NCBI GenBank assembly: GCA_017620255.1
Contig: JAFZQU010000037.1
Coordinates: 1-64,000, forward strand
Reading direction: 5' to 3'
Origin: Lachnospiraceae bacterium
GTDB lineage: Bacteria; Bacillota; Clostridia; Lachnospirales; Lachnospiraceae
DNA: 64,000 nt
Shown: piece after piece, positions 1-64,000 of the stretch
How the letters are laid out: the number at the start of each line of letters is the position of its first letter
Position numbering within the stretch: the first letter of the stretch is position 1
Made by a program: the position numbers and the translations under genes
Notes under the pieces: model-generated
What the model was told of the DNA's origin: nothing
The model's input: the letters and a program-made list of their open reading frames with translations, nothing else
The model's database searches: none

Positions 1-234
1 ATAGTTTTCCTGCACCCACTCCGCTATTTCCCTGTATGTTGCCTTACTCTCCGCACAAGTCAAATCCATCTCATCCATTTCGACTTTTATATTCACAAAA
101 TGCTTCGCCTCAGAAAGTTTGGACAAAAGTGCCACCGTCTCAACGCGCACATGGCCAGGGAAAAGATCAATATCCGCGGCTGGGAAGACAGAAAAAATGA
201 CTGGCTTGCCAGACAGATGGAGGAAGAGAGGATC
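1..234 (-). pseudogene. RlmD-type 23S rRNA uracil methyltransferase C-terminal remnant, runs off the window
   Basis: Reading leftwards from about position 190, the open frame gives DLFP, a four-residue spacer, then VETVALLSK and later ESKATYREI. This order fits the C-terminal end of RlmD/RumA-type 23S rRNA (uracil-C5) methyltransferases, where DxFP-x4-VETVxLLS closes the catalytic domain. The frame is closed by a stop at 235-237 and has no start codon or ribosome site ahead of the similarity, so the catalytic core is missing. It continues beyond base 1. Either a decayed gene or the tail domain of another protein; the similarity is recalled, not searched. Confidence 0.45.
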
Positions 235-363
235 TCACAGCGCAGGATGTCGGAGATGTTTCAGATGAAGATGGAACACAGGTATAACTGTGAAGCGGAA
301 ATGCTGAAACAGTTCCATGAGCAGCACTGCAGTGCAGAAGGCGTGGACAGCGGAGAAATATGA
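151..363 (+). CDS. small charged hypothetical protein (uncertain)
   Basis: A 70-residue reading frame starting ATG at 151, rich in Arg, Glu, Met and Gln, predicted to be largely helical. It stops two bases before a strong terminator hairpin, which favours a real gene. Against it: no ribosome site is visible before 151 or before the in-frame ATG at 100, and the first part lies antisense to the methyltransferase-like remnant. The frame is open back to base 1. No family recognised. It may be the 3' end of a rearranged gene. Confidence 0.3.
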   Translation: MAREKINIRGWEDRKNDWLARQMEEERISQRRMSEMFQMKMEHRYNCEAEMLKQFHEQHCSAEGVDSGEI

Positions 364-365
364 TC

Positions 366-395
366 AAAAAAAGGATGCCAAGGCATCCTTTTTTT
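366..395. terminator. bidirectional terminator
   Basis: A7, GGATGCC, AA, GGCATCC, T7: a perfect inverted repeat with an A-tract on one side and a T-tract on the other. It can end transcription from both directions. It lies between the rightward small frame and the 3' end of the leftward pyr operon (pyrD stops at 445). Confidence 0.85.
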
Positions 396-444
396 GATGT
401 ATAAAACCGTGGGATGTGCCGGATAAACAAAAGACCGTACATCT

Positions 445-1344
445 TCAGACACAGCCGATCAGTGAGTTGACATCGTCGATCTTCTGATCCCGCATAAAGG
501 CCTCGATCCCTTCGATAACACGGACCGTAGTATAGGGATCGTGAAAATTCATCGCCCCGACGGCAACCGCCGTGGCACCGGCCATCATGAATTCAACAGC
601 ATCTTCCGCATTTGCGATCCCGCCCATGCCGATCACCGGAATGGAGACCGCATGAGATGCTTCGTATACCATCCGGACTGCAATGGGTTTGATGGCAGGC
701 CCGGACAGACCGCCGGTCCTGTTTGCGAGTGCAAAACGGCGCCGGTATATGTCGATCTTCATTGCCGTAAAGGTATTGATGAGAGAGATGGCATCGGCGC
801 CGGCTGCTTCCGCGGCCTTTGCCATTTCAGAGATCGAGGTCACGTTGGGAGACAGTTTCATGATCACGGGCTGCTTCGCTTTCTTTTTGATCGCGGCAGT
901 GATATCGGAAAGTGCTTTTGTATCCTGGCCGAAGGCGATCGCGCCTTCTTTGACGTTCGGGCAGGAGACGTTGATCTCAAGCATGTCAACGGACGTATCG
1001 GCCAGTCTTTCAACGACGGTCACATATTCGTCGACCGTACGACCGCATACATTGACGATGACGCGTGTCCTGTACTGTTTCAGAAAGGCAAGATCCCGTT
1101 CGATGAAGAGATCGATCCCGGGATTTTGCAGGCCGATCGCGTTCAGCATCCCGCCGTAGGTCTCAGCTACCCGCGGCGTTTTATTCCCTGCCCAGGGAAC
1201 GCTCGCGACGCCTTTTGTGACTACGGCGCCCAGCCGGTTGAGATCGACGAAGGCGTTATACTCCATACCGGATCCGAAGGTGCCGGATGCGGTCATGACC
1301 GGGTTTTGAAAGGTAACTCCCGCGATGCTTACCTGTGTGTTCAT
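445..1344 (-). CDS. pyrD: dihydroorotate dehydrogenase B, catalytic subunit
   Basis: Oxidises dihydroorotate to orotate in de novo pyrimidine synthesis, passing electrons to FMN and then to the PyrK subunit and NAD. The 299-residue length is normal. Visible signatures are NVSCPNVKEG with the class 1B active-site Cys, KLSPNV, and the FMN phosphate-binding region MGGIANAEDAVEFMMAGA near the C-terminus. Its ATG overlaps the pyrK stop as ATGA, so the two are translationally coupled, as expected for subunits of one complex. Last gene of the pyrC-pyrK-pyrD operon, followed by a terminator. Confidence 0.97.
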   Translation of the reverse strand: MNTQVSIAGVTFQNPVMTASGTFGSGMEYNAFVDLNRLGAVVTKGVASVPWAGNKTPRVAETYGGMLNAIGLQNPGIDLFIERDLAFLKQYRTRVIVNVCGRTVDEYVTVVERLADTSVDMLEINVSCPNVKEGAIAFGQDTKALSDITAAIKKKAKQPVIMKLSPNVTSISEMAKAAEAAGADAISLINTFTAMKIDIYRRRFALANRTGGLSGPAIKPIAVRMVYEASHAVSIPVIGMGGIANAEDAVEFMMAGATAVAVGAMNFHDPYTTVRVIEGIEAFMRDQKIDDVNSLIGCV

Positions 1345-2090
1345 AGTATCACCTCCGAGGCGGCAAAGACGGGGCCGTCCTTGCAGATCCGCTTGTTGTT
1401 TACGAGAGAGTGTGCATCGGTCTCCGTTGATTCACACACACAGCCGAGGCAGGCGCCCACGCCGCAGGCCATCCGTTCTTCGAGTGACAGCCAGGCGGGG
1501 ATATTTTGTGCAGCCGCGTATTCTTTGACGGCACGCAGCATCGGAATGGGACCGCAGGCATAGATGACTTTCCCGGAAAGAGGATGCGCTGCAATGGCGT
1601 CCATCACGGTGCCGCGGGTCCCTGTACACCCGTCTTCCGTTGCAAGGATCACGTCACCGAAAGCACTGAGTTCATCCTGCAGGAAAGGCGTGCTCCGGTA
1701 ACCCAGCACGATCTCTTTTTTTCCGGTAAGTGCCTTTGCAAGTGCGAGCATCGGCGGTATGCCGATCCCGCCGGCGATCAGGACGGCATCCTCACCGCTT
1801 AAGGGGAAGCCGTTTCCAAGCGGTCCTAAGATGGAGACCGGGTCGTTTGCATGATAGCGGGAAAATTCTTCGGTGCCTTTTCCGGCGATACGGTATACGA
1901 TCCGCAGGCAGTCCTGTTTCGTCTCGCAGATACTGATCGGACGCGGTAACAGTCTTGCCGCATTGTTTGTATATACGGAGATGAACTGGCCGGGACAGGC
2001 TTCGTTTGCGAGAGGGGTTTTGATCCACATGCTGTAGATCCCGTCAGCTATGCATTCCTGTCTTAAGACCGTTGCGGTCTGTTTTTCCAT
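1341..2090 (-). CDS. pyrK: dihydroorotate dehydrogenase B, electron transfer subunit
   Basis: Carries FAD and a [2Fe-2S] cluster and moves electrons from the PyrD FMN to NAD. The 249-residue protein shows an N-terminal FAD-binding barrel with the RPISI motif, a central nucleotide-binding GGIGIPPMLALA, and a C-terminal cluster motif CGVGACLGCVC followed by a fourth Cys (CKDG). It starts inside the 3' end of pyrC (28-base overlap) and overlaps pyrD by 4 bases. The PyrD/PyrK pair uses NAD rather than quinone, in keeping with an anaerobe. Confidence 0.97.
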   Translation of the reverse strand: MEKQTATVLRQECIADGIYSMWIKTPLANEACPGQFISVYTNNAARLLPRPISICETKQDCLRIVYRIAGKGTEEFSRYHANDPVSILGPLGNGFPLSGEDAVLIAGGIGIPPMLALAKALTGKKEIVLGYRSTPFLQDELSAFGDVILATEDGCTGTRGTVMDAIAAHPLSGKVIYACGPIPMLRAVKEYAAAQNIPAWLSLEERMACGVGACLGCVCESTETDAHSLVNNKRICKDGPVFAASEVIL

Positions 2091-3388
2091 GATACTGTTT
2101 CCTCCTGGTTTCTGTATGAGATCTTACCGTCTGCGATGGTAAACTGAACCACGCCGGTCAGTTCCGCTCCGGCAAAGGGCGTGTTGCATGATCTGGAATA
2201 GAACCGGTCGACTCTCTGCACCGCTTCCGGATCAAAGAGCACGAGATCGGCAGGGGCTCCTTCGCGGATGCCGCAGGGCAGGTTGTAGAGGGATGCCGGG
2301 GAGGCGGTCATCGCCTTTAAAAGCTGCATCATGGTAAGATATCCCGGCAATACCAGATGGGTAATGCCAAGGGGCAGTGCGGTCTCGAGACCGGTGATCC
2401 CGCTGGGGGCAGCCGTGAAATCCCGTGATTTTTCCTCTGCCGCATGCGGCGCATGGTCAGTTGCGATGGTCTCGATGGTCCCGTCGGCCAGTCCTTCTAT
2501 GATCGCAAGGCGGTCTTCTTCCGTACGAAGGGGCGGATTCATCTTGGCATTGGTTCCGTATTTCAAAACAGCGTTTTCATTCAGGGAAAAATGATGCGGC
2601 GTTGCTTCCGCATGGATCCGCGGATTGACTGCCCTTGCCGCCCTGATCAGATCCACACCTTCCTTTGTGCTGATGTGCTGGATGTTTACGATAGCGCCTG
2701 TACGGTTTGCGATCTCTATATCCCGTCTGATCATGGAGATCTCAGCTTCTCTGGGAGAGCCGGTCAGATGCAGGGCGGAAGATACGGCCCCGGCGTTGAT
2801 CCCGTTTTCCGTGATCAGCCGCGGATCTTCTTCATGCAGGCTGACAGGACGGCCCACCTTCTCCGCCAGGGAAAAGGCATTCTGAAGGAGCGTTTCGTCA
2901 AGGATGGGGATCCCGTCATCGGTAAACCCTACAGCTCCCGCATCCGAAAGAGATACAAAATCCGTCAGTTCCCTGCCAAGCAGTCCCTTTGTGACCGTGG
3001 CAGACGGCAGGATATGGAGCGGGATCTGCCGGTTGACGCTCTCAATGCGCGCTTTCAGCATCTGCAGCGTTTCCACACTGTCTACACACGGTTTTGTATT
3101 GGCCATCATGACGACGGTCGTAAAGCCGCCCGCAACAGCGGCAAGCGAACCCGTTTCGATGTCTTCTTTATAGGTAAAGCCCGGTTCCCGGAAGTGTACA
3201 TGGATGTCAACAAGACCGGGCGCGGCGATCAGTCCGTCAGCCTCGATCCTGCAGGTGTCCTCAGGCATTGTCATGGGACCTAAAGGGCCGATACGTGTGA
3301 TCTTTCCATCCGATATGAAAATATCCGATACCGCGTCAAGACCGGATGAGGGGTCCATGATCCTGGCGCCGTGCAAATAAATATTCAT
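2063..3388 (-). CDS. pyrC: dihydroorotase
   Basis: Cyclises carbamoyl-aspartate to dihydroorotate. A class I dihydroorotase of 441 residues: N-terminal beta-sandwich, metal-binding DIHVHFREPG near residue 60, further His ligands around the LHEED and IQHIST regions, and the conserved ATDHAPH near residue 300. The frame is open back to 3445, but the start at 3388 (MNIYLHGARIMDP) fits the family N-terminus. No ribosome site precedes it. Instead a TATAAT box ends 6 bases before the ATG, so the mRNA may be leaderless. First gene of the pyr operon. Confidence 0.95.
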   Translation of the reverse strand: MNIYLHGARIMDPSSGLDAVSDIFISDGKITRIGPLGPMTMPEDTCRIEADGLIAAPGLVDIHVHFREPGFTYKEDIETGSLAAVAGGFTTVVMMANTKPCVDSVETLQMLKARIESVNRQIPLHILPSATVTKGLLGRELTDFVSLSDAGAVGFTDDGIPILDETLLQNAFSLAEKVGRPVSLHEEDPRLITENGINAGAVSSALHLTGSPREAEISMIRRDIEIANRTGAIVNIQHISTKEGVDLIRAARAVNPRIHAEATPHHFSLNENAVLKYGTNAKMNPPLRTEEDRLAIIEGLADGTIETIATDHAPHAAEEKSRDFTAAPSGITGLETALPLGITHLVLPGYLTMMQLLKAMTASPASLYNLPCGIREGAPADLVLFDPEAVQRVDRFYSRSCNTPFAGAELTGVVQFTIADGKISYRNQEETVSWKNRPQRS

Positions 3389-3394
3389 GTGAAA

Positions 3395-3423
3395 ATTATA
3401 AAAGACAGCCCTCAAAAAAGCAA
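3395..3423 (-). promoter_or_regulatory. pyrC promoter, probably leaderless
   Basis: On the minus strand: TTGCTT, 17-base spacer, TATAAT, then only 6 bases to the pyrC ATG. Transcription would start at or next to the start codon. There is therefore no room for a PyrR-type attenuator leader. The -10 is perfect; the -35 is weak. Confidence 0.6.
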
Positions 3424-3434
3424 TGACAGGTCGC

Positions 3435-3463
3435 TTGAGCGCCATCCCGGAATATGGTATGAT
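3435..3463 (+). promoter_or_regulatory. adenosylhomocysteinase promoter
   Basis: TTGAGC, 17-base spacer, TATGAT with a TGG extension just upstream. It is divergent from the pyrC promoter and about 40 bases before the ribosome site of the gene at 3503. Confidence 0.6.
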
Positions 3464-3502
3464 GAAAACTGTGGTTGAAGACTTATATGCAGGAGGATAT
3501 AT

Positions 3503-4753
3503 ATGAGCAGTGAGATCAGAGATTTAAACCTTGCGGCAGCCGGTGAACAGAAGATCGAGTGGGTTAAGAGAAACTGCGATCTGCTCCGGACGCTGGAAGA
3601 GGAGTTCACGAAAACAAAACCCTTTGCGGGGAAAAAGATCGCACTTTCCGTGCATCTGGAAGCAAAGACGGCCTATCTGTGCAAGGTACTTGCGGCAGGC
3701 GGTGCCGAGATGTACGTGACCGGCTCCAATCCGCTTTCCACGCAGGATGACGTGGCCGCTGCGCTTGTGGCGGACGGACTGGAAGTCCACGCATGGTACG
3801 GCAGTACACCGGAAGAGTATAACCGGCACATCAGAGCCGTCCTGGAGATCGGCCCCAACATCATCATCGATGACGGCGGCGATCTGGTACACATGCTGCA
3901 CACGGAACTGCCGCATCTCATCCCCGGCGTGATCGGCGGGTGTGAAGAGACAACGACAGGCATCTTAAGGCTGCTTGCCATGGACCGTGAGGGACAGCTG
4001 AAATTCCCGATGGTGCTTGTCAACAACGCGGACTGCAAACATTTCTTTGATAACCGCTACGGTACGGGCCAGTCCGTATGGGACGGGATCAACCGTACCA
4101 CGAACCTGATCGTGGCAGGCAAGATCGTTGTTGTAGCAGGCTACGGCTGGTGCGGTAAGGGTGTTGCGATGCGCGCGAAAGGACTTGGCGCAAGAGTCAT
4201 CGTGACGGAGATCGATCCCGTAAAAGCGATCGAGGCCGTGATGGACGGATTTGATGTGATGCCGATGGTGGAAGCGGCAAAACTGGGTGATTTCTTTGTA
4301 ACCGTAACGGGATGCGACAAAGTCATTGACGCGGAGGATTTTGCGGTCATGAAGGAAGGCGCGATCCTGTGCAATGCCGGACATTTCGACTGTGAGATCG
4401 ACATGGCGGGTCTTCGTAAGATCGCGGTCGAGACCAAAGAGATGCGCAAAAACATCCAGGGATACAAACTGCCTACGGGTCAGTGGATCTTTGTGATCGC
4501 GGAAGGCAGACTGGTCAATCTGGCAGCAGGCGACGGGCATCCCGCTGAGATCATGGATATGTCGTTTGCGATCCAGGCATTGTCCGCAAAGTATCTTGTG
4601 GAACATGAAGGACAGATCGATAAGATGATCGTTGACGTGCCGCGCGAGGTTGATAACGATGTGGCGGTACGGAAACTGAATTTCTTGGGAAAACATATCG
4701 ATGTACTGACACCGGAACAGGAACGTTATTTAAACAGTTCCAGCATTTCATAA
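3503..4753 (+). CDS. ahcY: adenosylhomocysteinase
   Basis: Reversibly hydrolyses S-adenosylhomocysteine to adenosine and homocysteine, removing the product inhibitor of methyltransferases. The 416-residue length fits the shorter archaeal/thermophile-like class. Visible are HLEAKTAYLCKVLAAGGA near the N-terminus, the NNADCKHFFDNRYGTGQS substrate region, the NAD-binding GYGWCGKGVAMRAKGLGA around residue 215, and a C-terminal HPAEIMDMSFA. GGAGG precedes the ATG. Monocistronic: own promoter and a strong terminator. Confidence 0.95.
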   Translation: MSSEIRDLNLAAAGEQKIEWVKRNCDLLRTLEEEFTKTKPFAGKKIALSVHLEAKTAYLCKVLAAGGAEMYVTGSNPLSTQDDVAAALVADGLEVHAWYGSTPEEYNRHIRAVLEIGPNIIIDDGGDLVHMLHTELPHLIPGVIGGCEETTTGILRLLAMDREGQLKFPMVLVNNADCKHFFDNRYGTGQSVWDGINRTTNLIVAGKIVVVAGYGWCGKGVAMRAKGLGARVIVTEIDPVKAIEAVMDGFDVMPMVEAAKLGDFFVTVTGCDKVIDAEDFAVMKEGAILCNAGHFDCEIDMAGLRKIAVETKEMRKNIQGYKLPTGQWIFVIAEGRLVNLAAGDGHPAEIMDMSFAIQALSAKYLVEHEGQIDKMIVDVPREVDNDVAVRKLNFLGKHIDVLTPEQERYLNSSSIS

Positions 4754-4772
4754 TAAGTGTACAGAACAGACA

Positions 4773-4805
4773 GAGAGACGGGATGCCTATGGCATCCCGT
4801 CTCTC
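4773..4805 (+). terminator. strong terminator after adenosylhomocysteinase
   Basis: A 15-bp perfect stem (GAGAGACGGGATGCC paired with its complement) around a TAT loop, 20 bases after the stop. It also faces the 3' end of the leftward gene ending at 4833, so it probably serves both. Confidence 0.85.
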
Positions 4806-4832
4806 TTACTTATCCACAATCATCACAAATCA

Positions 4833-5402
4833 TCAGATCACTGCGGATTCTTCAGCCCAATTATCAAACTTCTGCATAACGGCGTCATAAGTCTGGGAAG
4901 AGATCTCCGGGAGGTCGCGTCCCCATGTTTTGGTCGCTTCCTTGAATCCCTTTTCAAATGCACTGCGCATTTCTTCGATCTTATCCGGATCGCCGCCTGT
5001 AAGAGCCTTGGCCATTTCGATGATCCTGTCACTGGTCTTGTTCACGCCCCAGTAGCCGTCTTCAGAGATCGCTTTCTGCGCCTCTTCCTTGGCTGCCTGC
5101 GTTACGGTGAAATGACCGCTTGCCAGGAAACGCCAGAAGTCATCGGATGCAGCGAGGGCATTGCCCTGTCCCATAATGGTCTTCTGCACCATGCTGCGGA
5201 AACTTTCTTCCTGTGCAGCTGCGTCAGCCTTCAACATTTCCACCATGGAAACATTGGGGGTATATTTTGCCGCCGCATCGGATTTCTCATAAACCGCGCC
5301 GACTTCTTCTGCCTTTACCGGCTCTTCCGTTGTCTTGGGGGGATTTTTGTACGTGTTGTACGCATCTAATTGCGAATAACCCGAAACTCCGTTTACGTTC
5401 AT
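4833..5402 (-). CDS. putative motility-regulon protein of unknown function
   Basis: A 189-residue soluble acidic protein with no signal peptide or membrane segment. It begins MNVNGVSGYSQLDAY, has a low-complexity Pro/Glu/Lys stretch near residues 18-35, and is mostly helical after that. I do not recognise a domain. AGGAGGG precedes the ATG by 6 bases. The promoter resembles the sigma-28 (SigD/FliA) consensus, and the short Asn/Gly/Tyr-rich N-terminus is reminiscent of small flagellum-associated proteins in motile Clostridia. The motility role is an inference from the promoter. Confidence 0.8.
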   Translation of the reverse strand: MNVNGVSGYSQLDAYNTYKNPPKTTEEPVKAEEVGAVYEKSDAAAKYTPNVSMVEMLKADAAAQEESFRSMVQKTIMGQGNALAASDDFWRFLASGHFTVTQAAKEEAQKAISEDGYWGVNKTSDRIIEMAKALTGGDPDKIEEMRSAFEKGFKEATKTWGRDLPEISSQTYDAVMQKFDNWAEESAVI

Positions 5403-5471
5403 GCTTTACCCTCCTTGGTAATGGTTTGATGAATGGTTGTATGAAAAGTATCTTCAGATACTTCAAATCAT

Positions 5472-5498
5472 ATATCGGATAAAGGGGGAAGATAATTA
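5472..5498 (-). promoter_or_regulatory. sigma-28 (SigD/FliA)-like promoter
   Basis: On the minus strand: TAAT, 15-base spacer, TCCGATAT. The Bacillus SigD consensus is TAAA-N15-GCCGATAT, so 10 of 12 positions match with the exact spacing. It lies about 70 bases upstream of the ATG at 5402. No convincing sigma-A promoter was found for this gene. Confidence 0.65.
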
Positions 5499-5505
5499 AC
5501 CCCAC

Positions 5506-5534
5506 TTGCGGCAAAAAACAAAAAAAGATATAAT
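5506..5534 (+). promoter_or_regulatory. ispE operon promoter
   Basis: TTGCGG, 17-base spacer, TATAAT. The predicted start near 5541 leaves a leader of about 45 bases before the ispE ATG at 5588. Confidence 0.65.
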
Positions 5535-5587
5535 AGATGTGCAAAGTATACAAAATACAAAAAAAATACAATTTATCGGATGAGAAT

Positions 5588-6487
5588 ATGGACAAGATCA
5601 GTTTAAAAGCACTGGGAAAGATCAATCTTGCCCTGGATGTGACCGGCAGGCGCGAAAACGGATATCACGATGTACGCATGATCATGCAGAGCGTACAGGT
5701 CTATGACCGGCTGACGGTAACGAAAACGCACGAGAGCGGGATACGTGTGACCACAAACAGGCCGTATCTGCCAACGGACGAGAACAATCTGGTATACAAG
5801 GCCGCCAAACTGCTGACCGATGAGTTCGGGATCACGGAAGGTTTGCATATCGACCTGAAGAAATTCCTGCCCGTTGCAGCGGGTATGGCAGGCGGCAGTT
5901 CCGATGCCGCGGCGATCCTGTACGGGCTGAACCGGATGTTCAGGCTGGGGCTTGGTATGGAAGAACTGATGAAAAGAGGCGTTACCATCGGTGCGGATAT
6001 CCCGTTCTGTATCATGCGCGGAACCGTCCTTGCGGAGGGGATCGGAGAGATCCTGACGCCGCTTAAGAGCGCACCGCAATGTCATGTGCTGATCGCTAAG
6101 CCCGGTGTCAATGTTTCCACCGGCTATGTCTATGAACAGCTGGACAAGCAGCCGGTTACGGATCACCCGGATATTGACGGGATGCTTCACGCGATCAAAC
6201 AGGAAGACCTTGCCGGCATGGCGGGAAAACTCGGTAACGTGCTTGAAAATATAACGAAGACGGAATATCCGCTGATCGGTCAGATCGAAAGCATTATGCT
6301 TGAGAACGGTGCGCTCGGGGCAGCGATGAGCGGCAGCGGACCGACGGTGTTCGGCCTGTATGAAGAGGAAAAGGCGGCCCTTGCCGCGTATGATAAACTG
6401 AAAGGCATGCATCTGGCAAAGCAGATCTATCTGACAGGGTTTTACCGGCCGGGAAATGCATGGAAACAGGAGGAGCAAAATGCCTGA
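5588..6487 (+). CDS. ispE: 4-diphosphocytidyl-2-C-methyl-D-erythritol kinase
   Basis: GHMP-family kinase of the non-mevalonate isoprenoid pathway; phosphorylates the 2-hydroxyl of CDP-methylerythritol. Visible: N-terminal ALGKINLALDVTGRRENGYHD, the ATP-binding LPVAAGMAGGSSDAAA near residue 95, and the C-terminal AMSGSGPTVFGLY. The frame is open back to 5537, but the start at 5588 fits the family, lies after the promoter start site and has a GGATGAG ribosome site. Its last codons overlap the next gene by 8 bases. Confidence 0.95.
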   Translation: MDKISLKALGKINLALDVTGRRENGYHDVRMIMQSVQVYDRLTVTKTHESGIRVTTNRPYLPTDENNLVYKAAKLLTDEFGITEGLHIDLKKFLPVAAGMAGGSSDAAAILYGLNRMFRLGLGMEELMKRGVTIGADIPFCIMRGTVLAEGIGEILTPLKSAPQCHVLIAKPGVNVSTGYVYEQLDKQPVTDHPDIDGMLHAIKQEDLAGMAGKLGNVLENITKTEYPLIGQIESIMLENGALGAAMSGSGPTVFGLYEEEKAALAAYDKLKGMHLAKQIYLTGFYRPGNAWKQEEQNA

Positions 6488-7154
6488 ATATAAACTGCAG
6501 ATGAGACTGGATGAATATCTGCCGCTTCGGGATGTGGTATTCAACACACTCAGACAGGCGATCTTAACCGGAGAACTGAAGCCGGGAGAGCGGTTGATGG
6601 AATTGCATCTGGCACACGATCTCGGTGTCAGCCGGACACCGATCAGGGAAGCGATCCGGATGCTGGAACTGGAGGGGCTTGTGACCATGATCCCGCGAAA
6701 AGGGGCCGAGGTATCGAGGATCTCCGGGCAGGACATTTCCGATGTGCTGGAAGTGAGAGGTTCGCTCGACATGCTGGCGGTCCAGCTTGCCTGTGAGCGG
6801 ATCACGGAGGATGAGATCAAGGAGCTCAAAGAAGCGGCGGAAGCGTTCAAGAGGGCCGTGCAGACGGGCGACCCGACGGCGGTCGCGCAGGCTGACGTCA
6901 ATTTCCATGACAGGATCATCTCCGCTACCAAGAACAAACGTCTCATGCAGATGGTAAACAATCTGGCGGAACGCGTATACAGATACCGGCTGGAATACAT
7001 AAAAGATACGGAAAATCACGGAAATCTCATCCGGGAACATGAGAAGATCTTAAACTGCATCGTTAACAGGGATGCGGGGCGTGCCAAGGAAGAGATCTAC
7101 AAACATGTAAAGAATCAGGAAAAGGCGATCATCAGCCAGCTGAATGAGGTCTGA
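6480..7154 (+). CDS. GntR-family regulator, FCD (FadR-type) subfamily
   Basis: A 224-residue transcription factor. Residues about 10-75 form the winged helix, with LMELHLAHDLGVSRTPIREAIRMLELEGLV as the recognition region, written here across two conserved blocks. The C-terminal FCD effector domain carries the usual metal/ligand pattern with DVNFHD and later HEKILN. An AGGAGG site 7 bases ahead fixes the start at 6480, overlapping ispE. The effector is unknown. Position in a housekeeping operon (ispE, DUF1934, galU) gives no clue to its target. Confidence 0.93.
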   Translation: MPEYKLQMRLDEYLPLRDVVFNTLRQAILTGELKPGERLMELHLAHDLGVSRTPIREAIRMLELEGLVTMIPRKGAEVSRISGQDISDVLEVRGSLDMLAVQLACERITEDEIKELKEAAEAFKRAVQTGDPTAVAQADVNFHDRIISATKNKRLMQMVNNLAERVYRYRLEYIKDTENHGNLIREHEKILNCIVNRDAGRAKEEIYKHVKNQEKAIISQLNEV

Positions 7155-7156
7155 TC

Positions 7157-7618
7157 ATGACGAAGGATGTATTGATCTCCATATCCGGGATCCAGTTCGG
7201 ACCGGATGTGGACGGAGACAAAGTGGAAGTGATCACGGGAGGCAGTTATTACAAAAGGAAAGACAAGCATTATCTGCTCTATGAGGAGATCACGGAAGGC
7301 ATGGAAGGCGTTACGAAGAATATTGTGAAGTTCGATGACAAGGCATTGCAGCTGACCAAGTCGGGCGTTACGAACGTGAACATGCTCTTTGAAGAGAACA
7401 AGCGGAACATCACCAACTATATCACGCCTTTCGGCAGTATTACGATCGGCGTAGACGCGCATGATTTTGAAGTAACGGAAACGGAAGAACTGATAAAGAT
7501 CCGGATCGGGTACGCGCTGGATGTCAATTACAAACATCTGGCAAACTGTGAGATCCGTATGGATGTCACGGCCAAGAACGAAAATGCGTTCTCACTGGAC
7601 CAGCAAATAATCGAATAA
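7157..7618 (+). CDS. DUF1934 family protein (YwiB-like)
   Basis: A 153-residue protein of the DUF1934 family, predicted to be a small beta-barrel of the calycin/lipocalin fold. Typical are the opening MTKDVLISISGIQ, then YYLLYEE-like strands (YLLYEEITEGM) and FGSITIGV. The function of the family is not established. It follows the regulator gene by 2 bases and precedes galU by 18, so it is co-transcribed with both. Confidence 0.85.
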   Translation: MTKDVLISISGIQFGPDVDGDKVEVITGGSYYKRKDKHYLLYEEITEGMEGVTKNIVKFDDKALQLTKSGVTNVNMLFEENKRNITNYITPFGSITIGVDAHDFEVTETEELIKIRIGYALDVNYKHLANCEIRMDVTAKNENAFSLDQQIIE

Positions 7619-7636
7619 ACAGCGGGAGGATACACG

Positions 7637-8527
7637 ATGAAAGTCAGAAAAGCCATCATTCCGGCAGCAGGCCTCGGGACCAGATTTCTGCCGGCAACCA
7701 AAGCACAGCCAAAGGAGATGCTGCCGATCGTGGATAAGCCTACGATCCAGTATATCATCGAAGAGGCGGTTGCCTCCGGGATCGAGGATATCATTATTGT
7801 AACGGGACGCAATAAACGTTCCATTGAGGATCATTTTGACAAATCCATCGAGCTCGAACTGGAACTCGAGAGAGGGAATAAACAGGAACTGCTCGAGATG
7901 GTCCGTGACATTTCCGAAATGGCCAATATCCATTATATCCGTCAGAAAGAACCGAGAGGCCTCGGACATGCGATCTTGACCGCGAAGCATTTTGTCGGCA
8001 ATGAGCCGTTTGCCGTGCTGCTTGGCGATGACGTGGTCGTATCGAAGAAACCCTGTCTGATGCAGATGCTGGAAGTGTTTGGCGAATACAAGACAACGAT
8101 CCTCGGCGTGCAGGAAGTGGCACATGAGGTTGTGAACAAATACGGGATCGTGGACTGCAAGAATATCGAAAACAACGTGTACAAAGTGCATGATCTGGTT
8201 GAGAAACCACGGGTCGAAGACGCGCCGAGCAACATAGCGATCCTCGGCAGATACATCATCACGCCTTCTGTTTTCTCTTATCTGGAGACACAGGATGCCG
8301 GAACGGGCGGCGAGATCCAGCTGACAGACGCCTTAAAACGTCTGGCAGCCGATGAAGCCATGTATGCATATGCGTTCAAGGGGCACCGTTACGATGTCGG
8401 AACGAAATGCGGATTCCTGCAGGCCAATCTGGAATTCTCCCTGCGGAATCCGGAAACGAAAGAGGAAATGCTTCAGTATATCAACAGGCTGCATGACAAC
8501 ATGGACGCCATGCTGTCATACGAATGA
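7637..8527 (+). CDS. galU: UTP-glucose-1-phosphate uridylyltransferase
   Basis: Makes UDP-glucose from UTP and glucose-1-phosphate for cell-envelope glycan and galactose metabolism. The 296-residue length is standard. The nucleotide-binding loop AAGLGTRFLPATKAQPKEML lies at residues 9-28; VLLGDDVV carries the metal-binding Asp and VEKPR follows in the catalytic core. GGGAGG precedes the ATG. Its stop codon abuts the stop codon of the convergent gene at 8528 with no terminator hairpin in between. Confidence 0.96.
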   Translation: MKVRKAIIPAAGLGTRFLPATKAQPKEMLPIVDKPTIQYIIEEAVASGIEDIIIVTGRNKRSIEDHFDKSIELELELERGNKQELLEMVRDISEMANIHYIRQKEPRGLGHAILTAKHFVGNEPFAVLLGDDVVVSKKPCLMQMLEVFGEYKTTILGVQEVAHEVVNKYGIVDCKNIENNVYKVHDLVEKPRVEDAPSNIAILGRYIITPSVFSYLETQDAGTGGEIQLTDALKRLAADEAMYAYAFKGHRYDVGTKCGFLQANLEFSLRNPETKEEMLQYINRLHDNMDAMLSYE

Positions 8528-9004
8528 TCATTTGATCGGCTTGGCGCCCAGTTTTTCCTGTGCGCGTTCAATGGCCATTTTGAAGCGGCTCTTCTTTTTG
8601 GGCTCAGCCGCGATGCTCTTGCCGTGCAGGCCCTTCACACCTGTGATGTAGATGCCGCTGACGGTTGCTTTGACTTCTTTTTTGACCGGAATGTCATCAA
8701 AGATCTTGTCATCGCACATTAAGGACAATACCTGCGGGCCGACCTTGGCTTTTACAATGGGAACCTTGGACCAGCGCAGATATTTGGGTGTCTGCTCGAG
8801 GACCATGGCCGGCAGGCCGGAATCCTTGATCTTCATCCGCTTTTTATCGATGATCAGCATACTGACCGTCTGTTTGGCGGCTTCGATCTGGGACTGCTGT
8901 TCATCCTGCTTCTTCTGCATCCTCTTGCCGAGGAAATACAGGACCACGAGCACGATGACCAGGATAGCCAGTATGATCAATAAGATAATGGATACTTTCG
9001 ACAT
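8528..9004 (-). CDS. single-pass membrane protein of unknown function
   Basis: 158 residues: one N-terminal transmembrane helix (about residues 5-25, almost all Ile/Leu/Val), a short coiled stretch (about 26-48), then a small cytoplasmic beta-rich domain with many Lys and Val residues, and a basic C-terminal tail. Domain not recognised. GGAGG sits 7 bases before the ATG. It is convergent with galU, end to end, so antisense read-through is likely. Conserved-looking hypothetical. Confidence 0.75.
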   Translation of the reverse strand: MSKVSIILLIILAILVIVLVVLYFLGKRMQKKQDEQQSQIEAAKQTVSMLIIDKKRMKIKDSGLPAMVLEQTPKYLRWSKVPIVKAKVGPQVLSLMCDDKIFDDIPVKKEVKATVSGIYITGVKGLHGKSIAAEPKKKSRFKMAIERAQEKLGAKPIK

Positions 9005-9111
9005 GTGTAACCTCCGGACTGCGCATCAATGCGTTTTTCGGTAATCATTCTAACATAGTAAGCAGGTTCTGTGCAAGATTGGAATCCTGCAGGGGGCGCT
9101 GCCTCCTCTTC

Positions 9112-9140
9112 TTGAATTTGCGCAGGTCCTGTGTTAGTAT
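9112..9140 (+). promoter_or_regulatory. promoter of the foldase-asnS operon
   Basis: TTGAAT, 17-base spacer, TAGTAT, about 30 bases before the ribosome site of the gene at 9173. Confidence 0.5.
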
Positions 9141-9172
9141 GTTCATTGTTTATGATTGATGAGGAGAGTAAC

Positions 9173-10234
9173 ATGCAAGCAAAAAAACGGATCATTTTAT
9201 GCATCCTTCCCGTTCTGGTACTGTGTGGCTGCGGCAGTTCCCGCATGAAGATCGAACCGCTCGACTATGTGGAACTTGGCGATTACAAGGGCCTGAACGT
9301 GACCAGGATGTCTACGGAGATCTCCGAAGAAGACCTGGATAAGCAGGTTGAACGGATGCTCAGTGCTTATGCGACAAAGGAGCCTGTCACAGACCGTGAC
9401 GATGTGCAGGACGGCGATGTCGCAAACATCGATTATGTCGGCATGATCGACGGCGAGGCGTTTGAAGGCGGCAGCGCGGTCGGTTTCGATCTGGAGATCG
9501 GATCGGGAACGTTCATCCCCGGTTTTGAGGAAGGACTGATCGGTGCAAAGAAAGGGGAAACCGTGGATGTACCCGTTACGTTTCCGGATGAGTACACCAA
9601 TAACCCGGCCCTGGCCGGAAAGCCGGCCGTCTTTACGGTGACCGTCAATGAGATCAGTAAAAAAGTCCTGCCGGAACTGACGGAGGAATTCTTAAGCGAG
9701 AAGACCGGCGGACAGTTTAAGAGCGTGGATGAGATCCGCGACTATTTCAAGACGCAGGCGACCGCTTCCCTGACCAGTTATGCGGACTCCGCGATGCATA
9801 CGCAGCTGGTCAACCAGGCGGTTGAGAATGCAACGCTGAAACAGGACATCCCGGAGAAATATCTGGAAGAGAAGAAGCAGGCCATGATCCGTACGGCAAA
9901 ATCAAACGCGGAAGCATACGGCAAGACCTACGAGGATTACCTGCATTCCTATCTCAACATGGATGAGGCGACGTTTCTCGAGACCATCGACAAGTCGACC
10001 ACCCAGATCGCAAAGCAGAGTCTGGTCATCGGCGCGATCGCAGAGACGGAAAACATCACGGTCAGCGATGAGGAACTGAAAGAAAAGATCGCGTCCACCA
10101 TGGCGGAATACGGCTATGAGAAGGAAAAAGACCTGTTTGAGACGGTCTCCAAAGAAGATATCCTAGATGACCTGCTGCTTGAAAAGGTACAGGATTTCCT
10201 GGCAGACAATGCCGTGATCAGTAAACCGGAATAA
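9173..10234 (+). CDS. trigger-factor-like foldase lipoprotein with FKBP domain
   Basis: 353 residues. The N-terminus is a lipoprotein signal ending in LVLCGC, so the mature protein is anchored outside the membrane. A trigger-factor-like segment ([12 protein letters not shown]) leads into an FKBP-type prolyl isomerase domain (about residues 85-165; [18 protein letters not shown] and [15 protein letters not shown]). The C-terminal half (about 170-345) is the helical chaperone part of trigger factor. It lacks the ribosome-binding N-domain. Probable role: folding of exported proteins, comparable to PrsA but with an FKBP rather than a parvulin. GAGGAG precedes the ATG. Confidence 0.88.
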
Positions 10235-10268
10235 ACATATTCATTATAAAAAGAAGGCGGAAAGAAAC

Positions 10269-11660
10269 ATGGAACTGACATCGATCAAAGACCTTTACAG
10301 GGAAAAAGAAAAGTATCTTGACAAAAAAGTGACGATCGGCGGATGGGTCAGAAGTCTGCGTGACTCCAAAACATTCGGATTTATCGTCCTTGCGGACGGC
10401 ACGTTCTTTGAGCCGCTGCAGATCGTGTATGCGGATAAACTGGACAATTTTGCCGAGATCTCCAAGTGCAACGTGGGTACGGCCCTGATCGTGACCGGAA
10501 CACTGGTCGCAACGCCGGAAGCCAAGCAGCCTTTCGAGATCCAGGCGGATGAAGTGATCATCGAAGGTGCATCCACACCGGATTACCCGCTGCAGAAAAA
10601 GAGACATTCCATGGAGTACCTGCGTACCATCGCGCACCTGCGCCCCAGGACCAATACGTTTCAGGCGGTCTTTCGTGTACGTTCGCTGATCGCTTATGCG
10701 ATCCATCAGTTCTTCCAGGAGAGGGGCTTTGTCTATGTACATACGCCGCTGATCACGGGAAGCGACTGTGAGGGTGCCGGCGAGATGTTCCGCGTGAGTA
10801 CGCTGGATCTGAACGACCTGCCGCGTCTTGCGGACGGATCGGTTGATTTTTCACAGGATTTCTTCGGAAAAGAAACCAATCTGACGGTCAGCGGCCAGCT
10901 GAACGGCGAGACCTTTGCCATGGCGTTCAAGAACATCTATACCTTCGGACCTACGTTCCGCGCGGAGAATTCCAACACGACCAGACACGCGGCAGAGTTC
11001 TGGATGATCGAGCCGGAAATGGCCTTTGCGGATCTGAAGGATGATATGATCATCGCAGAGAGCATGATCAAATATATCATCCGCTATGTGCTGGAAAATG
11101 CGCCGGAAGAGATGCAGTTCTTTAACAACTTCGTTGACAAGGGACTTTTGGAGCGGCTTGAACATGTGGCCAACTCCGATTTCGGGCATGTCACCTATAC
11201 GGAAGCCGTCGATATCCTGATGAAACACAACGATCAGTTTGACTATAAGGTATTCTGGGGTTGCGACCTGCAGACAGAGCACGAGCGTTATCTGACAGAG
11301 CAGGTCTTCAAGCGTCCCGTATTCGTAACGGATTATCCGAAGGAGATCAAGGCATTCTATATGAAGCTGAACGAGGACGGCAAGACGGTCGCTGCCATGG
11401 ACTGCCTGGTACCGGGGATCGGCGAGATCATCGGCGGCTCGCAGAGAGAGGATGACTACGACACGCTGCTTGCACGCATGAAGGAGCTGGGGTTAAAAGA
11501 AGAGGATTATGCTTTTTACCTCGACCTTCGCAAGTACGGAACGGCAAGACATGCGGGCTTCGGACTCGGCTTTGAGCGCTGCGTCATGTATCTGACCGGT
11601 ATGTCCAATATCCGTGACGTGATCCCGTTCCCGAGAACGGTCAACAACTGCGAATTATAG
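10269..11660 (+). CDS. asnS: asparaginyl-tRNA synthetase
   Basis: Class II aminoacyl-tRNA synthetase that charges tRNA-Asn. 463 residues: an N-terminal OB-fold anticodon-binding domain ([19 protein letters not shown]), then the catalytic core with [21 protein letters not shown] (motif 2 region, split by the reader) and the C-terminal motif 3 [16 protein letters not shown]. It lies 35 bases after the foldase gene, probably in the same operon, and is followed by a terminator that overlaps the next promoter. Confidence 0.97.
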
Positions 11661-11679
11661 TCAAAATTCGAAAAAATCA

Positions 11680-11708
11680 TTGAATTACATAACATCATTG
11701 CTTATAAT
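11680..11708 (+). promoter_or_regulatory. promoter of the NlpC/P60 hydrolase gene
   Basis: TTGAAT, 17-base spacer, TATAAT. The -10 box abuts the asnS terminator, so the predicted start near 11715 falls inside the terminator's first arm. Confidence 0.65.
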
Positions 11709-11743
11709 AAAAGCAGATCTACAGAGGGGTGGATCTGCTTTTT
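11709..11743 (+). terminator. asnS terminator
   Basis: AAAAGCAGATC, 12-base loop, GATCTGC followed by a T5 tract. RNA entering from asnS forms the full stem; RNA starting at about 11715 would lose the outer half of the 5' arm. Confidence 0.75.
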
Positions 11744-11764
11744 GTATGATAAAGGGAGTATAAG

Positions 11765-13021
11765 ATGAATAAGCGGGTTGTCTGTTTTCTGGCGGCATTC
11801 CTTGTAGGACTGTCCCCTGCGATGCAGGTATGGGCAACTGCCATTTCGGATGCCAAACAGCAAAAGAAAGAAACCGAAGCAAAACTGTCCAATGTACAGG
11901 CAGATATCGATGACCTGGAAGAGGGCATCGAAGAGACCGAGGCCGAGATCGAAGAGATCGACGGCCAGCTTGTCGTGTTGCTGATGACGGTAGATATCCT
12001 AAAGGGAGATATCGCCGATAAAGAAGTTGCCATCGCGCAGGCGGAGGCGGATTACGAAGCGGCGCTTGCCAAGGAACAGGCCCAGCATGAGGCGATGAAG
12101 CGCAGGATCAAGTTCATGTATGAAAAAGGTGATCCGACATATGCGCAGCTGTTCCTGCAGTCCCAGAGCATGGCGGATCTTCTGAACAAGGTTGATTACA
12201 CGGAAAAACTCTACGACTATGACAGAAAACTGCTGTTAGAGTACCAGTATACCAAGCAGGAAGTCATGGAGGCTAAGCAGACGCTGGAAGAAGAGAAGGC
12301 AGAGATCGAGGAAGTGGAAGCCGATCTGGAAGACCAGTCAGCCGAACTGCAGCGTCTGCTGGATGAAAAGAGGCAAACCGTAGAGGATTTCGATGCGCAG
12401 CTGAGTGCCGCAAAAAACAAGGCGAAGGAATATCAGAACGAGATCAAGGAACAGACTGCGAAGATCAAGCAGCTGGAAGCGGAGGAAGCGGCCAGAAAGA
12501 AAGCCGAAGCCGAGGCGAAACGCAAAGCGGAAGAAGAAGCGATGCGTAAGAAACTGGAAGAGGAGCGCAAGCAGAAAGACGCAGGTGATGGCGGCGAGAT
12601 CACCGTGGAAGACAATTCCGGATCGTCGCAGGAAGAAAAGAAGGAAGAGACACCTGCCCCGTCTTCTTCCGGCGGCAGTGCAAAGGGAAGAGAGATTGCG
12701 GATTATGCCTGTCAGTTTGTGGGCAATCCCTATGTGGCAGGCGGTACATCCTTAACAAACGGCTGTGACTGCTCCGGCTTTACCGGCGCTGTTTATTCCC
12801 ACTTCGGTATCTCGCTGCCGCGCAGTTCCTACGCGCAGTCCACTGCCGGACGGGAAGTCAGTGTATCGGATATGCAGCCGGGCGATATCCTCTATTATGG
12901 CGGACATGTCGGGATCTATGTCGGCAACGGCATGATCGTGCATGCATCCACTTCGGCGACCGGGATCAAATACAGCAGCGCCTATTACAGGACCATTATC
13001 ACGGTCAGACGGTTCGTATAA
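11765..13021 (+). CDS. secreted coiled-coil NlpC/P60 peptidoglycan hydrolase
   Basis: 418 residues. Signal peptide over about residues 1-26, a very long Glu/Lys/Ala coiled coil (about 27-270) resembling the PcsB/CwlO regulatory arm, a low-complexity linker rich in Ser, Pro and Glu (about 275-300), and a C-terminal NlpC/P60 domain. The catalytic Cys is in CDCSGF and the catalytic His in HVGIYVGNGMIVHA. Such proteins cut stem peptides during growth and division, often controlled by FtsEX through the coiled coil. Monocistronic or followed by guaA at 67 bases. Confidence 0.92.
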   Translation: MNKRVVCFLAAFLVGLSPAMQVWATAISDAKQQKKETEAKLSNVQADIDDLEEGIEETEAEIEEIDGQLVVLLMTVDILKGDIADKEVAIAQAEADYEAALAKEQAQHEAMKRRIKFMYEKGDPTYAQLFLQSQSMADLLNKVDYTEKLYDYDRKLLLEYQYTKQEVMEAKQTLEEEKAEIEEVEADLEDQSAELQRLLDEKRQTVEDFDAQLSAAKNKAKEYQNEIKEQTAKIKQLEAEEAARKKAEAEAKRKAEEEAMRKKLEEERKQKDAGDGGEITVEDNSGSSQEEKKEETPAPSSSGGSAKGREIADYACQFVGNPYVAGGTSLTNGCDCSGFTGAVYSHFGISLPRSSYAQSTAGREVSVSDMQPGDILYYGGHVGIYVGNGMIVHASTSATGIKYSSAYYRTIITVRRFV

Positions 13022-13026
13022 AATCA

Positions 13027-13055
13027 TTGACAAAGTCGGTCCAAGATACAACAAT
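13027..13055 (+). promoter_or_regulatory. possible guaA promoter
   Basis: TTGACA, 17-base spacer, AACAAT (4 of 6 matches), about 20 bases before the ribosome site at 13089. Plausible only. Confidence 0.35.
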
Positions 13056-13088
13056 AGAAGAAAAGATCTTGCAAAGAGAGGGTGCGAT

Positions 13089-14069
13089 ATGTCAGACAAC
13101 AAAAGACCGGATTCCATGGAACGGATCACAAACGAAACATTGGCAAATGCTTTTATCGAAGAACAGCTGAAGGCATTAAGGGAGCAGATCGGAGATCAGA
13201 AAGTGCTCTTGGCGCTCTCAGGCGGCGTGGATTCTTCGGTGGTTGCGGCACTGCTGATCAGGGCGATCGGCAAAAACCTGGTATGTGTACATGTGAACCA
13301 CGGGCTGCTCAGAAAAGGCGAACCGGAGCAGGTCATCGAAGTATTCAGGAATCAGATGGATGCGAACCTGATCTATGTGGATGCCACGGACCGTTTTCTG
13401 GACAAGCTGGCAGGTGTTGCCGATCCGGAACAGAAACGCAAGATCATCGGCGCGGAATTCATCAACGTGTTTGCCGAAGAGGCCGCAAAACTTTCGGGGA
13501 TCGCTTTTCTGGCACAGGGAACGATCTACCCGGACATCCTCGAATCGGATGGCGTCAAGGCACATCATAACGTGGGCGGACTGCCGGAAGAGATGCAGTT
13601 TGAACTGGTAGAGCCCGTGAAGTTTCTTTATAAAGATGAAGTCAGGGTAGTCGGCAAAGCACTGGGGCTGCCCGATGACATGGTATACAGACAGCCGTTC
13701 CCAGGCCCGGGACTCGGCGTACGCTGTGTCGGTGCGATCACAAGAGAACGTCTGGAAGCCGTACGGGAATCCGACGCGATCCTGCGCGAAGAGTTTGCCA
13801 AAAACGGACTGGAAGGGAAGGTATGGCAGTATTTCACGGTCGTTCCGCCCTTTACCTCCACAGGTATCCGTGACGGCAAGCGTCTCGATGACTGGATGGT
13901 CATCATCCGTGCGGTCAACTCGGTAGATGCAACCGCAGCGACGATCGAGGAGATCCCGTATCCGCTCCTGCATCATATCGTACAGCGGATCATCACGGAA
14001 GTACCGCACGTCAACCGGGTGGCTTATGACCTGAGCCCGAAACCGACGGCGACGATCGAATTCGAATAG
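13089..14069 (+). CDS. guaA: GMP synthetase ATP-pyrophosphatase subunit, lacking the glutaminase domain
   Basis: Converts XMP to GMP. At 326 residues it holds the ATP-PPase domain with the P-loop LALSGGVDSSVVAALL at about residues 38-53 and the C-terminal dimerisation domain (PFPGPGLGVR, and KPTATIEFE at the end). The class I glutamine amidotransferase domain (about 190 residues) found at the N-terminus of most bacterial GuaA is absent. AGAGAGGG precedes ATG 13089; the upstream frame has no glutaminase similarity. It either uses ammonia or pairs with a separate glutaminase, as in many archaea. Confidence 0.93.
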   Translation: MSDNKRPDSMERITNETLANAFIEEQLKALREQIGDQKVLLALSGGVDSSVVAALLIRAIGKNLVCVHVNHGLLRKGEPEQVIEVFRNQMDANLIYVDATDRFLDKLAGVADPEQKRKIIGAEFINVFAEEAAKLSGIAFLAQGTIYPDILESDGVKAHHNVGGLPEEMQFELVEPVKFLYKDEVRVVGKALGLPDDMVYRQPFPGPGLGVRCVGAITRERLEAVRESDAILREEFAKNGLEGKVWQYFTVVPPFTSTGIRDGKRLDDWMVIIRAVNSVDATAATIEEIPYPLLHHIVQRIITEVPHVNRVAYDLSPKPTATIEFE

Positions 14070-14081
14070 GAATCCCTTATC

Positions 14082-15410
14082 TTGCAACGCGAATTATTTG
14101 AAAACATGCCGGTACCGCGCGCTTATCTGAAAGTGTCGGTACCGGTCGTATTGGCCATGCTGATCGGCGTGGTCTACAATATGGTGGACACCTGGTTTAT
14201 TTCCATGACCGGCAATACCGATCTGGTGGCCGGGGTGTCCGTATGCGCGCCTGTCTTTGTCCTGTCCGTTGCGTTGGGTGATATCTGGGGACTTGGCGGA
14301 AGTTCTCTCATCTCCCGTCTTCTCGGACAGAAGAAGGACGAGGAAGCCGGCAGCGTATCTGCATTTACGATGTATGCCTCATTCGGAACAGGTCTGCTGT
14401 TCATGGCGCTTCTGCTTTTGTTCCGTACCCCCATCCTGCATCTGCTTGGCGCCAATGACGCCTCTTTTGCGCATGCCTCTGCGTATTTTTCCTGGATCGC
14501 AGTCGGTACGCCTTTCATTATTTTCTACCTGATCCCCAACAACGAACTTCGGACGGAAGGGTTGGCAAATCTCGGCATGTGGGGAGCGATCGCAGGATCT
14601 GTCGCCAATATCGCGCTGGATCCCCTGTTCATCTTCGGGCTGCATATGGGAGCTGCAGGCGCGGCACTTGCGACAACGCTGAGCAACGTTTTATCCTGTA
14701 CGCTCTATGTGCTGATCATCCGGAAGAAATGCAGGATCCTGACAGTCGATCCTGCGAAGATCAGAGTCAGCAAGGAGCACGCTATGGAGGTGCTCCGGAT
14801 CGGTCTTCCCGCTTCCGTAACAAATATCACGTTCAGTTTCAGTATGATGCTCACCAACCGTGTACTCGAATCGTTTGGAAATGACCGAATCGCTGCCATG
14901 GGGATCGCCATGAAGATCAATATGGTGTCCATGATGACGCTCATCGGTTTTGCTTTTGGCGGGCAGCCGCTGATCGGATACGCTTTCGGCAGCCGGGATG
15001 TGAAACGGTTTCGCGCGATCCTGCGTTTTGCCTATCTGTTCGAAGCTTGTCTCGGTGCCTGTTTTGCCGTGATCCTGTATTTTGCGGCACCGTTTTTAAT
15101 GGGCCTTTTCTTAGATGATCCGGCGGTTGTAGCCGCAGGGATCAGTATGATCCGGTTCATGCAGATCAGTTCGCTCCTGCTTGGCTTTGCGCTTGTGACC
15201 ACCTGTGTCTGTCAGGCCGTGGGAAATGCAACGGGCTCCTTCATCCTTTCGCTCTGCCGCCAGGGTGTTCTGTTCTTTGCCGCGATCATGATCCTGCCGG
15301 GTCTGCTCGGATTTACGGGCGTCCTGTTGGCACAGCCCGCTGCCGATCTGCTGACCGACATACCGGCCCTGCTGATCCTCCTTATGATCCTGAAAAAACA
15401 GAAAGCCTAA
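14082..15410 (+). CDS. MATE-family multidrug/metabolite efflux protein
   Basis: 442 residues with about 12 hydrophobic helices. The N-terminus fits the family (RELFENMPVPRAYLKVSVPV, then VYNMVDTWFIS and GLGGSSLISRLLG). MATE proteins export cationic drugs or metabolites in exchange for sodium or protons. The best start is TTG at 14082, 12 bases after guaA; the in-frame ATG at 14106 is an alternative that would lose the conserved ELFE segment. No clear ribosome site, so translation may depend on guaA. Confidence 0.9.
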   Translation: MQRELFENMPVPRAYLKVSVPVVLAMLIGVVYNMVDTWFISMTGNTDLVAGVSVCAPVFVLSVALGDIWGLGGSSLISRLLGQKKDEEAGSVSAFTMYASFGTGLLFMALLLLFRTPILHLLGANDASFAHASAYFSWIAVGTPFIIFYLIPNNELRTEGLANLGMWGAIAGSVANIALDPLFIFGLHMGAAGAALATTLSNVLSCTLYVLIIRKKCRILTVDPAKIRVSKEHAMEVLRIGLPASVTNITFSFSMMLTNRVLESFGNDRIAAMGIAMKINMVSMMTLIGFAFGGQPLIGYAFGSRDVKRFRAILRFAYLFEACLGACFAVILYFAAPFLMGLFLDDPAVVAAGISMIRFMQISSLLLGFALVTTCVCQAVGNATGSFILSLCRQGVLFFAAIMILPGLLGFTGVLLAQPAADLLTDIPALLILLMILKKQKA

Positions 15411-15426
15411 AGAAGCGGGTATATTG

Positions 15427-16311
15427 ATGAAACAGCGGACACTGAATACCTATCTGCGGGAAAAATACTGAAAGAAATTATACAAAGTTTCGATCAATGC
15501 AGGCTTTACCTGCCCGAACCGGGACGGAACGCTGTCCGGTCGCGGCTGTATCTTCTGTTCGGGAAGCGGGTCGGGTGATTTTGCAGAAGATCCTTCGTTA
15601 TCCGTTACGGAACAGATCGAGCGGGGGAAGCGGCGCATCGCTTCCAAACTGCCAAATGGCCCCATCGGCCTCATCGCCTATTTTCAGGCATATACAAATA
15701 CCTATGCACCCGTTGAAACGCTCAGAAAGGTTTTTACAGAGGCGATCGCCCATCCGGAAGTGGAGATCCTGTCCGTTGCGACCAGGCCCGACTGCCTTGG
15801 TGAGGATGTGCTTTCCCTGCTTAGTGAACTCAACGAACAAAAACCGGTATGGGTGGAACTGGGACTGCAGACGATCCATGAAAAGAGTGCAGCCTATATC
15901 CGCAGAGGCTATCCGCTCCCTGTTTATGACAAAGCGGTCACGGATCTGAAGGCACGCGGACTGGAAACGATCGTGCATGTGATCCTCGGACTTCCCGGTG
16001 AAACGGAAGAAGAGATGCTTGATACGGTCCGCTACGTCGGCGAGAGCGGTGTGGAAGGGATCAAACTGCAGCTTCTGCATGTCCTCCGGGGCACCGATCT
16101 GGCGGACGAATATCTGGCAGGAAAGTTTCAGTGTCTGTCCCTGGAAGCATATCTGGACCTGTTAAAAAAGGCACTCGATGTTTTGCCGCCATCCATCGTG
16201 ATCCACCGGATGACCGGCGACGGGGACAAGAAACTTCTGATCGCACCGGAATGGAGCAGGGATAAAAAGAAAGTGCTCAACCGGATTTACGGCCCCGGTG
16301 GCTTTTCATAA
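15427..16311 (+). pseudogene. radical SAM protein of the YhcC family, interrupted by one in-frame TGA
   Basis: Reading from ATG 15427 gives MKQRTLNTYLREKY, then TGA at 15469-15471, then KKLYKVSINAGFTCPNRDGT and the cluster motif ending GCIFC. Relatives read through without a break and usually carry Gly at the TGA position, so GGA to TGA is the simplest change. The rest (about 280 codons to 16311) is intact, with the SPASM-free C-terminus and LGLPGETEEEM. No start codon exists between the TGA and the Cys cluster. Either a fresh nonsense mutation, a read error, or read-through. Confidence 0.8.
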
Positions 16312-16356
16312 TCGTTAATATGTAGTAAGATATAATATCATAGGAGGCATGTGTAA

Positions 16357-17802
16357 ATGCGAAACAAGGGTTTATGGGCAGGAATTATGCTTCTTGCCAT
16401 GACATTGACGGCCTGCAGCGCATCTGTGGATACAGGAAAAGCTGCGGATGCACCTGCGGATGCGGAAAACGAGACCGTAGAGGAAACACCTTCTGATGAA
16501 GAAGCGCAGGAAACGCAGGAACCGGTCGATATAGAGATCCCGGAAGGCTATCAGCTGGTCTTTGCGGATGAGTTTGACGGGGACAGTTTAAGTGAAGATG
16601 ACTGGAATTATGAGACGCATGAAAAGGGCTGGGTGAATCATGAGCTGCAGGAATATGTCCCGAGCACGGATTATGCGTACGTAAAGGACGGCGAGCTGGT
16701 GATCCGTCCCGTGAAGGAAGAAGAGGACGGAAAAGTCATTTACAGATCCGGCCGTGTGAATACGCAGAACAAGCATGATATAAAGTACGGGCGCATTGAA
16801 GCAAAGATCAAGGTGCCAAAAGGGAAGGGTTTCCTGCCGGCGTTCTGGATGATGCCGCAGGATGAATCGTTCTACGGACAGTGGCCGAAGTGCGGCGAGA
16901 TCGACATCATGGAAGTCCTCGGGGACAGCACCAAGGTGAATTACGGCACGCTGCATTACGGTGAGCCGCACAAGCAGAGCCAGGGAACATATGCCCTGAC
17001 GGACGGTGATTTTGCCGAAGAATACCATGTCTTTGCGATCGAATGGGAACCGGGCGAGATCCGCTGGTACTGCGACGGTGAACAGTATCATGCCGAGAAT
17101 GACTGGTTCAGCGCGGTGAACGGTGAAGACGAGAAGCCGTATCCGGCACCCTTCAACCAGCCGTTCCATGTGATCTTAAACGTGGCGGTCGGCGGCGACT
17201 GGCCGGGCGATCCGGACGAGACCACCGTCTTTGATGACCGGGCCTGCATGTATGTGGATTATGTCCGTATGTTCCAGAAGGATTCCTATGACGAGAACGT
17301 GGAGAAACCCGTGAAACAGCTTGACTTAAGAGAACCGGATGAGAACGGGAACTTTGTATACAACAGTGATTTTGCAGACAAGGAAGACCTGACGGACGAT
17401 GAAAACTGGAAATTCCTGCTTTTCAACGGCGGCGAGGGGTCGGCTGAGATCGGGGATCATGAGATCATCATCACATCCGAAAAAGAGGGTACGGAAGAGT
17501 ACTCCGTGCAGCTCGTACAGCCGAAGATGCCCATGGAACAGGGATGCTCCTATGAATTTTCCTTTGAGGCAAAGGCGGATGAGCCGCGTACCATCAAGCC
17601 TGCCATCACTGCGCCGGATGTGGACTGGATCCGCTATTTCCCGGATACACCCGTGGATCTCACGACGGAATGGCAGACCTTCACGTTTGACGTGGATATG
17701 AAAGATAATACGGATGATAACGGACGCGTGGAATTCAACATGGGTAAACAGGGTTCGACCGCGACCGTGCACATCCGGAATGTAAAACTGATCAAAAAGT
17801 AA
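16357..17802 (+). CDS. GH16 beta-glucanase lipoprotein with C-terminal carbohydrate-binding domain
   Basis: 481 residues. Lipoprotein signal ending LTACS, an acidic Glu/Asp/Ala linker (about 22-55), then a GH16 domain (about 60-310) with the catalytic motif EIDIME at residues 181-186 (nucleophile E181, acid/base E186). The C-terminal 140 residues resemble a CBM4/9-type beta-sandwich. Expected to cut beta-1,3 or mixed-linkage glucans at the cell surface. AGGAGG lies 10 bases before the ATG and a TATAAT box at 16331-16336 supplies a promoter. Confidence 0.92.
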   Translation: MRNKGLWAGIMLLAMTLTACSASVDTGKAADAPADAENETVEETPSDEEAQETQEPVDIEIPEGYQLVFADEFDGDSLSEDDWNYETHEKGWVNHELQEYVPSTDYAYVKDGELVIRPVKEEEDGKVIYRSGRVNTQNKHDIKYGRIEAKIKVPKGKGFLPAFWMMPQDESFYGQWPKCGEIDIMEVLGDSTKVNYGTLHYGEPHKQSQGTYALTDGDFAEEYHVFAIEWEPGEIRWYCDGEQYHAENDWFSAVNGEDEKPYPAPFNQPFHVILNVAVGGDWPGDPDETTVFDDRACMYVDYVRMFQKDSYDENVEKPVKQLDLREPDENGNFVYNSDFADKEDLTDDENWKFLLFNGGEGSAEIGDHEIIITSEKEGTEEYSVQLVQPKMPMEQGCSYEFSFEAKADEPRTIKPAITAPDVDWIRYFPDTPVDLTTEWQTFTFDVDMKDNTDDNGRVEFNMGKQGSTATVHIRNVKLIKK

Positions 17803-17815
17803 CGGAAACACAGGA

Positions 17816-19000
17816 ATGAAAGCAATCCGAAAATTCGACAACAAAGCTATACTGATCTGGGGCTACGGGCGCGAAGGACAGTCCACCGAGCAGTTCTTAA
17901 GGAGATGCTGCAGACCGAAAAGCATTGAGATCTTTGAGGGAAAGCGCGAAGACATCCATGAGGACTGGTACGACTATATCATCAAGAGCCCCGGGATCGC
18001 CATGGACGGGGATGATCCGAAATATACGTCCCAGACGGAGATCTTTTTAGAGGCGTTTGCCGGGAGAACGGTCGGCGTGACGGGCACGAAGGGCAAGAGT
18101 ACGACTGCCGCGATGCTGCACAGTGTCCTGAGCGAGGGCCTGAATAAAAAAGTGATCTTCTTAGGGAACATCGGGGAGCCCTGCTTAAGCCACTTTGAGG
18201 AAGTGGACGGGAATACCGTTGTCGTTTTTGAGATGTCCTGCCATCAGTTGGCACATACCGCTTTCTCCCCGCACATTGCGGTGTTCCTGAATCTGTATGA
18301 GGAACATCTCGATTACTATAAGACGTTTGACCGTTATTTCGCGGCCAAGCAGAATATCTCGCGTCACCAGACAGGGAAAGATGTGCTGTATATCGGTGCA
18401 CAGGTGCCTCCGTTCCAGACAAAGGCCAAAAAGATCGTGATCGATGAGCCGGTCGGCAAATACGATCTGAAGATCTTAGGCGGACACAACAACTACAACG
18501 CGGAATTTGTATTCCGTGTCGCGACGGAACAGTTTCATATCGATCCGGGCACGGTCAGGGACATTCTGCATGACTTTGAAGGCCTGCCGCACCGTCTGCA
18601 GTTCATAGGTGAGAAGGATGGCATTTTGTATTATGACGATTCGATCTCCACGATCCCGGACGCGACCGTGCATGCCCTACAATCTGTACCGCATGCCTAC
18701 AGCGTACTGATCGGCGGCATGGACCGCGGGATCGACTACGGTACACTGGTCAGGTTTATGAAAGAACATAAGGAATACGCTTATATCTGCATGTACGATT
18801 CGGGCAGACGCATCCTTGACGAACTCGGAGAACAGGAAAACTGCTATTATGCAAAAGACCTGCAGGCTGCAGTGAAACTCGCAGGATCCGTCACACCGCA
18901 GGGCAGGGCCTGCATACTTTCACCCGCATCTGCTTCGTACGGCTTTTTCACGAATTTCGAGGAACGCGGCGATAAATTCAGGGAATACGCGGGACTGTAG
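17816..19000 (+). CDS. MurD-like Mur ligase
   Basis: 394 residues, shorter than typical MurD (about 450). N-terminal Rossmann region IWGYGREGQST, ATP-binding GVTGTKGKSTTAAML at about residue 87, central GGHNNYNAEF, and C-terminal DDSISTIPDATVHAL that marks the MurD type. MurD adds D-glutamate to UDP-MurNAc-L-alanine. It starts 13 bases after the GH16 gene and precedes a CapA-like gene by 14, away from any mur/division cluster, so it may be a specialised paralogue. I cannot tell whether it is the cell's only MurD. Confidence 0.85.
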   Translation: MKAIRKFDNKAILIWGYGREGQSTEQFLRRCCRPKSIEIFEGKREDIHEDWYDYIIKSPGIAMDGDDPKYTSQTEIFLEAFAGRTVGVTGTKGKSTTAAMLHSVLSEGLNKKVIFLGNIGEPCLSHFEEVDGNTVVVFEMSCHQLAHTAFSPHIAVFLNLYEEHLDYYKTFDRYFAAKQNISRHQTGKDVLYIGAQVPPFQTKAKKIVIDEPVGKYDLKILGGHNNYNAEFVFRVATEQFHIDPGTVRDILHDFEGLPHRLQFIGEKDGILYYDDSISTIPDATVHALQSVPHAYSVLIGGMDRGIDYGTLVRFMKEHKEYAYICMYDSGRRILDELGEQENCYYAKDLQAAVKLAGSVTPQGRACILSPASASYGFFTNFEERGDKFREYAGL

Positions 19001-19014
19001 GACATGAGGAGTGT

Positions 19015-20175
19015 ATGGAAGAAACAACACTGATCTTTACCGGCGATATCGGGTTTGACAAATACATGGATCGCAAGTGGGAGGACCCGCTTCTGGTTTC
19101 GGAAGAGGTCCTTTCTTATCTGCATACGGCCGATCATCTGATCGTAAATGTGGAAGGGCCGCTCTCCGACATGAAAAAGGTGCAAAAGGAGAATGCGGTT
19201 GCAGCTCTTATGCACAGCATGGATCCGGCTGCAGCTTCTTTCTTAAAAAAGATCGGCGCGGATGTCTGGAATATCTGCAATAACCACATCATGGATGCGG
19301 GAGCGGACGGGATCAGGGACACGCTTACGGAAGCGCGTGCCTGCAATGCGTTAACGCTCGGGGCAGGCATGAACGAAGAAGAGGCCAGACGGCCTGTGAT
19401 ATTTCCTGAGGCAGGCGGGATCGGCATGATCGGCGTCGGCTATCAGCGCGCCTGCAGAAGGGCGGGTACGGATACTCCCGGCTGCTTTAGCTGGAGTGAT
19501 ATGGACGCGATCGAAACCGCGATCCGCAAGATCAAGGAAAAAAACCGCTGGTGCATCGTTGTCGCACACGGCGGGGAAGAATTCACGTCACTTCCGTCTC
19601 CCTATACGCGGGACCGCTACATTGCCTATCTGCAGATGGGCGCGGATCTCGTCGTGGGTCATCATCCCCACGTTCCCATGAACTTTGAAACGTTTCCCGG
19701 GAAGGCTATCTTTTATTCCCTCGGAAATTTTGTATTTGACACGGATTATCAGCGTTCCCAGTTCCACACGGAAACGGGCCTGTTTCTGAAACTGAAACTG
19801 ACAAAAGAGCAGTTTTCGTTTGAACCGTACGGGATCCTGATCGACCGGGAAACGGACAGGATCGTTCCTGCCGGTGTCCCTAAGATCTTTGCAGATGTCT
19901 CCGAAGAGGAATACCGGAAGCTGATCCCGCTTTCTACGAAAGCGTTTCTTGAGAATACAAAAAGACAACTCCGTTTCCTAAAACCAGCGGAGTTTGAAAA
20001 CGCAACAGAGGAAGATTTCTACCGGAATTTCTACGAACCGCTCCGCAGCGGCCGTGTACCCGGAGAAGTGCTGGATTTCCAGATCCTTTATCCCCTGGCG
20101 ATGCAGGAAGAAAAAGGTGAGTGGAAGACGAGCACGCTTGAAAATGTTAAGGAATTTATTCTTGAGCAGATGTGA
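19015..20175 (+). CDS. CapA/PgsA-family metallophosphatase-like protein, soluble form
   Basis: 386 residues of the CapA (poly-gamma-glutamate synthesis accessory) family, a calcineurin-like metal-binding fold. Motifs in order: TGDIGFD, VNVEGPLSD, NICNNHIMDAG, VVAHGGEEF and VGHHPHVP. Unlike most CapA/PgsA proteins it starts directly in the catalytic fold with no signal or membrane anchor, so it should be cytoplasmic. GAGG-type site precedes the ATG. Together with the Mur ligase upstream it suggests a glutamate-ligation or wall-precursor role. Its last 20 bases overlap the convergent kinase gene. Confidence 0.87.
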   Translation: MEETTLIFTGDIGFDKYMDRKWEDPLLVSEEVLSYLHTADHLIVNVEGPLSDMKKVQKENAVAALMHSMDPAAASFLKKIGADVWNICNNHIMDAGADGIRDTLTEARACNALTLGAGMNEEEARRPVIFPEAGGIGMIGVGYQRACRRAGTDTPGCFSWSDMDAIETAIRKIKEKNRWCIVVAHGGEEFTSLPSPYTRDRYIAYLQMGADLVVGHHPHVPMNFETFPGKAIFYSLGNFVFDTDYQRSQFHTETGLFLKLKLTKEQFSFEPYGILIDRETDRIVPAGVPKIFADVSEEEYRKLIPLSTKAFLENTKRQLRFLKPAEFENATEEDFYRNFYEPLRSGRVPGEVLDFQILYPLAMQEEKGEWKTSTLENVKEFILEQM

Positions 20176-22387
20176 CCACTTTATCACCCGGCAGATGCTT
20201 TAACAGCATGGCTTCCAGATCCGCGCCATGTACGGGCTTGGAGAGATATCCCGCAAAGCCCAGATCCATATATTCTTCTTTGGCACCGGTCAGCGCATTG
20301 GCAGTCAGCATGATGACCGGTGTTTCCTGATTCATTCCCTCTTTAGAGATCGTCTTAAATACCGCGACACCGTCCGGATCGGGCATTCTGTGGTCAAGCA
20401 GGATCACGTCATAGTGCGTGTGCATACACAGTTCGATCGCCTTTTGCCCGCCGTCTGCCGTATCTATATTGATCTTTGTTTTTTTCAACAGTGCCGTAAT
20501 GAGCTTTAAATTCATCGGCACATCGTCGACAACAAGGATCCTTGCATTCTCTGCCCGGAAACTTTCTTTGTATCTGTGTCCGGTGGGACTTGGCAACTGT
20601 ACATGGAAAGGCCCGATCGGAGCAGGATCTGCGATTCCCTGCGGCAATTCCACGCAGAAACGGCTGCCCTGTCCCGGCTCGCTTTCCACCCGGATCGTTC
20701 CCTGCATAAGTGTTACGAGTTCTTTTGTGATGGCAAGCCCGAGGCCTGTCCCCTGAATATTCGCTGTCATTTGCTCATTGACGCGCCGGAAGGCATCAAA
20801 GAGATGTTCCACATCTTCTTTTGCGATCCCGATCCCGGTATCGCGTACGGTCAGGGAAAGGGTGGCCGTACCGTCAGCAGAGTCTGCACCCATTTCAATC
20901 TCCACACCGCCCTCTTTGGTATACTTGACCGCATTGCTGATCATATTGGAAAGTATCTGGCGGATATGATTTTCATCCCCGATCAGTCTCTTTGGCATGT
21001 TTTCATCACACTTTACCCGCAGATACAGTTCGTGCTCCTGTGCTGTCTGGTAAAAGAAGTGATAGCAGTCACGGAGCAGTTTGTGCGGATCGTATTCGGA
21101 CGATACGATATCCATCTTGTTTGCTTCGATCTTGGAAAAATCAAGAATGTCGTTGATCAGGGACAGGAGCGTGTCGCCGGACTGGCGGATCGACTCCGCA
21201 TATTCGAGTAATTGCGGATCGTCCGTATTCCGGAGGATCATTTCATTCATGCCCAGAACGGAATTTAAAGGGGTGCGGATCTCATGCGACATGCTTGCCA
21301 GGAAGGAACTCTTTGCCTTGTTGGCATTGTCCGCTTCGTTTTTGGCCTCATTGATCTCATTCAGGTAATGAACTTCTTCCGTGGAGTCTTCCACGAGAAA
21401 ATAAGAGCCGATGCGCGCGCCCTTCCGGTCCGCCAGTTCATCATAGCGGATCTTATAATACCGTCTGGAAACGGCATTGTCTGCGTCTCCTTCTTTGATG
21501 TAGACAGCCTCTCCGAAAGTCTGTCCGTTCTTTGCAAGTGTATCGATCACCGTGGCAATGGGTTCCACAGAATAATCACAGGTTTCTTCATCCAGTTCGA
21601 AATGCTCTCTGGCAAATGTGTTCAGATAGATGCAGTTGTTGCTGATATCAAACAGGATCAGGCCTTCGTTCATGTCATCGGCCGCCCGGCGGATCGCGAC
21701 GTTCATCAGCCTTCGCGGAACGAAGATACAGATACTGAAATAGATCAGTGTTCCTGCAACCGCATAGAAAACAACGGAAGCATCCAGTACCAGTGACATG
21801 GTCATATAGGCAATGTTTAAGGCGATGATGAACAGCAGGATGGATAAAATGATCACATATTTGACGCGGTAGATGCTGTAGCTGCGAAAGATCCTGACGA
21901 TGATCAGAACGAGAACGAGAAGGATCGCAGTATAATCGAGAGCAAGATGCAGATAATAAGCGCTGTTGAAACCGGTCTGGTAAAAAACGATGTTGCCCGG
22001 CCGGATGTTTGTATAGATGTAAAACTGATGTCTGAAAACCGGGTTGGCACAGATCGAGATCGTGTCTGCCAGCATGAGCAGACCGGCGGGCAGCGCGATC
22101 TTTTTGACGACATCGTGGTGATCCGTATAATTCAGGCAGAAACCACATAAAAAGTAGATCACCCAGTCTATGGAAATAAAATAGATGCTGTAGGCGATCT
22201 CCGCAGATATTTCGTTGAAGGAAAGCGCGATCATGATGTTGGCAAGGATCGCGATGATCGCGAGGATCATGGCGTTTTTCAAAGATCTTCCGTACGTTTC
22301 CCTGATCTGGCGGATCGCGTTTAACGTCAGGAAGATATCGATGATGGCCAAAACGTCGATGATCACATAGATGGTTTTTGTATACAT
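20156..22387 (-). CDS. hybrid sensor histidine kinase with 7-helix membrane sensor and receiver domain
   Basis: 743 residues. Residues 1-225 form about seven hydrophobic helices; 235-340 a PAS-like domain; 345-420 the HisKA domain with phospho-acceptor H368 in SMSHEIRTPLN; 440-585 the HATPase domain (NAVKYT, DTGIGI, TGLGLAI); 615-735 a receiver domain with Asp665 in LLDHRMPD and Lys in SKP. No separate response regulator or output domain lies next to it, so phosphate must pass to an unlinked partner. Monocistronic, leftward; its 3' end overlaps the CapA-like gene. Confidence 0.95.
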   Translation of the reverse strand: MYTKTIYVIIDVLAIIDIFLTLNAIRQIRETYGRSLKNAMILAIIAILANIMIALSFNEISAEIAYSIYFISIDWVIYFLCGFCLNYTDHHDVVKKIALPAGLLMLADTISICANPVFRHQFYIYTNIRPGNIVFYQTGFNSAYYLHLALDYTAILLVLVLIIVRIFRSYSIYRVKYVIILSILLFIIALNIAYMTMSLVLDASVVFYAVAGTLIYFSICIFVPRRLMNVAIRRAADDMNEGLILFDISNNCIYLNTFAREHFELDEETCDYSVEPIATVIDTLAKNGQTFGEAVYIKEGDADNAVSRRYYKIRYDELADRKGARIGSYFLVEDSTEEVHYLNEINEAKNEADNANKAKSSFLASMSHEIRTPLNSVLGMNEMILRNTDDPQLLEYAESIRQSGDTLLSLINDILDFSKIEANKMDIVSSEYDPHKLLRDCYHFFYQTAQEHELYLRVKCDENMPKRLIGDENHIRQILSNMISNAVKYTKEGGVEIEMGADSADGTATLSLTVRDTGIGIAKEDVEHLFDAFRRVNEQMTANIQGTGLGLAITKELVTLMQGTIRVESEPGQGSRFCVELPQGIADPAPIGPFHVQLPSPTGHRYKESFRAENARILVVDDVPMNLKLITALLKKTKINIDTADGGQKAIELCMHTHYDVILLDHRMPDPDGVAVFKTISKEGMNQETPVIMLTANALTGAKEEYMDLGFAGYLSKPVHGADLEAMLLKHLPGDKVVTSAQE

Positions 22388-22400
22388 AGGATCTCCGCGT

Positions 22401-22429
22401 TTGATTTAATAATCATTATACTTTATAAT
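22401..22429 (+). promoter_or_regulatory. modA promoter
   Basis: TTGATT, 17-base spacer, TATAAT, about 35 bases before the modA ribosome site AAGGAG. The -10 lies 3 bases from the divergent kinase -10, so the two promoters occlude each other. Confidence 0.65.
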
Positions 22430-22443
22430 ATGTAAAAATAAAA
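22415..22443 (-). promoter_or_regulatory. possible sensor kinase promoter
   Basis: On the minus strand TTTTAT, 17-base spacer, TATAAT. Perfect -10 with a weak -35. It overlaps the modA promoter. Confidence 0.4.
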
Positions 22444-22478
22444 GAATTCATATATTTACAGGTAAGGAGATGAAAACA

Positions 22479-23306
22479 ATGAAGAAAATAATGAAGAGAA
22501 CGACAGCGGTCATGCTGATTCTTTCCCTGTTTCTGTTGCAGGGCTGCGCCGGTGCCGCGAAAGGTCCTGTAGAACTGACCGTGTTTGCGGCAGCTTCCAT
22601 GACAGAAACCCTGACAGAGATCGCAGAACAGTATAAGAGCGTTGCACCGGATGTGACGATCCTGTTTAATTTTGACTCTTCGGGAACGTTAAAAACACAG
22701 ATCGAAGAAGGTGCGGACTGTGATCTTTTTATCTCGGCGGCACCCAAGCAGATGAACGCCCTTGACGGAACGCTTGATGCGGATGGCGGAAATGAAAAGG
22801 GACAGGACCTTATTCTTTCGGATACCAGGGTGAATCTTCTGGAAAACAAGGTGACACTGGCTGTTCCCGACGGAAATCCCAAAGGACTGCAATCCTTTGA
22901 CGATCTTGCGCAGGGACTAAAGGACGGGTCGGTATTGCTTGCCATGGGAAACGAAGATGTACCGGTCGGGCAGTATACCCGGAAGATCCTTGCTTACTAC
23001 GGACTGTCGGAAGAGGAACTGGCAGCAAACGGCACACTCACGTACGGAAGTAATGTAAAAGAAGTGACAACACAGGTCAGTGAAGGCGTTGTTGATGCCG
23101 GTGTGATCTACGCGACGGATGCTTTTTCCGCAGGTCTTACGGTGGTGGATACCGCCACGGCCGAAATGTGCGGCCAGGTCATCTATCCCGCGGCGGTATT
23201 AAAGAATACAAAACAGGAAGAAGCAGCAAAGGCATTTCTTGACTATCTGAAGACTCCGGAAGCTTCCGCAGTCTTTGAAAAGGTCGGGTTTACTCCGCTG
23301 TTTTGA
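22479..23306 (+). CDS. modA: molybdate-binding lipoprotein of an ABC transporter
   Basis: 275 residues. Lipoprotein signal ending LLQGC, then a type 2 periplasmic-binding fold with the ModA opening LTVFAAASMTETLTEIAEQY and FNFDSSGTLKTQIEEGADCDLFIS (two adjacent conserved blocks). Later GQYTRKIL and VDAGVIYATDA match the family. The ATG at 22470 touches the ribosome site, so 22479 (9 bases after AAGGAG) is the likely start. First gene of the modABC and cofactor operon. Confidence 0.94.
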   Translation: MKKIMKRTTAVMLILSLFLLQGCAGAAKGPVELTVFAAASMTETLTEIAEQYKSVAPDVTILFNFDSSGTLKTQIEEGADCDLFISAAPKQMNALDGTLDADGGNEKGQDLILSDTRVNLLENKVTLAVPDGNPKGLQSFDDLAQGLKDGSVLLAMGNEDVPVGQYTRKILAYYGLSEEELAANGTLTYGSNVKEVTTQVSEGVVDAGVIYATDAFSAGLTVVDTATAEMCGQVIYPAAVLKNTKQEEAAKAFLDYLKTPEASAVFEKVGFTPLF

Positions 23307-23329
23307 TCGCAAATCCTTCGAGGCATTTT

Positions 23330-24004
23330 ATGGATCTTTTCCCGCTTTGGAACTCCATCAGGATCGCAGGGATCAGTACGGTGATCGTTTTTTTCACCGG
23401 GATCCTTGCGGCCTATTATATCGCAAAGACGCCGCGTGTTCTGAAAGGTGTTCTGGATGTGATACTGACTCTTCCGCTGGTGCTTCCGCCTACGGTTGTC
23501 GGCTATCTTCTGTTGCGCGTGCTCGGACCGAAGCGCCCTGTCGGCGCCTGGGTCCTTTCCCACTTTGACATGAAGATCACGATGACCTGGTGGTCTGCGA
23601 TCTTTGCGACAAGCGTTGTGATCTTTCCGCTGATGTACAGGACGGCGCGCGGCGCGTTTGAATCCTTTGACGAAACACTTTCACATGCCGGCCGCACGAT
23701 CGGACTGAGTAATACCTATATTTTCTGGCGTATACGCATGCCGGCCTGCAGACAGGGGATCTTAGCCGGATGTGTACTGTCTTTTGCAAGGGCCCTTGGG
23801 GAATACGGGGCGACAAGCATGATCGCAGGATATACACCGGGGCGTACAGCCACGATCTCCACGACGGTCTACCAGCTCTGGAGGACAAATGATGATGCGC
23901 TGGCGGTCAAATGGGTCCTTATCAATCTGTCACTTTCGTTTCTGGTGTTACTGGTGATCAATCTGCTCGAAAAAAAGGAGGGACGAAATGTCGCTCATTC
24001 TTGA
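23330..24004 (+). CDS. modB: molybdate ABC transporter permease
   Basis: 224 residues with about five or six membrane helices. The EAA-type coupling loop is present near ALGEYGATSMIAG, and TLPLVLPPTVVGYLLL is typical of ModB. Start chosen at ATG 23330 with GAGG 6 bases before; a TTG at 23303 overlapping the modA stop is an alternative that adds nine poorly conserved residues. Overlaps modC by 17 bases, so the two are coupled. Confidence 0.94.
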   Translation: MDLFPLWNSIRIAGISTVIVFFTGILAAYYIAKTPRVLKGVLDVILTLPLVLPPTVVGYLLLRVLGPKRPVGAWVLSHFDMKITMTWWSAIFATSVVIFPLMYRTARGAFESFDETLSHAGRTIGLSNTYIFWRIRMPACRQGILAGCVLSFARALGEYGATSMIAGYTPGRTATISTTVYQLWRTNDDALAVKWVLINLSLSFLVLLVINLLEKKEGRNVAHS

Positions 24005-25022
24005 TATCGAAAAGCGGGCAGGTGATTTTCACCTGAAAGCAGATCTTAAATGCGGGGATGAAGTCCTTGCCCTGCTTGGTGCCTCCGGATGCGGCAAAAG
24101 CATGACGCTTCGGTGCATTGCAGGCATTGACAGACCTGACCGCGGAAGGATCGTGTTAAATGACCGCGTGCTCTTTGATTCGGAAAAGAAGATCAATGTA
24201 AGTGCGCAGAAGCGGCGTACGGGACTGCTTTTCCAGAATTATGCCCTGTTCCCGAACATGACAGTCGAAAAGAATATCCGTCTCGGGAGTCTCAGGGACC
24301 GGAACGCGGAGACAGACGTGCGTAAGATCCTGGAACGGTTTCATCTGACGGAAGTTGCAGGGCTGTACCCTTCCCAGCTTTCCGGCGGGCAGCAGCAGAG
24401 GACGGCACTTGCAAGGATCCTGCTCTCACAACCGGATATCCTGCTCCTCGACGAACCGTTTTCCGCGCTGGATTCGCATCTGCGCTTCCGGATGGAAGAG
24501 GAGATCCGCGAAGTGATCCGGTCTTTCCAAAAGACAGTGATCCTTGTTTCCCATAACCGCGATGAAGTGTTCAGGCTGTCTGACCGGGTCGCGATCCTGA
24601 AAGACGGCAGTGTGGACAGGATCGGCAGCAGGGAGGACGTTTTCAGGGATCCCATGACGAAGAATGCGGCGGTCCTGACCGGATGCAAAAACGTATCTCC
24701 GGTAGAGATCACGGATGACAAGCATCTTCTTGCAACAGACTTCGGCATGATTCTTGCCGTTCCAAAGATTCCGGAAGATACACGCTATGTCGGGATCAGG
24801 ATGCACCATATTTATCCTGGAGACGGGGAAAACGCATTTGACTGCACTGTCACGGAGGAGATCGAGAATCCGTTTTCCTATACGCTGATGCTGAAGAAAA
24901 CGGGGGCGGATAACGTTAAGCCGTTTGGCTTTGAAGTTGGTAAAGAAGTGTGGAACAAATGCAGGGCACACACGGTCAGGGTGCACATTCCGGGGTCTTC
25001 CCTGCATTTCCTGCGTGAATAA
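23988..25022 (+). CDS. modC: molybdate ABC transporter ATP-binding protein
   Basis: 344 residues. Walker A GASGCGKS at about residues 32-39, Q-loop FQNYALFPNM, signature LSGGQQQR, Walker B ILLLDEPFSALDS, and switch His in VSHNRDE. The last 110 residues resemble a TOBE-like regulatory domain, where molybdate can bind and inhibit transport in relatives. GGAGG precedes the ATG within modB. Downstream Moco genes follow after 30 bases. Confidence 0.95.
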   Translation: MSLILDIEKRAGDFHLKADLKCGDEVLALLGASGCGKSMTLRCIAGIDRPDRGRIVLNDRVLFDSEKKINVSAQKRRTGLLFQNYALFPNMTVEKNIRLGSLRDRNAETDVRKILERFHLTEVAGLYPSQLSGGQQQRTALARILLSQPDILLLDEPFSALDSHLRFRMEEEIREVIRSFQKTVILVSHNRDEVFRLSDRVAILKDGSVDRIGSREDVFRDPMTKNAAVLTGCKNVSPVEITDDKHLLATDFGMILAVPKIPEDTRYVGIRMHHIYPGDGENAFDCTVTEEIENPFSYTLMLKKTGADNVKPFGFEVGKEVWNKCRAHTVRVHIPGSSLHFLRE

Positions 25023-25052
25023 AAGACAGATGATCCGAGGGTTTTAGAAGTT

Positions 25053-26069
25053 ATGAAAAAAGTAAAAGTCGAAGAAGCGTTAGGTATGAAACTGTGTCAT
25101 GACATCACGGCTATGCGTGAAGGCTTCAAAGGAGCAGCATTTAAGAGAGGACATGTGATCAGGGAAGAAGATATCCCGTTGCTTCTAAACATCGGCAAGC
25201 GGCATGTCTACATATGGGAAGATACAGCCGGTGAGATCCATGAGGAAGAAGCGGCAAAACGCATGGCGGAGATGATCGGTCTTGAAAATGCACACTATGG
25301 TCCGCCGAAGGAAGGAAAGATCGTTCTGACTTCGGGCATTTCGGGTTTGTATCGCGTTAATACGAAACTGCTTAAAAAGATCAATTCGATCGAAGATATC
25401 ACGATCGCGACACTTCCGGATCACTATCCGGTCAAAAAGGGAACAAAAGTCGCATCAATGCGTATCATCCCGCTTGTTACAAAAGAAGAGAACATTCTTG
25501 CGGCGGAGAAACTCTGTAGAAAAGAACGGCTGCTTAAGATCCTGCCGTACCGGCAGAGAAGGATCGGTGTGATCATCACGGGATCGGAAATATACACGGG
25601 CAGGATAGAAGACAGGTTCGAACCGGTGGTGAGATCCAAAGTGCTGCAGTACCCGGCGGATATCATCGGTGTATCGGTCTGTGATGACGATATTGCCATG
25701 ATCGATGAGCAGGCAAAAGAATTACTGAAACGGGGCGCTGATCTTCTGATCTTTGCGGGCGGCATGTCTGTGGATCCGGATGATGTGACACCTGCGGCGA
25801 TCGAAGCACTCGGCGCGGATATCATATCATACGGCGTTCCGGCTCAGCCGGGTAACATGACCCTGGCCGCGTATCTGGGTGATACGGCGATCCTCGGTGT
25901 GCCGGGCGCGGCGATCAGCCTGCCGACTACCATGTTTGATGTCCTGCTTCCGCAGATGTTTACAGATGAGAAACTGACAAGGGAGGATCTGGTCAGGCTC
26001 GGGGAAGGCGGTCTCTGCCAGCGGTGCAGACGCTGCCATTTTCCGAACTGTACGTTTGGAAGATACTGA
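25053..26069 (+). CDS. MoeA-like molybdopterin-binding protein with C-terminal Cys cluster
   Basis: 338 residues. An N-terminal domain (about 1-165) begins KVEEALGMKLCHDITAM, as in a family of clostridial molybdopterin-binding proteins next to molybdenum hydroxylase genes. The central MoaB/Mog fold (about 170-310) carries GVIITGSEIYTGRIED, FAGGMSVDPDD and GVPGAAISLP. The tail ends in CQRCRRCHFPNCTFGRY, four Cys that could hold a metal or cluster. Likely inserts molybdenum or prepares the cofactor, replacing MoeA. Its TGA overlaps the moaA ATG by one base. Confidence 0.88.
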   Translation: MKKVKVEEALGMKLCHDITAMREGFKGAAFKRGHVIREEDIPLLLNIGKRHVYIWEDTAGEIHEEEAAKRMAEMIGLENAHYGPPKEGKIVLTSGISGLYRVNTKLLKKINSIEDITIATLPDHYPVKKGTKVASMRIIPLVTKEENILAAEKLCRKERLLKILPYRQRRIGVIITGSEIYTGRIEDRFEPVVRSKVLQYPADIIGVSVCDDDIAMIDEQAKELLKRGADLLIFAGGMSVDPDDVTPAAIEALGADIISYGVPAQPGNMTLAAYLGDTAILGVPGAAISLPTTMFDVLLPQMFTDEKLTREDLVRLGEGGLCQRCRRCHFPNCTFGRY

Positions 26070-27022
26070 TGATCGATACATTTGGCAGAACCATTTCCTA
26101 TCTGCGCCTTTCCGTCACGGACCGTTGCAATTTGCGATGCAGGTACTGCATGTCTGCAGATGGGATCTGTAAAAAAGACCATAATGAGATGCTGACGGAA
26201 GAGGAAACGGTCATGGCCGTTTCCGCAGCTGCAAGGCTCGGTGTTTCCAAACTGCGCATCACCGGCGGGGAACCGCTCTTAAAGCAGAACATCCTGTCGG
26301 TCTGTGAGAGAACGGCAGGGATCCCGGGTATCCGCGAACTGTCCTTGACAACGAACGGGATCCTTTTGCCGGAGTATGCGCAGGATCTGAAAGCCTGCGG
26401 CGTCAAAAGGATCAATTTAAGCCTTGATACATTAAATCCCGAAAAATACAGATACCTTACAAGGACTGGCAGCCTTGATCAGGCACTTCGCGGATTGGAT
26501 GCCGCACTTTCTGCGGGCTTTGAGAAAGTGAAGATCAATACGGTACTGATCGGCGGCTGCAACGATGATGAGATCGGAGATCTTGCCGCCCTGACACAGA
26601 AGTATCCGGTGGATGTCAGGTTCATAGAACTGATGCCGATGTATGACGGAGGAGATTTCGGGCCTGAAGCTTATATAGATGCAGAGAGCGTATTGACAGC
26701 CTTAAACGGCCGGCTGACATTGTGGAAACAGGACGGTGTCGCAACACTGTACCGGATGGAGAACGCAAAGGGCTGTATCGGCCTGATCCGGCCGATCAGT
26801 GAAAACTTCTGCGCTTCCTGCAACCGGTTGCGCCTGACCGCGGACGGCAGGATCAAACCCTGTCTGCACGCGGCGATGGAGATACCTGTTAAGGGAATGA
26901 ATGAAGAAGAAATGCTGCATGCGTTTGAAAGAGCCGCAACTTTTAAACCGGAATGGCACGGAGTTTTGACACCCTGCTTCCGCAGCGGTGCGGGACGGAA
27001 CATGAACGAGATCGGAGGCTGA
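26069..27022 (+). CDS. moaA: GTP 3',8-cyclase
   Basis: Radical SAM enzyme of the first step of molybdopterin synthesis. 317 residues: N-terminal cluster CNLRCRYC at about residue 20, TGGEPLLKQN, and the C-terminal GTP-binding second cluster CASCNRLRLTADGRIKPCL. The upstream in-frame ATG at 26024 lies inside the previous gene; 26069 gives the standard opening MIDTFGRTISYLRLSVTDRC and a stop-start overlap. It ends 2 bases before moaC. Confidence 0.97.
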   Translation: MIDTFGRTISYLRLSVTDRCNLRCRYCMSADGICKKDHNEMLTEEETVMAVSAAARLGVSKLRITGGEPLLKQNILSVCERTAGIPGIRELSLTTNGILLPEYAQDLKACGVKRINLSLDTLNPEKYRYLTRTGSLDQALRGLDAALSAGFEKVKINTVLIGGCNDDEIGDLAALTQKYPVDVRFIELMPMYDGGDFGPEAYIDAESVLTALNGRLTLWKQDGVATLYRMENAKGCIGLIRPISENFCASCNRLRLTADGRIKPCLHAAMEIPVKGMNEEEMLHAFERAATFKPEWHGVLTPCFRSGAGRNMNEIGG

Positions 27023-27024
27023 AC

Positions 27025-27516
27025 ATGGAAGAACTGACACATTTTGATGCTGCGGGGAATGCCAGAATGGTAGATGTCGGTGACAAGCCGCAGAGTGAGC
27101 GCACGGCTGTAGCACAGGGACGCGTCAGATTGAACGCGGAAACCTTTGCGCTTATCAAAGACGGGAAAATGAAAAAGGGCGATGTGCTTTCTGTCGCACA
27201 GATCGCCGGGATCATGGGCGCCAAGAAGACACCGGATCTGATCCCGCTCTGTCACCCCATACAGTTGAACCGGATCGACCTGACACTGACGCCCGAAGAA
27301 GAGACACATTCGATCGTGATCCGGGCGGAAGCGGGATGCATGGGACAGACCGGGGTGGAAATGGAAGTGCTGAGCGCGGTTTCGGTTGCGGCCCTGACAG
27401 TGTATGATATGTGTAAGGCAGTACAGAAGGATATAGAGATCGGAGAGATCCGCCTGCTGTCAAAGACGGGAGGCGTACATGGAGATTACGAATGGGATTC
27501 ACGGCAGCAGTCATAA
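27025..27516 (+). CDS. moaC: cyclic pyranopterin monophosphate synthase
   Basis: Converts the MoaA product to cyclic pyranopterin monophosphate. 163 residues with the family blocks THFDAAGNARMVDVGDKP, KKTPDLIPLCHP (active-site region) and TGVEMEVLSAVSVAALTVYD (two consecutive stretches). Start at 27025, just after the moaA stop with GGAGG inside the moaA end. It overlaps the next gene by 25 bases. Confidence 0.97.
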   Translation: MEELTHFDAAGNARMVDVGDKPQSERTAVAQGRVRLNAETFALIKDGKMKKGDVLSVAQIAGIMGAKKTPDLIPLCHPIQLNRIDLTLTPEEETHSIVIRAEAGCMGQTGVEMEVLSAVSVAALTVYDMCKAVQKDIEIGEIRLLSKTGGVHGDYEWDSRQQS

Positions 27517-27986
27517 CGGTAAGTGACAGAGGATATAACGGGCAGAGAGAAGATACAAGCGGCCCCGCGGTCCGGAAAACGGTGACGGAGTACGGGTATG
27601 AGGTTCTTTATGAGACGATCGTACCGGATGAAGCGGAAGCGATCCGGTCTGCCCTGCTTTTGTGCGCAGATACACAGGGGATCGATCTGATCCTTACGAC
27701 CGGCGGTACCGGCTTTTCTCCAAGGGATATCACACCCGAGGTCACAAAAGAGGTCATTGAAAGGGAAGCGCCGGGGATCCCGGAGCAGATGCGGGCGAAG
27801 AGCATGCAGATCACGCAAAGGGCCTGTCTGTCACGTTCCGTTGCAGGGATCCGGGGGGAATCCCTGATCGTGAATCTGCCGGGAAGTCCGAAGGCGGCAG
27901 TGGAAAATCTGTCTGCCGTGATAGAGCCGCTCCGGCACGGGCTGGAGATGCTGCAAGGCGGAAGCGCCGACTGTGCCGATTCTTGA
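27492..27986 (+). CDS. mogA: molybdopterin adenylyltransferase (MogA/MoaB family)
   Basis: Adenylylates molybdopterin before metal insertion. 164 residues with AVITVSDRG, DTSGPAV, LILTTGGTGFSPRDITPE and a C-terminal LPGSPKA, all typical of MogA/MoaB. The 25-base overlap with moaC indicates coupling. MoaD, MoaE and the cytidylyltransferase MocA are not in this window. A TTGACA -35 for the next gene overlaps its stop codon. Confidence 0.93.
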   Translation: MGFTAAVITVSDRGYNGQREDTSGPAVRKTVTEYGYEVLYETIVPDEAEAIRSALLLCADTQGIDLILTTGGTGFSPRDITPEVTKEVIEREAPGIPEQMRAKSMQITQRACLSRSVAGIRGESLIVNLPGSPKAAVENLSAVIEPLRHGLEMLQGGSADCADS

Positions 27987-28011
27987 CAAAACAGGCGCCG
28001 ACAGATAAAAT
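27983..28011 (+). promoter_or_regulatory. strong promoter for the small membrane-protein pair
   Basis: TTGACA, 17-base spacer, TAAAAT. The -35 overlaps the mogA stop. Predicted start near 28018, before the inverted repeats at 28022-28042. Confidence 0.7.
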
Positions 28012-28029
28012 TTAGGCACAACGAACACG

Positions 28030-28042
28030 TTCGCGAAGCGAA
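28030..28042. repeat. inverted repeat TTCGC-N3-GCGAA, copy 1
   Basis: TTCGCGAAGCGAA in the leader of the gene at 28061. The identical 13-mer recurs at 33611-33623 before thioredoxin. It partly overlaps a CGAAC-N2-GTTCG dyad at 28022-28033. Could be an operator or an RNA hairpin. Confidence 0.5.
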
Positions 28043-28060
28043 TCAAGGGAGGGTATGATT

Positions 28061-28468
28061 ATGGCTTGTTTTCTGGTACCGACAGCCGAAGCGGTTGTCA
28101 CAACGATCGCGACCAAAGTGATCGAATCCAAAGAGAAGGAGAATCCTTCCAAAGCACAGGCAGAAGAAGTACAGGAACTGCCTGTTACAAAGGTACCTTT
28201 TTCAAGAAAGATGAAGTGGCTTAACAGCATGCTCTGGGGTGGCAGTGCGCTGCTTGCTTTTGAGCATGTATGGCACGGGGAAGTCGTTCCGTTCTTTCCG
28301 TTCCTGACAGCTGCTGAAGATCCTGCGTCCGCAGCGGAGATGCTGCATGAAATGGCGACGGCAGGTGTACTGATGGCGGTTCTTGTGACCGCTGTATGGG
28401 GTTGCATCGTTGCCACGGTGAACTTCATGGAAAAAAGAGCTGCAGAAGGCAATACGGTAAAAGAATAG
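28061..28468 (+). CDS. small membrane protein of unknown function
   Basis: 135 residues. A short hydrophobic N-terminus, a Lys/Glu-rich soluble stretch (about 20-50), then two membrane helices (about 60-82 and 104-128) around a loop with LAFEHVWHGEVVPFFPF, which keeps several His, Glu and Trp residues. Family not recognised. The ATG at 28061 is 7 bases after AAGGGAGGG; the ATG at 28055 is too close. It has its own strong promoter and is followed at 12 bases by a second small membrane protein. Confidence 0.78.
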   Translation: MACFLVPTAEAVVTTIATKVIESKEKENPSKAQAEEVQELPVTKVPFSRKMKWLNSMLWGGSALLAFEHVWHGEVVPFFPFLTAAEDPASAAEMLHEMATAGVLMAVLVTAVWGCIVATVNFMEKRAAEGNTVKE

Positions 28469-28480
28469 GGGGAACGGATC

Positions 28481-28798
28481 ATGACATTACTGACTTCGAT
28501 CACGGCTGCTGTGATCTGCACGATCATCTGGTACCGGTCCGAACAGAGAAGTGAGATGAAACTCGGCTTTCTCTGTCTGATGTTCTGGAGCGCATCACTG
28601 ATGTGGCTCGTGGATGCATTCTTTGAATATGCGGAACTCGGTGCCGACTACTTTGCACCGGAAGCGGCGGATATGCTGAACGATCTCTATCTGGGACTTT
28701 CGGTCGTGGCATTGGGCCTGATCATCTGGCTGGTTGTCCTGCTGATCAGGGATCCGAAGGGTATTGTAAGAGATACCCTGTTTCGGAAAAATCAATAA
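28481..28798 (+). CDS. small three-helix membrane protein of unknown function
   Basis: 105 residues with three predicted membrane helices (about 4-18, 28-48 and 70-92), acidic loop FEYAELGADYFAPEAADML between the second and third, and a basic cytoplasmic tail. No family recognised. GGGGGAAC-type site before the ATG. Co-transcribed with the gene at 28061; a strong terminator follows, so the pair forms its own unit between the Moco and lar genes. Confidence 0.75.
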   Translation: MTLLTSITAAVICTIIWYRSEQRSEMKLGFLCLMFWSASLMWLVDAFFEYAELGADYFAPEAADMLNDLYLGLSVVALGLIIWLVVLLIRDPKGIVRDTLFRKNQ

Positions 28799-28805
28799 CC
28801 AGAAC

Positions 28806-28841
28806 AAGCGGTTCCGCACAGGTCTGCGGAGCCGCTTTTTT
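28806..28841 (+). terminator. terminator after the membrane-protein pair
   Basis: AAGCGGTTCCGCA, 5-base loop, TGCGGAGCCGCTT and a T-tract. Only about 20 bases separate it from larB, and no promoter is seen in them, so larB may depend on read-through. Confidence 0.85.
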
Positions 28842-28862
28842 GCATGGTAGGGAGAATTTGGA

Positions 28863-29633
28863 ATGATGAATACGGAAGCCGCAAGGATCTTAAGATCCGT
28901 GGAGAGCGGCGACATGACTGCGGAAGAAGCGCTGCTGAAACTGAAGACGGCACCGTTTGAGGATATCGGGTTTGCAAAGATCGATCTGCACCGGAAGATC
29001 AGACAGGGTGTTCCGGAAGTGATCTACGGGGCCGGAAAGAGTGCGGAACAGATCATAGGGATCTTAAAAACCCTCCGGGAAAACGGACAGGAACGGATCC
29101 TGATCACCAGAGTTTCCAGGGAAGCCGCGGATAAGATCAGCCGTACCGTTGCGATCACCTATGAGGAGACAGCACGGATCGCCTATACCGGGCAGATGCC
29201 GGAACCTGACGGGATCGGTCCGGTCGTCGTTGCGACCGGCGGCACGAGCGATATTCCGGTAGCGGAAGAAGCAGCACTCACTGCTGCATTTCTTGGCAAT
29301 GAGGTGATCCGTTTGTATGATGTCGGCGTGGCCGGGCTTCACAGACTGCTGGCACATACGGATGAGATCATGCGCGCAAGCGTGATCATTGCCATCGCCG
29401 GCATGGAGGGTGCACTTGCCAGTGTGATCGGCGGCCTGGCGGACTGCCCCGTGATCGCGGTACCGACAAGTGTCGGTTACGGCGCGTCCTTTGAGGGTTT
29501 GTCTGCACTGCTGTCCATGATGAATTCCTGTGCGAGCGGTGTATCCGTCGTCAATATCGATAACGGATTCGGCGCAGGATATCTGGCAGGCATGATCAAC
29601 CATATGCAGTATAAAAACGGAGGAAATGTATGA
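28863..29633 (+). CDS. larB: nickel-pincer cofactor synthesis protein LarB
   Basis: Carboxylates and hydrolyses nicotinic acid adenine dinucleotide, the first step to the nickel-pincer nucleotide of lactate racemase. 256 residues: an N-terminal LarB-specific part (IDLHRKIRQGVPEVIYGAGKS, in two blocks) and a C-terminal PurE-like domain with VATGGTSDIPVAEEA and the conserved GMEGALASV. AGGGAG lies 8 bases before the ATG. Overlaps larC by 4 bases (ATGA). LarE, the sulfur transferase of the pathway, is not in the window. Confidence 0.95.
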   Translation: MMNTEAARILRSVESGDMTAEEALLKLKTAPFEDIGFAKIDLHRKIRQGVPEVIYGAGKSAEQIIGILKTLRENGQERILITRVSREAADKISRTVAITYEETARIAYTGQMPEPDGIGPVVVATGGTSDIPVAEEAALTAAFLGNEVIRLYDVGVAGLHRLLAHTDEIMRASVIIAIAGMEGALASVIGGLADCPVIAVPTSVGYGASFEGLSALLSMMNSCASGVSVVNIDNGFGAGYLAGMINHMQYKNGGNV

Positions 29634-30892
29634 AAACACTTTACATAGACTGCGGCATGGGAGCAGCGGGTGATATGCTGACTGCGGCGCTTTTGGAACT
29701 GCTTCCCGATCCGGATGCATTTATTGCCCGCATGAATGACCTTGGGATCCCGGGCGTGTCGATCACGCGGGAAAAAAGTGTTAAATGCGGCATTACCGGT
29801 ACGCATGTTCGCGTTACGGTTCATGGAGAGGAAGAGGGCGATCATCATACGCATGCACATGAACACGAACATCCTGCACATGATCATGGTCATACACACG
29901 AACATGAGCATGACCATGACCATGAAGACGGTCATTCCCACCCGCATAAACACCATCACGGTTCCATGCATGAAGTGGAGCATCTGGTACGTGACCATAT
30001 GAAACTTCCGGCAGATACTGCAGCGGATGTTCTGGCGGTCTACCAACTGATCGCCGAAGCGGAAAGCCATGTACACGGCGTTCCCGTGACGGATATCCAC
30101 TTTCACGAAGTGGGAACGATGGATGCCCTCGCGGATATCACGGCTGTCTGTCTGCTGATGCGGGAGATCGGAGCAGATACTGTCATTGTCTCGCCGGTCC
30201 ATGTCGGCTGCGGACAGGTACAATGTGCGCACGGGATCCTGCCGGTACCGGCACCCGCTACGGCATATATCCTGAAGGATGTTCCCGTCTATGGCGGAAA
30301 GATCGAGGGAGAACTCTGCACACCGACCGGCGCTGCGTTGCTTAAGTATTTTGCCACCGGTTTCGGAGAAATGCCGGTCATGAAAACACAGAATATCGGA
30401 TACGGCATGGGACGGAAAGATTTCCCGGCAGCTAACTGCGTACGTGTCCTGCTTGGCGAGAGCGGAGAAGAGACGGAAAGTGTATTGGAGCTTTCCTGCA
30501 ACGTGGACGACATGAGTGCGGAAGAGACCGGATTTGCCATGGAACGCCTGTTTGAAGGGGGCGCCCTGGAAGTATATACCGTACCGGTCGGTATGAAAAA
30601 ATCAAGGCCCGGCACGCTGCTTCGTGTGATGTGCCTGGCGGCAGACAGGGAAAAGATGCTCGAACTTCTCTTTACGCACACCACAACGATCGGCGTAAGG
30701 GAGATCGAGACAAAGCGATATGTACTGGACCGCAGGATCGAAACACTGCAGACACCGTTTGGGGAAGTGAGACGCAAAGTTTCCAAAGGCTACGGTACAG
30801 TGCGTGAGAAATACGAATACGAAGACCTCGCAAGGATCGCACAGTCGCAAAACATGAGCCTTGCAGAGGTACGAAAGAAACTTGAGGAATGA
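29630..30892 (+). CDS. larC: nickel insertion protein LarC, unsplit, with His-rich segment
   Basis: CTP-dependent cyclometallase that puts nickel into the pincer cofactor. 420 residues in one frame: an N-terminal domain (YIDCGMGAAGDML), a His/Glu/Asp-rich stretch at about residues 70-120 with roughly 25 His, likely a nickel store, and the C-terminal LarC2 part. In Lactobacillus plantarum LarC is made by a programmed frameshift between two frames; here none is needed. Coupled to larB. Confidence 0.95.
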   Translation: MKTLYIDCGMGAAGDMLTAALLELLPDPDAFIARMNDLGIPGVSITREKSVKCGITGTHVRVTVHGEEEGDHHTHAHEHEHPAHDHGHTHEHEHDHDHEDGHSHPHKHHHGSMHEVEHLVRDHMKLPADTAADVLAVYQLIAEAESHVHGVPVTDIHFHEVGTMDALADITAVCLLMREIGADTVIVSPVHVGCGQVQCAHGILPVPAPATAYILKDVPVYGGKIEGELCTPTGAALLKYFATGFGEMPVMKTQNIGYGMGRKDFPAANCVRVLLGESGEETESVLELSCNVDDMSAEETGFAMERLFEGGALEVYTVPVGMKKSRPGTLLRVMCLAADREKMLELLFTHTTTIGVREIETKRYVLDRRIETLQTPFGEVRRKVSKGYGTVREKYEYEDLARIAQSQNMSLAEVRKKLEE

Positions 30893-30928
30893 CAGCGGAT
30901 AAACCGTAACGGAAAGGACCGTAAGATC

Positions 30929-31687
30929 ATGCTGAAATGTATATCCTGGAATGTAAACGGGCTGCGTGCCGCAGCAGGAAAAGGCTTTTGGGATTTTTTT
31001 GAAACGGAAAGCGCCGATCTGTTCGCACTGCAGGAGATCAAGCTCTCAGAGGGGCAGTACGAAACGGAAAAGGAAGGCTACCATGTATACTGGAACTATG
31101 CCGAGAAAAAGGGGTATTCCGGAACAGCGGTGTTTGCAAAGGAAGAGCCGCTTTCCGTATCATACGGGATCGGGATCGAAGAACACGACCATGAAGGGCG
31201 TGTGATCACGCTGGAATATGAAAAGTTTTATTTTGTGACCTGCTATACACCGAATTCCCAGGATGAACTCAAACGTCTTTCCTACCGTATGGAATGGGAG
31301 GATGCGTTTCGGGCCTATCTTTTGAAACTGAATGAAAAGAAAGGCGTCATTGTCTGCGGGGATCTGAATGTGGCGCATGAGGAGATCGATCTGAAAAATC
31401 CGAAATCCAACCGGCACAATGCCGGTTTTACGGATGAGGAGAGGGGTAAGATGACCGAACTCCTTTCGGCGGGATTCATCGACAGCTTCCGCTATTTTTA
31501 CCCGGATCAGAAGGATATCTATTCCTGGTGGTCCTACCGTTTTCATGCCAGGGAAAAGAATGCAGGGTGGCGCATTGACTATTTTCTGGTGTCAAAAGAT
31601 CTGGAAAGAGCCATGCAGGATGCAAAGATCCACACTGAAACAATGGGATCCGATCACTGTCCCGTGGAGTTGCTGATCGATCCGTGA
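30929..31687 (+). CDS. xth: exodeoxyribonuclease III family AP endonuclease
   Basis: 252 residues of the ExoA/XthA family: N-terminal [23 protein letters not shown] with the metal-binding Glu, [12 protein letters not shown], and the C-terminal [10 protein letters not shown] and GSDHCPVEL with the catalytic Asp-His. Cuts DNA at abasic sites and trims 3' ends. It lies 36 bases after larC, possibly co-transcribed, with a GGAAAGGA-like site. No functional link to the lar genes is expected. Confidence 0.95.
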
Positions 31688-31699
31688 TCGCTGTTCCGG

Positions 31700-31728
31700 T
31701 TGAGAATGTTTGGGATTTACATTATAAT
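31700..31728 (+). promoter_or_regulatory. flavodiiron protein promoter
   Basis: TTGAGA, 17-base spacer, TATAAT, predicted start near 31735, leaving about 40 bases to the ATG at 31776. Confidence 0.7.
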
Positions 31729-31775
31729 CTGATATAAGCCTGAAACGGCAAAAATGTGACCAGAGAGGAGAGGCT

Positions 31776-33572
31776 ATGACAAACAATAAACTGACAGATG
31801 ACATCTTTTATGTGGGGGTGAACGATCATAAGATCGACCTGTTCGAGGGACAGTATGACGTGCCGAACGGAATGGCATACAATTCCTATGCGATCGTGGA
31901 TGAGAAGATCGCGATCATGGATTCCGTGGATGCGAAGTTCACACATGAGTGGCTGGATAACATTGCTTCCGTTCTCGGAGACAGAAAGCCGGATTATCTG
32001 GTCGTTCAGCACATGGAGCCGGACCATTCGGCCAATATCGTGAATTTTATGAATAATTACCCGGATGCAAAAGTCGCTTCTTCCGACAAGGCATTCGTGA
32101 TGATGCAGAACTTCTTCGGCAAGGATTTTGCGGACCGCAGGGTTGTGATCGGCGAAGACAAGCCGCTCTCTCTCGGAAAACATACGCTGCAGTTTGTGGC
32201 AGCGCCGATGGTACACTGGCCGGAGGTACTGATGACATATGACAGCACGGACAAGGTTCTTTTCTCTGCGGACGGCTTCGGCAAATTCGGCGCGCTCGAC
32301 GTGGAGGAAGACTGGGCGTGCGAAGCGAGACGGTATTATTTCGGGATCGTCGGCAAATACGGCGTGCAGGTGCAGAACGTCCTGAAGAAGGCAGCAGGGC
32401 TGGATATTCAGAAGATCTTCCCGCTGCACGGACCGATGCTTACGGAAAATCTCGGCTATTATCTGGGACTTTATGAGACCTGGTCGAGCTGGGGCGTGGA
32501 GAGCGAAGGCATCGTGATCGCCTACACTTCCGTTTACGGAAATACAAAGAAAGCAGTGGAACTGCTGGCAGATAAGTTAAAAGAAAAAGGCTGCCCGAAG
32601 GTTGCCGTCAATGATCTGGCGCGCTGTGATATGGCGGAAGCCGTGGAAGATGCGTTCCGTTACGGCAAGATCGTTCTGGCGACGACGACCTATAACGCGG
32701 AGATCTTCCCGTTCATGCGGGAGTTCCTGGATCATCTGGTCGAAAGAGGATTTAAGGGCAGGACCGTCGGTCTCATCGAAAACGGTACCTGGGCGCCCCA
32801 GGCAGCCAAGATCATGCGTGCGAAACTGGAGGGTTGCAAGGATCTGGTGTTTACGGATACGACCGTGAAGATCATGTCTGCCATGAATGATGAAAACAAA
32901 AAACAGATCGAGGCACTGGCAGAGGAACTCTGCAAGGATTATCTGGCGATCCGCGATGATACGGCCAACAAGAACGACATGACGGCCCTGTTTAAGATCG
33001 GATACGGCCTTTATGTAGTAACATCGAACGACGGGAAGAAGGACAACGGCTGTATCGTGAACACGGTCAGCCAGGTGACCAGTTCCCCGAACCGCATCGC
33101 GGTATGTATCAACAAGCAGAACTACACGCATCATATCGTGCAGCAGAGCGGGATCATGAACATCAACTGCCTGTCCGTGGACGCACCGTTCAAGGTATTT
33201 GAGGACTACGGTTTCAGGAGCGGCAGGAACGTGGATAAGTTTGAGGGAATGACCATGCCGCGATCCGCAAACGGCCTGATCATGCTCCCGAACTATGTGA
33301 ATGCGGTCATGTCCTTAAAGGTGGAACAGTACGTGGATCTGGATACGCACGGCATGTTCATCTGCACTGTCACGGAAGCAAGGGTATTATCTGACAGGGA
33401 GACAATGACCTATACCTATTATCAGAACAATGTAAAACCCAAACCCGATACGGAAGGCAAGAAAGGCTGGGTATGCAAGGTGTGCGGCTATGTTTATGAA
33501 GGGGAAGAACTTCCCGAAGATTTCATCTGCCCGCTTTGCAAACACGGCGCAGCAGACTTTGAACGTTTGTAG
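31776..33572 (+). CDS. flavodiiron protein fused to flavin reductase and rubredoxin
   Basis: 598 residues in four domains: a metallo-beta-lactamase-like diiron domain (about 1-245; HMEPDH with H79, E81, D83 and H84), a flavodoxin domain (about 250-395; AYTSVYGNTKKAVELL), a flavin reductase domain (about 405-540), and a C-terminal rubredoxin (about 550-598; two CxxC pairs in WVCKVCGYVYEG and ICPLCKHG). It reduces oxygen to water or nitric oxide to nitrous oxide, with the whole electron chain on one polypeptide. GAGAGG site. Own promoter; thioredoxin follows. Confidence 0.95.
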   Translation: MTNNKLTDDIFYVGVNDHKIDLFEGQYDVPNGMAYNSYAIVDEKIAIMDSVDAKFTHEWLDNIASVLGDRKPDYLVVQHMEPDHSANIVNFMNNYPDAKVASSDKAFVMMQNFFGKDFADRRVVIGEDKPLSLGKHTLQFVAAPMVHWPEVLMTYDSTDKVLFSADGFGKFGALDVEEDWACEARRYYFGIVGKYGVQVQNVLKKAAGLDIQKIFPLHGPMLTENLGYYLGLYETWSSWGVESEGIVIAYTSVYGNTKKAVELLADKLKEKGCPKVAVNDLARCDMAEAVEDAFRYGKIVLATTTYNAEIFPFMREFLDHLVERGFKGRTVGLIENGTWAPQAAKIMRAKLEGCKDLVFTDTTVKIMSAMNDENKKQIEALAEELCKDYLAIRDDTANKNDMTALFKIGYGLYVVTSNDGKKDNGCIVNTVSQVTSSPNRIAVCINKQNYTHHIVQQSGIMNINCLSVDAPFKVFEDYGFRSGRNVDKFEGMTMPRSANGLIMLPNYVNAVMSLKVEQYVDLDTHGMFICTVTEARVLSDRETMTYTYYQNNVKPKPDTEGKKGWVCKVCGYVYEGEELPEDFICPLCKHGAADFERL

Positions 33573-33597
33573 TAGGTGTTCACAGAACACCTGCTAC
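33569..33597. repeat. 13-bp stem-loop at the end of the flavodiiron gene
   Basis: GTAGTAGGTGTTC, ACA loop, GAACACCTGCTAC, one G-T wobble. It includes the stop codon and has no T-tract, so it may stabilise or attenuate rather than terminate. A second inverted repeat, CCCGGCCC/GGGCCGGG, follows at 33603-33638. Confidence 0.6.
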
Positions 33598-33610
33598 GCA
33601 GCCCCGGCCC

Positions 33611-33623
33611 TTCGCGAAGCGAA
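33611..33623. repeat. inverted repeat TTCGC-N3-GCGAA, copy 2
   Basis: TTCGCGAAGCGAA, identical to the 13-mer at 28030-28042. Here it sits in the loop of the CCCGGCCC/GGGCCGGG inverted repeat, 61 bases before the thioredoxin start. Confidence 0.5.
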
Positions 33624-33683
33624 CCGGGATGGGCCGGGTTTCCAACGTCTGTAACAGATGTACGAAGAACAGGAGGAAACAAT

Positions 33684-34001
33684 ATGGCTGAGATCACTGT
33701 AACAAAAGCGAATTTCGAACAGGAAGTATTGCAGGCAAAGCTGCCGGTCCTGGTTGATTTCTGGGCAACCTGGTGCGGACCGTGCAAGATGCTCGGACCG
33801 GAACTTGCGGCACTGGCTGAAGAACAGGAAGGCAAACTGATCGTTGCCAAGGTCAATGTGGACGAGGAAGAGGAACTCTCGGAGCAGTTTGGTGTGATGA
33901 GCATTCCTACCATGATCCTTTTTAAGGACGGAAAAGAAGCAGGCAAGAAGATCGGTTTCTGCAGGAAGGAAGAGGTCCTTTCCTTCGTGGAAGGCGCATA
34001 A
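33684..34001 (+). CDS. trxA: thioredoxin
   Basis: 105 residues with the canonical active site WATWCGPCKM near residue 30, the cis-Pro in MSIPTMILF and a C-terminal Gly-rich strand. AGGAGG lies 9 bases before ATG 33684; the longer frame from 33576 covers hairpins and is not coding. Reduces protein disulphides. It sits behind the oxygen-reducing flavodiiron gene, suggesting oxidative stress defence. Its stop codon shares a base with the next ATG (TAATG). Confidence 0.95.
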   Translation: MAEITVTKANFEQEVLQAKLPVLVDFWATWCGPCKMLGPELAALAEEQEGKLIVAKVNVDEEEELSEQFGVMSIPTMILFKDGKEAGKKIGFCRKEEVLSFVEGA

Positions 34002-34783
34002 TGGAAACGATCTCCATGACACGCGTCCTGAATAAACTGGACGCATACCTGGACAGGGACCAATACAGCGCAGCTGAGAGACATTTACAGTACTGGCTGC
34101 AGGAGGCAGACGCTCTGGGAGATTCCCGGAGCGCTTTTGCCATTTTGAACGAAATGGTCGGTCTCTACAGAAAACTGGAAAAGCAGAGCGAGGCGTTTAC
34201 GGCCTGCAACAGACTGCTGCAGCTGACGGAAGAGACGGGCATGGGCAAAACGGTCAGCGGGGCAACGGCCTACGTCAATATCGCAACGGCTTACAAAAGC
34301 TTCGGGATGGCAGAAACGGCACTGCCGCTCTACGAGCAGGCTAAAACGGTCTATGAGCGGGAACCGGTCCGGGACGCACGCCTGGCAGCCCTGTATAACA
34401 ATATGGCTCTGGCGCTTTCGGATCTTTCACGGTATGAGGAGGCGCAGCAGTTGTATGCCAAAGCACTGGAAGTGCTTTCACAGGTGGAAGGGAGCGAGCC
34501 GGAGATGGCGGTCACGCATTTGAACCGGGCGGATCTTCTCACGCTATCCCTCGGCGCGGAAGCAGCGGAAGAAGCCGTCACGCAGGATATCCTGCAGGCA
34601 AAAGAACTGCTGGATCAAGCCTGGGAAACGGGGGAGCGGAACGGAAACTTTGTATTTACAGCCGGAAAATGTATTCCCGTTTTCCGTTATTACGGCTATT
34701 TTCTCTATGCCTCTGTCCTGGAAGAACGGGTGAAAACAGTACGTTCCATGATGGATCCGGCAGACACGGATCCGACAAAATGA
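34001..34783 (+). CDS. tetratricopeptide-repeat protein
   Basis: 260 residues, all-helical, with TPR-like repeats in the middle: AYVNIATAYKSFGMAETALPLYEQA and LYNNMALALSDLSRYEEAQQLYAKAL, each carrying the usual small/large residue pattern (split by gaps in the family alignment). No signal peptide; soluble. Translationally coupled to trxA (TAATG), so probably works with or is regulated alongside it. Partner unknown. Confidence 0.8.
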   Translation: METISMTRVLNKLDAYLDRDQYSAAERHLQYWLQEADALGDSRSAFAILNEMVGLYRKLEKQSEAFTACNRLLQLTEETGMGKTVSGATAYVNIATAYKSFGMAETALPLYEQAKTVYEREPVRDARLAALYNNMALALSDLSRYEEAQQLYAKALEVLSQVEGSEPEMAVTHLNRADLLTLSLGAEAAEEAVTQDILQAKELLDQAWETGERNGNFVFTAGKCIPVFRYYGYFLYASVLEERVKTVRSMMDPADTDPTK

Positions 34784-34813
34784 AAATAAAATAAAACTTA
34801 TTGTAAAATATAC

Positions 34814-34828
34814 TTGACACTATGTCAA
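34814..34828. promoter_or_regulatory. operator candidate 1
   Basis: TTGACA-CTA-TGTCAA: a perfect 6-bp inverted repeat with a 3-base centre that includes the whole -35. A repressor bound here would block RNA polymerase. Confidence 0.5.
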
Positions 34829-34842
34829 AATAGTTGTATATT
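34814..34842 (+). promoter_or_regulatory. promoter of the membrane-protein/XRE pair
   Basis: TTGACA, 17-base spacer, TATATT; predicted start near 34849. It carries a dyad over the -35 and another over the start site. Confidence 0.75.
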
Positions 34843-34865
34843 GCATATAGGATATCCAAATGCAA
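34841..34865. promoter_or_regulatory. operator candidate 2
   Basis: A 25-base imperfect palindrome with outer arms TTGCAT/ATGCAA and the perfect core GGATATCC, placed over the predicted transcription start. Good candidate for autoregulation by the XRE protein at 35430. Confidence 0.5.
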
Positions 34866-34897
34866 TGTACAACTTGTTTTTTTAGGAGGATAAAAAA

Positions 34898-35428
34898 ATG
34901 GATGCATACAATATTGGAAAATTAGCCGGAGTATTAACCGGATTCGTAGTAGGTATTGTGCTTGTTGCGGTGATCGCACGGTTTGCCAACCGGAACAAAA
35001 AGATGAAAACAGAATATGATGAACGGCAGAACGTGATCCGCGGTATGGGATATAAATACGGGTTCTATGCGGTGGTACTCTATGCAGCCCTGCAGACGAT
35101 ATTGGCGGTTGCCGGGATCGAGCTGCCGATGGCACCGGAAGTACTGGCATTTTCCTATATCTTTCTCGGTGTGACCGTTACCTTTGTCTACTGCGTTCTC
35201 AACGATGCGTACTGGGGACTGAACAATAACAGAAGGCGTTATCTGATCCTGATGGGACTGATCATGCTGTTAAACGGCGCAGGCGTTGCAAGAGCCATTG
35301 CGGACGGAAGCCTGATCGTGGACGGGAAACTGAGTACCATGGGCATGAACCTGCTTGTAACGGTGATGTTCATCATCATGATGGCTGTCATGGGCATCCA
35401 GACGCTCAGGGAAAAGGCGGAGGACTGA
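34898..35428 (+). CDS. integral membrane protein paired with an XRE regulator
   Basis: 176 residues with five predicted helices: about 10-28, 50-68, 78-98, 108-126 and 145-165. A conserved-looking cytoplasmic loop TEYDERQNVIRGMGYKYG follows the first helix; the DERQ motif is common to small membrane proteins encoded next to XRE regulators in Firmicutes. Function unknown. AGGAGG precedes the ATG. One base separates its stop from the regulator's start. Confidence 0.82.
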   Translation: MDAYNIGKLAGVLTGFVVGIVLVAVIARFANRNKKMKTEYDERQNVIRGMGYKYGFYAVVLYAALQTILAVAGIELPMAPEVLAFSYIFLGVTVTFVYCVLNDAYWGLNNNRRRYLILMGLIMLLNGAGVARAIADGSLIVDGKLSTMGMNLLVTVMFIIMMAVMGIQTLREKAED

Positions 35429-35429
35429 T

Positions 35430-35627
35430 ATGAAAAACCTGAAATTAAAATCAGCCAGGGCCGCACTCGATCTTTCGCAGGAGGAACTGGCAAAGCGCTG
35501 CAATGTTTCCAGACAGACGATCAATGCGATCGAAAAGGGAGATTATAACCCGACGATCAATCTGTGCATCGCGATCTGCAGGGAACTGCATAAGACACTG
35601 GATGAACTGTTCTGGGAAGAAGATTAG
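35430..35627 (+). CDS. small XRE-family regulator
   Basis: 65 residues, just one helix-turn-helix: ARAALDLSQEELAKRCNVS then RQTINAIEKGDYNPT, as in Xre/YozG-type proteins. No effector domain. AAGGCGGAGG-like site in the end of the membrane-protein gene. Such pairs usually repress their own promoter, and the dyads at 34814-34865 fit. Confidence 0.93.
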   Translation: MKNLKLKSARAALDLSQEELAKRCNVSRQTINAIEKGDYNPTINLCIAICRELHKTLDELFWEED

Positions 35628-35630
35628 GCC

Positions 35631-36572
35631 TTATACGCCTAAAAAGATGTTCCAGTTTCTGAGCGTACCGTCTTTGATACGGTCATTTACAAGATAAGCA
35701 TGTTTTTCAAGATCCGCGCCGGTGGCCTGCGTCAGCTGTTCTGCTTTTAACGCCTGTACCATCAGCGCGGCTGTGTCTTCGATCATTTCCGATTTCACGC
35801 TTGCGGTTTTCTCATCATTCTCAGAGGAGATCAGGAATTCCAGGGATTCAGACAGATTCCCGAACAGGGAAAGCGACCGCAGTGCGTAAAAACTCCACTT
35901 ATAATAAGGCATATAGGTACGGTTCAGCAGAAAGACCACATGCAGGGCGGCATCCGTGAAGGTGTGCACGGCAAGCTGTGCCGCACCCGTTTCACCGCGT
36001 TTCAGAAGGCGCGGATAATTGTACTGTCCGGCCTGACCCATGGTCAGAAGATAGCCGGCCAGTTTTTTCAGACGGACCGGCTCGGGATAATAGGACAGCT
36101 TTTCCCGGATCGCGCTGAACGCACCGGAACCGTCAAAAAAGACTTCGCCGTTGACTGCTTCCGCCAGAGCATATTCCGGCGTCATCAGCCATTGCATCGA
36201 AGTCAGTTCCCCGTTTTTGCTGCCGCACTTGCTTTCGTAAAAATCAGCCATGCGCAGGACACCGTGGCGGTTCCCGCCGACAGGGCTTAACGGGCTTCTG
36301 TCATAGCCCATAAAAGAATCCGGCAGATGTGTATAGGCGCGCTGCAGGCGGAATGCGGTCTTTTCATCGACCGTTTCCTCATCCGGCAGGAAGATGCAGA
36401 ACCCCGGTTCGAAATCATGATCCGTGGAGATCTCATCGTCATATCCGAAACACTCCGAACCACTTCCCACAAGACCTGTGGCAAGGTATGGCAACACTTC
36501 CGGAAAGGATTCCGCAAGCATCGGGGCGCCGTATGTTTCATAGAAGTCTTTTGCCAGCTTCAGTCCCTGCAT
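35631..36572 (-). CDS. DUF4037 nucleotidyltransferase-fold protein
   Basis: 313 residues. The N-terminal part has a nucleotidyltransferase-like motif, GLVGSGSECFGYDDE followed by STDHDF, the pattern of DUF4037 proteins; GS and DxD-type acidic residues would bind metal and nucleotide. The rest is helical. Substrate unknown. Starts 6 bases after the stop of the Sel1-like gene with no clear ribosome site. It ends 4 bases from the convergent XRE stop. Confidence 0.8.
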   Translation of the reverse strand: MQGLKLAKDFYETYGAPMLAESFPEVLPYLATGLVGSGSECFGYDDEISTDHDFEPGFCIFLPDEETVDEKTAFRLQRAYTHLPDSFMGYDRSPLSPVGGNRHGVLRMADFYESKCGSKNGELTSMQWLMTPEYALAEAVNGEVFFDGSGAFSAIREKLSYYPEPVRLKKLAGYLLTMGQAGQYNYPRLLKRGETGAAQLAVHTFTDAALHVVFLLNRTYMPYYKWSFYALRSLSLFGNLSESLEFLISSENDEKTASVKSEMIEDTAALMVQALKAEQLTQATGADLEKHAYLVNDRIKDGTLRNWNIFLGV

Positions 36573-36577
36573 AAGGC

Positions 36578-37645
36578 TTATAATTCCATTGCGATATCGT
36601 ACACTTCGGGATTGAGTTCCCGGATGTAATCCATATGCTCGTTCAGCAGTTCGATGTTGTTGTCATAGTCCTTGTGGAAATATTTGATCAGGTTGAAGAA
36701 AGACCAGGCGGAATTGGCGTCGGGATAAACCGTTGCTTTGGTGAAGTATTCCTTGGCCAGGGCCGTATCGATGTATTCCCGGCAGGTGATCTTGCCGCCT
36801 TTGCCCTTGATCTCGCCGGTCATATAGAACAGCCCCAGGCGGTTGGCCGCATAGGGCTCGTATTTATCTGCGGAGATCTTCAGATAATGGATGTATTTCA
36901 TGATGCATTCTTTCAGGAATTCTTCGTCTTTGCCGCTCTGGCTCATGCGGATGATCCTTGCCGCTTCCCTGGCGGCTAAGTTGTTGCAGGCGTAGACATA
37001 GCCTTCCTGTGCGCTGGTCGCAAAGAAGAGTTCCGCGATGGCCGCGCATTGTGCGGAACTGTCGCAGGAAGTGACTTTTAAAGAGATCTCGGGAAAATCA
37101 CGGTCTGCAACCGTTTCACGGATCACGTCTTTTAAGGCTGCAAACGTTTCTTCGTCCCCGGCAGCTTCCCGGAGGATCCGGCCGACCAGATTGATGGCGC
37201 CGGAAGCGTTGATGAAGGTAATACAGGCAACGGCCAGTTCCAGTGCCGTTGCGAGACGCTCGTAGATGGTCATGGATTCGATCAGATCGATCGTTTCGCA
37301 CTTCTGCAGGGAAGATTCCCGGCGGTAGTTGACCAGATAATACCCGATGGTCCAGAACGAAAGCGGATAGGAAACGCCGCTGCAGTGCCACTCCCCGTTC
37401 TCCACGGTGATCCCGGCAGATCTTAAATAGAGCGAGAAAGCTTCGCGGTAAGGATTTCTGCGCAGGATCTTTTTATAAAAGACCAGGTCCGCATACAGTT
37501 TGCAGGCGACCGTATTGCCTTCGTCTGCCAGACACATGATCTCGCGTTCCGCCGTCTGGGATGAGACGCCGGATTTTTCCAGGATCTGTTCGGTGTAATC
37601 TTTCAGGTCGTTTTCGTAACTGCCGTCGCAGGTAAATCTGTTCAT
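36578..37645 (-). CDS. Sel1/TPR-like helical repeat protein of unknown function
   Basis: 355 residues, all-helical, no signal peptide. Segments such as CKLYADLVFYKKILRRNPYREA and AANRLGLFYMTGEI followed by AKEYFTKATVYPD look like Sel1/TPR-type repeats (each quoted piece is a separate part of the protein). Family not recognised. GGAGGGG lies about 11 bases before the ATG and a TATAAT box at 37693-37698 supplies a promoter. Co-transcribed with the DUF4037 gene; likely partners. Confidence 0.75.
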   Translation of the reverse strand: MNRFTCDGSYENDLKDYTEQILEKSGVSSQTAEREIMCLADEGNTVACKLYADLVFYKKILRRNPYREAFSLYLRSAGITVENGEWHCSGVSYPLSFWTIGYYLVNYRRESSLQKCETIDLIESMTIYERLATALELAVACITFINASGAINLVGRILREAAGDEETFAALKDVIRETVADRDFPEISLKVTSCDSSAQCAAIAELFFATSAQEGYVYACNNLAAREAARIIRMSQSGKDEEFLKECIMKYIHYLKISADKYEPYAANRLGLFYMTGEIKGKGGKITCREYIDTALAKEYFTKATVYPDANSAWSFFNLIKYFHKDYDNNIELLNEHMDYIRELNPEVYDIAMEL

Positions 37646-37692
37646 CTGATCCGTCCCCTCCGAATAGTAAGAGTTCGTTACTTCCGCTCCAT

Positions 37693-37698
37693 ATTATA
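37693..37698 (-). promoter_or_regulatory. -10 box of the Sel1-like/DUF4037 operon
   Basis: TATAAT on the minus strand, about 48 bases before the ATG at 37645. No good -35 at 17 bases; an activator may be needed. The 305-base gap 37646-37950 otherwise holds the larA control region. Confidence 0.45.
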
Positions 37699-37848
37699 TC
37701 ACAGAATCGGTTTACGCACAGGCTCTTTCGGGAAATGCCACGCTCTTGAAAAAACACGATAAAACCGCCATTTGTCGTGCAAAAAGCACAATGTTTTGAT
37801 GTGACTTTGCATGTTTTTGTGCAATATAGCCAAAAAGGAAGGGCGAAA

Positions 37849-37860
37849 ATTGTCGACAAT
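37849..37860. promoter_or_regulatory. GntR-type operator candidate
   Basis: ATTGTCGACAAT, a perfect 12-bp palindrome ending 4 bases before the larA -35. Core GT-N-AC-like symmetry fits FCD-type GntR regulators such as the one at 42330. Confidence 0.5.
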
Positions 37861-37864
37861 CCGA

Positions 37865-37893
37865 TTGACATGCAGGCACTGAAATTCTAAAAT
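37865..37893 (+). promoter_or_regulatory. larA operon promoter
   Basis: TTGACA, 17-base spacer, TAAAAT; start near 37900 and a leader of about 50 bases. Confidence 0.75.
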
Positions 37894-37950
37894 ATTTATA
37901 AAGTGTTATGAAGTGATACGGACTTCTCATCGCCGGTAAGGGGGACATAC

Positions 37951-39228
37951 ATGAAAACATTCAAGATCCCATATTACACGTCAACGCTTGACCTGCATGT
38001 CGATGAAGCCAATCTGGAAGCTGAAATTTACGCCAAAACAGATGAATACAAAGCAGACAAGTCTGAAGAGGAACTGGTAAAGGATGCACTGGAACATCCG
38101 ATCGGTTCTAAAAAACTGCGCGAGCTCGCGGCCGGGAAGGAAAAAGTCGTGATCGTAACGAGTGATCATACCCGGGCGGTCCCGAGTAAACTGACTTTGC
38201 CGATCCTGCTTAGTGAGATCCGCACGGGAAATCCCGATGCGGACATCACGATCCTGATCGCGACGGGACTTCACAGGGCCACAACGCCTGAGGAGCAGCG
38301 CAGGATGTTCGGGGATGCGATCGTGGACAACGAGAAGATCGTTGTAAACGAGGCATTTAAGGAGGATGATTTTGCCTTTATAAGAACGCTTCCTTCAGGC
38401 GCCGATCTGTGGGTCAACAAAGTAGCAGTCAATTGTGATCTCCTGATCACGGAAGGTTTCATTGAACCGCACTTTTTCGCAGGTTTTTCCGGCGGGAGAA
38501 AGAGCATCCTGCCCGGTATCTGCAATGCAACGACCGTCAATGAAAATCATTCCTACAAGGCGATCTCCAGTCCGTTCTCCACGACGGGCGTTCTTGCAAA
38601 CAATCCGATCCATGAGGATATGATCTGCGCGGCACGGGCCGTCAATGTGCAGTTTATCTTAAACGTAGCCTTAAACGGAGAGAAAAAAGTGATCGCCGCC
38701 TTTGCGGGAGATCTGGAAGAAGCACACGCAGAAGGCGTTTCATTTGTCAGAAGCCTTGCGCAGTGTCCTTCCGTTACGGGCGACATTGTCATCACCAGTA
38801 ACGGCGGGTATCCGCTCGACCAGAACCTGTACCAGAGCCCGAAAGCGGTCGCGACCGCGGAAGCCTGCTGCAGGGACGGCGGCGTGATCATCATGTGCGC
38901 TTCCTGCTATGACGGCATGGGCGGCACGCATTTCGAGAAGCTGATCGTCAAGGGAACGGTGGATGAGATCGATGAATATCTGTCGAAGATCCCGCCCAAA
39001 GAAACGATCCCCGAACAGTGGTGCGCACAGATCTATTCCAGGATCCTGAAGAAGCACACCGTGATCCTGGTAACGACGTATCTGGATCATGAGCTGGTGA
39101 AGAAAGCCAATATGGTCCCGGCTTCTTCGCCGGATGAAGCCCTTGCGATGGCATATGACATGGTAGGAAAAGACGCAAGAGTCGTTGTGATCCCGGACGG
39201 TGTTGCGGTGCTGGCTGTTAAACCGTAA
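37951..39228 (+). CDS. larA: LarA-family nickel-pincer racemase/epimerase
   Basis: 425 residues of the lactate racemase family. Visible: TSDHTRAVPS near residue 70, TGLHRATT with a catalytic His, and EPHFFAGFSGGRKSILPGI, whose Lys binds the nickel-pincer cofactor covalently. The family now covers racemases and 2-epimerases of several 2-hydroxyacids. Because uxaA-type dehydratase, a GntP permease and a GntR regulator follow, a sugar acid (for example a hexonate or hexarate) is a likelier substrate than lactate. GGGGG site before the ATG. Confidence 0.93.
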   Translation: MKTFKIPYYTSTLDLHVDEANLEAEIYAKTDEYKADKSEEELVKDALEHPIGSKKLRELAAGKEKVVIVTSDHTRAVPSKLTLPILLSEIRTGNPDADITILIATGLHRATTPEEQRRMFGDAIVDNEKIVVNEAFKEDDFAFIRTLPSGADLWVNKVAVNCDLLITEGFIEPHFFAGFSGGRKSILPGICNATTVNENHSYKAISSPFSTTGVLANNPIHEDMICAARAVNVQFILNVALNGEKKVIAAFAGDLEEAHAEGVSFVRSLAQCPSVTGDIVITSNGGYPLDQNLYQSPKAVATAEACCRDGGVIIMCASCYDGMGGTHFEKLIVKGTVDEIDEYLSKIPPKETIPEQWCAQIYSRILKKHTVILVTTYLDHELVKKANMVPASSPDEALAMAYDMVGKDARVVVIPDGVAVLAVKP

Positions 39229-39256
39229 TACTGCGGCAACAGGATGGAGGCAGAAC

Positions 39257-39559
39257 ATGGAAATGAAACTTGCATTAAAAGTTGACGATCTTGATAACGT
39301 GGCCACGATCTTTGCCAATGACGTGACTGCGGGTACGACCGTTGAAGTACGTGACAAGCAGGGAAAGACGGAACAGATCCGTCTGAGTGCCGATGTGCCC
39401 TACGGTCACAAGATCGCGCTGACAGACATCGCACGCGGCGATAAGATCATGAAGTACGGTGAGTGTATCGGTGCCGCAAGCACTGATATCAAAAAGGGCG
39501 ACTATGTGCATGTGCACAATCTGGAAGCGCTTCGCGGAAGAGGGGATATCCCCGGCTGA
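39257..39559 (+). CDS. UxaA-type sugar-acid dehydratase, small (SAF) subunit
   Basis: 100 residues forming the SAF domain at the N-terminus of altronate/galactarate dehydratases: DVTAGTTVEV, VPYGHKIALTDIARGDKIMKYGE (two adjacent blocks) and GDYVHVHNLE with its conserved His. In E. coli UxaA this part is fused to the catalytic domain; here it is a separate gene 25 bases before it. GGAGG precedes ATG 39257. Confidence 0.92.
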   Translation: MEMKLALKVDDLDNVATIFANDVTAGTTVEVRDKQGKTEQIRLSADVPYGHKIALTDIARGDKIMKYGECIGAASTDIKKGDYVHVHNLEALRGRGDIPG

Positions 39560-39584
39560 GGATGCGAAGATCAGGAGGTAGGAT

Positions 39585-40757
39585 ATGAAATTTCAAGGAT
39601 ACAGACGTGCAAATGGAAAGGTCGGATCGAGAAATCTGGTCGCGGTGATCCCGAGCGTGATCTGTGCAAATGATGTGGGACAGGCGATCTGCCGGCAGGT
39701 GCAGGGAACGATCGGCTATTTCCACCATCAGGGTTGCTGTCAGCTTCCCATCGATCTGAAGAGGGTAACGGATACGCTTTCCAATCTGGGACAGAGCCCG
39801 AACGTCGGCGCTGCGCTCATTGTCAGTCTCGGCTGCGAGGGAACGGATCACGAACGGCTCGTGCAGGAGATCGCAGCCAGCGGCAAACCGGTTGAGATCA
39901 TAAGGATCCAGGAACTCGGCGGCACGAGCAGAGCCATTCAGGAAGGGATCGATCTGGCGCAGAAACTGGTACAGGAGATCTCCGTGCAACAGAGAGAGGA
40001 AGCGGATATTTCCGAAGTGGTCATGGCGATCAAGTGCGGTGCGAGTGATACGACATCCGGCATGGCCAGCAACTGCGTGATCGGATATGTGGCCGACAAA
40101 CTCGTCGATCTGGGCGCCACCGTTGTATTCGGTGAAACGACGGAGTTCTTGGGCGGAGAACATATTCTGGCACGCCGCGCCGTCGGCGGGGAAAACGGTC
40201 CTGTGGGTCAGAAGATCTACGAGATCGTGAACCGTATGGAAGAGCGCGCGAAATCCGTCGGAGAAGACATGCGCGGCGGGCAGCCGACGCCCGGAAACAT
40301 CGCAGGCGGGCTTTCCAGTATCGAGGAAAAGAGCCTTGGCGCCATTGTAAAGTCAGGTCATCGTCCTATTCAGGGCGTTTTGGAATATACGGAACGGATA
40401 GACGGTCAGAAGGGACTCTGGATCAAGGATGCCCCGGGACGCGAACCCGAGATCTTAACGGGTATGGCGGCAACCGGCGCCCAGTTCATGATGTTCTCTA
40501 CCGGCCGTGGGGCTCCGCAGGGGTTCCCGTCGATGCCTGTGATCAAGATCTGTGGCAATCCCAATACCTACGAACGCATGCAGCATGATATGGATCTGAA
40601 TGCCGGACGTATCATATTGGGTGAGAAGACCATAGAGGAAGTCGGAGAGGAAGCATTTGCCCTGATGCTGGAAGTCCTGTCCGGCAGGATGACGAAGAAC
40701 GAGGCACTTGGATATTACGGCTCCATGGATATCTTCTGCTTAGGTCCCGTCATCTGA
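39585..40757 (+). CDS. UxaA-type sugar-acid dehydratase, large subunit
   Basis: 390 residues of the D-galactarate/altronate dehydratase C-terminal family. Opening FQGYRRANGKVGSRNLVAVIPSV (two blocks), YFHHQGCCQL and IKCGASDTTSGMASN carry the Cys/His residues that bind the catalytic iron. Removes water from a hexonate or hexarate to give a 2-keto-3-deoxy acid. Forms the enzyme with the small subunit upstream. AGGAGG before the ATG. No aldolase or kinase for the product is in the window. Confidence 0.93.
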   Translation: MKFQGYRRANGKVGSRNLVAVIPSVICANDVGQAICRQVQGTIGYFHHQGCCQLPIDLKRVTDTLSNLGQSPNVGAALIVSLGCEGTDHERLVQEIAASGKPVEIIRIQELGGTSRAIQEGIDLAQKLVQEISVQQREEADISEVVMAIKCGASDTTSGMASNCVIGYVADKLVDLGATVVFGETTEFLGGEHILARRAVGGENGPVGQKIYEIVNRMEERAKSVGEDMRGGQPTPGNIAGGLSSIEEKSLGAIVKSGHRPIQGVLEYTERIDGQKGLWIKDAPGREPEILTGMAATGAQFMMFSTGRGAPQGFPSMPVIKICGNPNTYERMQHDMDLNAGRIILGEKTIEEVGEEAFALMLEVLSGRMTKNEALGYYGSMDIFCLGPVI

Positions 40758-40814
40758 GATTTTAAGTACTTATTTTATGGGAAACTATCAAACTATGAAG
40801 GAGGGATGTTTCGT

Positions 40815-42263
40815 ATGGGTATTAATCCGGTAGTAGCGATGCTGATCGGTATCGTTGTAATGCTGGTCCTGATCATCTTCACAAAGATGCACGCTTTTCC
40901 GTCGCTGATCATTTCCGCGATCCTGATCGCGGTACTGGCAACGGACTTTTCCGCGGAGGACGCATCTTTGCCGGGGACGATCGGCACTGTAACTAAGGGC
41001 TTTGGTAACACGATGGCCAGCATCGGTGTTGTCATCGGCTTTGGTTGTATCATGGGTATTTTCTTAGAGAGGAGCGGTGCCGCAAAGAGAATGGCACTGA
41101 CGATCTTAAAACTTGTCGGGGTTAAGAACTGCGATGTGGTTCTCGGCCTGACGGGCTTCATCGTATCGATCCCGGTATTCTGTGATTCCGGTTTCGTGAT
41201 CCTTTCCTCTCTTGCGAAAGAATTCTCACGCCTGACCAAGAAATCCATGGTATGGCTTGGCGGTATTCTCGGTATGGGACTTTATATCACACACTTTATG
41301 GTTCCGCCGACGCCGGGCCCGCTTGCAGTGGTAAGTACTTTCCAGGAAAACGGATTTGACATCGATCTGGGGTTATATATCATCTTTGGTATCCTGATCT
41401 CCATTCCGCTGTTTATCTTCTCCGTATTCCTGTTCAGATGGTTTGGTAAGAAGTTCCCGAATCTCATCGTTCCCTATGATATTGACCGTTCCAAATACAC
41501 CGAGGCGCAGCTGACGGTTTTGGACCGTATCAAAGAAAAACAGGACAAGAACGAAGATCTGGTAACGGAAGACTTCGCAGAGCTTTTGAATGCAGAGACA
41601 CTGCCGAGCGCAGGCCTTTCCTTTGCAACGCTCCTGATCCCGATCGTTCTGATCTTCTGCAACACGATCGTCGGACAGATCGGTGCACTGAAGGGAACCG
41701 GTTTCGCAAGTGTAGTACAGTTCTTAGGACAGCCGGTCATGGCACTGTTCATTTCCATTCTGATGGGTGCTTTCCTGCTCTGCAAGACATATGACAAGAA
41801 GACCTGTATCTCCATGATGAATGATGCCTGCAAAGACGCGGGCCCGATCGTATTCATCACGGCAGCAGGCGGCGCACTCGGTGCAGTCATCAATGCAACC
41901 GGTGCAGCACAGATGATGGCAGACGGCATCGTTGCAGCAGGTGTTCCTGCGATCTTGGTTCCGATCATTATCGGTGTGATCATGAGATTCCCGCAGGGTT
42001 CCGGCACAACGGCAATGGTTACGGGTTCCGCGATCGTAGCACCGATGGTAACGGCACTCGGACTGAATCCGTATATCGCGGCACTGACCCTTTGCTTAAC
42101 GACCATGTGCCCGAGTTATCTGAACGATTCTTATTTCCATGTTGTTACGAACTTCTCCGGAATGGATATCAAGACGAGTTTGAAGACATGGACGATAGGA
42201 ACGATCCTGGTTCCGATCTTCGGTTCCATCATTTTTGCGATCCTGTCGATCTTTATCCACTGA
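40815..42263 (+). CDS. GntP-family gluconate/sugar-acid permease
   Basis: 482 residues with about 12-14 helices, typical of GntP-type organic acid:proton symporters. Family marks include the polar loop VPPTPGPLAVVSTF near residue 160 and RFPQGSGTTAMVTGSAIV near residue 385. ATG 40815 is 9 bases after AAGGAGGG; ATG 40806 touches it. Brings the sugar acid into the cell for LarA and the dehydratase. Confidence 0.93.
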   Translation: MGINPVVAMLIGIVVMLVLIIFTKMHAFPSLIISAILIAVLATDFSAEDASLPGTIGTVTKGFGNTMASIGVVIGFGCIMGIFLERSGAAKRMALTILKLVGVKNCDVVLGLTGFIVSIPVFCDSGFVILSSLAKEFSRLTKKSMVWLGGILGMGLYITHFMVPPTPGPLAVVSTFQENGFDIDLGLYIIFGILISIPLFIFSVFLFRWFGKKFPNLIVPYDIDRSKYTEAQLTVLDRIKEKQDKNEDLVTEDFAELLNAETLPSAGLSFATLLIPIVLIFCNTIVGQIGALKGTGFASVVQFLGQPVMALFISILMGAFLLCKTYDKKTCISMMNDACKDAGPIVFITAAGGALGAVINATGAAQMMADGIVAAGVPAILVPIIIGVIMRFPQGSGTTAMVTGSAIVAPMVTALGLNPYIAALTLCLTTMCPSYLNDSYFHVVTNFSGMDIKTSLKTWTIGTILVPIFGSIIFAILSIFIH

Positions 42264-42300
42264 CCGGCAGTTTAGACAGACTATAGTTTTCCATAAAACC

Positions 42301-42330
42301 GGGGAACGCCGCTTTCACATGGGCGTTCCT
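42301..42330. terminator. hairpin between the convergent permease and regulator genes
   Basis: GGAACGCC, 11-base loop, GGCGTTCC. No good T-tract on the plus strand, so it may be a weak bidirectional terminator. Confidence 0.5.
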
Positions 42331-42980
42331 CATTTGTTTTCGGGATATTTTTCATTCAGATATGTAATAATGGCTTCTTTGGCGAGAAGCAGATGTTTGC
42401 TGTTGATCCGGACTGCTTCTTCCCTATCGTCGTCAAGCAGCGCGCGGATGATCTGTGTATGCTCATCGACGGATTCGTGAAAACGCTGCAGGCTTTTGAG
42501 GGAATAGATCCGGAACTGCTGCATCATATCGGCGGTCCGCTCGTAGGTGCTGATGACTAGATTGTTTTTGCTCATGGAAACGATCTTGTGATGCAGTTTC
42601 GCATCTTCCGCAATATAGTCTTCCAGATTGCCTGCCTTGTGGCAGGCTTCCAGATCTTCCAGCGCCCTGTTCAGTATGCGCAGATTCTCCGGGCTCACGT
42701 TGTCGATATGGCGGATCGCGTAATTTTCGAGCAGCGTGCGCAGATCAAAGATATCTTCTATGTCCTTGGCGGTGTATTTTTTGACAAACACACCCCTGTT
42801 CGGGAATTCCACCAGCAGACCGTCAGAAACCAGCTGCCTGAGCGTTTCCCTGACGGGGCTCCTTGAACTCTGAAAGCGTTCGGCCAGTTCCTGCTCGTGC
42901 ATCTGCGTGCCGGGGCTGTAAACACCGCCGCTGATCTCCTTTTTTAAAGTCTCATAGATCTTCTGTTTGAGCGTCTTCAT
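42330..42980 (-). CDS. GntR-family regulator, FCD subfamily, of the sugar-acid locus
   Basis: 216 residues: winged-helix N-terminus (ELAERFQSSRSPVRETLRQL at about residues 32-51) and an FCD effector domain with metal-ligand residues in DAKLHHKI and a later VDEHTQI. FCD regulators commonly answer to hexuronates and gluconate. Convergent with the permease. No ribosome site: a TAAGAT -10 ends 6 bases before the ATG, so the mRNA is probably leaderless. Likely represses the larA promoter. Confidence 0.93.
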   Translation of the reverse strand: MKTLKQKIYETLKKEISGGVYSPGTQMHEQELAERFQSSRSPVRETLRQLVSDGLLVEFPNRGVFVKKYTAKDIEDIFDLRTLLENYAIRHIDNVSPENLRILNRALEDLEACHKAGNLEDYIAEDAKLHHKIVSMSKNNLVISTYERTADMMQQFRIYSLKSLQRFHESVDEHTQIIRALLDDDREEAVRINSKHLLLAKEAIITYLNEKYPENK

Positions 42981-42986
42981 AGTATG

Positions 42987-43015
42987 ATCTTATTTTGATC
43001 CGCGCGAAAAGTCAA
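42987..43015 (-). promoter_or_regulatory. gntR promoter, probably leaderless
   Basis: TTGACT, 17-base spacer, TAAGAT, then 6 bases to the ATG at 42980: the same layout as the pyrC promoter. Confidence 0.55.
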
Positions 43016-43018
43016 CGA

Positions 43019-43047
43019 TTGAAGTATGGGGACCAATCATGTAAAAT
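43019..43047 (+). promoter_or_regulatory. GH9 gene promoter
   Basis: TTGAAG, 17-base spacer, TAAAAT; its -35 begins 4 bases from the divergent gntR -35. Confidence 0.6.
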
Positions 43048-43092
43048 ATGGCTGATACGGGCATTTTATATGTTACGGGAGGGTACTTTATT

Positions 43093-45393
43093 ATGAAAAG
43101 AACGATCACATGGATACTGGTGCTTGCAATGGTCCTGGCATTTTCCGGGTGCGGGATGGATGCGGCGGAACCTGCAGCGCCCGCTGAAGAAAAAACGGAG
43201 ACCGTGCAGGAAGCCACGGATACGGACAGCGGGGAAGCAGATGCAGAGGCTGACGAAGAACAGGAAACAGCGGAGGAAGGTTCCGGCGTTGGCGTGAACA
43301 TGGTCGTGAACGGCGATTTCAGCAACGGCATTGAAAACTGGGGGACTTACTTAAACCACGGCGGTTCCTGTGATTTTCGCGAAGAGAATGAACAGGCGAT
43401 CGTTGATATCGATAAGGCCGGTGCCACGGATTACGGCGTGCAGATCTTTTATGACGGCTTCAAACTGGATCAGGGTGGCGTCTATGAATTCTCTTTTGAT
43501 ATCGATACGACACTGGAGAGGGATGTCGAAGTCAGACTGCAGTTAAACGGCGGCGACTATCATGCCTATTTCGGACAGATCCTGACGGTCAAACCGGGCA
43601 TGGAACACTATTCTTTTGAATTTACCATGGAGGAAGAGACGGATGTGGCGCCGAGACTGTGCTTCAACTTCGGTACGCCGGCAAGCGTGACCGCGCTGGA
43701 TCCGCATGTGATCACGCTCGATAATGTAGCGGTCATTCTGTTAGATGATTCGCACGTGATCAAATCGGAAGTGGTCGATCTCAGTAAGAACGTGAACCTG
43801 GATCAGGTCGGTTTCCTGCCGGATGCCCGCAAGACGGCTGTGATCCGGAGTGAAGGGATCGACGGAACCTTTACCGTAAAAGATACGTCCGGAAAGGAAG
43901 TGTATTCCGGAAAACTCACCGGCCCCGTGGATGCAGTCAATGCGGATGAAAAGGTATACCGGGCGGACTTCAGTGACTTTAAGACACCGGGCGAATATAC
44001 GGTCTGCGTATCGAACGGGGATGAATCCTATCCGTTTAAGATCGGAGAGGATGTGTATGACGATCTGTTAAAGGATACGTTCCTGATGTTATACAGGCAG
44101 AGATGCGGCATGGAGACCGAGGAGAAGATCGCGGGTGAATTTGCACATCCCGTATGTCACGACAGTGAGGCGCTGATCTACGGAACGGACACCTATAAGG
44201 ATGTGAGCGGCGGCTGGCACGACGCGGGTGATTACGGCAGATATGTCGTTGCCGGTGCCACGACAGTCGAGGATCTGTTCCTTGCCTATGAAGATTTCCC
44301 CACGCTCTGGGACAGAGATGACATCGGGATCCCGGAGAGCGGGAACGGCATCCCGGACATTCTGGACGAGGCAGCTTATGAACTGAAATGGATGCTGAAG
44401 ATGCAGGATGAAAAGACCGGCGGCGTATATCATAAGGTTACCTGCCGTGAATTCCCTGAATTCGTAATGCCGCAGGAAGAAACGGAAGAGCTGGTGATCG
44501 CGGCTGTTTCCAATACGGCGACGGGTGATTTTGCCGCTGTGATGGCAAAGGCCTCCGATCTGTATGCGGATATTGATCCCGCGTTTGCAAAGACGGCGCT
44601 TGATGCGGCAAAGAAGGCATACGCATATCTGGAAGAGCATAAGAGCGCACCGAGTTACAAGAACCCTGAAGAGATCACGACCGGCGAATATCCGGACGGA
44701 CAGTACAAGGATGAGATGTACTGGGCGGCTGTGGAGCTTTACCGGCTCACCGGAGAGGAAAAATACAAACAGTATGCGGAGGAACTGCTGGATCTCTACA
44801 TCCTGCACGGTTTCGGTTGGGATAAGATGGGCAGTTACGGAAATATCGCCTATCTCCGGATGGATGAAGCAAAGCAGGATCCGGCATTCCGTGAAAAGAT
44901 CCTTACGGATATCAAAAAGAAGGCGGATGAGTATCTGCAGAATGCGGAAACGGACGGCTATATGGTGGCGCTCGGTGACAATTACTGCTGGGGCTCTAAC
45001 TTAAGCGTCTGTGCGTATGCAAGGCAGATGCTGCTTGCAAGAGAGGCGCCGGGTGCGGATCAAGACGCATATGAACAGGCTGCATACGACCAGCTTTCCT
45101 ATATTCTCGGACAGAATGCGACAGGATACTGTTTTGTGACCGGATACGGCGGTCTGTCCGCGCAGAATCCGCACCACAGGCCGAGCGTTGCCGTCGGAAA
45201 ACCGATGCCAGGCATGGTCATCGGCGGGCCGGACGGGTTCGGCGAGGATTCCTATGTCAAATCCGTGCTGGCGGATGAACCGCCTGCAAAGTGCTATGCG
45301 GACAACGCGCAGAGTTATTCCACCAATGAGGTCACGATCTACTGGAATTCGCCCTTCGTATATCTGCTTTCGGCCATGATGGATACATATTAG
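43093..45393 (+). CDS. GH9 glycosidase (endoglucanase-type) lipoprotein
   Basis: 766 residues. Lipoprotein signal ending LAFSGC, acidic linker (about 20-65), a CBM4/9-like module (about 70-225; MVVNGDFSNGIENWG), an Ig-like cellulase N-terminal domain (about 230-320; VDLSKNVNLDQVGFLPD), and the GH9 catalytic domain (about 325-760) with GGWHDAGDYGRYV (nucleophile-assisting Asp pair), NPHHRPS and a C-terminal NEVTIYWNSPF (acid Glu). Attacks beta-1,4-glucan or related oligosaccharides at the cell surface. GGGAGG site. Confidence 0.94.
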   Translation: MKRTITWILVLAMVLAFSGCGMDAAEPAAPAEEKTETVQEATDTDSGEADAEADEEQETAEEGSGVGVNMVVNGDFSNGIENWGTYLNHGGSCDFREENEQAIVDIDKAGATDYGVQIFYDGFKLDQGGVYEFSFDIDTTLERDVEVRLQLNGGDYHAYFGQILTVKPGMEHYSFEFTMEEETDVAPRLCFNFGTPASVTALDPHVITLDNVAVILLDDSHVIKSEVVDLSKNVNLDQVGFLPDARKTAVIRSEGIDGTFTVKDTSGKEVYSGKLTGPVDAVNADEKVYRADFSDFKTPGEYTVCVSNGDESYPFKIGEDVYDDLLKDTFLMLYRQRCGMETEEKIAGEFAHPVCHDSEALIYGTDTYKDVSGGWHDAGDYGRYVVAGATTVEDLFLAYEDFPTLWDRDDIGIPESGNGIPDILDEAAYELKWMLKMQDEKTGGVYHKVTCREFPEFVMPQEETEELVIAAVSNTATGDFAAVMAKASDLYADIDPAFAKTALDAAKKAYAYLEEHKSAPSYKNPEEITTGEYPDGQYKDEMYWAAVELYRLTGEEKYKQYAEELLDLYILHGFGWDKMGSYGNIAYLRMDEAKQDPAFREKILTDIKKKADEYLQNAETDGYMVALGDNYCWGSNLSVCAYARQMLLAREAPGADQDAYEQAAYDQLSYILGQNATGYCFVTGYGGLSAQNPHHRPSVAVGKPMPGMVIGGPDGFGEDSYVKSVLADEPPAKCYADNAQSYSTNEVTIYWNSPFVYLLSAMMDTY

Positions 45394-45461
45394 CAATTTT
45401 TAGGAACTGAAAAGCAATAATCATATAGTCACGGACGCTTCTTTATGTTTTCATTTTTATT

Positions 45462-46439
45462 ATGAAGAGAGCGAACGAAAGAAAACCGTTGATCAGGACC
45501 ATTTATACGGCAGATCCTTCCGCCCATGTGTTTGACGGAAAGATCTATATCTATCCTTCGCACGATTTTGCCCACGATTGTCCGGATGACGACAACGGAG
45601 ACCAGTACATCATGAAGGACTATCATGTCCTGTCCATGGAAGATCTGGATTCCGAATGTGTTGATAACGGGCTGGCGCTTTCCGAGGATGATGTACCCTG
45701 GGTGAGCAGACAGATGTGGGCGCCGGACTGCGTGAAGGTAGACGGGAAGTTTTATCTGGTCTTCCCGGCCAAGGATCATGACGGGATCTTCCGGATCGGC
45801 GTTGCGGTTTCCGATTCACCAACCGGACCGTTCGTACCGCAGAAGGACTATATACAGGGGAGTTACAGTATCGATCCCGCTGTCCTGGTGGACGATGATG
45901 AACGGATCTACTGCTATTACGGCGGCCTCTGGGGCGGACAGCTTGAGATGTGGCAGTCGGGCAGCTTCGATGAGAACGCACACAGGCCCGAAGGCGACGA
46001 AGATGCGCTGGGACCGATGTTTGCCGAATTCAACAGGGAAATGAACGCTTTCATCACCGAGCCGAAACATTTGGAGATCCTGGATGAAAACGGGCAGAAA
46101 CTGAAGGCTAAAGACGAGGACCGCAGATATTTTGAAGGCCCCTGGATGCATAAATACAACGGGAAATACTACTTATCCTATTCCACGGGCACAACGCATT
46201 ATCTGTGCTATGCGGAGGGGGACAGACCGGACGGTCCCTTTACCTATAAGGGAAGGATCATGGAACCGGTGCTCGGCTGGACAACACATCACTCGATCGT
46301 GGAGATCGCAGGCGAGTGGTATCTGTTCTATCATGACTGTGAATTATCCGGCGGGATCACACACGAACGCTGCGTGAAATATACAACACTTCAGATCGCG
46401 AAGGACGGTACGATCGAAACGATCCACCCCTATGAATAA
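45462..46439 (+). CDS. GH43-family glycosidase, intracellular
   Basis: 325 residues in a five-bladed propeller pattern: IYTADPSAHVFDGKIYIYP with the base Asp, SIDPAVLVDDDERIY with the pKa-modulating Asp and YFEGPWMHKYNGKYYLSYS with the acid Glu. Acts on beta-xylosides or alpha-arabinosides. No signal peptide, so it works on imported oligosaccharides. No ribosome site is visible before ATG 45462 and the leader is T-rich, so translation may be weak. It lies 68 bases after the GH9 gene. Confidence 0.92.
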   Translation: MKRANERKPLIRTIYTADPSAHVFDGKIYIYPSHDFAHDCPDDDNGDQYIMKDYHVLSMEDLDSECVDNGLALSEDDVPWVSRQMWAPDCVKVDGKFYLVFPAKDHDGIFRIGVAVSDSPTGPFVPQKDYIQGSYSIDPAVLVDDDERIYCYYGGLWGGQLEMWQSGSFDENAHRPEGDEDALGPMFAEFNREMNAFITEPKHLEILDENGQKLKAKDEDRRYFEGPWMHKYNGKYYLSYSTGTTHYLCYAEGDRPDGPFTYKGRIMEPVLGWTTHHSIVEIAGEWYLFYHDCELSGGITHERCVKYTTLQIAKDGTIETIHPYE

Positions 46440-46491
46440 GGCGTTTGTGAACAGATGTGAATAAATTGTGAATAAATTTTAAATTTTTTGC

Positions 46492-46520
46492 GTGACATAT
46501 GAACAAAAGTGTGATATCAT
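46492..46520 (+). promoter_or_regulatory. promoter of the sugar ABC transporter operon
   Basis: GTGACA, 17-base spacer, TATCAT; start near 46527, with about 57 bases of leader. The AT-rich stretch upstream (46461-46490) may act as an UP element. Confidence 0.5.
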
Positions 46521-46583
46521 CATCCATGTATCAATGATATAAGGCATAGTGCTTTATATATATTACGCAAGGGAGGAAACGAA

Positions 46584-48026
46584 ATGAAAAAGAAAGTTTT
46601 AAGCGTAGTACTTAGCGTTGCTATGGTAGCTACACTGCTTGCCGGATGTGGCGCAGCAGCAGAAGCACCCGTAGCAGAAGCTCCTGCAGCAGAAGAACCT
46701 GCAGCAGAAGAGCCTGCAGCAGAAGAGCCTGCAGCAGCAGAAGAAGTTGCTGAAGCTCCGGCTGGCGACAATGTGATCAATCTGTGGTCCTTCACAGACG
46801 AGATCCCGGGAATGGTTGACAAGTTCTTAGAGGCTAATCCTGATTTCGGTTACACTGTAAACACAACCATCATCGCTACAACAGATGGTGCTTATCAGCC
46901 CGCTCTGGACGCAGCTCTGGCAGCAGGTGGCGCAGAAGCTCCTGATATGTATGCAGCAGAAGCAGCTTTCGTTCTGAAGTATACACAGGGTGATGCTTAC
47001 CAGTATGCAGCTCCTTACAAGGATCTCGGTATCGATGTTGATAACGAGCTCAAGGCTGCTGACATCGCTCAGTACACAGTTGATATCGGAACAAACCCGG
47101 ATGGTGATCTGGTAGCTCTTGGTTATCAGGCAACAGGCGGTGCTTTCATTTACCGTCGTTCCATCGCTAAGGACGTATTCGGTTCTGATGATCCGGAAAC
47201 CGTTGCAGCTGAGATCGGTGCAGGTTCCCAGAACTTCGATAAGTTCTTCGAAGCAGCTAAGAAGTTAAAAGACAAAGGTTATGCTATCGTATCCGGTGAC
47301 GGCGATCTGTGGCACGCAGTTGAGAACAGCTCCGATCAGGGCTGGATCGTAGACGGCAAGCTGACGATCGATCCTAAGAGAGAAGCTTTCTTAGACTACT
47401 CCAAGGAACTGAAAGACAACGGTTATCATAATGATACTCAGGACTGGACAGATGCATGGTTCGCTGATATGAAGGACGAAGGTCCTAAGGGCGTATTCGC
47501 ATTCTTTGGTCCTGCATGGCTGATCAACTACACACTGGCTCCTAACTGTGGTGGCGAAGCTGTTGGCGAAGGCACATACGGTGACTGGGCAGTATGCGCA
47601 CCTCCGGTTGGTTTCTTCTGGGGCGGCACATGGGTTCTTGCTAACAAGGATTCGACAAAGAAAGAAGCAGTTGGCCAGATCATTGACTGGATCACTCTGA
47701 ACTGCACAGAAGACGGCTTACAGTACAAGTGGGCAAACGGTACTCTGAACGGCGAAGGCGGTACAAAGGACTGCGTAGCTTCCGGTACAGTAATGGCTAT
47801 GTCCGATGGTTCTCTTGATTTCTTAGGCGGACAGAACATGTTCGATGCATTTGTTCCTGCTAACCAGTATGCAAATGGTAAGAACCTGACTCAGTACGAC
47901 GAGACGATCAACTCCTACTGGAGAGATGCTGTTCGTCAGTACACATCAGGTGACAAGGACAGAGATGCTGCAATCGCAGACTTCAAGACAAACGTTGGTG
48001 ACAACCTTGACGTTGTAGTTGAATAA
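46584..48026 (+). CDS. sugar ABC transporter substrate-binding lipoprotein
   Basis: 480 residues. Lipoprotein signal ending TLLAGC, a PAAEE-repeat linker (about 28-58), then a type 1 extracellular solute-binding domain like MalE (about 62-480; NVINLWSFTDEIPGMV, later VFAFFGPAWLI). GGGAGG site. Codon use differs sharply from the neighbours (more T- and A-ending codons such as GCT, GCA, GGT), as in very highly expressed genes. Probably binds an oligosaccharide released by the surface glycosidases. Confidence 0.94.
   Translation: MKKKVLSVVLSVAMVATLLAGCGAAAEAPVAEAPAAEEPAAEEPAAEEPAAAEEVAEAPAGDNVINLWSFTDEIPGMVDKFLEANPDFGYTVNTTIIATTDGAYQPALDAALAAGGAEAPDMYAAEAAFVLKYTQGDAYQYAAPYKDLGIDVDNELKAADIAQYTVDIGTNPDGDLVALGYQATGGAFIYRRSIAKDVFGSDDPETVAAEIGAGSQNFDKFFEAAKKLKDKGYAIVSGDGDLWHAVENSSDQGWIVDGKLTIDPKREAFLDYSKELKDNGYHNDTQDWTDAWFADMKDEGPKGVFAFFGPAWLINYTLAPNCGGEAVGEGTYGDWAVCAPPVGFFWGGTWVLANKDSTKKEAVGQIIDWITLNCTEDGLQYKWANGTLNGEGGTKDCVASGTVMAMSDGSLDFLGGQNMFDAFVPANQYANGKNLTQYDETINSYWRDAVRQYTSGDKDRDAAIADFKTNVGDNLDVVVE
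46686..46730 (+). repeat. three tandem 15-bp units coding PAAEE-type repeats
   Basis: GCAGCAGAAGARCCT three times in a row, giving AAEEP repeats in the linker behind the lipid anchor. Prone to copy-number slippage, which would change linker length without a frameshift. Confidence 0.8.
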
Positions 48027-48060
48027 TCTATATAGATAATCAACTGACTCTGTGATATAA

Positions 48061-48092
48061 TATGGGCGGTGGAGCATTCTCCGCCGCCCATA
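48061..48092 (+). terminator. intercistronic stem-loop between the binding protein and permease
   Basis: A 14-bp stem (TATGGGCGGTGGAG) with CATT loop and one wobble, followed by a short AT stretch rather than T6. Typical of partial termination or mRNA stabilisation giving more binding protein than permease. Confidence 0.75.
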
Positions 48093-48122
48093 ATTTATGC
48101 AATGTATTGTTGGAGGACATGT

Positions 48123-49112
48123 ATGAAGCAAAAGAAACTCAGCTATGCGAAATACGGATATATGTTCTGTATTCCGTTTACGATCGCTTTTCTGATCTTT
48201 CAGCTCTACCCCGTATTGTACACGGCGGCGATCGGTTTTACCGATCTGAAGGGCCTTGGCAATACGGCGATCCATTTCTTATCCAGTGATCCGTTCAAGA
48301 ATTTCAAAACGATCTTAACAAACGGTTCCTTCAGGACAGCGTTTAAGAACACCTGGATGATCTGGGGGCTGAACTTTGTACCGCAGGTGCTTTTGGCACT
48401 GCTGCTTGCCGCTATCTTTACCAGTACCAGAGGAAAGATCAAGGGGCAGGGATTTTTCAAAGTCGTATTCTATATGCCGAACATCATCACGGCCGCAACG
48501 GTTGCGATCCTGTTCGCATCGTTCTTCGGATATCCGATGGGCCCGATGAACGACATCGTAACTACTCTGGGCATTTCCGATAAGCCTGTCTTTTTCCTGC
48601 AAAGCAAGACAACGGCGAGAGGGATCGTCGCCTTCATCCAGTTCTGGATGTGGTACGGCTATTCCATGATCGTTTTCATATCCGGTATCCTGGGTATCAG
48701 CCCGGATATCTTTGAGGCAGCCGAAGTGGACGGCGCGACCAGATTCCAGCAGTTTATCCATGTTACACTGCCGAACCTGCGTACGATCATGCTGTTCTCG
48801 CTTGTTACATCCCTGATCGGTGGTCTGCAGATGTTCGATATCCCGCAGCTCTTCATCACCAAGAGCGGCCCGGACAATGCAACACTGACGACCAGCTGCT
48901 TCATTTACAACCAGGCGTTTGCCGGCAGTTACATGTACAACCGTGCAGCCGCCGCAAGTATGATCATGTTCCTGATCATTTGTGTATGCTCCGCGATCCT
49001 GTTCTATCTCATGAGAGACAAGGACGAGGTTGCCCTGCATAAGATGATCAGACAGCAGGAGAAAGAATACAGAAAGAGATTAAAAGCAGAAAAACAGGGA
49101 GGTGACCGCTAA
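48123..49112 (+). CDS. sugar ABC transporter permease, MalF-like
   Basis: 329 residues with six or seven helices. The EAA coupling motif is present as EAAEVDGATRFQQFIHVTLP around residue 210. Start at 48123 with TTGGAGG 7 bases upstream; the longer frame covers the stem-loop. The C-terminus ends in a basic cytoplasmic tail. Its stop shares a base with the next ATG (TAATG). No ATPase gene is nearby, so it must share a general MsmX-type ATPase. Confidence 0.93.
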   Translation: MKQKKLSYAKYGYMFCIPFTIAFLIFQLYPVLYTAAIGFTDLKGLGNTAIHFLSSDPFKNFKTILTNGSFRTAFKNTWMIWGLNFVPQVLLALLLAAIFTSTRGKIKGQGFFKVVFYMPNIITAATVAILFASFFGYPMGPMNDIVTTLGISDKPVFFLQSKTTARGIVAFIQFWMWYGYSMIVFISGILGISPDIFEAAEVDGATRFQQFIHVTLPNLRTIMLFSLVTSLIGGLQMFDIPQLFITKSGPDNATLTTSCFIYNQAFAGSYMYNRAAAASMIMFLIICVCSAILFYLMRDKDEVALHKMIRQQEKEYRKRLKAEKQGGDR

Positions 49113-49957
49113 TGCATACTAAAAAACGTACTCCCGTAGCTTATCTGATCATTGTATATATTCTTTGTATCTTACTGGCAGCATTAAGTATTTTCCCGTT
49201 CTGGGTAATGGTTGTGAACGCAACACGTTCTACGACGCAGATCCAGCAGCACGCTGTATCGCTTGTTCCGTCGTCTTACCTGATGAACAACTTAAGGATC
49301 CTGCTCGGTAAGAGCTTTAACCCGGCCAGAGGGTTTATGAACTCCATCATCATTTCCGTCTGCGCAACGGCCTGCTCCGTTTACTTCTCAACTTTGACGG
49401 CATACGGCATCGTTGTTTACAACTGGAAACTGAAAAGAGCGTTCTTCACCTTCATCATGGCGATCATGATGATCCCCGGCCAGGTAACTATGATCGGTTA
49501 CTATCAGATGGTTTACAAGATCCACATGACAAACAATCTGTTAATGCTGATCCTGCCTGCGATCCAGGCACCGGCCATGGTATTCTTTATGAGACAGTAC
49601 ATGATCCCGGCACTTTCGCTTGAGATCGTACAGTCGGCCCGTATCGACGGCGCAAAGGAATTCTACATCTTCAACCGTATCGCGCTTCCGATCATGAAAC
49701 CGGCTATTGCCACACAGGCGATCTTCAGTTTCGTAACGAACTGGAATGACCTGTTCCGCCCGATGGTTCTTTTGACAGACCAGAAGAACTACACCATGCC
49801 GATCATGGTAAGTCTTCTGAAGGGTGATATTTATAAGACCGAATTCGGTTCCATTTATCTCGGCCTGACACTGACGGTACTTCCGCTGTTTGTTGTATAC
49901 TTCCTGTTATCGAAGTACATCATCGCGGGTGTTGCCCTTGGTTCCGTAAAAGGCTGA
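49112..49957 (+). CDS. sugar ABC transporter permease, MalG-like
   Basis: 281 residues, six helices, EAA motif as QSARIDGAKEFYIFNRIALP near residue 175. Forms the channel with the MalF-like protein. Overlaps it by one base and ends at a strong terminator, closing the three-gene operon. Confidence 0.94.
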   Translation: MHTKKRTPVAYLIIVYILCILLAALSIFPFWVMVVNATRSTTQIQQHAVSLVPSSYLMNNLRILLGKSFNPARGFMNSIIISVCATACSVYFSTLTAYGIVVYNWKLKRAFFTFIMAIMMIPGQVTMIGYYQMVYKIHMTNNLLMLILPAIQAPAMVFFMRQYMIPALSLEIVQSARIDGAKEFYIFNRIALPIMKPAIATQAIFSFVTNWNDLFRPMVLLTDQKNYTMPIMVSLLKGDIYKTEFGSIYLGLTLTVLPLFVVYFLLSKYIIAGVALGSVKG

Positions 49958-49992
49958 CCGGACCGGATCTCCGACAAGATATTGCAAGATGG

Positions 49993-50019
49993 ACGGGGTG
50001 CAAAAGCACCCCGTTTTTT
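49993..50019 (+). terminator. terminator of the sugar ABC transporter operon
   Basis: ACGGGGTGC, AAAA loop, GCACCCCGT, then T6. Confidence 0.88.
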
Positions 50020-50030
50020 ATGCGATTCTT

Positions 50031-50059
50031 CCGACAAAATCATGCGGATATGGTATAAT
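50031..50059 (+). promoter_or_regulatory. promoter of the 50-55 kb operon
   Basis: CCGACA, 17-base spacer, TATAAT with a TGG extension. Drives the hypothetical, GH13, radical SAM and Cys-tail genes. Confidence 0.6.
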
Positions 50060-50080
50060 AAGGCAGTATGGGAGGAAGGC

Positions 50081-50632
50081 ATGGCTGTAAAGATGACAAC
50101 GGAAAAAATGAATGACCGTAATGAGATCCTTACGGACCTGATCAGTCTCGGAAAGCGGGGCTCCATGTTGCCGTCCGGACTCTCCGAAGAGGACACCGTT
50201 CCGGCGCTTTTTGAGAAGACGGATGCTGTCGTGGAAGGACTTGCTGCAGGCCTGAGTGAGCGGTTGCACAATCCGAAGAACTTTATGATCGCGTTCGTTT
50301 CCTTTGCCATGTATGCGGGCATGGGTGCGGTGCGTTTATACGGGGAAGATCCCATAGCTGTGGAGAAAGAGGGGGTGCTGGAAACGTTGCTTTTCCGTAC
50401 GGACCTTTTGTCTCTGGATACCTATGTGTCAGATCTTGTACAGATCGATGCCGATCCGGCCTATGCCATGAAATTTCGTGATTTTCTGGGCCTGTTTCAG
50501 ACACGTGCCCTGATGCTTTGCTGCAATAAGGACGTGGGCAGGCTGAATGAAGATACCTGCAGGGAGGCCGCCGGGGCGATGTACAGGCTCGGCCTGTTAA
50601 TGGAAGTGAACCGTGAAAAGGGAGAGGGCTGA
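50081..50632 (+). CDS. hypothetical helical protein
   Basis: 183 residues, soluble, mostly helical, acidic, with no recognised domain, signal peptide or Cys cluster. GGGAGGAAGG lies just before ATG 50081. First gene of an operon with GH13, radical SAM and the Cys-tail protein; 4 bases separate it from the GH13 ATG. A segment LHNPKNFMIAFVSFAMYAGMG could be amphipathic or membrane-near. Confidence 0.7.
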   Translation: MAVKMTTEKMNDRNEILTDLISLGKRGSMLPSGLSEEDTVPALFEKTDAVVEGLAAGLSERLHNPKNFMIAFVSFAMYAGMGAVRLYGEDPIAVEKEGVLETLLFRTDLLSLDTYVSDLVQIDADPAYAMKFRDFLGLFQTRALMLCCNKDVGRLNEDTCREAAGAMYRLGLLMEVNREKGEG

Positions 50633-50636
50633 CAGA

Positions 50637-52346
50637 ATGAAACGTGAACCGTGGCAGAGATGCGCAGCATACCAGATCTACCCCAAAAGCTTCATGGACA
50701 GCAACGGGGACGGGATCGGTGACTTGAGAGGCATCCTTTCCAAACTGGATTATTTAAAGGATCTCGGGATCGATATCCTCTGGCTTTCCCCAATCTACTG
50801 CTCGCCGCTTGCGGACGAGGGATACGATATCTCCGATTATTTTCATATCGATCCGCGTTTCGGTACCATGGAGGATATGCAGGAACTCCTTGCTGAAGCG
50901 GACAAACGCGGGATCCGCGTTCTGATGGACCTTGTTGTCAATCACTGCTCCGATGAGCATGAATGGTTTCAGAAGGCCTGTAAGGACCCTGACGGACCAT
51001 ACGGCAAATACTTCTATATCGTGGATGCAAACGATCCGAACCCTGTCATAGCGCGTAATATCCGTGCAGGGAAGGCACCGACGAACTGGCGGTCGTATTT
51101 TGGCGGATCCGCCTGGGATAAATTGCCGGGACATGATGATAAATACTATCTGCATTTATTCCATAAGAAGCAGCCTGACTTAAACTGGGAAAACCCGGCG
51201 CTCAGGCAGGAAGTGTATGCGATGGTCAACTGGTGGCTTGACCGCGGGCTTGCAGGCTTCCGGATCGACGCCATCATCAATATCAAAAAAGCACTGCCGA
51301 TGCACGATTATCCGGCGGACCGCCCGGACGGGATGTGTTCGCTGCACGAGATGCTGGTGGAAGCGGAAGGCGTCGGCGTCTTTTTGCGGGAACTCAGGGA
51401 AGAGACTTTTGCAAAACATAACGCCTTCACGGTCGGTGAAGTGTTTGATATCGAACCGGATGAGATCCGCGATTATATCGGCGATGACGGATATTTTTCC
51501 ACGATGTTTGACTTCAGTGCCGTTGCGCTTGGAACCAGTCCCAAAGGCTGGTATGATTTTTCCGAAGTGGATCCCGTAGAATATATCGAGAGCATCTACC
51601 GTACGCAGGAGACGGTCGGTGACAACGGATTCATGAGCAATATCATTGAAAATCATGATGAGCCGAGGGGCGCTTCCCATTTCCTTCCGGAAGGGAACGT
51701 GACGCTTGCCGGGAAAAAGATGCTTGCCGTGATCACGATGATGAAGAGAGGACTCCCGTTCTTGTATCAGGGGCAGGAGATCGGCATGGAAAACTGCGAT
51801 TTCCCTTCGATCGATGCGATCGATGACTGCTCCTCGAAGGATGCTTACGAAGTGGCTCTGTCTGACGGGTGCAGTGAGGAAAAAGCCATGCATGCCCTGC
51901 GCAGGATGTCCAGGGACAACTCGCGTACGCCGATGCAGTGGAGTGATGAAGAAAACGCAGGTTTCACAACGGGCAGGCCCTGGATGATGTGCAATCCGAA
52001 TTACACATCGATCAACGTGGCCTCACAGATACACGATCCGGCTTCGCTCTATTCCCTCTATAAGGAACTGATCGCGCTTCGGAAATCAGAGGAATACGGG
52101 GAAACGGTCGTTTACGGTGACTTTGTAAAGGCGGCCGGAGATGACCCCGGAGTCATGGCTTTTTACAGATTGGATCATAAGAAAAAGCTGCTTGTGATCG
52201 CCAATTACCAGAACCGTGAGGGCAGATATAAACTGACGGAACGGTATAAGAAGATCCTGATCAATAACACCGCGCGTCTTCAGGAGACAGGGCAGGAACT
52301 GATCCTTGAAGCATATCAGGCGGTGATTTTGGAGATGACAGTATGA
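50637..52346 (+). CDS. GH13 alpha-glucosidase (oligo-1,6-glucosidase type)
   Basis: 569 residues, intracellular. Conserved regions: DLVVNH, GFRIDAI with nucleophile D211, VGEVFD with acid/base E268, and IENHDE with D341. The QPDLNWENP segment marks the oligo-1,6-glucosidase/trehalose-6-phosphate hydrolase/alpha-glucosidase subgroup (GH13_31-like). Cleaves short alpha-glucans or isomalto-oligosaccharides. Upstream frame start at 50613 is inside the previous gene; AGAGGG supports 50637. Overlaps the next gene by 4 bases (ATGA). Confidence 0.94.
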   Translation: MKREPWQRCAAYQIYPKSFMDSNGDGIGDLRGILSKLDYLKDLGIDILWLSPIYCSPLADEGYDISDYFHIDPRFGTMEDMQELLAEADKRGIRVLMDLVVNHCSDEHEWFQKACKDPDGPYGKYFYIVDANDPNPVIARNIRAGKAPTNWRSYFGGSAWDKLPGHDDKYYLHLFHKKQPDLNWENPALRQEVYAMVNWWLDRGLAGFRIDAIINIKKALPMHDYPADRPDGMCSLHEMLVEAEGVGVFLRELREETFAKHNAFTVGEVFDIEPDEIRDYIGDDGYFSTMFDFSAVALGTSPKGWYDFSEVDPVEYIESIYRTQETVGDNGFMSNIIENHDEPRGASHFLPEGNVTLAGKKMLAVITMMKRGLPFLYQGQEIGMENCDFPSIDAIDDCSSKDAYEVALSDGCSEEKAMHALRRMSRDNSRTPMQWSDEENAGFTTGRPWMMCNPNYTSINVASQIHDPASLYSLYKELIALRKSEEYGETVVYGDFVKAAGDDPGVMAFYRLDHKKKLLVIANYQNREGRYKLTERYKKILINNTARLQETGQELILEAYQAVILEMTV

Positions 52347-53716
52347 AGATATCAAAAAGAATCAGAAACTACATGCAGACCGAGATGAGTGAAGTCATGC
52401 ATACAACGCTGAATCCGGAAGGACCGGGCGTTGTCCGCATCCACCTCGTGCCGCCCAGATACGATGAGACAGGGCCCTGCAGCGTGGCCATCATCAACGG
52501 GTCGGACATCATCCCCGTGAACCTTTCCTGGGCGATCCTTCTGACGGAATTTATCCGTGAAGTCAACCGCTATCACGGACAGCCGATCACGCAGGAAGAC
52601 AGCAACGCGATCATGAAGCAGGTCATTAAGAACATGCACAGGCTCTATCCGCTGTTGCCTTCGTTTATGCTAAAGCGCGACATTGCGGTCATGCTGCATA
52701 CTTTTACGCAGATCGCGAGATCCAAAGTGCCGGATGTGCCTGTCGGCTATATGCGTATCGGCGATTACGCGCCCTATATGAAGGCACCGCACAGAATGGA
52801 TCTGATGATCAGCGCGATGGAAAAGGACGGCAGATGGAACTGCAACCAGCAGTGTGTGCACTGTTATGCGGCCGGACAGAAATGCGCCGGTGAGACGGAA
52901 CTTTCTACGGAAGAATGGAAACAGATCATCGATAACTGCAGGGCTGCAGGCATTCCGCAGGTGACTTTTACGGGCGGGGAACCGACCATGCGGGAAGACC
53001 TGACGGAACTGATCAGCCATGCGGCGTGGTTTGTTACAAGACTGAACACCAATGGCGTAAAACTTACGAAGGAATACTGCGAAGCGCTGTTTCAGGCATC
53101 GCTTGACAGCGTGCAGATCACTTTCTATTCCTCTGACCGGGAGATCCATGAGAAACTCGTCGGAGCCGCACAATATGAGGGCACGGTCGCCGGTATTGAA
53201 AACGCCCTGGCCTGCGGACTGAGCCTCAGTGTGAACACACCGCTCTGCACACTGAATAAGGATTACGTGAAGACGCTGGAGTTCCTGCATGAAAAGGGCG
53301 TGCAGTATGTGACCTGCTCCGGCCTGATCTTAACCGGAAATGCGAAGGATGCGGAATCCGAAGAACTGCAGCTTAGCGGGGAGGAACTCCGTGAGATCCT
53401 AAAGGACGCGGTTGCTTTCTGCCATGCAAATGAGATGGAGATCGCTTTCACGTCTCCGGGCTGGATCGGAAGTGACTTCTTTGAGGAACTGGGCATTGCA
53501 ACGCCGACCTGCGGTGCATGCTTAAGCAATATGGCCGTGACACCGGGCGGCAATATTGTTCCGTGCCAGAGCTGGCTTGATGATGCGCCGCTTGGAAACA
53601 TGCTGGCCGATCCGTGGGAGAAGATCTGGGAAAGCGAGAGATGTAAAAAACAGCGGGAGGTTTCCGCGAAGATGACCGGAATATGCTATTTGAATGGAGA
53701 GAACCGGAATGAATAA
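52343..53716 (+). CDS. radical SAM/SPASM enzyme coupled to a Cys-rich membrane protein
   Basis: 457 residues. Residues 1-150 are an unusual N-terminal extension without strong family match, perhaps a peptide-binding domain. The radical SAM core follows with WNCNQQCVHC (C167, C171, C174) and FTGGEPTMRED (211-214). The C-terminus is SPASM-like, with CGACLSNMAVTPGG and later VPCQSW and other Cys for auxiliary clusters. SPASM enzymes often make thioether or carbon-carbon links in Cys-rich peptides. It overlaps the GH13 stop by 4 bases and the Cys-tail gene by 8. Confidence 0.92.
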   Translation: MKISKRIRNYMQTEMSEVMHTTLNPEGPGVVRIHLVPPRYDETGPCSVAIINGSDIIPVNLSWAILLTEFIREVNRYHGQPITQEDSNAIMKQVIKNMHRLYPLLPSFMLKRDIAVMLHTFTQIARSKVPDVPVGYMRIGDYAPYMKAPHRMDLMISAMEKDGRWNCNQQCVHCYAAGQKCAGETELSTEEWKQIIDNCRAAGIPQVTFTGGEPTMREDLTELISHAAWFVTRLNTNGVKLTKEYCEALFQASLDSVQITFYSSDREIHEKLVGAAQYEGTVAGIENALACGLSLSVNTPLCTLNKDYVKTLEFLHEKGVQYVTCSGLILTGNAKDAESEELQLSGEELREILKDAVAFCHANEMEIAFTSPGWIGSDFFEELGIATPTCGACLSNMAVTPGGNIVPCQSWLDDAPLGNMLADPWEKIWESERCKKQREVSAKMTGICYLNGENRNE

Positions 53717-54968
53717 GAAACTGTTCAAAGTGCTTGGCACTATCATGATCTGTCTCGTTGCCTGCTTTGGCATGCAGCGCAGTGCGAATGCAAAACCGCT
53801 CGATGAGATCGAAAACTTTATCATCACGGTCAAAGTGAATGACGATGCCTCGCTGGATATGACATACCATCTGGACTGGAGAGTTCTGGATTCCGATTCG
53901 GAAGGCCCGCTCACCTGGGTACAGATCGGTGCCCCGAATAAAAATCATGTCAGTAACGTGACGGCGCTCAGCGACACGGTCAGCAGTGCAAAACTGGATG
54001 GGAGCAAATTCAGGATCGATCTGGACCGCGCCTATACGGAGGGCGAGCTGGTCAGCTTTGATTTCGGCTTCCGCCAGGATTACCTGTATCAGGTGAACAA
54101 GTTCCATGAAGGACAGACCGTCTATACCTATACACCCGGCTGGTTTGACGATATTGAGGTGGATGAACTTGTGATCCTGTGGGCGGAGGAAAAAGTGGAC
54201 AGTTTTACGCCGGAAGCGGATCTGCAGGCAGACTGGTATGTCTTTACAACACATCTTGCACCGGGAGAAAAATATACGGTCACGGTCACCTATCCGAACG
54301 ATGCCTACGGATTTGACTTAAGTCATACCGAGGAAGAGGATGATTCGGACCCGTGGTATATTTCGCTCATTGCCATCGTGATCTCGCTTGCCTCCATCGG
54401 GATGATGGTCGCTTTCTGTCTGCTGTTTTATTTTGCGATCGCTTATGTGGCCAATGCCGGATTCGGACTGCTCGGATACGGGCTCTCTGCCCTGACGGGG
54501 TCGAACAAAAAGGTTACGCGCACGAAGATCGAATACTATAATGCCTGCCCGGGCTGCGGCGGACCGCGTGTGGAAGGGCAGGATATCTGCGCATACTGCG
54601 GCAAGAACATGATCAAGAGCACCGAGACGATCACGGAAGAGCAACTGAACAAAGAATACAAGAATGCGAAGAACTTTAAGGTGGACGGCGATTATAAGAT
54701 CGGTAACTCCGGGAATGAATTTATCCGTGTGAGCACTGTGCCGATCACGCTTTCTTCCTATATGAAGAACGCTGCAAAAAGCAGCAGGGGAAGAGGAGGC
54801 GGAACGTCGCACCATTCGTCCTGTGCGCACAGTTCCTGCGCCTGTGCCTGTGCATGCGCCTGCGCGGGAGGCGGCAGGGCAGGCTGCTCCAATAAGGATT
54901 TTTACAAGACGGATCTGAAGCTTAAATATTTTGAAAACGCTAAACATCGGACGGATTCTATGGTATAA
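53709..54968 (+). CDS. secreted/membrane protein with zinc ribbon and alternating Cys-Ala tail
   Basis: 419 residues. Signal peptide 1-28 (SANA, then K), an extracytoplasmic beta-rich domain (about 30-205) resembling DUF2207, one or two membrane helices (about 217-262), a cytoplasmic zinc-ribbon (C280, C283, C294, C297), and a C-terminal tail that carries HHSSCAHSSCACACACACAG at residues 368-387 then GRAGC (Cys 372, 377, 379, 381, 383, 385, 393). Seven tail Cys spaced at every second residue are very unusual. GGAGAG before ATG 53709. Likely substrate of the radical SAM enzyme just upstream. Confidence 0.9.
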   Translation: MNKKLFKVLGTIMICLVACFGMQRSANAKPLDEIENFIITVKVNDDASLDMTYHLDWRVLDSDSEGPLTWVQIGAPNKNHVSNVTALSDTVSSAKLDGSKFRIDLDRAYTEGELVSFDFGFRQDYLYQVNKFHEGQTVYTYTPGWFDDIEVDELVILWAEEKVDSFTPEADLQADWYVFTTHLAPGEKYTVTVTYPNDAYGFDLSHTEEEDDSDPWYISLIAIVISLASIGMMVAFCLLFYFAIAYVANAGFGLLGYGLSALTGSNKKVTRTKIEYYNACPGCGGPRVEGQDICAYCGKNMIKSTETITEEQLNKEYKNAKNFKVDGDYKIGNSGNEFIRVSTVPITLSSYMKNAAKSSRGRGGGTSHHSSCAHSSCACACACACAGGGRAGCSNKDFYKTDLKLKYFENAKHRTDSMV

Positions 54969-54969
54969 T
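54964..54969 (+). promoter_or_regulatory. -10 box (TGG-extended) of the small membrane-protein gene
   Basis: TGG-TATAAT, 40 bases before ATG 55004, overlapping the stop region of the Cys-tail gene. A weak TAAACA -35 lies 17 bases upstream. Confidence 0.5.
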
Positions 54970-55003
54970 ACAAGTATCAAACTGGTTGCAAAGGAGAGAG
55001 CCT

Positions 55004-55207
55004 ATGCAGAAGACAACGCAACTGACTGTTTTGGAAGTGCTGCTGATGATCTTATCCGCGTTTCTTGTGGGCGCGATCGGCGGCGTGCTTGTAAATTCGA
55101 TCTACAAGCGTCTGACACGTGCCACGCAATACACGCAGTCCAAGGAACATAAAGCGGCGGATGATTTTCATGACGATCTCGTCATGGAAATGAGTGAACT
55201 GCGTTGA
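55004..55207 (+). CDS. small single-pass membrane protein
   Basis: 67 residues: one helix (about 8-30; VLEVLLMILSAFLVGAIGGV) and a charged cytoplasmic tail with His, Asp and Glu. AAGGAGAG lies 5 bases before ATG 55004; the upstream ATG at 54986 precedes the ribosome site. Function unknown. Its TGA overlaps the TTG of the next frame as TTGA. Confidence 0.7.
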   Translation: MQKTTQLTVLEVLLMILSAFLVGAIGGVLVNSIYKRLTRATQYTQSKEHKAADDFHDDLVMEMSELR

Positions 55208-56091
55208 GACCTTTAGCGGAAAATAGAGAGAGGTGCCTTTGTGGCGCCTCTTTTTGTGCAAAATGGGCAGGGAGCATCCTCTGGATCGCTGCCTGCTTTT
55301 TGCTGGCTGCCTGCAACACGGAGAATGCGGGGGAAACGCAGGAAGATATGCTGCCTGTGATCACGATCAGGCAGGCAGAGCCTGAAGCGGCTCCTGCCGG
55401 TGATGCTTCTTCGGAGGAGCTGCAGCAGGATACGACGTCTGAAGCGGGATCTGATGTGCCTGCGTGGGAGAGCGGAGATATCAGTGAACAGTTCTACAGT
55501 AGCGAGATCTCAGACGAACTCTTTGCCACGATGTACGGAAAATCCTTTAAGGAGGACTGCACGCTGCCAAGGGAGGACCTCAGGTATCTGCATGTTCTGC
55601 ATAAGACGATCGAAGGCGAAACGATGGAAGGCGAGCTGGTCGTCAACTTTCATATTGCAGACCAGGTGCTTGCCATCTTCCGCGAGCTCTATGAAAACGA
55701 CTACCCGATCGAAAAGATCCGGCTGATCGATGTCTATGATGCGGACGACGAGCGGTCCATGGCGGACAACAACACGTCCTGCTTCAATTACCGGCTGGTG
55801 TCCGATACGAACAATATTTCCAAGCACGGCAGGGGGCTCGCGATCGACTTAAATCCGTTTTACAACCCTTATGTCAGGAGCAGAAACGGAGAAACGGTGA
55901 TCGAGCCTGCAGGTTCCGATGCATATGCCGACCGGGCGGCTGATTTTCCCTATAAGATCGACACGGACGACCTGGCCTACCGGCTGTTTACGCAGCAGGG
56001 ATTCACCTGGGGCGGGTCGTGGAAAAATTCAAAGGATTACCAGCATTTTGAGGTCCCCGCGGAACAGATAAAGATCTGGTATCCGGAGTAG
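55204..56091 (+). CDS. M15-like D-Ala-D-Ala carboxypeptidase lipoprotein
   Basis: 295 residues from TTG 55204. A hydrophobic stretch and lipobox FLLAAC end near residue 37; a low-complexity acidic linker follows (about 40-100); the C-terminal domain (about 130-295) has the zinc-peptidase pattern KHGRGLAIDLNP with the HxxxxxxxD ligands and KDYQHFEV with the last His, as in VanY/DUF M15 enzymes that trim wall peptides. The only in-frame start is TTG 55204, which leaves a terminator-like hairpin inside the first 20 codons. Start uncertain. Confidence 0.75.
   Translation: MRPLAENRERCLCGASFCAKWAGSILWIAACFLLAACNTENAGETQEDMLPVITIRQAEPEAAPAGDASSEELQQDTTSEAGSDVPAWESGDISEQFYSSEISDELFATMYGKSFKEDCTLPREDLRYLHVLHKTIEGETMEGELVVNFHIADQVLAIFRELYENDYPIEKIRLIDVYDADDERSMADNNTSCFNYRLVSDTNNISKHGRGLAIDLNPFYNPYVRSRNGETVIEPAGSDAYADRAADFPYKIDTDDLAYRLFTQQGFTWGGSWKNSKDYQHFEVPAEQIKIWYPE
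55229..55255 (+). terminator. terminator-like hairpin inside the M15 gene start
   Basis: AGAGGTGCC, TTTGT loop, GGCGCCTCT, then T5 (one wobble pair). It fits a terminator for the 67-residue gene, yet lies 25 bases inside the next reading frame. Confidence 0.65.
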
Positions 56092-56099
56092 CCCGGACG

Positions 56100-56128
56100 T
56101 TTATATACAGGCGTATTTGTAGTATAAT
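56100..56128 (+). promoter_or_regulatory. xdh operon promoter
   Basis: TTTATA, 17-base spacer, TATAAT; start near 56135 and about 22 bases to the AAGGAGG site. Confidence 0.5.
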
Positions 56129-56169
56129 CTGATTGGATGGACTTATGTCGGATCCTAAGGAGGTATGGG

Positions 56170-58320
56170 ATGGTATTGGAGAAGATCAGTGAATCCGTTG
56201 TGAAAAAGGATCACGCCCCCAAAATGGCTGGGGAAAGCATTTATGTGGCCGATTACAATACGGCCAAAGACGGCAGCAGGATCCTGACCGGAAAGGTACT
56301 GCATGCAAAGATCGCGCGTGCGAAGGTCCTCGGCGTGGATCTGCCGGAAATGCCAGACGGGTATTTGTATGTGGATGCGAAAGACATCCCCGGGGATAAT
56401 AACGTCAACATCGTGCTGGACGACATGCCCGTATTTTGCCGTGATACGGTTGAATACATCGGCGAGGCGATCGGCATGGTTGTAGGCCCCGATGAAAAAG
56501 AAGTGGACAGGATCCTGTCCGCGATAGAAGTCAGATACGAGGAACTGCCGCCGGTGCTCGATCTTCGTACTGCCAAAGAAGCATTCTTCACATACGAATA
56601 CGGGCACGGCGATATGGAAAAAGCATTCGCCGAGGCAGACCATGTGTATGAGGAAGAATTCGAGACCGGCTATCAGGAACAGACTTATCTGGAGACGCAG
56701 GGCATGATGGCCGAGCCGGAGGCGGACGGCAGTATGTATGTGCATGGCAGTATGCAGTGTATCTACTATGTGCACGGCGCGGTCAAGAGGGTCTTGAACT
56801 GTGAACAGGACGGCGTGCACATCTTTCAGGATGTGACAGGCGGCGGATTTGGCGGAAAAGAAGCGTTTCCGTCAATCCTGGCAACGCAGGTCGCCGTTGC
56901 GGCAAAGAAAGCAAATGCACCGGTCCGCTGCGTGTTTGACCGCAGAGAGGACATGGAATACACCTCGAAGCGTCATCCTTCGATCTGCCGTTACCGCGCA
57001 GCCGTCAAAGACGGGAAAGTCACGGCGATGGACTGTGATGTCGTCTTTAACGCAGGCGCGTATTCCACGCTTTCGGCAGTTGTCCTGCAGCGCGGACTGA
57101 TCGCAGCCCCCGGCGTCTATAACATACCGAATATCCATGTGACCGGAAGAGCACTGAAGACCAACACATCTCCCTGCGGCGCCTACAGAGGGTTTGGTGC
57201 ACCGCAGACTTTCTTTGCGATCGAGCGGATCATGGATCATATCGCACAGGACCTTTCGATCGAGCCGCTTGCATTTCGTGAAGCGCACCTTGTAAAAGAA
57301 GGAGATTCAACATCGACCTGCGGTCGATACCACTTCCCGGTGCCGCTGCAGGATATGATCAATGAGATCGATAAGGTTTCCGATTTCCGCAAAAAACGGA
57401 TCGAATACAATAAACCGCAGACCGGCAGATACCGCAGGGGGATCGGCATTTCCTTAAATTTCCACGGGGCCGGTTTTACGGGTTCAGGTGAGAGAGATAT
57501 CATCAAAGCAGTCACCAGACTGCGTAAATACGCCGACGGAAGCGTAGAGATCCTGGCATCAAACGGTGAGATCGGACAGGGTGTCAGGACCACGTTCTGC
57601 AAGATCGTCGCCAATGAACTGAACCTGCCCCTTTCCAAGGTGCGCTATGAGCATCCGGATACGGCAAGGGTTCCCGACTCAGGGCCGACGGTCGCATCCA
57701 GATCCCTGATGACGGTTGGCGAGCTGCTCCGCCGTGCATCGATCCAGCTTCGGGAGATCTGGGAGGACGGGATCGAACAGGAAGTGGAAGAGAGATACAG
57801 GCAGCCGGATTTCCTGATCCCGTTTGATCTGGATAAATTTGAAGGCGACGCCTATCCGACATACGCATGGGCGGTTAATGCCGTGGAACTGGAAGTGGAT
57901 ACATACACGGGTATCGCGCAGGTGCTTGGCGCGTACGGCAACTTCGATGTGGGTACACCGATGGATTACAACATCGTCATGGGCCAGATGGAAGGCGGAT
58001 TCCTGCAGGGGATCGGGTATTCCTCCATCGAGAAGATGGACTATGACAACAAGGGACGGATCCGGAACAATTCTTTCTCGGATTATCTGATCCCGACCAC
58101 AAAAGATGTGCCGAACATGCAGTGCATGCTGCACGTCGTAAAATATCCCGACGGACCGTACGGTGCGAAGGGAGCCGGGGAACTGCCGTTAGTCGGTGTG
58201 CCGGGTGCTTACGTCAGCGCACTTGAGCAGGCACTTGGCGGATGCAAAAAACACAGCCTGAATCATGCGCCGTTTACGGCGGAAGATACGCTGCTGGAAC
58301 TGATGAAGGAGGCGGAATGA
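56170..58320 (+). CDS. molybdenum hydroxylase, molybdenum-binding subunit (XdhA-type)
   Basis: 716 residues of the xanthine dehydrogenase/aldehyde oxidase family. An N-terminal oxidase a/b-hammerhead part (about 20-130) and the Moco domain: GGGFGGKE near residue 225, GAYRGFGAPQ, GEIGQGVRTTFCKIVANE (block 3) and GAKGAGELPL with the catalytic Glu. Hydroxylates an N-heterocycle or aldehyde; xanthine is the best guess but not proven. ATG 56170 is 6 bases after AAGGAGG. The Fe-S and FAD subunits follow directly. Confidence 0.93.
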   Translation: MVLEKISESVVKKDHAPKMAGESIYVADYNTAKDGSRILTGKVLHAKIARAKVLGVDLPEMPDGYLYVDAKDIPGDNNVNIVLDDMPVFCRDTVEYIGEAIGMVVGPDEKEVDRILSAIEVRYEELPPVLDLRTAKEAFFTYEYGHGDMEKAFAEADHVYEEEFETGYQEQTYLETQGMMAEPEADGSMYVHGSMQCIYYVHGAVKRVLNCEQDGVHIFQDVTGGGFGGKEAFPSILATQVAVAAKKANAPVRCVFDRREDMEYTSKRHPSICRYRAAVKDGKVTAMDCDVVFNAGAYSTLSAVVLQRGLIAAPGVYNIPNIHVTGRALKTNTSPCGAYRGFGAPQTFFAIERIMDHIAQDLSIEPLAFREAHLVKEGDSTSTCGRYHFPVPLQDMINEIDKVSDFRKKRIEYNKPQTGRYRRGIGISLNFHGAGFTGSGERDIIKAVTRLRKYADGSVEILASNGEIGQGVRTTFCKIVANELNLPLSKVRYEHPDTARVPDSGPTVASRSLMTVGELLRRASIQLREIWEDGIEQEVEERYRQPDFLIPFDLDKFEGDAYPTYAWAVNAVELEVDTYTGIAQVLGAYGNFDVGTPMDYNIVMGQMEGGFLQGIGYSSIEKMDYDNKGRIRNNSFSDYLIPTTKDVPNMQCMLHVVKYPDGPYGAKGAGELPLVGVPGAYVSALEQALGGCKKHSLNHAPFTAEDTLLELMKEAE

Positions 58321-58321
58321 T

Positions 58322-58789
58322 ATGGTTGAATTTGTATTGAACGGACAAAATGTATCATATGACGGAGATCCCGCAGACCGCCTGCTGGATGTACTGCGAG
58401 ATGTATTTGACTGTAAGAGCGTAAAGTGCGGATGTAAAGAAGGAGAGTGCGGCGCCTGCGCCGTTTTGATCGACGGGATCCTGTACAATTCCTGCTGTGT
58501 GGCCATGGGATCCTTATCCGGCAGATCCGTCCTGACACTTGAGGGATACCGGGAAACGGAGCGGTTTGCCGTGCTTGACAAGGCTTTTGGCGAAGCGTCG
58601 GCCGTACAGTGCGGTTTCTGTATTCCGGGCATGGTAATGGCGGCAGAAGCGCTGCTTTCAAAGAATCCGCATCCGGATAAGGATGAGATCCGCGAGGGCC
58701 TTTCCGGAAATCTGTGCCGCTGCACAGGCTATAATGCGATCGTGACCGCGATTGAAAACGCAGCAAAGGAGGGCAACGGATTATGGTAA
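58322..58789 (+). CDS. molybdenum hydroxylase, [2Fe-2S] subunit
   Basis: 155 residues with two [2Fe-2S] motifs: the plant-ferredoxin type CGCKEGECGACAVL with a later Cys, and the helical type CGFCIPGMVM with CRCTGY. Passes electrons from the molybdenum site to FAD. Starts 1 base after the large subunit stop and overlaps the FAD subunit by 7. Confidence 0.96.
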   Translation: MVEFVLNGQNVSYDGDPADRLLDVLRDVFDCKSVKCGCKEGECGACAVLIDGILYNSCCVAMGSLSGRSVLTLEGYRETERFAVLDKAFGEASAVQCGFCIPGMVMAAEALLSKNPHPDKDEIREGLSGNLCRCTGYNAIVTAIENAAKEGNGLW

Positions 58790-59595
58790 ATTACGCACCC
58801 CTGACATTGGATGAAGCATTATCGGTCCGTTCCTCTATGGAGGTTGTGCCTTATGCCGGCGGAACGGATCTGATGGTTGAAAACCGCAAGGATGTGACCT
58901 ATCTGTTTTTAAACCGCATCGATGAATTGAAGCAGATCCGGGAAGATGACCGCTATATCCGGATCGGCGCCGGTGTGACTTTTACGCAGGCGCTTGGCTG
59001 TGAGTTCGTCCCGCAGATCATGAAGGATGCACTCGCAAAGATCGCGGCTCCTGCGATCCGCAATGCCGGCACGTTCGGCGGCAATCTGGGAAACGGATCC
59101 GCAAAAGCGGATTCCGTCCTGATCGAATATGCAATGGATGCAAAGATCGTTCTGCGCTCCAAAGACGGAGAGCGGATCGTGGATGTCGACAGATTCTATC
59201 GCGGCAACAGGGACATCGACTTAAATAAGGACGAACTGATCACGGAGATCCTGCTTCCGAAGGATCCCATCGGCACCTACCGTTACCAGAAAGTCGGCGG
59301 CAGAAATGCACTTGCCATTTCCCGGATCAGTTTTGCCGGGATCTGCAAAACGGACGGGGAGAAGGTGACAAACTTTGCGGTTGCCTTTGGGGCGGTCAGC
59401 GCGACCGTTCTGCGCTTTAAGGAGATCGAAGCACGCCTTATTGGCAAGACGGTCAAAGAATGCGCTGCGATGAAAGAAGAGATCCTGAAACAATACAGTG
59501 ATGCCATGGTACTGACCAGGGGACGCGTGTCGGCGGAATACAGAAAGGCTGTCTGCACAAACCTGCTGCGTGACTTCCTGGACTCGGTTTTCTGA
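58783..59595 (+). CDS. molybdenum hydroxylase, FAD subunit
   Basis: 270 residues of the CO-dehydrogenase/XDH FAD-binding family: YAGGTDLMVE near residue 25, GGNLGNGSAKAD (FAD phosphate region) near residue 103, and the C-terminal CODH-type domain. Gives a three-subunit XdhA/XdhB/XdhC-like enzyme with the two genes before it. Followed at 13 bases by a second, fused hydroxylase. Confidence 0.95.
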   Translation: MVNYAPLTLDEALSVRSSMEVVPYAGGTDLMVENRKDVTYLFLNRIDELKQIREDDRYIRIGAGVTFTQALGCEFVPQIMKDALAKIAAPAIRNAGTFGGNLGNGSAKADSVLIEYAMDAKIVLRSKDGERIVDVDRFYRGNRDIDLNKDELITEILLPKDPIGTYRYQKVGGRNALAISRISFAGICKTDGEKVTNFAVAFGAVSATVLRFKEIEARLIGKTVKECAAMKEEILKQYSDAMVLTRGRVSAEYRKAVCTNLLRDFLDSVF

Positions 59596-59608
59596 TACGG
59601 AGAGAAAG

Positions 59609-62173
59609 ATGTATACGATCAATATCAACGGAAAAGACTATGAATGTGCGCATGACAAGAAACTCCTGCGCTTCCTGCGTGATGACCTCCATCTGACCGC
59701 GGCAAAGGACGGATGTTCCGAGGGCGCCTGCGGTACCTGTACGGTCCTGGTGGACGGGCAGAAGGTCAAGGCGTGTGTACCGCTCTTGTCCAAGCTGGAA
59801 GGGAAAAAGATCCTTACGGTAGAGGGGATCGATCCGGAGGAGATGCGCGTCTATGAACACTGCTTTGCACAGGCGGGAGCCGTGCAGTGCGGATTCTGCA
59901 TTCCCGGCATGATCATTTCCGCAAAAAGCCTGTTGGACGTGAACAAAAACCCCACCAGAAAGGATGTCAAGGCAGCGATCAAAGGAAATCTCTGCCGTTG
60001 CACCGGCTACCGGAAGATAGAGGATGCGATCCTGCTTGCGGCTGATTTCTTCAGGGAAAAGAAAGAGATCCCGGCAGCCCCTTCGCAACTGCATATGAAT
60101 GAACATGCAAAGCGGATCGATGCGGCGGAAAAGGTAAACGGAAAAGGGATCTATACGGATGATATCTATCTGCCGGGCATGCTGTACGGAAAATGCCTCT
60201 ATTCCAAATATCCGCGGGCCGTCATCAACGCGATCCGTGTGGAAAAAGCGCTCGCACATCCCGATTGTGTGGAGATCCTGACCAAAGAGGACGTGCCCTA
60301 CAATCTCATCGGGCACCTGAAACAGGACTGGGATGTAATGATGGGCGTGGGCGATACCACGAAGTATCTCGGGAACGTACTGGCTGTTGTTGCTTCCAAC
60401 AAACAGGAAGCACTGGATGAGATCCTCTCCCTGATCGAAGTGGATTATACCGAACTGAAACCGGTCACCTCCCCGTATGATGCGCTGCGGGGCGATGCAC
60501 CGCTGCTCCATCCGGACGGGAATGTGATGAGCCGCGCCAATCTGGTCCGCGGAAACGCAGATCAGGCTATTGCAAATTCCAAATATGTGGTCACGAGAAA
60601 ATATAAGACACCCTGGCAGGAACACGGCTTCATGGAGCCGGAATGCTGCGTGGCACTTCCGGAAGGGGAAGACGGACTTCTGATCTATACGACGAGCCAG
60701 TCCATTTATGACGTGCAGCGCGAATGCGCGCAGATGTTAAAGCTCCCGCCGGAAAAAGTACACGTGCATGCACCGCTTGTCGGCGGCGGTTTCGGCGGCA
60801 AAGAAGACATGACCGTGCAGCCGTATGCGGCGCTGTTAGCCTGGGTTCTGAAACAGCCCGTCAAGATCAAATATTCCAGACAGGAAAGCCTTGCCTACCA
60901 TGTCAAGCGCCATCCGATGGAAATGGAATTTACGACGGCCTGCGATGAAAACGGGATACTCACCGCCATGAAAGGCATAATCATAGCAGATACGGGTGCG
61001 TACGCTTCCCTTGGAGGACCGGTACTCCACCGGGCCTGCACGCATGCCGCGGGACCGTATAATTATCAGAATATCGATATCTTCGGCATGTCGGTCTATA
61101 CCAATAATGTCGTAGCAGGAGCCTTCCGCGGGTTTGGCGTTACGCAGAGCTGCTTTGCCACGGAAATGAACATCAATCTGCTTGCGGAAATGGTCGGACT
61201 CGACCCGTGGGAATTCCGCAGGAGAAACGCGATCAAACCGGGAGATATCTTACCGAACGGACAGACGGCAGACCCGAATACGAACATGGAAGCCTGCCTG
61301 GATGCCGTGAAGGATATCTTTTACCAAAACAAATATGCAGGCATCGCCTGCGGGTTCAAGAATTCCGGAACCGGTATGGGAAAAAAGGATATCGGACGTG
61401 TTCTTTTATCCGTGGAAGACGGAAAGATCCATATCCGCACCTCCGCTTCCTGTATGGGACAGGGGATCGGGCAGATGGTCCTGACCGAGATCTGTCATGT
61501 CACGGATCTGGATCCGGCGCTGTTTGTCTTTGAGAATGCCGACACGGTCAGGACGCCTGATGCAGGCACATCCACCGCGTCGCGCCAGACAGTCATGACA
61601 GGTGAAGCCGCCAGACGCGCCGGCGAGAAACTGAAACTGGCGATGCAGGGTAAAACGGTCAGTGATCTGAACGGGATGGAATTCTTCGGCGAGTTCTCCG
61701 CCATCACGGATCCGCTCGGAGCCATCAAGGAAAATCCTGTCAGCCATATTTCTTACTCCTACGGTGTGCAGGTGGTGATCCTGAATGAAGAGGGCAGGAT
61801 CGAAAAAGCCGTTTCCGCATTTGATGTGGGAACGCCCGTGAACATCCAGTCCGTGGAAGGACAGATCGAGGGCGGCATGCTCATGGGAATCGGCTATGGT
61901 GTGACCGAGAAGTTTGAATGTGTGGACGGCTATCCGAAGAGCCGGTTCGGAACGATCGGATTTATGCGTGCGGACGCAGCCCCCGAACTGGATGTGATCT
62001 TATGCGAACCGAAGGAAGAGGATAAATTGCAATATTCGCTTGGCGCCAAAGGGTGCGGGGAACTGTGTATGATCCCGACTGCACCGGCTTGTGCGCTGGC
62101 TTACTACAGATATGACGGCAAATTCAGGCAGGAACTTCCGCTTGCGGATACGCCCTACAGGCCGGGTAAATAA
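59609..62173 (+). CDS. fused [2Fe-2S]/molybdenum hydroxylase, selenium-dependent XDH type
   Basis: 854 residues. Residues 1-160 hold both [2Fe-2S] motifs (KDGCSEGACGTCTVLVDG; CGFCIPGMI with CRCTGYR); 165-854 the molybdenum domain with GGGFGGKED, GAFRGFGVTQ, MGQGIGQM and GAKGCGELCM with the catalytic Glu. Its N-terminus closely fits proteins annotated as selenium-dependent xanthine dehydrogenase (labile selenium, TIGR03311 as I recall it), also MOP-like aldehyde oxidoreductases. It lacks a FAD domain of its own and may share the one upstream. No selD or yqeB/yqeC is in the window. Start 59609 with GGAGAG. Confidence 0.9.
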   Translation: MYTININGKDYECAHDKKLLRFLRDDLHLTAAKDGCSEGACGTCTVLVDGQKVKACVPLLSKLEGKKILTVEGIDPEEMRVYEHCFAQAGAVQCGFCIPGMIISAKSLLDVNKNPTRKDVKAAIKGNLCRCTGYRKIEDAILLAADFFREKKEIPAAPSQLHMNEHAKRIDAAEKVNGKGIYTDDIYLPGMLYGKCLYSKYPRAVINAIRVEKALAHPDCVEILTKEDVPYNLIGHLKQDWDVMMGVGDTTKYLGNVLAVVASNKQEALDEILSLIEVDYTELKPVTSPYDALRGDAPLLHPDGNVMSRANLVRGNADQAIANSKYVVTRKYKTPWQEHGFMEPECCVALPEGEDGLLIYTTSQSIYDVQRECAQMLKLPPEKVHVHAPLVGGGFGGKEDMTVQPYAALLAWVLKQPVKIKYSRQESLAYHVKRHPMEMEFTTACDENGILTAMKGIIIADTGAYASLGGPVLHRACTHAAGPYNYQNIDIFGMSVYTNNVVAGAFRGFGVTQSCFATEMNINLLAEMVGLDPWEFRRRNAIKPGDILPNGQTADPNTNMEACLDAVKDIFYQNKYAGIACGFKNSGTGMGKKDIGRVLLSVEDGKIHIRTSASCMGQGIGQMVLTEICHVTDLDPALFVFENADTVRTPDAGTSTASRQTVMTGEAARRAGEKLKLAMQGKTVSDLNGMEFFGEFSAITDPLGAIKENPVSHISYSYGVQVVILNEEGRIEKAVSAFDVGTPVNIQSVEGQIEGGMLMGIGYGVTEKFECVDGYPKSRFGTIGFMRADAAPELDVILCEPKEEDKLQYSLGAKGCGELCMIPTAPACALAYYRYDGKFRQELPLADTPYRPGK

Positions 62174-62197
62174 TATAGAAAGATTGGAAGCAAGAAA

Positions 62198-63148
62198 ATG
62201 AGTTGGTTTTTTCTGTCGATCATCACGATGCTGTGCTGGGGCACGGCGGATCTGTTTTACAAGAAAGGAACGGATGAAAACGACCCGCAATCGCATCTGA
62301 AGATCGCGGTATGGGTCGGCCTTGTCATGGGGATCTGCGCCCTTTTTCTGCTTCCGTTTACGGAATCGTCTTTTTCCCTGTCTTCGTTTTTGACAAATGC
62401 CGTGAAATATGCCCCTGCATCGCTTGCCTATATCCTGTCCATGGTGATCGGATATGCGGGCTTAAGGTATCTGGAAGTGTCTATCGTTTCTCCGGTCCAG
62501 AATGCTTCGGGCGCTTTTTCGCTGATCGCGATGGCGGCCTTTTTCCTGTTTACCGGCAGGATGGGATCCATCTGGGAGGAATTCACCGTTCTGGATCTTG
62601 CAGGAACGATCCTGATCATTGCAGGCGTTGTTGCACTGGCCATTGTGGAAAAGAAACTGGAAGGGACTGTGCAGAAAACGGACAAATACCGTTTCTCGGC
62701 GCTGGCCCTGCTCTTTCCCATTGCCTATTGTATCTTTGATACGATCGGAACGGCGGCAGACGGGATCATCCTCGATGAGGAAGCGGGACTCGGACTCGGT
62801 GAGATCGACGTTCTGGTCCTCTACGGTCTGACTTTTCTGGTGGCAGGCCTTGCAGCCTGGCTGTATCTGCTGCTCAAAAACAGAAAAGCCTACAATCCTT
62901 TCGCAAAGAGCGAACGCGACAAAGGTATTGCAGCGCTGTTTGAGGAAGGCGGCCAGATCTTTTATGTGTTTGCGATGGCATCCAGACCGCTGCTGGCCGC
63001 ACCGCTTGTGGCGTCCTACTGTATCGTATCCGTGATCCTCTCAAGGATCTTTATTCACGAAAAACTGAAAAGAATGCAATATGCCTGCGTTTTTACGGTC
63101 ATTGCGGGGATCGTGCTGCTTGGGATCGCCGAAGGCCTTGCCTCTTAA
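62198..63148 (+). CDS. DMT/EamA-family transporter
   Basis: 316 residues with ten predicted helices in two EamA repeats (about 1-150 and 160-316), MLCWGTADLFYKK at the N-terminus. Exports or imports an unknown small metabolite. It lies 24 bases after the hydroxylase, so transport of a purine-like or heterocyclic substrate or product is possible, but only by position. Confidence 0.9.
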   Translation: MSWFFLSIITMLCWGTADLFYKKGTDENDPQSHLKIAVWVGLVMGICALFLLPFTESSFSLSSFLTNAVKYAPASLAYILSMVIGYAGLRYLEVSIVSPVQNASGAFSLIAMAAFFLFTGRMGSIWEEFTVLDLAGTILIIAGVVALAIVEKKLEGTVQKTDKYRFSALALLFPIAYCIFDTIGTAADGIILDEEAGLGLGEIDVLVLYGLTFLVAGLAAWLYLLLKNRKAYNPFAKSERDKGIAALFEEGGQIFYVFAMASRPLLAAPLVASYCIVSVILSRIFIHEKLKRMQYACVFTVIAGIVLLGIAEGLAS

Positions 63149-63174
63149 AACTGCGGGCATGGGAGGGATGAACC

Positions 63175-64000
63175 ATGGGACTGTTTCAGAAGAAATATAA
63201 AGCGTCTTATATGGATCTGTGCCAGACTCCGTTTGTGATCCTGCGTCTGCTCATGGACGAGCAGGGAAATCCTGCCGATCTTTTATGCACCTATGCGAAT
63301 CTGGAGATCGCAAACATCGAGCATGAGACGCAGTCTTCCTTAACGGGTATGCGGTTTTCGCAAAAGCACGGAGACGCCGCCGTTGACTGGGCCAGGATGC
63401 TGTATCCGTGTGCGTTCAAACACGAAGAAGTAAAGTGCAGGATGTATATCGAGACGCTCGGCATCGTTGCGCAGATCACGGCTTTTCCCATTGAAGAAGG
63501 CGTTGTCGGCATGCTTTTGCAGGACCATACTTCCCTGGTCAGACGGACCGTGAAAGGGATCGCCGGCAGAGAAGTCGGCATCTTCTATTATGATATCGCA
63601 AAAGATGTCATGATCGTTGACCGTTCCATGATGGAACTGTTTCAGGCAAAGAGCAGGTACGAAGGACTGCTTTCCTCTTTTGCTATGGAACGGATCGACG
63701 AGACCTATGTGGACCTGCTGCGTTCCCAGCTTGCCCTGTTTCCGGGACAATCACAGCTGATCGAAGCCAATCTGAAGTTAAAGAGCGGGCAGTTTGTACA
63801 TCTTTCCCTTTCGGCGGATCCGACTGAGCCGGAAGGCTCCCTGGCAGTCGGTTATCTGGAGGATGTGACGCACGCGCCTTCCTTTGCGGAACAGGCGGAA
63901 CGCGATACCCTGACAGGACTTTTCCACGCCGTATCGGCCAAAGAACGTATCGACGAAGCGATCATGTCCTGTTACGAAAGCGGGAGGATCGATGCGATGC
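63175..64000 (+). CDS. PAS-GGDEF diguanylate cyclase, truncated by the window end
   Basis: At least 275 residues from ATG 63175 (GGGAGGG 7 bases upstream). Two PAS-like sensor regions (about 15-120 and 130-235) and the start of a GGDEF domain, AERDTLTGLFHAVSAKERI (DxLTGLxN-like; the usual Asn-Arg is replaced here by His-Ala). The GGDEF signature itself is beyond the window. Makes cyclic di-GMP if intact. No membrane segment, so a cytosolic sensor. Confidence 0.85.
   Translation, partial: MGLFQKKYKASYMDLCQTPFVILRLLMDEQGNPADLLCTYANLEIANIEHETQSSLTGMRFSQKHGDAAVDWARMLYPCAFKHEEVKCRMYIETLGIVAQITAFPIEEGVVGMLLQDHTSLVRRTVKGIAGREVGIFYYDIAKDVMIVDRSMMELFQAKSRYEGLLSSFAMERIDETYVDLLRSQLALFPGQSQLIEANLKLKSGQFVHLSLSADPTEPEGSLAVGYLEDVTHAPSFAEQAERDTLTGLFHAVSAKERIDEAIMSCYESGRIDAM

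Follow-up and report, generated by a model that had tools for sequence, protein, structure and literature searches.

A radical SAM/SPASM enzyme and a membrane protein with a cysteine-alanine tail: a candidate modification pair in Lachnospiraceae and other bacterial genomes

Introduction

Radical SAM peptide chemistry is known chiefly from small secreted peptides and from a few edits made to proteins. SuiB acts on a small peptide substrate, in which it forms the Lys-Trp crosslink of streptide. The anSME enzymes have no RRE and modify a single site, the catalytic residue of an enzyme, within the target motif C-X-A/P-X-R. Crosslinks that involve cysteine differ in their acceptors. PapB is reported to link Cys to Asp or Glu (PMC9413430), and the acceptors given for S-to-alpha-carbon links are Ala25 of Trn-beta (thuricin CD), Ala12 of RumC1 (ruminococcin C1) and Ser28 and Gly34 of streptosactin (PMC8172795). 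The streptosactin linkages are given in that source as Cys31-Gly34 and Cys25-Ser28, with Cys15-Ser28 in another of its passages. On the side of the bacterial envelope, pairs of DUF2207 and LemA proteins have been noted (PMC12631010) and mutation of a DUF2207 gene in S. mutans reportedly affects stress tolerance and biofilm (PMC10457818); the sections of these two papers drawn upon here make no mention of a cysteine tail or of a radical SAM partner.

The locus described here lies in a stretch of 64,000 nucleotides (the window) from contig JAFZQU010000037.1 of a Lachnospiraceae bacterium, and joins a radical SAM/SPASM enzyme to a membrane protein that ends in a run of alternating cysteine and alanine. 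The two-gene system is real and widespread, and searches of one library of open-access papers returned no description of it. The two genes are proposed to form a dedicated modification pair in which the enzyme modifies the Cys-Ala tail of the membrane protein, a reading given a probability of roughly 0.7.

The two genes and their neighbourhood

The two open reading frames (Table 1) overlap by 8 bases, as the first-pass annotation of the window had read. The start of the membrane protein is taken as the ATG at 53709, and a second in-frame ATG is located at 53694. The GH13 and hypothetical genes upstream had been assigned to the same operon, but comparison gave no support to a functional link, since among the neighbours of the enzyme wide conservation is seen for the tail protein alone. 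It was found in 61 of 73 loci and the next neighbour cluster in 7, in a count that left out loci shorter than 9 kb and in which the picking of reading frames missed the tail gene wherever a longer antisense frame overlaps it. The GH13 operon was ruled out as a functional unit, as the upstream genes are not widely conserved among the 73 loci. Neither an exporter nor a protease is widely conserved among the enzyme neighbours in these loci. One scan of a viral collection turned up no relative.

Table 1. Features of the two-gene locus, in coordinates of the window
Feature	Position	Strand	Basis
Radical SAM/SPASM enzyme (type I), 457 aa	52343..53716	+	ORF; Pfam Radical_SAM and SPASM; AlphaFold model
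Predicted N-terminal RRE-like (PqqD-like) domain, residues 31-125	52433..52717	+	beta-beta-beta-alpha-alpha-alpha in model; SuiB/SkfB alignment
CX3CX2C motif (C167, C171, C174) for the SAM-binding 4Fe-4S cluster	52841..52864	+	invariant in alignments
SPASM region, residues 390-448, reduced in type I	53510..53686	+	Pfam; Cys inventory by type
Tail-bearing membrane protein, 419 aa	53709..54968	+	ORF; tailed relatives adjoin the enzyme in enzyme-positive family genomes
N-terminal hydrophobic stretch, probable signal peptide, residues 1-28	53709..53792	+	hydrophobic N-terminus in 89/89 proteins; model helix 3-21
Outer beta domain, residues 31-203	53799..54317	+	
Membrane helix, residues 215-249	54351..54455	+	model
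Zinc-ribbon-like CXXC...CXXC, residues 280-297	54546..54599	+	alignment; not kept in all relatives
Cysteine tail, proposed substrate, residues 369-403	54813..54917	+	alignment; predicted disordered
Invariant tail core CACACACAGGGRAGC, residues 379-393	54843..54887	+	89 distinct relatives

The enzyme

Pfam matches to Radical_SAM (E 1.3e-20) and SPASM (E 3.6e-07), both above their cut-offs, agree with the identity that was first assigned to the enzyme, which has the CX3CX2C cluster motif and the TIM-type barrel of the radical SAM superfamily. Membership of the SPASM subfamily, marked by a C-terminal domain that holds two auxiliary clusters, is less certain. An inventory of cysteines by type shows that type I enzymes, the window's included, retain a single Cys of the four in the CX2CX5CX3C block, the second SPASM cluster block; types II to IV keep the block. 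The AlphaFold model has a mean pLDDT of 91.6 and from it the enzyme looks soluble. A known curated maturase family was rejected as the identity of the enzyme, because none of the 25 best of 65 NCBIfam families listed reached its equivalog cut-off, the best being NirJ2 with 109 bits against 500.

The nearest solved folds include the RiPP maturases SuiB and SkfB, the latter third by Z in a tie, and EpeE ranks well under SuiB, SkfB and anSME. SuiB and SkfB are tied with anSME and viperin-like enzymes, and therefore the fold does not single out crosslinking. It had been suggested that the N-terminal 150 residues could be a recognition domain, which is supported, if not proven, by the three strands and three helices of the model at residues 31-125 and by alignments to SuiB and SkfB that begin at residue 33, in a comparison that gives the first and last residue only and in which few aligned rows span the first 51 residues of the enzyme. 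Profile comparison indicates that homologous N-termini are present in type IV enzymes. A PqqD match was obtained for type II relatives only and is sub-threshold; the type I N-terminus, including that of the window, is without a match and has no similarity by profile comparison to the PqqD-matching type II N-terminus (probability 0.5). Some of the N-terminal profile comparisons are one-sided (type III against IV gives 69 and the reverse 19; V against I gives 66 and the reverse 21), with one of the five type IV rows dropped out, L047 excluded from type I and the L206 row cut with coordinates that cross four stops.

The membrane protein

The membrane protein shares 31-46% identity over its whole length with 12 aligned relatives. 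Its outer domain had been called DUF2207-like; an outer beta domain is predicted, but the match to DUF2207 (PF09972) stays below threshold at 16.6 bits against a gathering cut-off of 24.4, and one type II relative with 19.6 bits also falls short of it. The net charge that follows the hydrophobic stretch exceeds the charge preceding it in 84 of 89 proteins. This asymmetry around the membrane stretch implies that the C-terminus is probably cytosolic, and the cysteine tail is thus predicted to lie on the cytosolic side.

All cysteines of the 419-residue form are located at positions 15, 19, 237, 280, 283, 294, 297, 372, 377, 379, 381, 383, 385 and 393, the last seven being the tail positions originally listed. 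Cys280, Cys283, Cys294 and Cys297 look like a zinc ribbon with putative binding capacity. Five of the 13 aligned proteins (L044, L047, L051, L053, L054) lack this part, and the zinc ribbon was therefore ruled out as an essential part of the protein. Residues 351-400, which include most of the tail, are predicted to be disordered, with block means of pLDDT between 29 and 38 in the model.

Conservation of the cysteine tail

The type I loci gave 100 distinct tail proteins, not counting that of the window, of which 89 have readable tails. The core follows the pattern (CA)4-[GG/SS]-G-R-A-G-C with two single-residue exceptions in the 89 relatives, one Cys-to-Tyr and one Ala-to-Val. The Cys-Ala run CACACACA is present in 88 of the 89 tails and the remaining one reads CAYACACA. 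The run is followed by GG in 69 tails and SS in 20, and then by G, R, A (88/89, with V in one), G and C. Conservation continues downstream of the core with S or T, any residue, K (88), D or E (88), F (87) and Y or F (88).

When the core codons are anchored on GR[A/V]GC only, the 15-codon core is spelled by 89 distinct DNA words that encode 4 peptides, two of which cover 87 of the 89 rows. Differences per site amount to 0.56 at third positions and 0.06 at the other two; the control, 166 columns from the outer domain encoded by these genes, has 0.64 and 0.36, respectively. A core peptide that is nearly fixed despite 89 different DNA words argues for selection on the protein. Chance or a microsatellite origin of the Cys-Ala run was ruled out by this controlled codon test together with the fixed residues that flank the run. 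The conservation of the core makes the tail the most constrained part of the protein, with the core alanines constrained as much as the cysteines.

Co-occurrence of enzyme and tail

The first-pass annotation had proposed that the enzyme acts on the tail of a full-length membrane protein, had called for a count of their co-occurrence, and had stated that a tail found widely without the enzyme, or an enzyme found widely beside unrelated genes, would speak against the proposal. The enzyme is encoded in 13 of 150 family genomes, the window's own included (E <= 1e-40), and in all 13 (the window and 12 others) a tailed protein directly adjoins it. The membrane protein matches 17 of the 150 genomes (E <= 1e-3), which are the same 13 and four with weak matches: in G082 (L018) the match is an S-like protein without the tail and an enzyme match is absent, and in G013, G061 and G073 it spans only parts near the membrane helix and the zinc ribbon. 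The tail was also searched as a DNA pattern of four consecutive Cys-Ala codon pairs minus the last base, which misses shorter or CHSA-type tails. The pattern occurs in 14 family genomes, namely the 13 with the enzyme and G048, where an AQAQAQ stretch on the opposite strand produces the match.

A profile of the 13 enzymes matches 14 of 391 class genomes (E <= 1e-40), 11 with the window type and 3 with a second type. The tail was read in 11 of 11 window-type genomes (the window; L174, L178, L179, L180, L182, L183 and L168; G345 and G383, in which tail and enzyme are on different contigs; and G507). The DNA pattern occurs in 14 of the 391, the 11 of window type plus G163, G206 and G233, whose matches contain neither a tail core nor an S-like protein. 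The count thus stands at 13/13 in the family and 11/11 among window-type class genomes; none of the four pattern matches in enzyme-less genomes has a tail core or an S-like protein, so that across both genome sets the pattern reveals no real case of a tail without the enzyme.

A scan of one genome per species yielded at least 505 stretches that encode a relative of the enzyme (tblastn E <= 1e-3). The best 80 of them were retained, which biases the sample toward near relatives. By record label alone, some of these come from outside the Lachnospiraceae (Atopobiaceae, Eggerthellaceae, Coriobacteriaceae and Spirochaetes). Together with other fetched loci they make up 101 type I loci, of which 88 contain the strict tail motif. 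In nine loci the tailed protein runs off the contig, with a partial tail visible in L076 and L182; in L173 and L181, also among the nine, the tail is located on another contig. The contig ends before the tail gene in L103 and L133, a transposase splits the gene in L174 and leaves the tail in the far piece, and an apparent frameshift in L094 places it in the next reading frame. Among the 101 loci there is no intact neighbour without a tail, and hence no intact case of the enzyme beside unrelated genes. At some loci a single enzyme accompanies two tailed proteins.

Diverged enzyme types

Type II was recognised in G370, G250 and G519, and then in G544, G810 and G629. The membrane protein is encoded directly upstream of the enzyme and ends in (CHSA)n-CVSGGAR; in G544 it appears as two reading frames. 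Over its length, the type II enzyme has 22-26% identity to that of the window; downstream lies a third gene that appears conserved on visual inspection. A type II profile matches 17 of 398 phylum genomes (E <= 1e-45), comprising 3 of type II, 4 of type III and 10 of type IV. A tail is seen in 16 of these 17, although in G759 the contig ends within it; the seventeenth, G869, has a stretch of N letters at this position. The C-terminus of type III is CACACACACASSGGCT or CACACACACAGGGGCT, and the tail of type IV is GCACVSCACACVSCACACACAGGGGAGC or a close variant. Types III and V end almost directly after the Cys-Ala run. Pfam identifies a fused TPM domain in the type IV proteins L205 and L206, and L208 is assigned one by its likeness to them, and a LemA gene (Pfam) lies next to the tail protein of L205.

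A survey with a broad profile covered 198 genomes of the phylum that includes the source genome of L102 (record label Atopobiaceae). Matches at 1e-45 were obtained in 20. The tail is present in G921, which is of type I, in G1057 and G1036, both of type V with the ending CACACAGGGR, and in a fourth genome, G1025, whose two genes are interrupted but whose tail letters can be read. The remaining 16 are other radical SAM proteins, with no tail in the reading frames chosen from the retrieved sequence. A tree of 26 enzymes resolves every type as one clade (bootstrap 99-100) and joins the four types with Cys-Ala tails (97/96) apart from type II, relative to an outgroup of only five background radical SAM proteins, so that other families could fall inside. 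The membrane proteins beside four diverged enzyme clades have tails that are related, of the form (CA)n or (CHSA)n, and the grammar of the tail tracks the enzyme tree. The GGGR sequence was considered as a glycyl-radical-type target and dropped, as types II and III appear to lack the motif.

Proposed modification and alternative explanations

The constancy of the tail, the exclusive pairing with an enzyme whose N-terminal domain is of recognition type, the presence of RiPP maturases among its nearest folds and a tail grammar that follows the enzyme tree together make a strong case that the tail is the substrate, in keeping with what had been proposed from the window and with the outcome of the genomic comparisons. 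Points against a modification pair are the loss in type I of three Cys from the second SPASM cluster block, the lack of a PqqD match to the type I N-terminus and the tie of SuiB and SkfB with anSME and viperin-like enzymes. Several other explanations of the pairing can be weighed against the same data. The tail could remain unmodified and bind metal or iron-sulfur, with the enzyme as a maturation factor that loads or builds the metal centre. The five cysteines of the type I core, the Cys/His repeats of type II, which resemble a metal sponge, and the extra clusters carried by SPASM enzymes are all compatible with such a role, but the alanines at every second position of the core are as invariant as the cysteines, types III and V stop almost directly after the run, and the RRE-like domain and the SuiB and SkfB fold neighbours point to peptide modification, which renders a metal-binding tail unlikely. 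A still smaller chance is given to the idea that the tail is a docking or electron-donating handle which brings the enzyme to the membrane while the true substrate is elsewhere. The soluble appearance of the enzyme in the model and the loci with a single enzyme and two tailed proteins would suit a handle, but no other neighbour is widely conserved in the 73 loci and the grammar of the repeats seems typical of multi-site substrates.

Two further alternatives retain the tail as substrate and change the chemistry. An epimerase that converts Ala to D-Ala would create an alternation of L-Cys and D-Ala and with it a beta-helix or a special thiol array. This would leave the fixed cysteines unexplained, does not suit the (CHSA)n tail of type II, which does not alternate, and sits poorly with the low rank of EpeE among the fold neighbours; it is judged about as improbable as the docking handle. 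Oxidation of cysteine in the manner of anSME to a formylglycine or thioaldehyde-type product, without a crosslink, is the least probable of the four, since the spacing of the anSME motif does not occur in the tail, where the Arg lies five residues past the last Cys of the run, and the many repeats would be without a reason.

Under the preferred reading, in which the enzyme modifies the tail, the membrane protein would be exported via its N-terminus, with a ribophorin I-like beta domain outside, and would span the membrane once so that the flexible Cys-Ala tail remains in the cytosol. The cytosolic enzyme may grip its partner through the RRE-like N-terminal domain and would use a 5'-deoxyadenosyl radical to modify the tail. 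As alanine is fixed between the cysteines, it probably takes part. Thioether (S-to-carbon) crosslinks are the product favoured here with moderate confidence, most likely from Cys to Ala, Ser or Gly and perhaps three residues ahead, which would give a staircase of small rings. No peptide would be released; the envelope protein would retain its modified tail as a cytosolic appendage that is rigid and either poor in thiols or metal-shaping.

The i to i+3 register is a weak suggestion. The residue three positions after Cys is Ala, Ser or Gly in 622 of 628 cases in type I (last Cys excluded), 57 of 57 in type II, 20 of the 20 that have a residue there in type III and 11 of 13 in type V, counts that are partly expected from the composition of the tails. 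In type IV this holds for 20 of 36 (last Cys excluded), the others being 8 Val and 8 Cys, and the last Cys of type I (GRAGC) has Lys at i+3; the rule is therefore not general. The counts, the streptosactin linkages and the known Ala acceptors led to the proposal of an S-to-alpha-carbon ladder from i to i+3, with low confidence in the register. The full generalisation, a widespread and so far undescribed kind of protein modification in which diverged radical SAM/SPASM enzymes in probably two phyla would build such multi-ring ladders, with thioethers from Cys i to Ala, Ser or Gly at i+3, on envelope proteins that are associated with LemA or TPM and have their tails in the cytosol, is tentative and given somewhat less than an even chance.

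The TPM fusions and the LemA neighbour of type IV, together with the reported effects of a DUF2207 mutation, hint at a role in envelope maintenance. The evidence points to a multi-site edit of the cytosolic end of a membrane protein in many gut and rumen bacteria. If true, an integral membrane protein would permanently bear a RiPP-like crosslinked appendage, which would be a new post-translational modification for envelope biology, provide a testable handle on proteins of the DUF2207, TPM and LemA type and reveal enzymes that act on a simple ordered repeat, for which the five tail variants are ready-made test substrates.

Comparison with known systems

Among the nearest known systems are the sactipeptide maturases AlbA, SkfB, RumMC and GggB, which combine radical SAM and SPASM domains with a Cys-rich multi-site substrate; the enzyme here has the radical SAM motif and a Pfam match to SPASM, and its candidate substrate is rich in Cys and putatively multi-site. 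Sactipeptides are defined by thioethers from sulfur to an alpha-carbon, ranthipeptides by thioethers to a beta- or gamma-carbon. An RRE is reported in AlbA and ThnB, and an RRE-like N-terminal domain is predicted in this enzyme. Unlike in these systems, the candidate substrate is a full-length membrane protein, an exporter or protease is not a widely conserved neighbour, and the SPASM region of type I is reduced. Sactipeptide precursors are small, bear a leader and are released as product, whereas the protein here has 419 residues and carries its tail near the C-terminus. Among the ranthipeptide maturases CteB and PapB, the latter uses Asp or Glu as acceptor; the tail cores here are without Asp or Glu between the cysteines, except in CHDA units of type II, and unlike the substrate of SuiB the core is without a Lys-Trp pair. 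DUF2207, TPM and LemA envelope proteins share an outer beta domain and a membrane helix with the tail protein, which differs from DUF2207 proteins in its sub-threshold match; type IV adds TPM fusions in L205 and L206 and LemA next in L205. The class of enzyme is known and its chemistry probably is as well; what appears to be new, with no description found, is the proposed substrate, an integral membrane protein that would retain the tail once modified.

Neighbouring genes and a domain fusion in the type II and type IV cassettes

The radical SAM/SPASM enzyme of the type II cassettes, whose tail proteins carry a (CHSA)n tail, is followed downstream by a third gene that appears conserved when judged by eye. 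The product is in most cases membrane-like and about 330 aa long, and the two of the six that were compared with Pfam gave no match above cut-off. In type IV, one of the CA-tail clades, the tail protein is fused to a TPM domain in three loci, and in one of these (L205) it adjoins a LemA gene, an arrangement which ties the Cys tail to a LemA/TPM envelope set.

Genes associated with the type II and type IV tail proteins (coordinates count within each fetched locus)
Feature	Position	Basis
Third gene, type II cassette	L175:4245-5237	
Third gene, type II cassette	L176:3571-4596	
Third gene, type II cassette	L177:62-1045	
Third gene, type II cassette	L201:5957-6934	
Third gene, type II cassette	L202:3841-4863	
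Third gene, type II cassette	L203:3310-4143	
Type IV tail protein fused to TPM domain	L205:2446-4284	Pfam
Type IV tail protein fused to TPM domain	L206:2367-4439	Pfam
Type IV tail protein fused to TPM domain	L208:873-2687	likeness to L205/L206
LemA gene adjoining fused tail protein	L205:1814-2614	

Unusual loci

Two tailed paralogues accompany a single enzyme in a divergent arrangement at L093:35-1300 and 2907-4154, and in tandem at L178:3782-5709, where Tyr replaces a core Cys in one paralogue. The enzyme at L047:9520-11322 begins with PVSGGRKEAREG-like repeats in place of the usual domain, and its recognition domain may therefore have been lost or misread. At L174:2660-5592 ORFs that resemble a transposase, judged by reading, interrupt the tail-protein gene next to an intact enzyme gene. 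A membrane protein that resembles the tail protein but lacks the Cys tail (L018:1366-2211) is encoded in a genome (G082) without an enzyme match, and is a possible ancestor-like control.

Gene neighbourhood and outer domain in the window

Judged by reading, ORFs resembling a sugar ABC transporter (a lipoprotein and two permeases) lie upstream of the GH13 gene at 46584-49957, and a series at 56137-62173 resembles subunits of a xanthine-dehydrogenase-type molybdenum hydroxylase. The outer domain of the tail protein (53799-54317) has the fold of ribophorin I/Ost1, a subunit of the eukaryotic oligosaccharyltransferase, at 11-14% identity.
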